IMG/VR virus record: IMGVR_UViG_3300033144_005004 | Coordinates: 1 to 30,445 of that record | Direction: 5' to 3' (one strand) | DNA: 30,445 nucleotides | From: a virus | Shown here: positions 1 to 30,445 of the stretch, one piece after another | Layout of the letters: the number at the start of each line of letters is the position of its first letter | Numbering within the stretch: the stretch's first letter is position 1 | The notes under the pieces: generated by a model | Databases searched by the model: none | Seen by the model: the letters and a program-made list of their open reading frames with translations, nothing else | What the model was told of the DNA's origin: nothing | Made by a program: the position numbers and the translations under genes

Positions 1-167
1 CCCCTTTTATCAGCCCTATCTGATTCCTTTTGCTTTTTCTTTTTCCCAAAAGTCTTTATATAACTTCTTATTGTAGCGTCGGAGCAATCCACAAGTTCTC
101 TTATTTCTGCAAATGATAGCCCCTCTCTCGCTAAATTTCTAAGGTCTCTTTTTTGTTCATTCGTCAT
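1..167 (-). CDS. Helix-turn-helix protein, cut off by the window edge
   Basis: The ATG at 167 follows a GGGGGTG ribosome binding site, and the frame stays open to base 1, so only the first 55 or so residues are visible. They read as a small helix-turn-helix: a basic helix, then LSFAEIRELVDCSDATIRSY, which has the spacing of a Hin/homeodomain-like HTH (turn around 'VDCSD', recognition helix 'ATIRSYIKTF'), then a lysine-rich stretch. It probably binds DNA as a small regulator or recombinase-type subunit. The true C-terminus is outside the window, so the family cannot be fixed. It is the last leftward gene seen and follows the lipoprotein gene by 33 bp. Confidence 0.6.
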   Translation of the reverse strand, partial: MTNEQKRDLRNLAREGLSFAEIRELVDCSDATIRSYIKTFGKKKKQKESDRADKR

Positions 168-200
168 TTTTCAGCACCCCCTTTTTCACTCCCTTATCCT

Positions 201-419
201 TCAATAACTTGACCCTGTTCTTGAGTTAGCACTTTCCATAATTTTTCTTAATTCATAATAAGATTTTTTATCCACTTTTTCAAAGTAATAGTTGCCACCC
301 ACATTATGTTTTATGCAATATAATACTCCATCTCTACTTACAAAAAATTGTCCATCTAACTCTAAATTGTCACTACATCCAAAAATAAATACTAACAACA
401 AAAAAATTAACTTTTTCAC
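201..419 (-). CDS. Small phage lipoprotein
   Basis: A 72-residue protein starting at GTG (419) behind GGAGGGG. The N-terminus is a lipoprotein signal: MKK, a hydrophobic core LIFLLLVFIF, then G-C at residues 14-15, so Cys15 would be lipidated. The mature part is about 57 residues, polar, with one further Cys and no domain I recognise. Small phage lipoproteins expressed from early arms often act in superinfection exclusion or lysogenic conversion; that is known for other phages and is only an inference here. The signal peptide itself is clear. Confidence 0.65.
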   Translation of the reverse strand: MKKLIFLLLVFIFGCSDNLELDGQFFVSRDGVLYCIKHNVGGNYYFEKVDKKSYYELRKIMESANSRTGSSY

Positions 420-427
420 ATCCCCTC

Positions 428-616
428 CTATTTTCTCACTCCCTTCAATGACTTGGCTATTTCTTTCATCGCTGCATAATGAGCCCCTTCTAATTTGCCA
501 GTTTTAAGCATTTTTTCTTCTGCTCTTAATTCAACTCTGGCAACAAAATCTTTAATAACCACATCCACATCCTTCAAGCGGGCGAGGTTTTTATCCTTAT
601 CCTGACAGATTTTCAA
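428..616 (-). CDS. Small charged hypothetical protein
   Basis: A 62-residue, Lys/Glu-rich, probably all-helical protein. The start is TTG at 616, which overlaps the TGA stop of the upstream Lar-like gene, so translation is probably coupled to it. No recognisable domain. The 9-bp gap to the lipoprotein gene and the shared strand place it in the same leftward operon. The frame, overlap and composition fit a real phage gene, but the unusual start codon lowers certainty. Confidence 0.5.
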   Translation of the reverse strand: MKICQDKDKNLARLKDVDVVIKDFVARVELRAEEKMLKTGKLEGAHYAAMKEIAKSLKGVRK

Positions 617-1164
617 ATAAGTCCCTCAACCCATTTATCCAATTCCTTATCCTTTGCCTCGCATATTTTTAAAAGTTTCTCATTCTTCTTGTCCTTCTCG
701 GCGAGGGCGGATTTTAATTTAGAAATCAAGTTATCTTTTCCACCCCAATATAATGCAGTTTTATAAGCACTATTATCCTTTGTCGTTATTTCCCGCAACT
801 CCTTAATATCCGCCCGCAATTCCTCTATCTCCTTATCAGCACATTCCAACTTCCACGAAAGGTTTTTGGCTCGCTCGTTAAGTTCGGCGATTTGCTTTCT
901 TAAACCATTCATCTCGCCTACATAATGTTCTGTGGCAAGGTTACTTAAAGGAACTGTCCCCCTTTTATCGGCGGTTCGGGTGTTCCATAATTTGATTGCG
1001 TCTGCTTCGTCTTTAGCGTCTAAAATTTCTGTTCTATTCAAACAACGTGGGCAATATACCCTAAATAATGTAATTTCTCTACCTTCTAATTCGCTTGTAA
1101 TATTATCAAAATAAATATCCTTAACCTCACCACACCACGGACACGCCTTTAGTTCATTGCTCAT
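613..1164 (-). CDS. Lar-like zinc-ribbon protein with C-terminal coiled coil
   Basis: The start is ATG 1164, because GGAG sits 6 nt before it; the frame continues upstream without a better site. Of 183 residues, the first 60 or so match the Lar restriction-alleviation layout: ELKACPWCGE, a CPRC pair about 30 residues later, and a closing 'A...WNTR' helix, giving two CxxC knuckles for one zinc. The remaining 120 residues are Leu/Glu/Lys-rich and predicted coiled coil (ELRADIKELR, LAEKDKKNEKLL). Lar of the Rac prophage modulates type I restriction, so a role against host restriction is plausible. Most phage Lar-family members are untested, and the coiled-coil extension is unusual. Its start overlaps the previous gene by ATGA. 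Confidence 0.62.
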   Translation of the reverse strand: MSNELKACPWCGEVKDIYFDNITSELEGREITLFRVYCPRCLNRTEILDAKDEADAIKLWNTRTADKRGTVPLSNLATEHYVGEMNGLRKQIAELNERAKNLSWKLECADKEIEELRADIKELREITTKDNSAYKTALYWGGKDNLISKLKSALAEKDKKNEKLLKICEAKDKELDKWVEGLI

Positions 1165-1367
1165 TTTTTCTCCTTTAATCTTTTTGTGATTGCTTTTGCC
1201 ATTTCCATTGTTCCATTGCAATTCTCCCATATTATATCCGCTATTTCCGTAGTATCTGGCAAAAACTTCTCCCAGTCGTCGCAGGCGTTGTTATATCCTC
1301 GGTTTTCAGCACCTATCAATTCATTTTCGGGTAACGGTTCTTCACATTTCCTCTCCGGTCTTTCCAT
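1161..1367 (-). CDS. Small acidic hypothetical protein
   Basis: 68 residues, ATG at 1367 with GAGGAGGGGG immediately upstream, and a stop overlapping the next start as ATGA. Acidic N-terminus (ERKCEEPLPENELIGAE), then a predicted helical half ending in KRLKEKK. Sequences of this shape (a 'GAENRGYN.A..DWEKFLPD' core followed by an 'IA.II..' helix) are common among phage hypotheticals, but I cannot attach a function. Confidence 0.6.
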   Translation of the reverse strand: MERPERKCEEPLPENELIGAENRGYNNACDDWEKFLPDTTEIADIIWENCNGTMEMAKAITKRLKEKK

Positions 1368-1393
1368 TTCCCCCTCCTCATCCTTCCGCTGGA

Positions 1394-1597
1394 TTATGTT
1401 TGCTTAACTTCCACAAGTTTGAATACTTTACCTTTATATATTTTCTTGCCGTCAATCGTTTCTAATTCTTTCGCCATTTTTTGTGCTTGTTTTAATGTTA
1501 AAGGATTAACCCAACATTGCTCCCTGCAATCATCCTTTCCATAAACACACTGATTTACACCTTCATAACCAACAACGTAATTGTGCTTTCTCATCAT
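1394..1597 (-). CDS. Hypothetical protein, Cys-containing
   Basis: 67 residues starting with two consecutive ATGs (1597 and 1594). The GGGGG ribosome binding site is better spaced for the second one. Contains three Cys within CVYGKDDCREQC (residues 17-28) and a 'LKQAQKMAKELE' helix followed by a short beta-like tail. No known family recognised. Translationally coupled to the upstream gene, whose TGA lies over the start codon. Confidence 0.6.
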   Translation of the reverse strand: MMRKHNYVVGYEGVNQCVYGKDDCREQCWVNPLTLKQAQKMAKELETIDGKKIYKGKVFKLVEVKQT

Positions 1598-1953
1598 CTC
1601 CCCCTTTTAGCAGGTTTTCCCCGCTTCGCTTTCCACCGCCGGCAAGCGTTTACTATTCGCATTGCCTGTTTTGTGCGTTCTTTATCATCTTGAGTTTTAT
1701 CCCATATTTCAAATGGGCTATTATCTTTGAAACAATTTAAGAATTTTTTATCTAATGGACATCTATAAGTATTTATAAATTCTTCGCCCCATACACCTTT
1801 ACAATTTATATATTCGCAAAGAAAGCACCTTGCTTTTATATTATCTCCGTCCTCTTCTATTTTTTCAAAATAAGCGTCTTTCTCTTTTCTCGGATTCCTC
1901 GCCAACCACAACCACATTTTAATCGTTTCATTTACCGCCTGTAACTGTGTCAT
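1594..1953 (-). CDS. Hypothetical zinc-knuckle-like phage protein
   Basis: 119 residues with a strong TAGGAGG site 5 nt before ATG 1953. It opens with a helix rich in Trp (IKMWLWLARNP) followed by a four-Cys cluster (CFLCEY, CKG, CPL, C) over residues 43-74 that could bind a metal, and it closes with a basic tail (RRWKAKRGKPAKRGR) suited to nucleic-acid contact. I know similar 'W.WL..NP.K.K' proteins only as uncharacterised phage genes. A nucleic-acid-binding role is inferred. Confidence 0.62.
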   Translation of the reverse strand: MTQLQAVNETIKMWLWLARNPRKEKDAYFEKIEEDGDNIKARCFLCEYINCKGVWGEEFINTYRCPLDKKFLNCFKDNSPFEIWDKTQDDKERTKQAMRIVNACRRWKAKRGKPAKRGR

Positions 1954-1961
1954 AATTCCTC

Positions 1962-2162
1962 CTACTTAAAAACTAATCCCTGCGTTTCTCTCCCACAACG
2001 GCGGCAAGTCCATATTTTCGTCGTCTTTAATATCAACTGCGGGACTTCCAATAATCGCCGTAACCAGTTCCAACGGGACATTGTATCTATCATCTTAAAA
2101 TTATTTTCATAAATCTTGCCATTACAATTTGGACATAACCCTCGCAAAGCCCAGTTTTTCAT
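1962..2162 (-). CDS. Small zinc-ribbon protein
   Basis: 66 residues with two CxxC pairs, LCPNCNG (residues 9-15) and CRRCGR (53-58), separated by a basic, Trp-rich linker. This is the plain layout of a zinc ribbon. The start is ATG 2162 with GGAG 8 nt upstream, overlapping the stop of the previous gene as ATGA. The binding partner is unknown; a small phage regulator or a nucleic-acid-binding accessory would fit. Confidence 0.6.
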   Translation of the reverse strand: MKNWALRGLCPNCNGKIYENNFKMIDTMSRWNWLRRLLEVPQLILKTTKIWTCRRCGRETQGLVFK

Positions 2163-2368
2163 AAAAATCTCCTTATTTTTTCCCTCACCAGCACAGAATC
2201 TATCTTAATCTTTGAAAGTTCCGCCTCTGATATTATTGATGTTACAATATCCTTTGTGTTTAACTGTAATTTTTCCATTTGATAATCCACTTCCCTTTCA
2301 ACCTCTGCCTCTCGTCCGTCCTTAAATAACTTTCCGGTTTTTACTTGTGCGCTTAAACTATTCTCCAT
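2159..2368 (-). CDS. Small hypothetical protein
   Basis: 69 residues, Glu/Lys-rich and probably helical, ATG at 2368 behind GAGGGGG. The first 11 bases lie inside the upstream gene. No motif recognised. Supported by its place in a chain of overlapping genes and by the ribosome binding site rather than by similarity. Confidence 0.5.
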   Translation of the reverse strand: MENSLSAQVKTGKLFKDGREAEVEREVDYQMEKLQLNTKDIVTSIISEAELSKIKIDSVLVREKIRRFL

Positions 2369-2642
2369 TTTTTAGCCCCCTCAAATATTCCTCAAATGCC
2401 TCTGCCTGCCTTTCCGTAACATCAAATTCCGCCGTATGGTTAGTATGGTCGCCGAAACACAAACCCGCACAGTTAAAGATTGAATTTAGAAATAAAGGAA
2501 AACGCTCTCGGTTGTAAGCATTATTTTTTAAGCAATGGTGGAATGAATGTATTTTCGCCGTGCAATCTTTTCGCCAGCAATACCCGCTCGTTGCGTTATA
2601 AACTGCTTCTTTTACTTCAGGGCTAAATGTTTTGAATTTCAT
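2358..2642 (-). CDS. HNH/treble-clef-like small protein, catalytically doubtful
   Basis: 94 residues. The pattern GYCWRKDC, then FHHCLKNNAYNRERF, then FNCAGLCFGDHTNH, then a C-terminal 'AFEEYL' helix resembles phage proteins with an HNH/treble-clef core, in which the His pair and the closing CxxxH hold metal and active site. The second zinc pair is irregular (C.GLCFGDH), so it may bind DNA or zinc without cutting. Its ATG at 2642 overlaps the TGA of the homing endonuclease gene upstream. It does not share the NUMOD3 region of the three homing enzymes in this window and looks like a resident early gene. Confidence 0.55.
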   Translation of the reverse strand: MKFKTFSPEVKEAVYNATSGYCWRKDCTAKIHSFHHCLKNNAYNRERFPLFLNSIFNCAGLCFGDHTNHTAEFDVTERQAEAFEEYLRGLKNGE

Positions 2643-3466
2643 TTCTGATACCCCTGATTTTTCTCTTGATTTGCCGATTTTAGGCGCGATTGTTTATATC
2701 TATTTATCCAATATATCCTATGTCGTTTATTTGTTTTACAATGGCAATTCCTACATAATGAAATCAAATTATCGGGATTATTATTTTTTTTGTCATAATC
2801 AATATGATGAATAGAAAGTTTTTCCTTAACGCTATTTCCATTTTTATTTTTAGTAAATAATTTGTCTTGATGTTTAAAACATTCTTGGCAAATATAATTA
2901 TCTCGCTTTCTTATTTTTTCTTTTAATTTTTTATTAAATTCTATTTCATAATGTTCAAATGATTTCCCACCTTGCCAATTCCAATGATTTTTACCTGCAT
3001 ATACTGAATTATCTCTTTTTGTTCTACACGCTAAACTCATTTTTAATTTCGTTTCTTTAGTATGCTTTTTTCCTTTCCACCAAGAAGGTTTACCCATATT
3101 TGCCTTACTTATCCTTTCACATCTTTCTTTAGAATATTTCCTACCTATATTCCAGGGTGCACCAATTCTTTTATGTATCTCACTTAATTTTCTTTTTGTT
3201 TCTTCTGTATGTGGAGTTCCTTTTGTATGTAATCCCTTATTCCACGGAATACGTCCTATTGCTCCACACCTTTGTGAACAAAATCTTCTATTATTTTTAA
3301 TATCCGAGGGATAAACTGGGAATTCCTTTCCACACTGCTGACAAATTAGTTTGATTTTTCCTGATTTACGGGGACGGGAAACACAGGCTAATGTGTGAGT
3401 AACTTCTTTGGGTAAAGAAGTATCCTCAAAACCCGCCCCCATTGATTTTATTATTTCAGCCTGCAT
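2639..3466 (-). CDS. HNH homing endonuclease with NUMOD3 motifs (copy 1)
   Basis: Start chosen at ATG 3466, because a GTGAGG site lies just upstream and the consensus promoter at 3482-3510 would start transcription near 3475; the longer frame to 3502 runs through the promoter. The 275-residue product has a CxxC zinc knuckle (CQQCGKEF), NUMOD3 repeats (IPWNKGLHTKGTPHTEETKR and further 'KG.KHTKETK' units) that track along DNA, a 'NHWNWQGG' linker, and a C-terminal HNH nuclease: KRDNYICQEC, LSIHHID, then NLISLCRNCHCKTN. Such enzymes nick or cut alleles lacking the gene and so spread it. Its N-terminal knuckle region is shared with copy 2 (5149-5784). It sits between two early genes rather than in an intron. 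Confidence 0.85.
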   Translation of the reverse strand: MQAEIIKSMGAGFEDTSLPKEVTHTLACVSRPRKSGKIKLICQQCGKEFPVYPSDIKNNRRFCSQRCGAIGRIPWNKGLHTKGTPHTEETKRKLSEIHKRIGAPWNIGRKYSKERCERISKANMGKPSWWKGKKHTKETKLKMSLACRTKRDNSVYAGKNHWNWQGGKSFEHYEIEFNKKLKEKIRKRDNYICQECFKHQDKLFTKNKNGNSVKEKLSIHHIDYDKKNNNPDNLISLCRNCHCKTNKRHRIYWINRYKQSRLKSANQEKNQGYQK

Positions 3467-3481
3467 TTTTTCCTCACTATA

Positions 3482-3510
3482 AGTATAACACGAAATGTTC
3501 ATTTTGTCAA
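3482..3510 (-). promoter_or_regulatory. Consensus sigma70 promoter of HNH copy 1
   Basis: On the minus strand: TTGACA (3510-3505), a 17-bp spacer, TATACT (3487-3482). Both hexamers are at or one base from consensus. Initiation is expected near 3475, giving a short leader with a GAGG site before ATG 3466. The same hexamers and spacing precede HNH copy 2, so the mobile gene seems to bring or recreate its own promoter. Confidence 0.75.
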
Positions 3511-3514
3511 GTGC

Positions 3515-3925
3515 TTATTTTTGATAACCATAATGATGTTCTTCACGACTGCTTTTTAATCTGCTTTGTAATACACAAATCCGCACTTCAATACTTTTGA
3601 CAAGCCCGACAACTTTATCCCTAATTGCCCTGATTTCAGCGACTTCATAATCATTTCTCAATTTCCGGTGCAAAGCGTTCTCTCCTTCAGAAGTATATTT
3701 CCGGTATGCTTCTACATCTAAAAAGCAATCGGCGACGGCGCAAATATCCTTTATCCTCGGCAAGTGTGTTGATAAAATTTCCAACTGTGTCTCTATCAAA
3801 ACAGGATTATCTTCAATTATTTTCACCGCCTCTGCATAAGCCGTTGACATTTCAGGATATACCTCAAAACACCAGAGGTCAAAACCTTTATCTATCTTCT
3901 CTCGGAAATCCTTAAAACTTGCCAC
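3515..3925 (-). CDS. Hypothetical early protein, possible recombination accessory
   Basis: 136 residues, GTG start at 3925 behind an exceptionally strong GGAGGGGGGG. All-helical in appearance, with the C-terminal third a regular amphipathic helix (VVGLVKSIEVRICVLQSRLK). It lies directly after the SSB-like gene and the damaged RecB/Cas4-like nuclease. Its length and C-terminal helix vaguely recall UvsY-type recombination mediators; this is a weak guess from position and shape. It ends in GYQK, the same four residues that end HNH copy 1, which matters for how that element inserted. Confidence 0.55.
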   Translation of the reverse strand: MASFKDFREKIDKGFDLWCFEVYPEMSTAYAEAVKIIEDNPVLIETQLEILSTHLPRIKDICAVADCFLDVEAYRKYTSEGENALHRKLRNDYEVAEIRAIRDKVVGLVKSIEVRICVLQSRLKSSREEHHYGYQK

Positions 3926-3946
3926 TTTCCCCCCCTCCTACTCTCC

Positions 3947-3998
3947 GGCGGGGTAGTAAGCAATCTTCGGTCTTATACAACTTGCTCACCACCCCACC
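3947..3998 (-). other. Long RNA stem-loop upstream of gene 3515-3925
   Basis: Bases 3947-3963 and 3982-3998 form a 17-bp stem with an 18-base loop. Read as minus-strand RNA, every position pairs, three of them as G-U; read as plus-strand RNA those three would be A-C or similar mismatches. The asymmetry suggests the structure serves the leftward transcript. No U-run follows, so it is not a standard terminator. It sits just before the strong ribosome binding site of the next gene and could be a processing or stability element. Confidence 0.55.
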
Positions 3999-4011
3999 AT
4001 TGAGTCCTCAT

Positions 4012-4296
4012 TTAGAAGTCAACATCTTCCTCGCCTGCTGGCATTTGCTCTGGAGCAGGTTCCGGTTTCGGCTCAATCTTTTTTTCCTTTACTGTTTTTC
4101 CGCAGATGTGTGAAATGATAATGTTCAAATCCCTTAAATCAGGTTCGCTGTAAAAATTACTGTGTTTCCATTCTTCGCCTTGCTTGTAGGTTTTCTGGAT
4201 AGAAAAACTGGTAGTCGGTTTTCCCTGATACTCTCCTTTCCACATTGAAACTGTCATCTTTCCTTTGCTCCACTTTTTAACTGGTGGGTTTGCCAT
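4012..4296 (-). CDS. PC4-like single-stranded DNA-binding protein with acidic tail
   Basis: 94 residues. The first 60 or so follow the pattern of small phage ssDNA-binding proteins of the PC4/whirly type: basic strand KKWSKGKMTVSMW, 'SFSIQKTYKQGEEW' and a closing helix 'DLRDLNIIISHI'. The rest is a proline-rich linker and an acidic tip, GEEDVDF, that ends in Phe like the partner-recruiting tips of SSB proteins. It stops directly after the nuclease remnant gene (0-bp gap), the usual pairing of ssDNA binder and exonuclease in phage recombination modules. The fold is inferred from pattern only. Confidence 0.6.
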   Translation of the reverse strand: MANPPVKKWSKGKMTVSMWKGEYQGKPTTSFSIQKTYKQGEEWKHSNFYSEPDLRDLNIIISHICGKTVKEKKIEPKPEPAPEQMPAGEEDVDF

Positions 4297-5132
4297 TTAC
4301 TTTACCTCCTGTATTTCTTTCATCGTTATCATTGAAGGGAAATCTAAAAGTTTTGGCATAGCGTTTTTATTTTTCCGTCCCCACATTGCCGCAACGTGTC
4401 TATAATCTGCAAAATCTTTTTTGATTTCAGTCATAGGAATAGGGATAAGTGAAAGTCCGGGGATACCAGTTCTATTTTTTGCACCTGTATGAATTATAAG
4501 TCCGCCCTTAACTTCCTTTTTCCTTTTTGGGTATCTCTCAATAAACATCTGGACATACGAGGCAATTTGCATTTTTGCTTCATCGTAAAGATTTCCAGTT
4601 TTATAATCTGAAATGTAAATACCTTCTTCTAATTCTATAATGTTTCTGTCTATCCCTTCGTATTTCTTGTCCCCGCCTCTTTATATTTTTCAGAATATAC
4701 AATAACCTCCCTACCAAGAAAAATAGGATTCAGAATTTGAAATAATTTTTGCACCTTCCATACTTGGAGCATTTCATCTTGCTTTTCCAAAATCACAATT
4801 TCACCATATTTCTTTTTTATTTCGGCAAGTTCTGAACCGTCATAATTCGGATGTTGTAAAGGTTGATAAACTATTGCCGCCCCACTTGTCATTTTCTCAA
4901 AAGCATTATGTAACCGACTGCCTCTATCGCCAGCGTCTAAAGTTCTTTTTCTTGCCTCACGAGTGCCAATATCACCATACCAACGGGTCAATCCGGGTTT
5001 ATCAAGTATGCTTAATTTTGTCGTTGTTGACGGATAATATTCTATTTTATCATTTGAAAGACAAACCCGATACCAGTGTTCGTCAAACCAAGAACATAAA
5101 CGGACTTTTACCTCTTTCCTTTCTTTTTCCAT
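4297..5132 (-). pseudogene. RecB/Cas4-like PD-(D/E)XK exonuclease, frameshifted
   Basis: Two adjacent frames add up to one nuclease. Frame one (start ATG 5132, GGGGAGG site) carries the N-terminal half: 'YYPSTTTKLSIL', 'GDRGSRLHNAFE' (the family's GxxxH), then VIVYSEKYKEAGT, and it stops at 4650. Frame two begins in phase at 4674 as GDKKYEGIDRN and holds the rest: YISDYKTGN (the D-x-K catalytic motif) and 'MQIASYVQMF' (the Q-x-x-x-Y motif IV), ending at 4297. The switch lies on a GGGGACA heptamer (4668-4674). The segment that should hold the GTxD catalytic Asp is missing, so this looks like a deletion rather than a simple base slip. A sequencing or assembly error is the alternative. The C-terminal part alone could start at ATG 4572. 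Confidence 0.7.
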
Positions 5133-5148
5133 TTTTTCCTCCCCATGT

Positions 5149-5784
5149 TTAATTACTTAAATGACATTCGTGGCATAATGTTATTCCATTATACAATGTA
5201 TATCTCAACTTCGGGTAATTTTTCCAACTTTTTAGGTGATGGCCTTCAAGAATAACATTGTGTCCTTTTCTGCTTCTATCTTTACATAATTGACAAGTCC
5301 AGTTATCTCGCTTGAATATTTTTGCTCGCCAATTCTTATATTTAGATGAAGATGCATCCCGTTTTTTCCAAAGCCTTTCTCCTCCTTTCCAACTTTGATG
5401 ATTTTTTCCTCTTAAATATTTATATCTACATTTATTACTACAAAACTTTGCATATCCTATTTTTATTCTTACTTTTGGAACATAAAAAATATTATTGCAG
5501 TTTTCACATATTCTTCTTGCCTCTCCACCCTTCCAAATAGGATTATTACTTTTTAATCTAAAATGCTTAAAATATTTATTGACACATCCCCGATTACAAA
5601 AATTTCCCGCCCCTTCATATCCTTTATATGCCCTTTCCTTTATTCCACTTAAATATACAAAAAATTCTTTTCCACATTGTTTACAAACCCTTTTGACCTT
5701 CTTTGATTTACGAGGCGAGGAAGCCAGCAAAGACAAACCTCGCCCCGACTTGGTTCTTTGTGTATTTTCTGCTGGCTTTTTCAT
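5149..5784 (-). CDS. HNH homing endonuclease (copy 2)
   Basis: The start is given as ATG 5784 because the promoter at 5795-5823 would begin the transcript near 5788; the in-frame ATG at 5793 lies upstream of that. The 211-residue product has two zinc knuckles (CKQCGKEFFVY with a later FCNRGC; CENCNNIFYV with FCSNKC), 'W(K)GG' linkers (NPIWKGG, NHQSWKGG) and a C-terminal HNH: KRDNWTCQLC, LEGHHLKSW, NGITLCHECH. Same family as the copies at 2639 and 27061. It lacks clear NUMOD3 repeats, so target recognition rests on the knuckles. It separates the Spo11-like gene from the frameshifted nuclease gene. Confidence 0.82.
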   Translation of the reverse strand: MKKPAENTQRTKSGRGLSLLASSPRKSKKVKRVCKQCGKEFFVYLSGIKERAYKGYEGAGNFCNRGCVNKYFKHFRLKSNNPIWKGGEARRICENCNNIFYVPKVRIKIGYAKFCSNKCRYKYLRGKNHQSWKGGERLWKKRDASSSKYKNWRAKIFKRDNWTCQLCKDRSRKGHNVILEGHHLKSWKNYPKLRYTLYNGITLCHECHLSN

Positions 5785-5794
5785 ATCTATCATA

Positions 5795-5832
5795 AGTATA
5801 GTTTACTTTTTTTCATATGTCAAGGGGTAATC
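5795..5832 (-). promoter_or_regulatory. Consensus promoter with CCCC-extended -35, before HNH copy 2
   Basis: Minus strand: GATTACCCC, then TTGACA (5823-5818), a 17-bp spacer, TATACT (5800-5795). The block before the -35 is identical to that at 10463-10477 and close to those at 9481 and 12084. Transcription would start about 4 nt before ATG 5784, leaving no room for a ribosome binding site. Confidence 0.75.
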
Positions 5833-5874
5833 TCATCCCTCTACTCTCCGGCATAATTCGGGGTTTCGCCCTGT

Positions 5875-6759
5875 TCATAATTCCCCTTTACTGCCGAAAT
5901 TTTTAATAAACTTTTTCAATGCTATTTTATATAATTCTTTTTCTTCTTCTTCTTTTTCTTTTAATTCATCATAAAGGGTTTCGTCAAAATATTTCTCTAT
6001 TGCCTCTTTACACATTTTAGAAAGTGTTTTAGGTTCAACAGCGTCGCATTCCACAACAGCGTCGCCAGCCCAATTTTTAGTTCTGCTATCCCCACTTTTC
6101 GGAGGAACTCCGGGCAATCTCATTTTTTTTATCTGGTCTGGATTTAATGCAATACGTTTAATATCAATATCAACGCCGAATTTATTGAAATTCCTTTTTA
6201 TGGAGTGCGGTATATCTTCACCGCTTGGGTCGTAATCCCCAAAATAAAGGATTATTAAATTTTTATCATTATCCCGTGCATTTATAAATCTATGGCTCGC
6301 TTCGCTTAAAAAAGTTATAGACGGATAACCTTTGCACGGGGCAAGACCCACATCAGCGAATAAGCAAGGTCTTTCAAATACGCCCTGCAATGCTTTTTTC
6401 TCTATCCATACTTCTATATAATTTTCTTGGTTAGACCACCTGTTTAACCCATAAGAATTTATCCACGCTTCTATTTGCGTTTTACCCGTCGCTATTTCAT
6501 CTTCAAGCAATTTTTCCTCGCATTCGGTTTTTCCATACATCGCCCTTTCCCTATCAATAAAAGAATCCATTGACACCGTTCTATCCCAACGAGAAACAGT
6601 CATTGCACCAATAACCCTCTTATAATGATTTACGTCGTTTGTCATTCCCAAAGCAACCAGTCGGTAATGTAACTGCCTCAATGTTATTCCGCTTGAATAT
6701 TCTCCAAGAACTTCAACCGCATTTTTGGTAATCCACTTCCTGTTATAAACATCAATCAT
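5875..6759 (-). CDS. Spo11/Topo VI-A-like TOPRIM protein (Mini-A type)
   Basis: 294 residues. The N-terminal winged helix has TLRQLHYRLVALG with Tyr32 at the place of the catalytic Tyr of Topo VI-A/Spo11. A TOPRIM follows: 'VWIEKKAL' (Glu120) and YFGDYDPSGEDI (Asp175, Asp177), the metal-binding DxD with PSG. These are the two half-sites of a type IIB DNA-cleaving enzyme. No B-subunit ATPase gene is in the window, as in the solitary 'Mini-A' proteins of mobile elements. It may make or process breaks for replication or recombination. The C-terminus is highly charged. ATG 6759 overlaps the VRR-NUC stop (ATGA). Activity is unproven. Confidence 0.75.
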   Translation of the reverse strand: MIDVYNRKWITKNAVEVLGEYSSGITLRQLHYRLVALGMTNDVNHYKRVIGAMTVSRWDRTVSMDSFIDRERAMYGKTECEEKLLEDEIATGKTQIEAWINSYGLNRWSNQENYIEVWIEKKALQGVFERPCLFADVGLAPCKGYPSITFLSEASHRFINARDNDKNLIILYFGDYDPSGEDIPHSIKRNFNKFGVDIDIKRIALNPDQIKKMRLPGVPPKSGDSRTKNWAGDAVVECDAVEPKTLSKMCKEAIEKYFDETLYDELKEKEEEEKELYKIALKKFIKNFGSKGEL

Positions 6760-7091
6760 AATTCCCCCTTATCAATAATAGTTTCAAATTCTTCTAACGA
6801 CCTTACTACGAAATATTTAAATCCTAACCCTTCCACTTGCTCTCTAAATGCAATCTGCTCCGGCTTGAGTTTTCCCTTTGCCGATTTTAACTCGCAAAAT
6901 ACCGCCCCGCCTTTTTTCTTCGGGAAGAAAATTGTCAAATCCGGGAATCCTTTATTTTTCTCTACCGCAAAAGTTCTCCATTGTTTGCCAACCTGTCTAT
7001 GTATTGCCGTCGTCAAATGCAAATACGGAATGTTCTTTATATTCAAAAGTTCCTCACATTGTCGCTGTAATTGCCTCTCTAAAGTTTTCAT
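6756..7091 (-). CDS. VRR-NUC domain nuclease
   Basis: 111 residues forming a complete stand-alone VRR-NUC (PD-(D/E)XK) domain: GFPDLTIFF (Asp51), VFCELKSAKGKL (Glu67, Lys69), PEQ (Gln79), and a closing 'FVVRSLEEF' strand-helix. The family cuts branched or flap DNA, notably Holliday junctions in viral members. It is embedded in the replication block, one overlap away from the Spo11-like gene and downstream of the helicase, so junction processing in replication or recombination is the likely role. Catalytic residues are intact. Confidence 0.85.
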   Translation of the reverse strand: MKTLERQLQRQCEELLNIKNIPYLHLTTAIHRQVGKQWRTFAVEKNKGFPDLTIFFPKKKGGAVFCELKSAKGKLKPEQIAFREQVEGLGFKYFVVRSLEEFETIIDKGEL

Positions 7092-7201
7092 AGTTTTAAC
7101 CTCTCTACCAATTTACGGATTTCTTCTTCATATTTTTCAGGGGGTAAATTTTTTTCCTTTATCTTCTGTTTTTCCCGCTCGTAATCAAAATAATCATTCA
7201 T
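7088..7201 (-). CDS. Small charged protein between helicase and VRR-NUC genes
   Basis: 37 residues, overlapping the helicase stop at one end (ATGAATGA) and the VRR-NUC start at the other. A good GGAG site lies 7 nt before ATG 7201. The product is mostly Glu/Lys and predicted to be a single helix (PEKYEEEIRKLVERLKL). No family recognised. It fills an otherwise unexplained gap of just over 100 bp in a fully overlapping operon, which supports it as real. Confidence 0.6.
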   Translation of the reverse strand: MNDYFDYEREKQKIKEKNLPPEKYEEEIRKLVERLKL

Positions 7202-8036
7202 CGTATTTCTCCTTTTCTATTTCAGTAAACATATTACAACTATGCCTCAAATCCAGCACACCCAGATATCCATTCCACCTATTAGCCAACAGAAATAGTT
7301 TTGCCTCATTTGTAAAAATCAATTCATCGCTCCCTTTCATCTGCTCAATTCTGCGCCAAATCGCCATTACAAAATCACTTTCCTGTGCAATTAAAGAACT
7401 GTCCCTTATTGAATCAAGGTCGGGTTTTTTATCATAAGCCAATTTTTTTGTATGCACAATTATAAAAATAATGATATTATATTTCAGCGCCATTTTTTTG
7501 AGTTCCCTCATTGTCGCACCTATCATTAAATCCATCCTCACATTCGCCGACAAGGGAACTAAATAATGTAAGTGGTCTATGAAAATAACTTTTGTATCAT
7601 ACTTGACAATTCCCTCTTGTATTCTCTTCTCAACCCATTTCAAATTACTTTCTACGTTTTTAAGAGGTAAATAAAATAACGGGGTTACCTGAAATTTGTT
7701 GATAAACTGTAAAGGCGGAACTTCATAACTAAACCATAACGCATGTATATTCTGGTTTGATAAATTTTGCGTGATTGATTGACACAAAACCGTCTTTCCT
7801 TGCTTTGTAATTCCAGTAACCGAAATCAATTCACCATTTCTAAATCCCTGCGTCATTCTATCTAAAGAGGAAAAACCCGTATTTATGATAAAAGCAGGCG
7901 GGGCTTTTTTCTCGTAATGTTTTTTCGCATCATAGGAAGATACGACCTCGTCTTTGCCGGTATATTCCATAACTTTGTCAACATCAGGAATAATCTTATA
8001 AATCCGTTCCCACTTTTTGCGTTCTATTTCATCCAT
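7194..8036 (-). CDS. DnaB/RecA-type replicative helicase
   Basis: The start chosen is ATG 8036 (MDEIERKK) with GGAG 8 nt upstream; the frame is open further into the initiator gene. 280 residues. After about 50 helical residues comes a RecA-fold ATPase: 'TGFSSLDRMTQGF', Walker A GITKQGKT (residues 75-82), Walker B VIFIDHLHYL (Asp154), 'IIIFIIVHTKK' and 'IRDSSLIAQESDFVMAIWR', the order seen in DnaB/gp4/KaiC helicases. The DnaB N-terminal domain is missing, so it is a short helicase core. With the initiator/loader gene directly upstream it should unwind phage DNA at the origin. Confidence 0.82.
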   Translation of the reverse strand: MDEIERKKWERIYKIIPDVDKVMEYTGKDEVVSSYDAKKHYEKKAPPAFIINTGFSSLDRMTQGFRNGELISVTGITKQGKTVLCQSITQNLSNQNIHALWFSYEVPPLQFINKFQVTPLFYLPLKNVESNLKWVEKRIQEGIVKYDTKVIFIDHLHYLVPLSANVRMDLMIGATMRELKKMALKYNIIIFIIVHTKKLAYDKKPDLDSIRDSSLIAQESDFVMAIWRRIEQMKGSDELIFTNEAKLFLLANRWNGYLGVLDLRHSCNMFTEIEKEKYDE

Positions 8037-8743
8037 TGCGGTAACTCCTTTTTCTCGGCAACTGATTCCTGTAAATCTTGCCAAAGTTCGTGTCTCAAAA
8101 ACCGAATCGGGTCTTTAGCGTATCCTTCTTGTGCCTGTGGTGATTCGGCATAGTTCTTTGTCCCTATTAGTATGAGAGATATATCTTCTTCCTTAATCTT
8201 CTTCCAAAACTCTTGGCATTGCTTTTTACCTACTTTCATCCCCTTGCGTTTAGGGTAGAGTTCCCAAAAGTTATTAAAATCTTTGTCCCCTATTTGTTCC
8301 TTCTTATCATTCTTTCCTTTCTTATCATTATTGTATGTGTCCTCTGCTTGTCCTGTGCCTGTCCTTTGGTTGTCCTGTGCTTGTCCTTTTGCCTGTCCTT
8401 TTCCTTGATAGATTTCCCAATTTAGTATTGTAATAACAGAATAATGGCTGTCCGCTTGTATGTCCACTTTTTTAAGGTTTTTTAATTTTTCCATTCTATT
8501 GCGAACACTTGACGGTTTCATCTTTAACAATTTGGATGCTTTATGTCTGCCAAATATAAACTGTCCGGGGTTTAGTTTTACCTCTGTTTCCCCTTTGCCT
8601 GTTTTTATACTTACCCAAGTTTCCTTATGGGACGCCTTTAGCAAACAATAGCACCATAGATACCATAGTTCTTTATTCATCCAAATTCGGCTACCCAACG
8701 ATTTTCTCCATAATTTAACCCATCCATCTTTAATTTTAACCAT
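8024..8743 (-). CDS. Replication initiator / helicase-loader protein (lambda O or DnaD-like layout)
   Basis: 239 residues in three parts. Residues 1-115 are a phage winged-helix initiator domain ('LWYLWCYCLLKASHK', 'LNPGQFIFGRHKASKLL', 'SVRNRMEKLKN', 'YSVITILNWEIYQ'). Residues 115-150 are a low-complexity linker (GQAKGQAQDNQRTGTGQAED). The rest is a helical domain opening 'FNNFWELYPKRKG', typical of helicase-loading C-termini. The linker DNA is an 11-bp iteron array, so the gene probably contains the origin its product binds, as lambda O does. It overlaps the nuclease gene upstream and the helicase gene downstream. Confidence 0.82.
   Translation of the reverse strand: MVKIKDGWVKLWRKSLGSRIWMNKELWYLWCYCLLKASHKETWVSIKTGKGETEVKLNPGQFIFGRHKASKLLKMKPSSVRNRMEKLKNLKKVDIQADSHYSVITILNWEIYQGKGQAKGQAQDNQRTGTGQAEDTYNNDKKGKNDKKEQIGDKDFNNFWELYPKRKGMKVGKKQCQEFWKKIKEEDISLILIGTKNYAESPQAQEGYAKDPIRFLRHELWQDLQESVAEKKELPQWMK
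8301..8406. repeat. 11-bp iteron array with AT-rich flank: probable replication origin
   Basis: Six direct repeats begin with GTCCT at 8339, 8350, 8361, 8372, 8383 and 8395 (plus strand), with spacings of 11, 11, 11, 11 and 12. Consensus GTCCTNTGCYT. One repeat per helical turn puts all copies on one face of the DNA. On one side lies a pyrimidine-rich AT-rich stretch holding two exact TTCTTATCATT copies (8301-8311, 8319-8329), a fitting unwinding element. The array codes for the initiator's linker, but 11 is not a multiple of 3, so protein selection cannot maintain it. Confidence 0.72.
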
Positions 8744-9314
8744 TATCTTGAAATAGTAAATCTATTTGAGATTGTGATATACTTTCCTCTTCCATTGCAT
8801 AACGCCACGGTATTTCTTCATCAAATTTAATTCCTGTGGATAATGGGATATAATAACTATGTAAGTGTAGAGGTTCTATTGTTATATTTTGCCTGCACCT
8901 GCTCTTAAATAAGAACTGAAGTAAGGTCATAGATTCATAAAAAGAATCTTTTAATGTTCCAACAGGTATTTCTTGATAATACAATAAATGTGGTGTAATT
9001 ATAGTATGTGTTTTTTCGTCTTTTCCAATTATATCATTCTGTATACCAGCAACATATCTATATAGTTGTGTAACTTGGGACATATCGAAATGTTCATTTT
9101 TTAGTTCCCATATATCTATACGTCTTTCCTTTCCTTTTTCCCCTCCCACCGTAATAGTGTCCATAGTAGCCACTGCAATAATATCAATTATACCATAAGG
9201 AGATATGTTAAACTGCCTACGGAATTTCCACTTAAGTCGCAAAAAATCTTTATACCAAAAACTACAGCCATTCTCCATCAAGTAATTCTCAAGTTCTCTT
9301 TCTGAAATGTTCAT
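8736..9314 (-). CDS. PD-(D/E)XK nuclease-like protein
   Basis: 192 residues. Motifs in order: ERELENYL (Glu7), YGIIDIIAVA (Asp44), RIDIWELKNE (Glu70, Lys72), 'QVTQLYRYVAG' (Gln83, Tyr87), the core of a Cas4/NucS-like restriction-fold nuclease. About 80 C-terminal residues follow without recognised motifs. ATG 9314 has TAGGAG 6 nt upstream. It heads the replication block and is immediately preceded by the structured leader at 9334-9430, so its expression is the likely target of that element. Substrate unknown; ssDNA or flap cutting would suit the context. Confidence 0.72.
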   Translation of the reverse strand: MNISERELENYLMENGCSFWYKDFLRLKWKFRRQFNISPYGIIDIIAVATMDTITVGGEKGKERRIDIWELKNEHFDMSQVTQLYRYVAGIQNDIIGKDEKTHTIITPHLLYYQEIPVGTLKDSFYESMTLLQFLFKSRCRQNITIEPLHLHSYYIPLSTGIKFDEEIPWRYAMEEESISQSQIDLLFQDNG

Positions 9315-9439
9315 AATCCACTCCTATAAAAATAGCCCGTGGCTCGGAGCATTGACGAGACGAACCGAGTAAACTGTTTATAGAACAGACCACGGGCTTT
9401 CAAGGATTCGATTTTGATTTCGTCAATGCTTTTTCTCAT
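9311..9439 (-). CDS. 42-residue leader ORF overlapping a structured RNA
   Basis: Runs from ATG 9439 to a TGA that overlaps the nuclease gene's ATG 9314 (ATGA). It encodes MRKSIDEIKIESLKARGLFY and 22 further residues, basic and probably helical. The promoter at 9458-9486 puts the transcript start about 12 nt before the ATG with no clear ribosome binding site. The ORF covers all the inverted repeats of the leader, so ribosomes crossing it would change the fold. It may be a real small protein, a regulatory leader peptide, or both. Confidence 0.45.
   Translation of the reverse strand: MRKSIDEIKIESLKARGLFYKQFTRFVSSMLRATGYFYRSGL
9334..9430 (-). promoter_or_regulatory. Structured leader with competing helices and terminator-like stem
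   Basis: In the minus-strand RNA, P1 pairs AGCCCGUGG (9398-9390) with CCACGGGCU (9342-9334), followed by AUUUUUA. Inside it are P2, CUGUU/AACAG (9388-9384 with 9378-9374), and P3, CUCGG/CCGAG (9369-9365 with 9347-9343). The P3 loop holds UCGUCAAUGCU (9358-9348), an exact 11-base complement of AGCAUUGACGA (9430-9420) outside P1. So the RNA can form either a three-way terminator-like fold or an 11-bp helix that forms a pseudoknot with or excludes it. This is attenuator or riboswitch architecture; no known class matches. Confidence 0.6.
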
Positions 9440-9457
9440 AACATTTTAACCTACCTT

Positions 9458-9493
9458 ATTATAGCCCAAACTCCATAACTTGTCAAGGGGTGA
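9458..9493 (-). promoter_or_regulatory. Consensus promoter of the leader/replication block
   Basis: Minus strand: ATCACCCC, TTGACA (9486-9481), a 17-bp spacer, TATAAT (9463-9458). Both hexamers are perfect. Initiation near 9451 starts the structured leader and the 42-codon ORF. It shares the CCCC-extended -35 with the promoters at 5818, 10463 and 12084. Confidence 0.8.
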
Positions 9494-9561
9494 TTTTCAC
9501 TTTTCACGCTTTCGTGTTACGCCCCGACGCTGTTTCATTTATTCACCTGCCAATAATTTTT

Positions 9562-9798
9562 CTATAATATCAAAATCAACTTCGCCAACGGCTGATTGTA
9601 GTCGCCGCAATTCCGCCACCAGTCCAGCGTTTCGGCACAGATAACACATTTCCCCTCTTCTATAATTTCAGATGTATGATTACCACAAACACGAACACTT
9701 AAATTTGCATTCCTCAAATCCTCAACCTCGGCTTTGAGTGCGTCCCGCTCGGCTTTAGCTTTTTTTAGTTCGTCGTGCATTTTACAAACATCAATCAT
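9562..9798 (-). CDS. Coiled-coil protein with CxxC
   Basis: 78 residues; start ATG 9798 because GGAGG lies 7 nt upstream, although the frame continues far into the neighbouring genes. An N-terminal helix (DELKKAKAERDALKAEVEDL) gives a short coiled coil, followed by a Cys-rich part (VCGNH..., CVICAE) that could bind zinc, and a hydrophobic LAKLILIL end. Third of three mini-genes joined by ATGA overlaps. Function unknown. Confidence 0.6.
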   Translation of the reverse strand: MIDVCKMHDELKKAKAERDALKAEVEDLRNANLSVRVCGNHTSEIIEEGKCVICAETLDWWRNCGDYNQPLAKLILIL

Positions 9799-9905
9799 CT
9801 CACTACCTCCTCTTCTTTTTGCTTTTCTATTTTCTGGAGTTCTATAAAAATTCGGAACACTAAACTGATTAGTATTATTCCTATGAAAAGCCAAAAATAA
9901 ATCAT
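9795..9905 (-). CDS. 36-residue single-span membrane protein
   Basis: ATG 9905 overlaps the stop of the upstream gene and TGA 9797-9795 overlaps the start of the next one, both as ATGA. The product begins MIYFWLFIGIILISLVF, one clean transmembrane helix, followed by a charged tail (ELQKIEKQKEEEVVR). No own ribosome binding site, so it depends on coupling. Membrane mini-proteins of this layout can be holin- or spanin-like, inhibitors or anchors; nothing here decides which. Confidence 0.55.
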   Translation of the reverse strand: MIYFWLFIGIILISLVFRIFIELQKIEKQKEEEVVR

Positions 9906-10087
9906 CTTTTCTTTTGTTTCTGGGCGAAGTAAATAGCACGAGGGGAAGTATATTTACTAATCCAAGTAATTCCACCTTGTTTTTTAACCCATTCTTCTTG
10001 TTGTAATTCCTCAATCTCTTTTTCTGTTTTCCCTCTCCCTGCGCACTCAATCAAGTTCCCATTTCCCATTTCAAAAAATCTTGTCAT
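9902..10087 (-). CDS. Small hypothetical protein
   Basis: 61 residues from ATG 10087 with GGAGG 7 nt upstream. The stretch from GGAGG to ATGA is base-for-base the same as in front of ATG 9798. Mixed charged sequence (KTEKEIEELQQEEWVKKQGG) with a basic end (FAQKQKKR). No domain known. First gene of the coupled trio that includes the membrane mini-protein. Confidence 0.55.
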   Translation of the reverse strand: MTRFFEMGNGNLIECAGRGKTEKEIEELQQEEWVKKQGGITWISKYTSPRAIYFAQKQKKR

Positions 10088-10091
10088 CTCA

Positions 10092-10148
10092 CTACCTCCT
10101 TATAGCGGGGACGGGCAGACCATTGGCTAAAAGGCATACGCCTGCCAT
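10092..10148 (-). CDS. Possible 18-residue leader peptide
   Basis: ATG 10148 follows GGGGG at 7 nt and the ORF (MAGVCLLANGLPVPAIRR) ends with a TAG lying over the GGAGG of the next gene. This position would let its translation affect that ribosome binding site. The ORF is very short, so this is only a possibility. Confidence 0.25.
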   Translation of the reverse strand: MAGVCLLANGLPVPAIRR

Positions 10149-10179
10149 TATTACGCCCCCAACCGGCTCAGAAACCAGT

Positions 10180-10431
10180 TTAATTCTTTCGTGGTCTCCC
10201 CCTGGTTTCCACGAATACCACTTTTGACTGAACTACTTCGCAATTTCCACGAGTTCCCTGTAAACTCCAATTTCTCTGACCTTGTATATTTTTGTTCGGA
10301 TAAATCTCAACTTTTGTTATTTTATGATTTTGAGAATTGTGTAGTCCCTCAATTATATTCACGGTGCAGCCCTCCGCTTTTACGCTTATTCCCCCGCAGA
10401 GGGAATTTATAAACTTCTTTGCTTCTGCCAT
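10180..10431 (-). CDS. Small DNA-binding protein with C-terminal AT-hook
   Basis: 83 residues, starting at ATG 10431. The C-terminus is RGRPRKN, a textbook AT-hook that inserts into the minor groove of AT-rich DNA; the rest (two Cys, beta-like stretches) is unrecognised. Its promoter (10440-10468) sits so close that the mRNA would start about 2 nt before the ATG, so translation is probably leaderless. An own promoter and an AT-hook suggest an early regulator or nucleoid-type protein. Confidence 0.6.
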   Translation of the reverse strand: MAEAKKFINSLCGGISVKAEGCTVNIIEGLHNSQNHKITKVEIYPNKNIQGQRNWSLQGTRGNCEVVQSKVVFVETRGRPRKN

Positions 10432-10439
10432 GCTTATAT

Positions 10440-10477
10440 ATTATACTTCTACAACTCTCAAACGTCAAGGGGTAATC
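10440..10477 (-). promoter_or_regulatory. Consensus promoter of the AT-hook gene
   Basis: Minus strand: CGATTACCCC, TTGACG (10468-10463), a 17-bp spacer, TATAAT (10445-10440). Predicted start near 10433, two bases before ATG 10431. The upstream block equals that of the 5818 promoter. Confidence 0.78.
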
Positions 10478-10549
10478 GTATTTTTGAGTTTTTAATATCA
10501 TTTAAAATCCTCTCCTTTTCCAAAACTTTCGCCCCCTGCTTCCTCCATA

Positions 10550-10595
10550 GTAAAATGAGGACGACGGGAAGCGAAAGGTTTGACCCGCCGCCCTC
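10550..10595 (-). terminator. Intrinsic terminator after gene 10614-11174
   Basis: Bases 10595-10584 and 10568-10557 form a GC-rich 12-bp stem (two G-U pairs in the minus-strand RNA) with a 15-base loop, followed by AUUUUAC. It lies 19 bases after the stop of gene 10614-11174 and before the next promoter, so it likely ends the first early transcript. Confidence 0.72.
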
Positions 10596-10613
10596 TTATT
10601 TTTATAAACTTTC

Positions 10614-11174
10614 TCACCTTGCCGAATGGATAATATTAAAATGCTCTTTTGAGACAAGGGCATTTATAATTCTGCGTGCGTCATCAGCATTGCCGAATTT
10701 CTTTGCTTTTTCTCTTGTGCGGGTGAAAGTTATATTCCATTTATTGACCCTCTTTATAAAAACCTCTTCTCCTGAATAGTCCTTTGAAACAAGGCATTGT
10801 TGACTTTTGTCTTCCTTCATTAAAAAAGCACGGTATAATAACGCTTGGAACTCCTTTTCGTTATTTTCCCGCCTTTCTGAATTTTCAGTAGGTGATTTTC
10901 CTAACCTCCAATCAAATGCTTTGTATTCCTCCATTCTCCGCAACCTTTTGGCTGCCCTTGAGTATTTATTCTCAACCCCAGGCTGAAAATTGCCTTCTTC
11001 ATAACATTTTAACAATTCAACAGTCAACGCCTTTTCTCCTTGTTCTTGAAGGATTTTTGATAATGACGGGCACTCGTACCTTTCATAATGATATGGATAA
11101 ACATTATTTGAGGTGCTTGTCAAAAAAACTTTTTCGTCATCAACTTCAATTCTTCGGACTTTCTCATAACTCAT
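10614..11174 (-). CDS. Hypothetical early protein
   Basis: 186 residues, ATG 11174 with GGAGGG 5 nt upstream. The N-terminus is beta-like (VEVDDEKVFLTSTSNNVYPY is its style), the middle is helical and very charged (RAAKRLRRMEEYKAF), and the end reads 'WNITFTRTREKAKKFGNADDARRIINAL', like small domains in which a strand pair precedes an 'A..A' helix. No family named. It is the third gene from the early promoter and is followed by a terminator. Confidence 0.6.
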   Translation of the reverse strand: MSYEKVRRIEVDDEKVFLTSTSNNVYPYHYERYECPSLSKILQEQGEKALTVELLKCYEEGNFQPGVENKYSRAAKRLRRMEEYKAFDWRLGKSPTENSERRENNEKEFQALLYRAFLMKEDKSQQCLVSKDYSGEEVFIKRVNKWNITFTRTREKAKKFGNADDARRIINALVSKEHFNIIHSAR

Positions 11175-11246
11175 AATCCCTCCTCTCTCTTCTTTACCAG
11201 CATTCCACGGGAACGCCTCCGAAAAGGCGCTCCGGCGGGGTGCTGT

Positions 11247-11696
11247 TCAGTCCCAGTTTGCTTTGTCATAAGCAGGCAAACTCCGCACAATACTTTCTGC
11301 CAATGTCTTAATGATAAAGTCTAAACATTTGTAAAGGTTGGATTCTGGTACATCACCTTCGGCGCATTGATAAGATAAGCATTGAGCTGATTTGTATACT
11401 TGCATAGTTGATACATTAAGCCCACGGTTGCCTAACATTGTTGTAACCCCTTTAATCTTATACTTAAACTCCTGTAAAATCTTTACGCTGTCATTTGCTT
11501 CATTGCAGCGGTCATCAACTGCCGCCACGTTCATTAAATACAATTTTCCGCCGAACTGCTCGTAATCCTCGTCATTGTCTAATCTGTAGCCGAACCTGTT
11601 TTCAATACTACGCCGTAACCAATCCAAGTCTTTACCAAGTTTCAAATAGGACAAAATGTCATTAATTGTCCCATCATTTACAATAAATGCGCTCAT
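11247..11696 (-). CDS. Conserved mobile-element hypothetical protein
   Basis: 149 residues, ATG 11696 with GGAGG 5 nt upstream. It opens MSAFIVNDGTIN and closes 'CLSYQCAEGDVPESNLY ... LPAYDKANWD'. I recognise this frame (MSAFIV.. start, 'YQCSEG', final 'W') from uncharacterised proteins common in phages, plasmids and integrated elements; none has a settled function that I can name. Five Cys are present. Early position suggests a host-takeover or accessory role. Confidence 0.62.
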   Translation of the reverse strand: MSAFIVNDGTINDILSYLKLGKDLDWLRRSIENRFGYRLDNDEDYEQFGGKLYLMNVAAVDDRCNEANDSVKILQEFKYKIKGVTTMLGNRGLNVSTMQVYKSAQCLSYQCAEGDVPESNLYKCLDFIIKTLAESIVRSLPAYDKANWD

Positions 11697-11730
11697 TTCC
11701 GCCTCCTTTCGCTTCTTTCCTTCGTGCCTT

Positions 11731-12042
11731 TCATACTCTTACTTTAAGATAGCCCTTGTCATCCCTGATAATCCTTCCGGCAAGGACTAAATCTGCAATC
11801 ACTAACCAATAGTCAATGCTAAATCCTGAAATGTGCGTCATCGGATAATCTTGCAACCTTTTCAAAACCTTTTCCTGTTTCCTTCTTACTGTCATTTTAA
11901 CCCCCTTCGCTTCTTCTGTCTTCCGCCTCACTTTATTATAGTCCAGTTTTTCACTCACACCTAACAATTCCACGAAGTCAAATAATCCCAAGATTTCGCC
12001 GATAGTCCGTAATCCCATTGAGATACACTCCACACATACCAT
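11731..12042 (-). CDS. First leftward early gene, winged-helix-like
   Basis: Up to 103 residues from ATG 12042 (AAGGG 7 nt upstream, about 12 nt after the predicted transcript start). An internal ATG at 11895 has a better site (AAGGGGG) and would give a 54-residue protein. The C-terminal part (KVLKRLQDYPMTHISGFSID..W...ADLVLAGRIIRDDKGYL) reads like a winged-helix: helices, then a beta wing. As first gene behind the early promoter it may be a regulator. Which start is used is open. Confidence 0.5.
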   Translation of the reverse strand: MVCVECISMGLRTIGEILGLFDFVELLGVSEKLDYNKVRRKTEEAKGVKMTVRRKQEKVLKRLQDYPMTHISGFSIDYWLVIADLVLAGRIIRDDKGYLKVRV

Positions 12043-12637
12043 TTAACAGCCCTTAATGATACCATATACAGGACATAATACTCAATCAAGGGGAATGTTC
12101 ATCATCTTATACATTGCTCATAGTTATATCATATAGATTTACTATACATAACATCTTAACCGTATGAAATAGGCATATAAAAGGACTAAAAGGGGCTGAT
12201 TGAAATGATTTAAGGTGGGTTTAACTATATCCCTGTAAGTATTTTATCTCTGAAATAATCCATATAAACCGCCAGGATTGGCAAAATTAGCCATAAATGT
12301 ACACTTCGTCAATATTTCTCTCGTCGAGGAACGTCAAAAAGTTAACATAATAGTTATTATCATAACAGTATAATAACAACAATCCATATAGACCGTAATG
12401 AGAGGGGGTAGCGGGCAGGGAATAGGCAGGTATAGCGTCGAGGGTGGGGAGAAAAAAGTCCAAATCGGAAACCCCCCATTTTCTACAATTACATACCTCC
12501 TACTACCAACATTTTTTTAGCCCTCTTTTCCAACTTCTATATACTATATTACCTGAATATCTGGGATTATTTGTTCTTTGGGATAACAATGGGGATATCA
12601 AGGAATAACAACGGGGAGTCCAAATTTTTCAAAAAAA
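12043..12637. other. Divergent intergenic control region with repeats, no convincing gene
   Basis: This 595-bp gap separates the two arms. It holds the leftward promoter and runs up to the rightward one at 12643-12679. Between them: a 15-bp direct repeat AATCCATATARACCG at 12257-12271 and 12381-12395; an inverted repeat GTTATTAT / ATAATAAC at 12353-12360 and 12370-12377; TGGC-N7-GCCA in the sequence ATTGGCAAAATTAGCCAT near 12280; and a GGATAACAAYGGGGA-type repeat at 12581-12595 and 12602-12617, about two helical turns apart and some 35 bp before the rightward -35. These look like operators. No ORF in the gap has both a start codon and a ribosome binding site. Confidence 0.6.
12061..12093 (-). 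promoter_or_regulatory. Leftward early promoter
   Basis: Minus strand: CCCC, TTGATT (12089-12084), a 17-bp spacer, TATGGT (12066-12061). Weaker hexamers than the other leftward promoters, but the same CCCC-TTGA start. It would begin the transcript near 12054. Confidence 0.6.
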
Positions 12638-12642
12638 GTGAA

Positions 12643-12679
12643 AATAAAACTTGACATTCATTGTTATTCGTTGTATAAT
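12643..12679 (+). promoter_or_regulatory. Rightward promoter of the structural arm
   Basis: AATAAAAC, TTGACA (12651-12656), a 17-bp spacer, TATAAT (12674-12679); both hexamers perfect. Predicted start near 12686, about three bases before ATG 12689. The 16 bases 12643-12658 recur exactly at 18371-18386. Confidence 0.82.
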
Positions 12680-12688
12680 AGTTTCAAG

Positions 12689-12895
12689 ATGTTTTGGAAT
12701 AAAAAGAAGCCGAAGGCTGAGAAGCCGAAAAAAGGAGCTGAAAAAGTGATAACAAGAAACGGGGCGTGGATATATGCCCCCGGGACCATAAAGGAAATTG
12801 GCGGACGCAAATACATAGTCGGCCCTGCCGGCAACTTTTTGAGAATGGACAAATTAAATAAACAAGTTGCAGAATATTTGAAAAATAGGAGGTAA
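12689..12895 (+). CDS. Small basic protein, leaderless start
   Basis: The start is placed at ATG 12689 (MFWNKKKPKAEKPKK), because the promoter's -10 lies at 12674-12679 and the longer frame from 12638 would begin upstream of the transcript. 68 residues: a Lys/Pro-rich head, then a compact core 'GAWIYAPGTIKEIGGRKYIVGPAGNF' of beta type, then a basic helix. No family recognised. It is the first rightward gene and lacks a ribosome binding site. Confidence 0.6.
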   Translation: MFWNKKKPKAEKPKKGAEKVITRNGAWIYAPGTIKEIGGRKYIVGPAGNFLRMDKLNKQVAEYLKNRR

Positions 12896-12899
12896 TGTT

Positions 12900-13139
12900 A
12901 TGGCAAAGGTAAAGGCAAAGAAGGAGACGTATCCGAGAACACAGGATATCTATCGCCCGAGTGTTATGATTGACAACAATCAGGCGAAAAATGTCAATGA
13001 TGTAAAGGTTGGGGATGTAGTTACGTTAACCGGCAAAGTTTCCCGGACTACGAAGAGCGACAGATCCGGCCAGAAGACGACATCATCTGCAGAGTTTGAG
13101 ATAACGGATATTATTTCTAAACCAGGAGGTAAAAAATGA
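12900..13139 (+). CDS. Hypothetical small beta protein
   Basis: 79 residues, ATG 12900 after AGGAGG. Basic N-terminus, then 'VNDVKVGDVVTLTGKVSR' and a closing 'AEFEITDI' strand, which together suggest a small beta-barrel or OB-like fold. It precedes the packaging genes and could be a virion or DNA-binding accessory; function unknown. Its stop overlaps the next start by ATGA. Confidence 0.6.
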   Translation: MAKVKAKKETYPRTQDIYRPSVMIDNNQAKNVNDVKVGDVVTLTGKVSRTTKSDRSGQKTTSSAEFEITDIISKPGGKK

Positions 13140-13273
13140 GAAGAGGTGGAAGAGGCGCTGGATTTGGTTTGATGGATGGCAGTGGTCGTGGTTGGAAACA
13201 GGGAGGCAAAGGCAGAAATAAAACGAGTACTTGCCGCCATCCTGAAATAAAGAAGAAGAGGGAGAAGAAATAA
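13136..13273 (+). CDS. 45-residue Gly/Arg/Lys-rich protein
   Basis: ATG 13136 with AGGAGG 6 nt upstream; stop TAA 13271-13273, overlapping the next gene's ATG (TAATG). Sequence MRRGGRGAGFGLMDGSGRGW followed by a basic end. The 'GFGLMDGSGRG' part resembles the 'GPMTGRG' signature of tiny DUF5320-like proteins, though loosely. Probably nucleic-acid binding, by composition only. Confidence 0.55.
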   Translation: MRRGGRGAGFGLMDGSGRGWKQGGKGRNKTSTCRHPEIKKKREKK

Positions 13274-13431
13274 TGCCCGCAAAATCGAAAAGTCAATGGG
13301 GGCTTATGAAGGGAATAGTTGAAGGTTCCATCCCCCCGAGGAAGGGATTACCCTCGAAGAAAGTAGCTCGGGAATTTATTTCATCGCAGCCGAGTCCGAA
13401 GGGATTACCGCGTAAAAAGAAATCGAAGTGA
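13273..13431 (+). CDS. DUF3008-like small basic phage protein
   Basis: 52 residues starting MPAKSKSQWGLMKGIVEG and containing 'KKVAREFISS' and 'PKGLPRKKK'. This is the characteristic plan of the small DUF3008-type phage proteins (MP.KS..Q...M, '.S.KVA.EF', 'KGLP.+'). Their job is unknown; they are basic and often lie near packaging genes, as here. The start overlaps the previous stop; there is no separate strong ribosome binding site. Confidence 0.7.
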   Translation: MPAKSKSQWGLMKGIVEGSIPPRKGLPSKKVAREFISSQPSPKGLPRKKKSK

Positions 13432-13440
13432 GGAGAAGGA

Positions 13441-13743
13441 ATGAGACACATTGAAGTATGGAATGGCAAATATACTGATGAATGTTGGTGGAAAGATATA
13501 ATTGTCAATGTTAAGTGGAGTATTTTACATTTCTTAGGACTTAGCACACAGTATAAAGTAGATTTGAGGTCTATAAAGTACGATATTCTCCGCCGATTGA
13601 TAAATGATTTCGGCTACTATCAACGCAAAGGCCCGAAGAAGCCAAAATATAGTAAAGAGGAAATACAAAGAATAAGTCAAGAAATCAAATGCAAAAATTT
13701 AAGTGCATTGAAAGATATTCATAAAAAGTACTTAGGGGTATAA
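13441..13743 (+). CDS. Hypothetical protein
   Basis: 100 residues, ATG 13441 behind GAGGAGAAGG. Trp-rich N-terminal third with a hydrophobic stretch (IIVNVKWSILHFLGLS), then a basic middle (GYYQRKGPKKPKY) and a helical C-terminus (SKEEIQRISQEIKCKNLSAL). No domain recognised. AT-rich relative to the next genes. Confidence 0.55.
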   Translation: MRHIEVWNGKYTDECWWKDIIVNVKWSILHFLGLSTQYKVDLRSIKYDILRRLINDFGYYQRKGPKKPKYSKEEIQRISQEIKCKNLSALKDIHKKYLGV

Positions 13744-13752
13744 GGAGGTAAA

Positions 13753-14010
13753 GTGGAAATAATCAAAGTTGAGATTACGCGCGTAGAGAACAAAGGTCGA
13801 CTTCTGGCTTTTTGTACCTGCGAAACTGACATCATGAAAATCTGGGATATCAAGATTTTATCACAAGGGGAAGGGGTTATAGTATCTCTACCGACGAAGA
13901 GGAAGGAAAGAGCAGGGAAAGTAGAATTTCATCCGTATATGAGATTCAACCCTACGGAATGGGAAAAATTAAGTGCCGCAATCATAAAGGAATATGAGAG
14001 TGGAAAATAA
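13753..14010 (+). CDS. SpoVG-like DNA-binding protein
   Basis: 85 residues, GTG start at 13753 behind GGAGG. The order 'KVEITRVENKGRLLAFCTCE', 'IWDIKILSQGEGVIVSLPTK', 'EFHPYMRFNPTEWEKL..AI..EY' follows SpoVG: beta strand, GRL.A, D-(I)KI, the G-basic-P surface, and a final helix. Chromosomal SpoVG proteins bind nucleic acids and act as regulators. A phage copy beside packaging genes may regulate or coat DNA. Spacing and motifs fit well; the identity is not certain. Confidence 0.65.
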   Translation: MEIIKVEITRVENKGRLLAFCTCETDIMKIWDIKILSQGEGVIVSLPTKRKERAGKVEFHPYMRFNPTEWEKLSAAIIKEYESGK

Positions 14011-14395
14011 CAGTTTCCCCGTCCCCCGCACCAAGCCCGGCCCCAAGCCTACTCATGGATGGCAAAAGGGGCAATCAGGGAATCCTTTAGGCAGGCCGAA
14101 GAAGCCGGAAATTGAGCAATTGAGGAAGGCGCTGGCGGAGGCGAAGAAGGAGAATAATAATCTTGATTTTCTCACAGTTTTTGTAAATAAGGCATATACC
14201 GACGAGAAATACGCAATTGCATTATTCAAGAAGATTATACCGGCAGAGGCATTTATTACGAAGAGGACTGAAAGGTTAACTGTTAATTTCAAAGGCAAGT
14301 TAGATAAGAACAATAAACCTACAGATGTAGAGCTTGTTAGTGCTGAACAAAAGCCTATAGAAGTGGAAGAGATAAAGGAAAATGGAACAGTTTAA
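13994..14395 (+). CDS. DUF5681-domain protein in small-terminase position
   Basis: 133 residues; ATG 13994 overlaps the previous gene, with GTG 14000 as a close alternative. The sequence GWQKGQSGNPLGRPKKPEIE (residues 22-41) is the DUF5681 signature, a basic loop frequent in phage and element proteins next to terminase genes. Then a charged helix and a tail of about 60 residues. Overlap of 14 bp with terL and the position directly upstream suggest the DNA-recognition (small terminase) role; this is inferred from context. Confidence 0.65.
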   Translation: MRVENNSFPVPRTKPGPKPTHGWQKGQSGNPLGRPKKPEIEQLRKALAEAKKENNNLDFLTVFVNKAYTDEKYAIALFKKIIPAEAFITKRTERLTVNFKGKLDKNNKPTDVELVSAEQKPIEVEEIKENGTV

Positions 14396-15746
14396 CGATA
14401 CAGAGGTAGTATTTTACGGAAACGATACCCCGACGAGAGAACAAAAGGCATTTCATAATGATACACACAAATATACTTTAATCGGCGGTGCAAAATATGG
14501 TGGAAAAAGTAAAGCTATTTGCTGGGAAGTATATAGATTATGTATGGAATACCCTGGCAATTATGGGTTTATGGGGCGTAAAAGAGGAACTGATTTTAAG
14601 ACATCCACTTTAAGAACATGGTTCAGAGAAATTCCTGCAGCTGCTTATGAACACAAGAAACAGGAGCATCGTATTTTATTTCCAAATGGTTCTGAATTTT
14701 TTTATGGCGGTCTTGATGATAGAGAGATGGTAGAAAAGTTCAACAGTATGGAACTTGGTTTTTTCGCTCTTGACCAGGCGGAGGAGATGAGTCCGGATGA
14801 TTGGAGGGCTATAGCGGGGACGTTAAGGTATGTTCTCCCGGATGGCACTCTTCCGCAATTCAGGGGTATGTTATCCTGTAATCCCCGACAGGGCTGGGTA
14901 AAGGATAAATTCATTCTCCGGCCGCATAAGGATTATAATTTCATACAGGCGCTTCCGGCATCGAATCCATCTCCAGGGGCGCCGGCTTATATCGAATCAT
15001 TAAAAGAACTTTACCAAAATAAACCCCGGTTATTGAGGGCATACATAAAGGGCAGCTGGGATGATCTTGAGGCAACCAACACTCTTATCCCCTATAAGAC
15101 TATAAATACAGCGGTAAATAGAGTACTGGTAAAGCCTCTTACTAAAGAGCCGGTTATTATATCCTGTGATCCTGCGCGTATGGGTGATGATGAAACAGTA
15201 ATTTATGTTTTCCGGGGCTTAAAAATAATTGATTTTATGTATTATGGAAAGGTTAACACTATGCAGACTGTTGGAAATATAATCAGGCTTTTCAAGCAGC
15301 ATAAAGCAAATATCATTATTATAGATTCTGTAATTTTTCCGGGAATAGCAGACCGGTTAATGGAACTGGAATATCCTACAATTGCGTTCAACGGAGCCGA
15401 ACAGGCTACAGATCCTATCAAATATAAAATCGGCAAAATAAAAATGGAAATGTGGGACATTGTTTTAGATAAATTTGTTGATAATAAAATATCGATTATT
15501 GATGATGAACTATTAAAGAGCCAGTTATCAGCAATGACTTACGAGATAGCGTCGGACACCGGAGTTAAAATGACATCTAAAAAAGATATGAAAGCTGCTC
15601 TGGGAAGGAGCCCTGACCGCGCCGAGGCATGTGCGATGGGTATATTCTGTCATTCACAACTTGATCCGGATGACTATCAAGAAGAGTCGGATGAGCGGCC
15701 GCCAGAAGATATGGAACAAGCCGTCGGCCGCATAGGATATGGATGA
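14382..15746 (+). CDS. terL: Terminase large subunit
   Basis: 454 residues, a complete packaging motor. ATPase: Walker A GGAKYGGKS (35-43), Walker B FFALDQAEEM with Asp131 and catalytic Glu134/135, then coupling motif region 'LSCNPRQGW'. Nuclease of the RNase H fold: ISCDPARMGDDETV (Asp263), IIIIDSVIFPG (Asp315), SPDRAEACAMG (Asp412), all catalytic acids present. It translocates DNA into the prohead through the portal and cuts the concatemer. Overlaps the upstream small gene; a 31-bp gap separates it from the co-chaperonin gene. Confidence 0.95.
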   Translation: MEQFNDTEVVFYGNDTPTREQKAFHNDTHKYTLIGGAKYGGKSKAICWEVYRLCMEYPGNYGFMGRKRGTDFKTSTLRTWFREIPAAAYEHKKQEHRILFPNGSEFFYGGLDDREMVEKFNSMELGFFALDQAEEMSPDDWRAIAGTLRYVLPDGTLPQFRGMLSCNPRQGWVKDKFILRPHKDYNFIQALPASNPSPGAPAYIESLKELYQNKPRLLRAYIKGSWDDLEATNTLIPYKTINTAVNRVLVKPLTKEPVIISCDPARMGDDETVIYVFRGLKIIDFMYYGKVNTMQTVGNIIRLFKQHKANIIIIDSVIFPGIADRLMELEYPTIAFNGAEQATDPIKYKIGKIKMEMWDIVLDKFVDNKISIIDDELLKSQLSAMTYEIASDTGVKMTSKKDMKAALGRSPDRAEACAMGIFCHSQLDPDDYQEESDERPPEDMEQAVGRIGYG

Positions 15747-15777
15747 TGAGGGAATTGCATAAAAAAAGGAGGAAGAA

Positions 15778-16134
15778 ATGTTAATGTGTTCATTTATTGA
15801 TGAGAAGGGGGATTCTTTAACGCTTTTTAAAAAAAACATTTTGGTTCGAATGGAAAAAGTAAAAGAAAAAACAAAAAGCGGAATTGTTTTGCCTGAAATG
15901 CGACAAGAGGTTCTTCAAGGTAGAATTGACAAGGGGAAACTTTTGTGTTTGGCGGAAGATGTAACTGCAGAAGATTTTGGTTTGAAAGAATTCAAACTTG
16001 AAATTGGTGATGTAATTTTCGTACACAGATATGCGGGTATAGAATTAGAAATTGACGGGCATCCACACAAAATTGTTAAAGCTGAAGACGTGTATGCCTG
16101 CCTTCGAAAGGCAGAAGATAAGGTTAAGGATTAG
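15778..16134 (+). CDS. GroES-like co-chaperonin (T4 gp31-type role)
   Basis: 118 residues, ATG 15778 with AGGAGG upstream. After 18 extra residues comes the Cpn10 fold: 'KKNILVRMEKV', the mobile loop EKTKSGIVLPEMRQEVLQG with the IVL tripeptide (36-38) that docks on GroEL, 'KGKLLCLAED', 'FKLEIGDVIFVHRYAGIELE', and 'HKIVKAEDVYACL', all in GroES order. It would cap the host GroEL to fold phage proteins. The position between terL and portal, ahead of the capsid gene, fits a capsid-folding role like T4 gp31 or RB49 CocO. Host GroES is usually about 97 residues. Confidence 0.85.
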   Translation: MLMCSFIDEKGDSLTLFKKNILVRMEKVKEKTKSGIVLPEMRQEVLQGRIDKGKLLCLAEDVTAEDFGLKEFKLEIGDVIFVHRYAGIELEIDGHPHKIVKAEDVYACLRKAEDKVKD

Positions 16135-16147
16135 GAGGAAAAATAAA

Positions 16148-18103
16148 ATGTTAAAATTATCACCGGAAGAGGAATTACAGATTGTTAGTTTTTACAAAAC
16201 GCTCATTGATGAACGGGTAAAAAGCAATGCGACATTAACTACCCAGATTATTCCCGAGATGTGGGAAAGGCATCTGGGAACGTATAGCTCGAAGAAAAAT
16301 AAGAACTTTCCCTGGAAGGGGAGTTCGGATGTTCACGTCCCTTGGGCTGCATTTGCGGACACAGCGTTAGAAAGTAGGTTTGTGGCAGGGGTTCATAGTT
16401 CTGATAAACTCGTAGCCATAGACGGGCTATCGAATTCTTCAAAGGAAGGTGGAAGAAAAGTAACAAAGACTTTTAATTACAAGCTTGCTAAAGTGATGAA
16501 TTTATATAATGTCATTTGTGATTTATTCCAGGGACTGATAGTAGAGGGTACGCGGTTTCTTGAAATCTATCCTATAGAAACGGAAAAGACAGTTTGGCGG
16601 TATGAGGGGATAAGGAAATTGGTAGGTGGAGTTTCGAAGTTTCTTGGTTTTGATATCGATAAATCTACGAATCGTTTAATATCAAAAAAGAAACCCGTTA
16701 AATTTTGGATGCCTAAGTGGGATGATATTTCAGTCAGGGATTTAGTTTGGGAAAAGGGAGCAACTTCAATTCAGGACGCTCAATGGGTCGCTCGCTGGCT
16801 GCATCTTAACACTTATCAGATTAAGAAAAAGAAAAACTGGGTAAATTTGGATAAGTTACCAGCGGATATAAAGAAAAGTAAGAATGACGAAACAGAAACA
16901 GTTATCAACGAACATATCGGGGATATGGACGCCCAGATGCATTTAGATTTTAATAATGTTTCAATATGGAAAGTTTGGGGAGCATACCCTTTTAAGACGG
17001 GGAAACAAGATGAACAGGGTAGAGATATTGTGGAAGAAAGAGAATGTCAATTTGTTCTTGATATAAAGAACAATATTTATCTGCATGGTGAGGAGAGCAA
17101 ACTTTCAGATAAGAGGAAACCGCTTGTATCAATTCCCTGTTATCGTATTGCCGGGCATATAAGAGGGCAGGGCCTACCGCAGAGATTATCTATGATGAAT
17201 GATGAATTAGATGCTACACATAACGTAACAATAGACAATGCAATTTTGTGTAATGCCATTACTATAATGTACGTCCCGAGCAAAGGATTTAAGCCAACGA
17301 AAACGGTTATAAGGCCTGGTGCTACAATAAAAGTCAATAACCTTGAGGGGGTGATGAAGGTATTGGAATTAGGACATGCCAATCTTGATTTACACAAACT
17401 TGAAGGTTTTATTGTAACACTGTTAGAGAAGCTGGGAATGATAACTGATTATTCCATGGGAAGGGAACAGGTTCAACGCCCGACGGTAAGAGGAACAATG
17501 GCACTGTTAAGAGAGTTCAATGTCAATGTCAATTTCCTTTTAAAGAATATACAGGAAGGTTTAACGGAAGCAGTCCGGATGACTCTATTGACTCTTTATG
17601 AGTTTATGCCGTCTGACGGTATCCCGTTTATTGGAGAGGATGGAAAAGAAGATAAATTGACGAGAGATGATTTAGAGGACATTGATGATATGACTGTAAC
17701 GGTTCTTGCAGAAGCAATAAGGGCAATTAAAAATACTGCTATAGAAAAGGCAGCAATTCTATTCGATAATCTATCGAAGGATGAAAGCCTTGAAATCAAT
17801 ACTGCGGAAGTTAAGAAGAACCTTGTGGAAGAAGTTGACCATAAGATGGTAGAGAAAATCATCAGGGACCCGAAAGAGATACAGGAAATCCAGCAAGCGC
17901 AGCAGCAGATTATGCAAAAGATACAGGAACTGAAAGAGAGGGAGCGGGAACTTGTTATCAAGGAGGGGATGGCCGGCGCCGAGGATTATAAAAAAGAACT
18001 TGAAAAAGCGGGAGTACCTAAAGAAGAAATAGAGAAAAAGCTGGTAAAGTATAGAGAATCTTATATCGAGGCAAATGCGGAACCAGAAGGAGGAGAAAAA
18101 TGA
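16148..18103 (+). CDS. Portal protein
   Basis: The start is ATG 16148 (MLKLSPEEEL) with GGAGG 8 nt upstream; the frame runs further back into the co-chaperonin gene. 651 residues. 'NFPWKGSSDVHVPWAAFADTALESRF', 'LFQGLIVEGTRFLEI', 'SIPCYRIAGHIRGQGLPQRLS' and 'MITDYSMGREQVQRPTVRGT' follow the plan of large portals of short-tailed phages: clip and stem in the middle, crown at the end, with the last 100 residues a charged coiled coil. It forms the dodecameric ring through which TerL packs DNA. Confidence 0.85.
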   Translation: MLKLSPEEELQIVSFYKTLIDERVKSNATLTTQIIPEMWERHLGTYSSKKNKNFPWKGSSDVHVPWAAFADTALESRFVAGVHSSDKLVAIDGLSNSSKEGGRKVTKTFNYKLAKVMNLYNVICDLFQGLIVEGTRFLEIYPIETEKTVWRYEGIRKLVGGVSKFLGFDIDKSTNRLISKKKPVKFWMPKWDDISVRDLVWEKGATSIQDAQWVARWLHLNTYQIKKKKNWVNLDKLPADIKKSKNDETETVINEHIGDMDAQMHLDFNNVSIWKVWGAYPFKTGKQDEQGRDIVEERECQFVLDIKNNIYLHGEESKLSDKRKPLVSIPCYRIAGHIRGQGLPQRLSMMNDELDATHNVTIDNAILCNAITIMYVPSKGFKPTKTVIRPGATIKVNNLEGVMKVLELGHANLDLHKLEGFIVTLLEKLGMITDYSMGREQVQRPTVRGTMALLREFNVNVNFLLKNIQEGLTEAVRMTLLTLYEFMPSDGIPFIGEDGKEDKLTRDDLEDIDDMTVTVLAEAIRAIKNTAIEKAAILFDNLSKDESLEINTAEVKKNLVEEVDHKMVEKIIRDPKEIQEIQQAQQQIMQKIQELKERERELVIKEGMAGAEDYKKELEKAGVPKEEIEKKLVKYRESYIEANAEPEGGEK

Positions 18104-18366
18104 GTAAGGCTGCTGAAATTAGGGAAAGTATAGAGTCAACTATTGCATCTCCGGGTTATCAAATGATTCTTGCTAAATTAAATGAAGACCTGGAATCGAC
18201 AAGAAGAGGATTAGACATTTTTACAGGGTTGGAAGGCGAACATCGCGAGAATGACCATCAGAAAGGAATTATTCAGGGGTTGAATCTCGCCATTGATGGT
18301 CCCGGCGAAATCATAGATGATGCGGAGAAGGAAGAGGAATTGCATGGGGAAGAGAAAGAGGAATAA
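18100..18366 (+). CDS. Small acidic hypothetical protein
   Basis: 88 residues, ATG 18100 overlapping the portal stop (ATGA) with GGAGG upstream. Helical and acidic, ending EELHGEEKEE. A similar small gene often follows large portal genes in short-tailed phages; role unknown. Last gene before the internal promoter at 18371. Confidence 0.6.
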   Translation: MSKAAEIRESIESTIASPGYQMILAKLNEDLESTRRGLDIFTGLEGEHRENDHQKGIIQGLNLAIDGPGEIIDDAEKEEELHGEEKEE

Positions 18367-18370
18367 AAAG

Positions 18371-18407
18371 AATAAAACTTGACATTTTGAAGAGTTTAGT
18401 ATAAAAT
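18371..18407 (+). promoter_or_regulatory. Internal rightward promoter before scaffold/capsid genes
   Basis: AATAAAAC, TTGACA (18379-18384), then TAAAAT (18402-18407) at 17 bp, or TATAAA (18400) at 15 bp. The 16 bases 18371-18386 are identical to those of the promoter at 12643. Predicted start near 18414, leaving a leader of about 125 nt before the scaffold gene. Confidence 0.65.
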
Positions 18408-18413
18408 GATTAA

Positions 18414-18538
18414 CAGTTGAATAGTTTGTGATATAGATTTATTCAGCATTGCCACGATATAAGTGCGTATCCCCAATGTTGAATATCTGAAAGAAGCGGT
18501 GCTACTTGCCGGAAGGCAACCCACCGCGAGGAGGATGA
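18414..18538 (+). promoter_or_regulatory. Folded 5' leader of the capsid operon
   Basis: Two stem-loops lie between promoter and scaffold gene. SL1 pairs ATTCAGCATTG (18441-18451) with CAATGTTGAAT (18474-18484), 11 bp with one G-U and a 22-base loop. SL2 pairs GCGGTG (18496-18501) with CACCGC (18522-18527) around an inner hairpin TTGCC-GGAA-GGCAA (18506-18519) with a GNRA tetraloop. SL2 ends directly at the GAGGAGG site, so it can influence translation of the scaffold gene. No known riboswitch class recognised. Confidence 0.55.
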
Positions 18539-19405
18539 ATGTTACCAGGAGAAGAAGTTAAGGTTGGCCCCGACGGAAAACCCATTGAGCCCGCGGTAGC
18601 GGCTCCGGGAACTCCACCGGCTACCCCACCTGAACCAGAAACGAAACCTGGGCCTACCACTCCCGCCACGCCACCGGCCGAGAAACCACCCGATTGGTTT
18701 TTAGGCGATAAGTATAAAACCATCGAAGAACAGGCAAAAGGCGTAAAGAGTGCCGTCCAGGCAGAGAAGGCAGCGGAATTAGAAGCGAAGGCATTACGCG
18801 AAGAGAGGGATGCATTGATTGCGGAGAAGGCAGCTATGGTACAGCAGCAGCAATCTTTGGAAAATCCCACAGATGAATTAATCACCAAGATGGAGGCTAA
18901 GTTTGGCAAGCCGTTTGCGCAGATTAAAGCGGAAGCCGACATGCAGGCTGTTTTGATTAAACAGCAATTAGCGCCAGTCAATCGCGTAATTTTGGGGCAG
19001 CAATACGAATCTACTCTTAACCGAATGGAGCAGAGTAGCGAAGTATTTAAGAAGTACCGCCCCGCAGTTGAGGCAAAGTTAGTAGGAAAGACGATAGAAG
19101 AAAAAGCCGATTCCCAAGTGATTAAAAGCGCTTGGAATGAGGTCATAGCCGAGAACATAACGGCTATAAGAGAAGAAGCTATAGCAGAGGGAAAATCTGC
19201 TGTAACTGCTGCTCCGTCTCCTGCCCCAGAGACTACGCCTACGGGAAAAGAAGTTCCGCAACCCAAGGTAAAAATTAATCTATCAGAGCAAGAACAGACT
19301 TACTTGAAAAGAGTTGGAGGAAATCCCGAAGAAGTTGAAAAGTTTCATAACGAAAATCTCGCAGCCGCGCGTGGAAAAGAAACCGGCTGGGAAAATGTTC
19401 TGTAG
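18539..19405 (+). CDS. Scaffolding protein
   Basis: 288 residues, ATG 18539 just after GGAGG. N-terminal 45 residues Pro/Thr/Ala-rich and disordered, then 'PPDWFLGDKYKTIEEQAKG', the usual opening of phage scaffold/head-assembly proteins, then a long Ala/Glu/Lys coiled coil (about 75-215) and a C-terminal helix-turn 'LSEQEQTYLKRVGGNPEEVEKF' of the kind that binds coat protein. Position between portal and capsid agrees. The scaffold guides prohead assembly and leaves before maturation. No protease motif was seen. Confidence 0.75.
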   Translation: MLPGEEVKVGPDGKPIEPAVAAPGTPPATPPEPETKPGPTTPATPPAEKPPDWFLGDKYKTIEEQAKGVKSAVQAEKAAELEAKALREERDALIAEKAAMVQQQQSLENPTDELITKMEAKFGKPFAQIKAEADMQAVLIKQQLAPVNRVILGQQYESTLNRMEQSSEVFKKYRPAVEAKLVGKTIEEKADSQVIKSAWNEVIAENITAIREEAIAEGKSAVTAAPSPAPETTPTGKEVPQPKVKINLSEQEQTYLKRVGGNPEEVEKFHNENLAAARGKETGWENVL

Positions 19406-19413
19406 GAGGATAT

Positions 19414-20010
19414 ATGGAAATTAAAGTAACAGGGAAAACGGGAGTACTTCAAACTGACCCCCATAAAGTACCGGATGAATTAATAAGGAAATACCCGGAA
19501 GCACACTGGCGTTTTGTGGGAATAACAAACAAGCAAATCAGGAAGAGATTGGATCAGGGTTATATCTTCGTGCCTTCCTCGGAAGTTAAAAGCTTTCAAG
19601 GAAAAAGGATAGGCAGGCAGTCGTTAGAACTCGGTCTCCCTGAAGATGTGTTTGTGGTCGGTGACACAGTGTTAATGGTTTGTCATAAAAAAGATGCAGA
19701 AGGAAGAAAACAGGTAATAGACGATACCGTGAAAGGAATGACTCAAGGCGTGAAGCAGAAGATGTTGGAAAATGTAAAAGATTTGGATGGACGTCTTGGT
19801 GTTATTGGTGAAGGTGTAACGAAGAAGAAAAGTGACGAGAAGGAATTAGAAGTGTTACAAAAAGAAGCAGACCTGGCGAAAAGAGAAGAAGAAATATTAA
19901 TGAAAGAAAAAGAAATAAGGGTGAAAGAAGAAGCTATTGCGAAAGAGATAGCAGAGAAAGAAGCAAAGAAAAACCCAAAACCTGAAGAAGTAAAAGAAAA
20001 AACCGTTTAA
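19414..20010 (+). CDS. Head-module protein with C-terminal coiled coil
   Basis: 198 residues, ATG 19414 behind AGGAGG. The N-terminal 95 residues form a globular part ('DPHKVPDELIRKYPEAHWRF', 'RKRLDQGYIFV', 'GDTVLMVCHKKDAE'); the rest is a highly charged coiled coil (KREEEILMKEKEIRVKEEAI). Genes of this plan sit next to scaffold genes in several phages without a settled role. Possibly a second assembly factor. A terminator-like hairpin follows. Confidence 0.6.
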   Translation: MEIKVTGKTGVLQTDPHKVPDELIRKYPEAHWRFVGITNKQIRKRLDQGYIFVPSSEVKSFQGKRIGRQSLELGLPEDVFVVGDTVLMVCHKKDAEGRKQVIDDTVKGMTQGVKQKMLENVKDLDGRLGVIGEGVTKKKSDEKELEVLQKEADLAKREEEILMKEKEIRVKEEAIAKEIAEKEAKKNPKPEEVKEKTV

Positions 20011-20040
20011 CAAAAAGTTCTCAAAAATAACTAAGTAGAA

Positions 20041-20072
20041 AAACAAGAGGCTACCATACTGCCTTTTTGTTT
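20041..20072 (+). terminator. Imperfect intrinsic terminator before the capsid genes
   Basis: AAACAAGAGGC (20041-20051), a loop TACCATACT, then GCCTTTTTGTTT (20061-20072): a stem with one bulge ending in a T-rich tract. It could partly stop scaffold-level transcripts. A symmetrical A/T arm means it may also work for the opposite strand. Confidence 0.5.
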
Positions 20073-20098
20073 ATGTAAAATAATTTTAGGAGGTTGAT

Positions 20099-20581
20099 AT
20101 GACCAAGTTTGAATGGGCAGAGGGAGATAAGATTACAAGATGGTATCCTGAAGCAGCATCACAGAGCTTTAAAAAAGGACAGCCGGTTTACAGTAATGCC
20201 GGCTTGCTTACGGAATGTGCTTCGGATAGTGTGGAAGTATTGGGAATTGCAGATGCAGATGCTTCAGGAACGACTAATACCTGGCTTCCAGTTATTTTGG
20301 CAACACCAAATACTGGGTTTGTAGGTACTACTACAAGTGCAGGTTCGGATGTAACACTTGCAGTAACACATATTGGCAAACTCTATGCATTGTATGAGAG
20401 TTCTAATACTGTTGCGGTTGATTTAGGAGATACTGATAACGATTGCATAAAACCGTATTCAGTTCACCCTGACTGCATACCTGATTCAGCATCGGCAACT
20501 TTGAAAAATTCAACTAATGGTATGGTTCTTTTTAAATTCATCGATGCAGTTATGCAATTCTGTGATAAGGAAATGTCGTAA
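20099..20581 (+). CDS. Capsid decoration-like protein
   Basis: 160 residues, ATG 20099 after AGGAGG. Beta-rich, Thr/Ser/Ala-rich sequence: 'SFKKGQPVYSNAGLLTECA', 'GIADADASGT', 'WLPVILATPNTGF', 'THIGKLYALYE', 'GMVLFKFID'. This is the pattern of small beta-barrel decoration or head-stabilising proteins encoded just before major capsid genes. No exact family named. It should coat the outside of the expanded head. Confidence 0.6.
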   Translation: MTKFEWAEGDKITRWYPEAASQSFKKGQPVYSNAGLLTECASDSVEVLGIADADASGTTNTWLPVILATPNTGFVGTTTSAGSDVTLAVTHIGKLYALYESSNTVAVDLGDTDNDCIKPYSVHPDCIPDSASATLKNSTNGMVLFKFIDAVMQFCDKEMS

Positions 20582-20614
20582 GAGACATAGGGTAGATATA
20601 TATGGGAGGTTATT

Positions 20615-21526
20615 ATGATTAATACAGCAGGTGTAGCGTATCTTATCAGTAAGGATTATGATAAGGTATTTTTCGACAATTTTATGGCAGAAAGCCCGCA
20701 GTTTAAGGATCTTGTAAGAATCATTCCAAGCAAAGACAGTTACAATAAATTCGCGGGTTTTACAGGGGTAGGACTTGTTCCTAAAAAGACAAAAGGTGTA
20801 AACGCTATTTTCGCAACCCCTGTGCAGAAAGTGGCAAAGACTTTCACGTCAGACACATTCTCTCTCGGTGTAAGAATCGAGAAAGAAGCATTTGACGATG
20901 ACAAGAGCGGCAACTTGAGGCAGATTCCGGCCATGCTGGGAGATTCCGCAAATGCTACGATAGAAACGGGTATTGCGGCTATGTTGCTCGACAGAATGCA
21001 GACGGCGGCCTATACCGGTCCTGATGGAAAGGTTCTTGCAGCAACGGACCACCCTCTTTACGGTTCAAGTTCAAGCACAACTTATTCCAACAGACCCACA
21101 GCTAACGTTGACCTTTCGGTTTCTGCAATAGAAGCAGCCATTCCGGCATTGAGAACAACCAAGAATGACCAGGGTATTTCAACAGGGATGAAGGCGAGAT
21201 ATCTTGCTTGCCACCCGGATAACTGGGCAATGATTATTCAGTTGCTGCAGAACCAGGACAAAGCAGGGACAACGCAGAGAGATACCAACGCCATCAAGAC
21301 GTTGGGCTTAACTCCGATTCTTCTGGAACACGCAACAGATTCCGATGCATGGGCTATAATGACAGACAAGCAAAAGCACCAGATCATGCTCGTCATGAGA
21401 GAAGCTATCAGCACGAAAACGTATCCCGCGCCTGACAACACAGACGACGCTATCTTCAGAGTTCGGTTTAGAAAGACCGAGGGCTGGGTGAGTCCATTGG
21501 GCTTCTACGGTTCAGCTGGAATCTAA
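20615..21526 (+). CDS. Major capsid protein (Mu gpT-like, HK97 fold)
   Basis: 303 residues, ATG 20615 after GGGAGG. N-terminal helical arm ('FFDNFMAESPQFKDLVRIIP'), E-loop part around 'KKTKGVNAIFATPVQKV', then 'ATDHPLYGSSS..YSNRPT' and 'DLSVSAIEAAIPALRTTKNDQG', 'ARYLACHPDNWAM', 'LGLTPILLEHATDSDAWAIM' and 'RFRKTEGWVSPLGFYGS'. These follow the Mu-type gpT capsid family, whose spine helix and P-domain are arranged in that order. No cleavable N-terminal domain, consistent with a separate scaffold. Confidence 0.85.
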   Translation: MINTAGVAYLISKDYDKVFFDNFMAESPQFKDLVRIIPSKDSYNKFAGFTGVGLVPKKTKGVNAIFATPVQKVAKTFTSDTFSLGVRIEKEAFDDDKSGNLRQIPAMLGDSANATIETGIAAMLLDRMQTAAYTGPDGKVLAATDHPLYGSSSSTTYSNRPTANVDLSVSAIEAAIPALRTTKNDQGISTGMKARYLACHPDNWAMIIQLLQNQDKAGTTQRDTNAIKTLGLTPILLEHATDSDAWAIMTDKQKHQIMLVMREAISTKTYPAPDNTDDAIFRVRFRKTEGWVSPLGFYGSAGI

Positions 21527-21548
21527 AAAAGGGAATTTGAAGAATTTT

Positions 21549-21580
21549 GGGAGGAGATTGGGAATACTCAATCTTCTCCC
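21549..21580 (+). terminator. Hairpin after the capsid gene, terminator-like
   Basis: GGGAGGAGATTG (21549-21560) pairs with CAATCTTCTCCC (21569-21580): 12 bp, one G-U, 8-base loop. Only ACTTTAT follows, a weak T-run, so it may attenuate transcription or protect the capsid mRNA 3' end. Confidence 0.55.
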
Positions 21581-21598
21581 ACTTTATAGGAGGAGTTT

Positions 21599-21892
21599 AT
21601 GAATTTTATTAGGATTTCACAGTTTGAAAATTCCAAAGAGAAAGTTGCGGCCGAGAAGAAATATGAAGAGTTAAGACTCGTAAGAGAAGATAATCTCTCA
21701 AAGGCAGCATCCGCAGGTTACAAAAAAGTTGATCCCGAGATTACAGTAGGCGCTAATAGGGAAGGAATCATGGGTAACGAAATTACTTCTTTAGTGCTTA
21801 TGGGAAAAATTAAGAAAAGAAAATCTGCAAAGAAGCCGGCTAAGAAGAAAGCAAAAAGCAAACCGAAGAAAAAATCAGGGAGGAGAAAATGA
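21599..21892 (+). CDS. Small head protein with histone-like lysine tail
   Basis: 97 residues, ATG 21599 after GGAGGAG. Residues 1-68 are mixed helical; residues 70-97 are almost only Lys/Ala/Ser/Arg/Pro (KKPAKKKAKSKPKKK), like histone H1 tails. Such a tail binds DNA or the negatively charged inner head. Could be a minor head or DNA-condensing protein. Overlaps the next gene's start. Confidence 0.6.
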   Translation: MNFIRISQFENSKEKVAAEKKYEELRLVREDNLSKAASAGYKKVDPEITVGANREGIMGNEITSLVLMGKIKKRKSAKKPAKKKAKSKPKKKSGRRK

Positions 21893-22368
21893 GGAAATTA
21901 CTTACGATAATCGGTTGTATAGGATTGGTAATTCTTTTCACCGCGGCGATAGGAGACCAGTTTTCCGTTGATAACTTCAGAATAGACAGTTCTGGAAATG
22001 TGATACAGACAGGTAAGGATTATACAACGTCAGGGAATGTTGATGTCAACGGCTCGTTATTGTTAGATGTTATGTATATCTCTTACAATTCAACTCTAAC
22101 AGTAACACAGTCCGGGCTTGTTATTTCCACAGGTACTGCAGCTTTTGCGATTGGACTGCCTACGGCTGTTGGTAATACAGGATTGACTTATACCGTTAAG
22201 TTAGATTCAGGACCGGTTCCTGTTTACGCCATTACTATTACTCCACTTGGTGCGGAAACAATAGATGGGGAAACTACCAATGCTCAAATAGATGCGTGGT
22301 ATGATTTTATAACCATTACCAGCGATGGAGACGAATGGCTTGTTACCGGAATAGATACCGGGATGTAA
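21889..22368 (+). CDS. Secreted-type beta protein with signal peptide, fibre-like
   Basis: 159 residues, ATG 21889 after GGGAGG. Signal peptide: MRK, hydrophobic LLTIIGCIGLVILFTAAIG, likely cut near residue 22. The mature part starts 'FSVDNFRIDSSGNVIQTG' and ends 'TITPLGAETIDGETTNAQI' and 'YDFITITSDGDEWLV', the glycine/threonine beta style of phage fibre tips and of cell-surface proteins. First of seven signal-bearing genes in the tail region. Role likely structural; attachment point unknown. Confidence 0.6.
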   Translation: MRKLLTIIGCIGLVILFTAAIGDQFSVDNFRIDSSGNVIQTGKDYTTSGNVDVNGSLLLDVMYISYNSTLTVTQSGLVISTGTAAFAIGLPTAVGNTGLTYTVKLDSGPVPVYAITITPLGAETIDGETTNAQIDAWYDFITITSDGDEWLVTGIDTGM

Positions 22369-22386
22369 GAAAGAAAAAGGAGTTAA

Positions 22387-22578
22387 ATGGCAAAAAGAAC
22401 GACGCGTCAACATAGTACTGCCAGCAGGAGAACCTATAAGAGGCTTTTCAGCAAGGGGGGTGCTGTAAAATGTAGTCGCTGTGGTGTATATTATCATCGT
22501 CATAAAAGCAAAGATATTGTAAAAACCAAAAATGGGTGGTTATGTGTAAGTTCTTGCCTGGACCCCCAAGACGTTTAA
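22387..22578 (+). CDS. Small zinc-knuckle protein
   Basis: 63 residues, ATG 22387 after AAGGAG. Basic N-terminus (KRTTRQHSTASRRTYKR), then KCSRCGVYYHRHK and CVSSCLDPQD: four Cys (CxxC + CxxxC) for zinc. No signal peptide, unlike both neighbours. Small treble-clef or ribbon proteins like this are found in phage head-tail regions. Function unknown. Confidence 0.6.
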   Translation: MAKRTTRQHSTASRRTYKRLFSKGGAVKCSRCGVYYHRHKSKDIVKTKNGWLCVSSCLDPQDV

Positions 22579-22592
22579 TTTGAGGAGGAAAA

Positions 22593-23369
22593 ATGTTTAG
22601 AAAAATAGTGTTGTTTTTGTTTTTATGTGGTAATTTGTATGCAGGATATGTAATACATACAGATAGAGACGGAGATGTTCAGGATATAACCTCAAACGGA
22701 GCAGCAGTAGTTACAGAAGGGAGTTCTTACAGTTCCGCACAATCAACGAGAACCACAAATGCCTTTTCAATGTATGTAGTGGGGGGAGACACAACAACGG
22801 CGGTAACCTTCAAAAGATTTGTTTCATCAATGTCTATAACTTCTACTGACGGGCTTTATCCGGGAACGACTTGGGTTAGTTATGCAGGGACTGTAGAGGC
22901 ATTTGTTGCTACCCTTAACGCAGTTCCTACCACTACTCTTGGGGCGGAAGGCGGGATTACAGCAGTGATAAATTCTAAATGTTATGAAGGTGAATTAGCA
23001 ACTGAAATAACAGCAAATACTACGGCGACAAATTGCCATAGTTCTACGCATACGGTAACGTTAGGACTTGATAATGTATTGGCAATAATTGAGAAGTTAG
23101 ATGCGCCGAGTTCAGGGAAACAGTATTTCGTAACCGATTGTGAGGTGAATGTAACTTTCGCCACAGGAATTACTAAACTTTATATTAGAGATGGGACTGC
23201 TGATGACAGCACTCTTAAATACCGGCAAATAATCGGAACAACGATAGTTGATGAGACAATGGATGTTTCTCTCGTCGTGGGTTCTGCAGATACTGCTTTA
23301 AGATTTGAAATTATTGGAAGTTCGTGGATTAGCGCCGGCGATTTTTTCTATACAACATATCAAAAGTAG
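22593..23369 (+). CDS. Signal-peptide-bearing virion-region protein
   Basis: 258 residues, ATG 22593 after GAGGAGG. Clear signal peptide MFRKIVLFLFLCGNLYA followed by GY, a standard A-x-A type cut (LYA). The mature protein is Thr/Ser/Val-rich and beta in character; its last 90 residues ('GKQYFVTDCEVNVTF', 'LYIRDGTADD', 'LRFEIIGSSWISAGDFFYTTY') resemble the jelly-roll-like ends of phage capsid or fibre proteins. Three mature Cys. Exact role unknown. Confidence 0.6.
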   Translation: MFRKIVLFLFLCGNLYAGYVIHTDRDGDVQDITSNGAAVVTEGSSYSSAQSTRTTNAFSMYVVGGDTTTAVTFKRFVSSMSITSTDGLYPGTTWVSYAGTVEAFVATLNAVPTTTLGAEGGITAVINSKCYEGELATEITANTTATNCHSSTHTVTLGLDNVLAIIEKLDAPSSGKQYFVTDCEVNVTFATGITKLYIRDGTADDSTLKYRQIIGTTIVDETMDVSLVVGSADTALRFEIIGSSWISAGDFFYTTYQK

Positions 23370-23382
23370 GGGGGATAAAAAT

Positions 23383-24162
23383 ATGAAAATATTTTTTATC
23401 CTTTTACTTTTCTGCACAGAGGCATTATCTCTAACCCGTTCTGAAATGCGAAGCAAGATAAGGGATATGTGTCTGGATGCCGGTTCTTCAAGTTCAAAAC
23501 AGCACTGGTCTTCTACAACTTTCAACGGATATATTGATACAGCAATAAAGGAATTTGCGGCAATCACTTGGTGTCAAAAAAATTCTTATGAATTTAAAAT
23601 ATCCACTAAACACGGAAGTCCGATATATGCTCTACAGAGTGATGTAGCAAATATAGAAAGAGTTACTATACATACTACAGGCGACGGTGCTGATGTTTCG
23701 GAAAAAGAAGATTGTGTAATTTTAGAGGAGACGAGCGTAGATGAACTTGATAGGGATAATGGGGGTTGGGAATCAAATTTCTCTACGTATTCTTATGGTA
23801 ATCATGGTACGCCTACTCATTACTATACTTATCAGTCTACAGGAACTTACCTTAATATAGGATTTAAACCACCGACTAATTCTACATTCACTATTACAAT
23901 CTATTATGATGAGATTCCTGATGATATGTCATCTGACACAGATACTGTAACCGGCACTCCATTTAGAGGGATAGCACAACTTGAACCTTATCATTTTTTG
24001 ATTTGTCTGAGGGTAGCGAGTATTTTTGCGGCGTTTGATGAGCGTCCGGCATTATCGAAATTCTATTTTGCACAATACGACGCACTTTTGAGAGAAGCAA
24101 TAAAATCCCTCAGCTGGAAGTCGAACTTTTCTGAAAATTTCAGTTACGACAGAGGGGATTAA
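23383..24162 (+). CDS. Head-tail adaptor-like protein with signal peptide
   Basis: Start ATG 23383 (MKIFFILLLFC) after GGGGGG; the longer frame begins inside the previous gene. 259 residues. Signal peptide 1-16 (MKIFFILLLFCTEALS). The rest follows phage adaptor (head-completion) proteins: 'TRSEMRSKIRDMC', 'FNGYIDTAIKEFAAIT', 'ITIYYDEIPDDMSSDTD', 'IAQLEPYHFLICLRVASIF', 'YFAQYDALLREA'. Adaptors bind the portal inside the cell, so a Sec signal is unexpected. TAATG overlap with the next gene. Confidence 0.68.
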   Translation: MKIFFILLLFCTEALSLTRSEMRSKIRDMCLDAGSSSSKQHWSSTTFNGYIDTAIKEFAAITWCQKNSYEFKISTKHGSPIYALQSDVANIERVTIHTTGDGADVSEKEDCVILEETSVDELDRDNGGWESNFSTYSYGNHGTPTHYYTYQSTGTYLNIGFKPPTNSTFTITIYYDEIPDDMSSDTDTVTGTPFRGIAQLEPYHFLICLRVASIFAAFDERPALSKFYFAQYDALLREAIKSLSWKSNFSENFSYDRGD

Positions 24163-27050
24163 TGCTTCGTATAGCATTTGCAGTTCTCGTCTTTGTGTCA
24201 ACAGCGTCGGCAGAACAGCACTTACTTAATAAATTCACAGGTGGATTAAATACAAAGATATCTCCCATTCTTCTACCAGAAGGGAGCACTCCCGATTGCC
24301 AGAATGTTTTGTTTGATGATACAGGCGGAGTTAAGAAAAGAAAAGGGTATAAATACATAGGATATTCCACTTCTACAACGGTGGGGACAAAGTTATTTCC
24401 GTTAGCGAGGGCTTCGGGTGCGAAGTTTTTATTTAAGCAAGCGGAAGATGAATTGTGGGTTTCGGTTACGGGAGCGGATGGCAGTTGGACGTTACTGCGT
24501 TCCGATTTACGGTGGCAGGTAAATAATCTAAATTCTGCGGTTATCTCCAATGACAGGTGGTTTGCGAATGGTATTGATTATATCTTTTCTTCTAACGGTA
24601 GGACTTATGACGAATATACGTTTATTCCAAAAGGAAAGTTCATAACCTCAAAAGCGGAAGGGAGTTCGGGGATTTTATATGACAGGGTTTTCGTGGCGAA
24701 TACCTACGATTATCCTTCAGGGGTTTCTTACTCTGATTTGGCGTATGCTCCGACTGATAGTGATGCGTGGTCGGATTTACAGATATTCTTGGTGGGTGCT
24801 TCCGACGGGGAAGTTATTACAGGACTGTATGTTTGGAAAGGGGATTTGTATATCTTCAAAACCCGTTCCGTTTGGCGGTTGGCGGGAAACTCTCCTGATA
24901 ATTGGGTGTTAAGAAGATTGACGAGAGAATACGGTTGTGCGGAACAGGGAACAATAAAAGAATATAAGAATATCCTTGTATTCTTATCAAATGAAAAGCG
25001 GGCGGTTGTAGGATTTGACGGGAGTTTCTTTAAGGAACTTTCAGAACCGATAGAACCTGATTTAGATAATTGGGATAATCTTGACGGGTATTACAATTAC
25101 TGGATACAAACAGTTCAATCAGATTTTACGGCGGGAAAATCAACGGGACTAACGGTTTCGGATTATTTGGTATTAGAAGATGTAAGTAAGGTGTGGAGCA
25201 GTTCGGCGACATATCCGACGGCGTTTTCAAGTGGGACATATTCTAATACTTCTTATTCTGTTGGTGTAAAATTGGATGACATAACTACATCTATAAGTAG
25301 CGAATCATCAGATTATATAGTAGATATGTTTATGGCGAAAGTAGATGCACATCCTGATAATATAGGGACAGAGCATATTATCTATACTAATCCTTCCCAT
25401 ATTTATGAAGACGATAACAAAAATGCAACTACTGACGAATGGGTAACTAATATAATAAATTTTCCGTGGCAAAGGTATTATGGTTCAGGGGCAATTATAG
25501 ATATATCATTAACGGATGGCATATATACTAAAATTTCTTTTAAGGATATTGGATATAAATTTAATTGGCAAACACCTTCAGCGGACGCTAAAGCATATAA
25601 TTTGTATTGTTCTGGTCATTATCAGGCATATATTTACTATATGAATTTGTCAACAAATAAATATCAATTAGTTACTTATCCTTCTTTAGGTTATACTGAT
25701 AGGATATATGCAAATGATACATCCCTCACCAAATTTGTAAGCAAGAGTAGAGATGTAATTTTCACACCTGTTGAAACAAATGCCTTTAGAATAATAATAA
25801 TGGCGCAGTATTCTTCTCCGTGGGGTATTAGCGGTTTAAGGGCAACAATAACACCTATCAATGCAATATTAGTTTATGAAAAAGATGAGGCGGCATTTGA
25901 GTATGAAACATCAGGCACATTCAAAACAGAAGAATACGATTGGGAAGGACAAGTTTATTTGAGCACGGCAACTTTTGATGTTACAAGTTATGATTATTGG
26001 GGAACGACGATAACTCATTTAATCCGTTCTAAATTAACTGATTGGACAACCTATTACCCGATAAGCGACGGACAGGCGATTCCGAGCCAACTCTCCCCCT
26101 GTCAATATGTAGAGGTTTTATCAAGTTTCACGACGATTTACAGTTCTTACACGCCGACTTTACATTCAATAGAAGTCGGGGCTGTAAAGTCAACAGGTTC
26201 GTGGGAAAGTGATTGGTTTCAGGCAGATAAAGTTACTGGTTGGAAATACGGTATTTTTGATGATGAAACGCCGTCAGATACGGGAATATCTTATGCGGTG
26301 AGGACAGCGAGTTCAACCGCTAATCAGAGTAGTGCTTCGTGGGACTGGTTATCTTCAGGGGATTTATTAGACGCAGGGGTTCATCCTTCTTCTCATACTT
26401 ATATTCAGGTTAAATCAACAATGGCAACGACGAATGGGATTAGAAGTCCGACGATGTTTTCTACCACGTTTTTATGGTATCCCGAAAGTGAGCCGATAAG
26501 ACCTTGTTCGGGGATTGTAGATAAAAGATATTGGCTTGGAATTTCCACGACTTCCGCAGAGTATAACGATAACATTTATATTTTAGATAAGAATATGGCG
26601 TGGACGAGATATTCGGGATATTTTCCTTCTGATATTGTGAACTGGAAGAATGAAACGTATGTATTGGACGGCTCATCTACGGCGATTTGGCAGGTAAACT
26701 ACGGGAATGCTGATAAGTGGTGTAGTGCGGCTTCAAGTTCTACAATATCCTCATATTGGACGAGTAAGCCCCTTTTTCTTTCTCTGGATAGAGAAACTAC
26801 CTTAAAGTTACTTTATGCGTCATTTGGGGCTACTGGGGGCGATATAGCGGCAGGATTTGCCTTATACCCAGACGCATTTACCGAATATACGGTGTCTTTG
26901 TCGGGAAGTCGTGAAATCAATGATAGGAAAGGAGTTGATACAGGTGAAATGGGGAAAATCTGGCAATTTAGAATTTACGATGACAGTTCGGAAGCCGCTT
27001 TCCAGTTTAATAATTTGACTATTTTTTATAAAATTAAACCGTTGAGATAG
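24162..27050 (+). CDS. Large tail hub / stopper-like protein with signal peptide
   Basis: 962 residues. Signal peptide 1-18: MLRIAFAVLVFVSTASA, then E-Q. Directly after it comes 'FTGGLNTKISPILLPEGSTP', 'CQNVLFDDTGGVKKRKGYKY', the well-known opening of phage tail-tube/hub proteins of short-tailed phages, followed by blade-like repeats ('LYVWKGDLYIFKTRSVWRLAG', 'KNILVFLSNEKRAVVGFDG'). The C-terminal half is Ser/Thr/Tyr-rich beta. Probably the main tail-shaft protein. The family normally has no signal peptide. Confidence 0.7.
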   Translation: MLRIAFAVLVFVSTASAEQHLLNKFTGGLNTKISPILLPEGSTPDCQNVLFDDTGGVKKRKGYKYIGYSTSTTVGTKLFPLARASGAKFLFKQAEDELWVSVTGADGSWTLLRSDLRWQVNNLNSAVISNDRWFANGIDYIFSSNGRTYDEYTFIPKGKFITSKAEGSSGILYDRVFVANTYDYPSGVSYSDLAYAPTDSDAWSDLQIFLVGASDGEVITGLYVWKGDLYIFKTRSVWRLAGNSPDNWVLRRLTREYGCAEQGTIKEYKNILVFLSNEKRAVVGFDGSFFKELSEPIEPDLDNWDNLDGYYNYWIQTVQSDFTAGKSTGLTVSDYLVLEDVSKVWSSSATYPTAFSSGTYSNTSYSVGVKLDDITTSISSESSDYIVDMFMAKVDAHPDNIGTEHIIYTNPSHIYEDDNKNATTDEWVTNIINFPWQRYYGSGAIIDISLTDGIYTKISFKDIGYKFNWQTPSADAKAYNLYCSGHYQAYIYYMNLSTNKYQLVTYPSLGYTDRIYANDTSLTKFVSKSRDVIFTPVETNAFRIIIMAQYSSPWGISGLRATITPINAILVYEKDEAAFEYETSGTFKTEEYDWEGQVYLSTATFDVTSYDYWGTTITHLIRSKLTDWTTYYPISDGQAIPSQLSPCQYVEVLSSFTTIYSSYTPTLHSIEVGAVKSTGSWESDWFQADKVTGWKYGIFDDETPSDTGISYAVRTASSTANQSSASWDWLSSGDLLDAGVHPSSHTYIQVKSTMATTNGIRSPTMFSTTFLWYPESEPIRPCSGIVDKRYWLGISTTSAEYNDNIYILDKNMAWTRYSGYFPSDIVNWKNETYVLDGSSTAIWQVNYGNADKWCSAASSSTISSYWTSKPLFLSLDRETTLKLLYASFGATGGDIAAGFALYPDAFTEYTVSLSGSREINDRKGVDTGEMGKIWQFRIYDDSSEAAFQFNNLTIFYKIKPLR

Positions 27051-27060
27051 GAGAAAAATA

Positions 27061-27753
27061 ATGCAAGGATTTCAAAAGGGAAATACTCCTTGGATGAAAG
27101 GAAAACATCACTCTGTAGAAGCAAAGAGAAAAATGAGGGAAGGACACAAAGGGCAACTTCCTTGGAATAAGGGGAAAAAAGGGATTTCTGAAGAAACAAG
27201 GATAAAAATGAGGGAAGCAAGAAAAGGAAAATCTTATCCAAAAATGTGTAGAGTTGTGAATGGGGAAAATAATCCTAATTGGAAAGGTGGTATAAGTAAA
27301 ACAAAAAGAATATGCAAATTTTGCGGTAAGGTTTTTTATACACGAATGGCGAGAATTAAAAAGGGGAGAGGAAAATTTTGCGATAAGCAATGTTATGGTA
27401 AATGGAGAAGCGAAAATATAAGAGGTGAAAAATGTTCATTTTTTGGGAAACATCTAATTGGTGAAAAAAGTCCACGTTGGAAAGGGGGGATAGATTTTTG
27501 GGATAGACGAGGTTCAAACAATGAAGTAAAACTTTGGCGAAAAATGATATATAAAAGAGATGGTTATAGATGTGTAATATGTGGCAAAACCGGTGGGAAA
27601 TTAAACGCACACCATATTAGAAGTTGGAAGGATTTTCCAGAATTGAGGTTTGATATAGATAATGGAATAACAATGTGTCAAAGTTGCCACGAATTAGTTT
27701 ATAGGGAAACACCATTATTCGCAATAAGAAAATTAGGAATGAAAAAATGTTAA
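27061..27753 (+). CDS. HNH homing endonuclease with NUMOD3 motifs (copy 3)
   Basis: 230 residues, ATG 27061 after AGGAG. NUMOD3 repeats come first (NTPWMKGKHHSVEAKRKM, LPWNKGKKGISEETRIKM), then a NWKGG linker, a knuckle pair (CKFCGKVF, FCDKQC), a second 'SPRWKGG' and a C-terminal HNH: KRDGYRCVICG, LNAHHIRSWKDFPELRFD, NGITMCQSCH. All HNH residues are intact. It lies between the hub and fibre genes and overlaps the next start by 7 bases. Unlike copies 1 and 2 it has no visible promoter of its own. Confidence 0.87.
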   Translation: MQGFQKGNTPWMKGKHHSVEAKRKMREGHKGQLPWNKGKKGISEETRIKMREARKGKSYPKMCRVVNGENNPNWKGGISKTKRICKFCGKVFYTRMARIKKGRGKFCDKQCYGKWRSENIRGEKCSFFGKHLIGEKSPRWKGGIDFWDRRGSNNEVKLWRKMIYKRDGYRCVICGKTGGKLNAHHIRSWKDFPELRFDIDNGITMCQSCHELVYRETPLFAIRKLGMKKC

Positions 27754-28742
27754 GGAAAATAATTTTAATTTTACTTTTTGTTTCTATAATTAAAGCCGAC
27801 GTGCCGTTTCGTATTCCTCGTGATATTGAATTGGAACGACTGCCGGCAATTCTCAATCGTAATTTTGATGAACTTGATAGAAGAATTAAAAATGTGAAAA
27901 CAAAAACCGTAGAACTCGGGTTCAGCACCGGCACGATAGCGACCGAAACAATGGATAAAACCCTCTGGGCTCGGGATGTCCGGACAGAGCAACGCCATAC
28001 TCTTATAGACGACGACGTTCAAGGGCAACTGTTCGAAAATAGTTTGGAAAAATTATCACGGGGGATAAACGGGGAAGCGGCGGTTTATAGGACTTGCGTA
28101 ATGGATACTTATTGGAATGGTTGTAATGTCAGAGTAAGCACAGGCGGGCGATTGGCGATAACTCCTTCGGGGTTGTTTGATGTAACGACGGATTTTGCGG
28201 GGTTAGTAGCGTCGGACAATAATTATAAACTGATAGTCATTGATACTTATACTCTTAATGTAGGGGCGATTTTCGGTGGTTCTACGGATGGAATTGGTGT
28301 TTCAGGTTATACGGATACAAATTCGGGAACAGGGGTTCAGGGATATGCTGAAAGTGCGGGGACAGGGGTTAAAGGAGAAAGCACATCTATTGGGATAGGA
28401 GTTCAGGGAGTTAGTGCGGCAGGCGGGACAGGCGTTTCAGGGGAATCCGACGGAACTGGTAACGGAGTATATGGATATAATCCTGATTCAGACGGTTACG
28501 CAGGTTATTTTGAAGGCAGAGTAAATGTTGAAGGTGATTTTACTTGCGACGCAGGGACAGTCCCATATTCTCTGAAATCAGGAACAGCGACCTATGCGGA
28601 AAATGTAACGATTGGAGCAATAGGGACTTATCTTGATTATATTTTAACTTATTATGATGATGAAGTTTATAAAAGCGGGAGTTCACCGCTTTTTGCAGGG
28701 GTGCTGATTTTCAATGGAAATGTTTTATACCATAAACCGTAA
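27747..28742 (+). CDS. Tail fibre with signal peptide and glycine repeats
   Basis: 331 residues. Signal peptide MLRKIILILLFVSIIKA then D-V. An N-terminal helical part ('ERLPAILNRNFDELDRRI') is followed by a beta region and six or so 11-12-residue repeats around 'GTGVQGYAESA', 'GTGVKGESTSI', 'GIGVQGVSAAG', ending 'GYAGYFEGRVNVEGDF', a motif common in trimeric fibres and bacterial surface proteins. C-terminal 'GSSPLFAGVLIFNGNVLY'. Likely a receptor-binding fibre. Its first 7 bases overlap the homing endonuclease gene. Confidence 0.65.
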   Translation: MLRKIILILLFVSIIKADVPFRIPRDIELERLPAILNRNFDELDRRIKNVKTKTVELGFSTGTIATETMDKTLWARDVRTEQRHTLIDDDVQGQLFENSLEKLSRGINGEAAVYRTCVMDTYWNGCNVRVSTGGRLAITPSGLFDVTTDFAGLVASDNNYKLIVIDTYTLNVGAIFGGSTDGIGVSGYTDTNSGTGVQGYAESAGTGVKGESTSIGIGVQGVSAAGGTGVSGESDGTGNGVYGYNPDSDGYAGYFEGRVNVEGDFTCDAGTVPYSLKSGTATYAENVTIGAIGTYLDYILTYYDDEVYKSGSSPLFAGVLIFNGNVLYHKP

Positions 28743-29637
28743 AGTATTTGCCTTATTATTTTTGGCAAGTGTTTGCTCCGCAGATATATTGCGGAAGTCA
28801 ACTATCCCGTATTCAGGGACTGGCGATTATAGGCAAGGCATAATTTATGTAGATACTCCAACGGTAAATTCGGAAGCGGTGAATAAAGGTTACTTAACAC
28901 AAGCAGGGTCAAGTGTAACTTATGCGGATAATGCAGGGACTGTCGGCGGTTTTCCTTACGACGCTTTTGTTTCCACAATGGGTGATACAATGAATGGAAC
29001 ATTATTTATATCTTCAAGTATTGAAGGGAAAGGTAGTAATTTAGATTTCAAGTATAAAACTTCCGCACGATTTTATTTTCAAGATGTTTCTGCTACTGAC
29101 CCCGTTTTTCATTTAGAAGAGAATAGTGCCCTCATACGAACTTTCTTGAGAGTTTATCCGACTTTTGGTAGTTCAAGTTATTTAGGATTGAGTAATAATG
29201 GGTTGACTTGGGATGTATTAGGGTTGGAGGGCGACTATGACGCAAACATAGATTATTCAGGTGCAAATAGTAGAATTGATATTTCAACAAATGTAAAGAT
29301 GAACGGGAGTTTAGAAGTAACCGGAAATACTACAATAACAGGGGGGAAATTAACCCTTTCTGGGGGCGGAGATAATTTATTGGCGTGTGATATTATAGAA
29401 TTGACTTCAGGGGGATATATTTATACTCCAAAAATATTTACTTATGGTTCAATGACTATTCAGACACCAGAGGAGAAAACTTTAGTTACATACGATACAA
29501 TATATGGTGTTAATTTTAGCACTTCAGTAGCAATAACAGGTATGAAAACAGGAACAACGCAGGCAAATGCAGGGGCGGGGGAAGGGGAACTCTGGGCTGA
29601 TAGCGATGATGATTATACTATCAAATTGGGGCAATAA
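28714..29637 (+). CDS. Tail fibre-like protein with signal peptide
   Basis: Up to 307 residues from ATG 28714; ATG 28720 is a near alternative. Overlaps the previous gene by 29 bp. Signal peptide: 'NRKVFALLFLASVCSA' then D. The mature part has fibre features: 'TYADNAGTVGGFPYDAFV', 'DTMNGTL', 'LEVTGNTTITGGKLTLSGGG' and a final 'GAGEGELWADSDDDYTIKLG'. This modular style marks phage fibres with changeable tips. Probably joins the fibre system with its neighbours. Confidence 0.62.
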   Translation: MEMFYTINRKVFALLFLASVCSADILRKSTIPYSGTGDYRQGIIYVDTPTVNSEAVNKGYLTQAGSSVTYADNAGTVGGFPYDAFVSTMGDTMNGTLFISSSIEGKGSNLDFKYKTSARFYFQDVSATDPVFHLEENSALIRTFLRVYPTFGSSSYLGLSNNGLTWDVLGLEGDYDANIDYSGANSRIDISTNVKMNGSLEVTGNTTITGGKLTLSGGGDNLLACDIIELTSGGYIYTPKIFTYGSMTIQTPEEKTLVTYDTIYGVNFSTSVAITGMKTGTTQANAGAGEGELWADSDDDYTIKLGQ

Positions 29638-29647
29638 TGGGGGTGTA

Positions 29648-30445
29648 ATGAAAAAAATAATAATAGGTTTATTCTTTGTGGGGTTTTTATGGGCGGGTGA
29701 TGTAGAGACGATTTCGCCAACGCCTGTGGGGACTTGGGATTTTCAGGGTGGAACAGTTAAAGTTACAACACCAACGGCAAATGAAAATCCGGTTAATTTA
29801 GGATATTTCCTTTTAACTGGTTCTACTATTTCCTATGCAGTAAACGCAGGGACTTCGGTTTATTCCGTCACTTCCGGCACGGCAGGGTGGGCTTATAACA
29901 GCGATAAACTTGACGGCGAACACGGCTCTTCTTACGGCGTGAAAGATGATATTGGAGTTTCCACGGCGGCAAATGCGGCGGCACTTGACGCAGAGATTGC
30001 GGAAACCGATACAAACTTCACAATTGTAAATAGTTCTTTGACTGGCATACACGACAATTACGCACAAACAAACGCAACGACTTCTTGGACTGGTGATAAT
30101 ACATTTAACGGTATAAAAATAAATGCTGGAAGTTATGTAACAAAAATAAAAGGCGGGGAGCAAACGGGAAATATAGTTTATACTCTTCCTATTTCTACCG
30201 ACGGGGTTGTGGGTTATCATTTACAGTATTCATCTTCGGGAGCATTATCTTGGCAACCGCCTGAATTAGTGGGAGTGCAGAATTATTATTACAGCACACA
30301 AACTATAAACGGTGATTATGTAATGTATTCTTCTCATTCTGCGGTATCAGAAGGGACGATTTCAAAGACGATAACGGCAGATGTTATTCTTGGAACGTGG
30401 ACTACACTTTCGGGTTATCCAACAGGGGACGCTATTCCTGCGGGG
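29648..30445 (+). CDS. Tail fibre-like protein with signal peptide, cut by window edge
   Basis: ATG 29648; the frame is open to the last base (266 codons visible). Signal peptide MKKIIIGLFFVGFLWAG. Then 'VGTWDFQGGTVKVTTPTANE', 'YAVNAGTSVYSVTSGTAGWA', 'NSDKLDGEHGSSYGV' (the 'LDG' element of long tail fibres), 'NNTFNG'-type turns and 'GYHLQYSSSGALSWQPP'. Shares its opening style (SYA.NAGT) with the previous gene, so the two are probably related fibre subunits. Confidence 0.62.
   Translation, partial: MKKIIIGLFFVGFLWAGDVETISPTPVGTWDFQGGTVKVTTPTANENPVNLGYFLLTGSTISYAVNAGTSVYSVTSGTAGWAYNSDKLDGEHGSSYGVKDDIGVSTAANAAALDAEIAETDTNFTIVNSSLTGIHDNYAQTNATTSWTGDNTFNGIKINAGSYVTKIKGGEQTGNIVYTLPISTDGVVGYHLQYSSSGALSWQPPELVGVQNYYYSTQTINGDYVMYSSHSAVSEGTISKTITADVILGTWTTLSGYPTGDAIPAG

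Follow-up and report, generated by a model that had tools for sequence, protein, structure and literature searches.

The usual view of tailed phages is that they are put together in the cytoplasm and that, as soon as the DNA has been packaged, the portal is sealed by the adaptor; in the known podophages it is the adaptor together with the nozzle that closes the portal there. Virion proteins made with Sec signals are known from filamentous phages, whose pIII and pVIII carry them and are assembled from the membrane, but these phages are unrelated and non-tailed, all their virion proteins are membrane proteins and there is no filled head. Among tailed phages, several Sec signals have been described in P. 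gingivalis prophages, where they belong to unknown genes, to spanins and to the N-terminus of a capsid protein, a presumed target of the prohead protease (PMC10367356).

The stretch analysed here in full, referred to as the window, is the linear IMG/VR record IMGVR_UViG_3300033144_005004 (30,445 bases). Its genome shares with the tails of Kuravirus SU10 and T7-like podophages the outline gene order capsid, adaptor, nozzle, fibres and ejection proteins. A second record, IMGVR_UViG_3300033388_004179 (G001, also L009; 46,066 bases), is 100% identical to the window over the 12 kb compared and is circularly permuted, with its break inside the hub gene; being the same sequence in permuted form, it supplies the genes located past the window end.

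Signal-like N-termini in the tail block

The first-pass annotation had claimed Sec signals on seven genes downstream of the capsid gene. All seven open reading frames begin, as claimed, at an ATG, and their products open with basic residues, a hydrophobic core and, usually, an alanine at the predicted −1 position (in what follows, a slash marks the predicted cut). The fibre-like tail protein of 21889..22368 (+; 159 aa) has a longer signal-like segment with a core of 18 residues (residues 1-20, 21889-21948; MRKLLTIIGCIGLVILFTAA) and a homologue at 8122 in the relative L059 described below. It is followed by a 258-aa protein (22593..23369, +; signal residues 1-17, 22593-22643; MFRKIVLFLFLCGNLYA/GY) for which no convincing Pfam or PHROG family was found, by the head-tail adaptor (23383..24162, +; 259 aa; signal residues 1-16, 23383-23430; MKIFFILLLFCTEALS/LT), whose domain starts at residue 19-20, and by the tail hub or nozzle (24162..27050, +; 962 aa; signal residues 1-17, 24162-24212; MLRIAFAVLVFVSTASA/EQ). 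Further downstream, the product of 27747..28742 (+; 331 aa; signal residues 1-17, 27747-27797; MLRKIILILLFVSIIKA/DV) has a counterpart at 12911 in L059 and had no match in phage records, and two fibre-like proteins are encoded at 28714..29637 (+; 307 aa; signal residues 1-23, 28714-28782; MEMFYTINRKVFALLFLASVCSA/DI) and at 29648..30445 (+; signal residues 1-16, 29648-29695; MKKIIIGLFFVGFLWA/GD), the latter cut by the window end and 743 aa long in G001. In G001 the signal-bearing run extends past the window end with at least one further carrier, a lectin-like protein of 239 aa (Laminin_G_3; MRIFLFLFFVSFAFA/EQ), and probably with a second, a small protein (MIKYLFIFLFLPLPLLA/ST). Predicted starts of the peptides after the cut are EQHLLNK, GYVIHTDR, DVPFR, GDVETISPTPVGTWDFQGGTVK and DILR. 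The cut site is weak at 23383 and at three others, and the hub signal at 24162 obtained the top cleavage-site score among all the genes scored in three genomes. The first-pass annotation had argued against one copied cassette, and recent copying is indeed unsupported: compared two by two, most of the signals were no more alike than expected by chance, a few slightly more so.

An HNH-endonuclease-like gene with repeated zinc-finger/NUMOD-like parts (27061-27753) interrupts the tail operon after the hub, and similar genes are found at 2639-3502 (−) and 5149-5793 (−). A 72-aa putative lipoprotein (MKKLIFLLLVFIFGC) encoded in the early region (201-419, −) may be a superinfection exclusion protein.

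The genes upstream of the series had been described as signal-free, and this held for packaging, portal, scaffold and capsid genes alike: the terminase large subunit (14382..15746, +; PHROG phrog_2, E 5e-30), a GroES-like co-chaperonin (15778..16134, +; phrog_3188, E 3e-14), the portal protein (16148..18103, +; phrog_1216, E 2e-13; kept in L059 and L060), a probable scaffold recognised by position and composition (18539..19405, +), a cement/decoration-like protein assigned by position (20099..20581, +; kept in L059 and L060, with a weak Phage_cement_2 match below the cut-off) and the major capsid protein (20615..21526, +; Pfam Mu-like_gpT, E 2e-12, and Phage_capsid_4, E 6e-10; 60% identical in L059) all lack a signal. 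Within the tail block itself, two small products are also signal-free, a 97-aa protein whose C-terminus is very basic (21599..21892, +) and a 63-aa zinc-ribbon-like protein (22387..22578, +) that has equivalents in the same position in L059 and L060. No signal was found on the three proteins in ejection position (212, 256 and 1570 aa), and across the three genomes with the trait signals are absent from packaging, portal, capsid and ejection proteins. The 1570-aa protein (L009:10498-15207) contains a sigma-70 region 2 (Pfam E 2e-7) and matches a family of RNA polymerase sigma factors in PHROG (E 4e-16), suggesting a sigma-like domain, which virions may deliver.

Given that signal-free homologues of these proteins begin near the start of the domain, one could suppose that the hydrophobic segments are spurious extensions and that the true proteins begin downstream. 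However, a Shine-Dalgarno-like stretch precedes all seven starts in the window, and no in-frame ATG, GTG or TTG with a Shine-Dalgarno of at least 4 bases was found in the next 44 codons of the seven genes, so that no product other than the one with the signal is well supported. Moreover, relatives of different sequence have the trait as well. We consider a start-codon error ruled out by the seven ribosome sites and the lack of a good internal one, and give it next to no credence.

Identity of the adaptor and the hub

Two of the carriers had been proposed to be the adaptor and the hub, and both assignments gained support. The product of 23383 matches Pfam SU10_adaptor (PF24175) over residues 20-239 (E 2.2e-12; 48.2 bits, cut-off 27), and its AF2 model (mean pLDDT 73) folds from residue 19, most of residues 2-13, within the signal, having a pLDDT below 50. 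The best PDB matches of this model were the portal-tail adaptors of GP4, cyanophage A4, VP1, SU10 and N4 (E 1e-6 to 1e-4), and these include solved podophage structures, in support of the assignment. The hub gene lies directly after the adaptor, as in HMO-2011-type phages, and its product has homology to annotated stabilisation proteins; the hub model is of low confidence (mean pLDDT 50.5), its 27 best PDB matches being nozzle or tail chains of short-tailed phages. Thus, the nozzle identity is established less firmly than that of the adaptor. In SU10 the corresponding proteins are adaptor gp11 and nozzle gp17 and in T7 gp11 and gp12, P22 gp10 being a further nozzle; the adaptor matches the SU10/T7-like tails in fold and in the SU10_adaptor family, and the hub, as far as its model allows, in fold.

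In both proteins the conserved domain begins only just after the predicted signal. Homologues of the L060 adaptor in Edwardsiella, Vibrio and Pseudoalteromonas phages align from residue 21-22, just past the signal, and tblastn alignments of hub homologues mostly begin at residue 24 or later. None of fourteen hub homologues from elsewhere (L061-L069 and the phage records L005, L006, L055, L056 and L057) has a signal, their N-termini ahead of the conserved GGLN-type motif being short or polar. Signal-like N-termini were found on the adaptors of the window, of L059 and on both copies of L060, and on none of the control adaptors; absence of such a signal is a usual, not a defining, property of the known SU10_adaptor members examined.

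Conservation of the trait in two divergent relatives

Single-protein scans with the adaptor, capsid, portal and terminase returned the same genome only, as did a scan with a portal pair, and a terminase pair retrieved mostly C. difficile-type prophages. A two-row hub profile retrieved L059 and L060, together with the nine signal-free hub homologues L061-L069, and a 3-row portal scan found no additional lineage member. The three genomes with the trait are thus the window/G001, L059 and L060. Compared with the window, identity of the hub is 55% for L059 (over the matched part) and 29% for L060, and that of the capsid 60% and 35%, respectively. All the larger tail genes of both relatives carry signal-like N-termini, which begin at 8122, 8847, 9195 (adaptor), 9935 (hub) and 12911 in L059, and at 410, 2214, 3204 and 4799, at 5135 and 5842 (the two adaptor copies), in the gene of ORF 6530 and at 9914 (hub) in L060. 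Hence the search of related contigs proposed with the original claim showed the signals to be kept, even though their sequences are very different. No ribosome site could be recognised at the adaptor and hub starts of L059.

Two features of these relatives deserve mention. The tandem adaptor genes of L060 (5135-5845 and 5842-6543) both carry the signal and one of the products may serve as a second ring, and the L059 terminase (381-2777) has a large intein-like insertion just after a Walker A-like GGSKGSGK.

To put numbers on the trait, we used a detector based on a simple hydrophobic-core rule; it is not over-generous, since of the 27 known signal peptides of E. coli used for calibration it flags only 14. 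Of the tail genes of the three genomes, 21/21 had signal-like N-termini, including one gene that has no K/R ahead of its core and another in which a Glu comes early. For genes of the structural module in ten control phages the figure was 1/187; these controls were SU10, T7, HMO-2011, Edwardsiella phage KF-1, a methanogen virus and five records from Manatee Spring, some of the ten covering partial regions. The sole positive among the controls was a small membrane protein of the methanogen virus vir526. With this difference, neither chance nor a trait common to podophage tail genes in general can account for the signals. The signal-like character of the N-termini is well supported by sequence, and the trait appears to have been acquired and then conserved by a single lineage, as an addition ahead of ordinary podophage proteins.

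Export, anchoring or retention

The 21 tail genes were then compared with the known signal classes. A lysine or arginine precedes the core in 20 of the 21, one of which has an early Glu too, the exception being the L059 hub. Core length had a median of 11 residues (range 7-24), where an h-region has about 7-15, and the 27 E. coli signals gave the same median. Small residues occupy −3 and −1, as in substrates of signal peptidase I: alanine is at −1 in 19 of 22 N-termini, and the (−3,−1) residues were better than those of shuffled c-regions, only 6 of 5000 shuffles being equally good. No lipobox (L-[AS]-[GA]-C) was flagged after the core in any tail gene and RR is absent from the 21 n-regions, leading us to discard lipoprotein (signal peptidase II) and Tat signals. 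Cysteine counts outside the adaptor and hub are often odd, so disulfides give no clear support for export.

From these data our main reading, to which we assign a probability of roughly 0.55, is that the N-termini are functional Sec signals and that the tail proteins are exported, cut by signal peptidase I and joined to cytoplasmic heads at lysis. Adaptor, nozzle and fibre proteins would be translocated by Sec across the cytoplasmic membrane, host signal peptidase I would cut off their signals, and folding of the exported proteins, perhaps also their assembly, would take place outside the cytoplasm. The capsid, the portal, the scaffold and the internal ejection proteins would stay behind, the head being built and filled with DNA in the cytoplasm, until the lysis functions of the phage open the membrane and filled heads meet the exported tail parts, the adaptor docking on the portal. 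That head and ejection proteins, which are necessarily cytoplasmic, have no signals fits this reading. If adaptor and nozzle are exported, filled heads need another closure device, and a cytoplasmic plug would keep them closed until joining; the signal-free products of 21599-21892, with its very basic C-terminus, and 22387-22578, zinc-ribbon-like, are candidate closure factors. Translocation, cleavage, late joining and the plug are steps that we infer.

As to lysis, the endolysin is an M15 peptidase without a signal, making holin-type lysis plausible, and a peptidoglycan hydrolase of this type points to a bacterial host. Downstream of it in G001, a lipoprotein-like gene (MKKYILLGVIGVFFLSSGC; L009:16652-17227) is a spanin candidate and as such would point to a diderm host. 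In search of the host, genomes were scanned for the topoisomerase, which hit one contig of an archaeal MAG, in whose genome a portal match was absent, and a tRNA search found none.

The same N-termini could instead act as uncleaved signal-anchors that tether the tail proteins to the cytoplasmic membrane, where heads and tails would be joined. T4, with its membrane-linked prohead assembly, offers a parallel in spirit. A few cores reach at least 18 residues, a length capable of anchoring, and long ones are found at 21889, at L059 12911 and at L060 410. Positive charge just after the cut can hinder Sec export, and the mature N-termini of all four adaptors have a net charge of +1 to +3 within the 14 residues that follow the cut, just past the core, which favours retention; the adaptor may accordingly be anchored, or exported inefficiently. 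Nevertheless, most cores are too short to span the membrane, and alanine at −1 together with the (−3,−1) enrichment is a feature of cleavage, so that the sequence features favour cleavable export over an anchor. In addition, an anchor with its N-terminus inside would still put the domain outside, making docking to a cytoplasmic portal no easier. We regard anchoring as unlikely, while giving it some weight.

The charge of the mature adaptors is also in line with a reading in which only the fibres are truly exported, for instance for surface display or superinfection control, the adaptor and hub signals being tolerated or inefficient. An unrelated siphovirus-like record (L051 / L089:2357-4730) contains three signal-like genes, one of them fibre-like, between connector and tail-tube genes that themselves have no signals, an example of signals confined to fibre-like or accessory genes. 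Such a restriction does not explain why adaptor and hub retain a signal in each of the three genomes, the second adaptor copy of L060 included, nor why the best cleavage-site score of the genes scored in them belongs to the hub signal at 24162, and we find it slightly less probable than anchoring.

Finally, the N-termini might never be exported and be kept in the virion as a hydrophobic collar, converging on the adaptor ring to form a seal or a ring active on membranes at infection. Against this, a collar has no need for a basic n-region, a signal-like length or cleavage-site statistics, small and lectin-like proteins of the tail block bear signals too, and SRP/SecA would generally be expected to take up nascent proteins with such N-termini. 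In its favour, the fibre N-termini and the nozzle platform of SU10 contact the helix-bundle domain of the adaptor (PMC9509320), so that retained hydrophobic ends would sit near each other. On balance, a collar seems to us quite improbable.

Discussion

If the main reading, export followed by late joining, is right, these genomes of uncultivated short-tailed phages would represent a lineage with two-compartment assembly, in which heads are filled in the cytoplasm, the whole tail is Sec-exported and matured outside, and virions are completed only at lysis. We advance this wider proposal tentatively, with slightly less confidence than the export of the tail proteins itself. Conservation of Sec signals in the tail module over such deep divergence would imply either a membrane that keeps heads apart from tails up to lysis or construction of the tails at a membrane. 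Either, if true, would be a new assembly route, and one has to ask what keeps filled heads closed. Either might also protect tails against those defences in the cytoplasm that prevent their assembly.

A full-text literature search, covering sources other than subscription journals and preprints, found no tailed phage whose tail module carries signals throughout, in agreement with the initial statement that no such series had been described. In SU10 and T7, unlike in the window lineage, no structural-module gene examined has a signal-like N-terminus. The Manatee Spring podophages MW202785, MW202796 and MW202601 and the methanogen virus vir526 have a similar module order and a related capsid, MW202601 also has a related portal, and three of the four records have a GroES gene. 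In the window this gene lies between terminase and portal (15778-16134), in two of the Manatee Spring podophages beside the portal and in the methanogen virus near the terminase. Yet the annotated structural genes of these viruses have no signal-like N-terminus, except for the one small membrane protein of vir526. The nearest known case is that of the P. gingivalis prophages, tailed phages with several Sec signals, which, unlike those of the window lineage, are not on a tail module.
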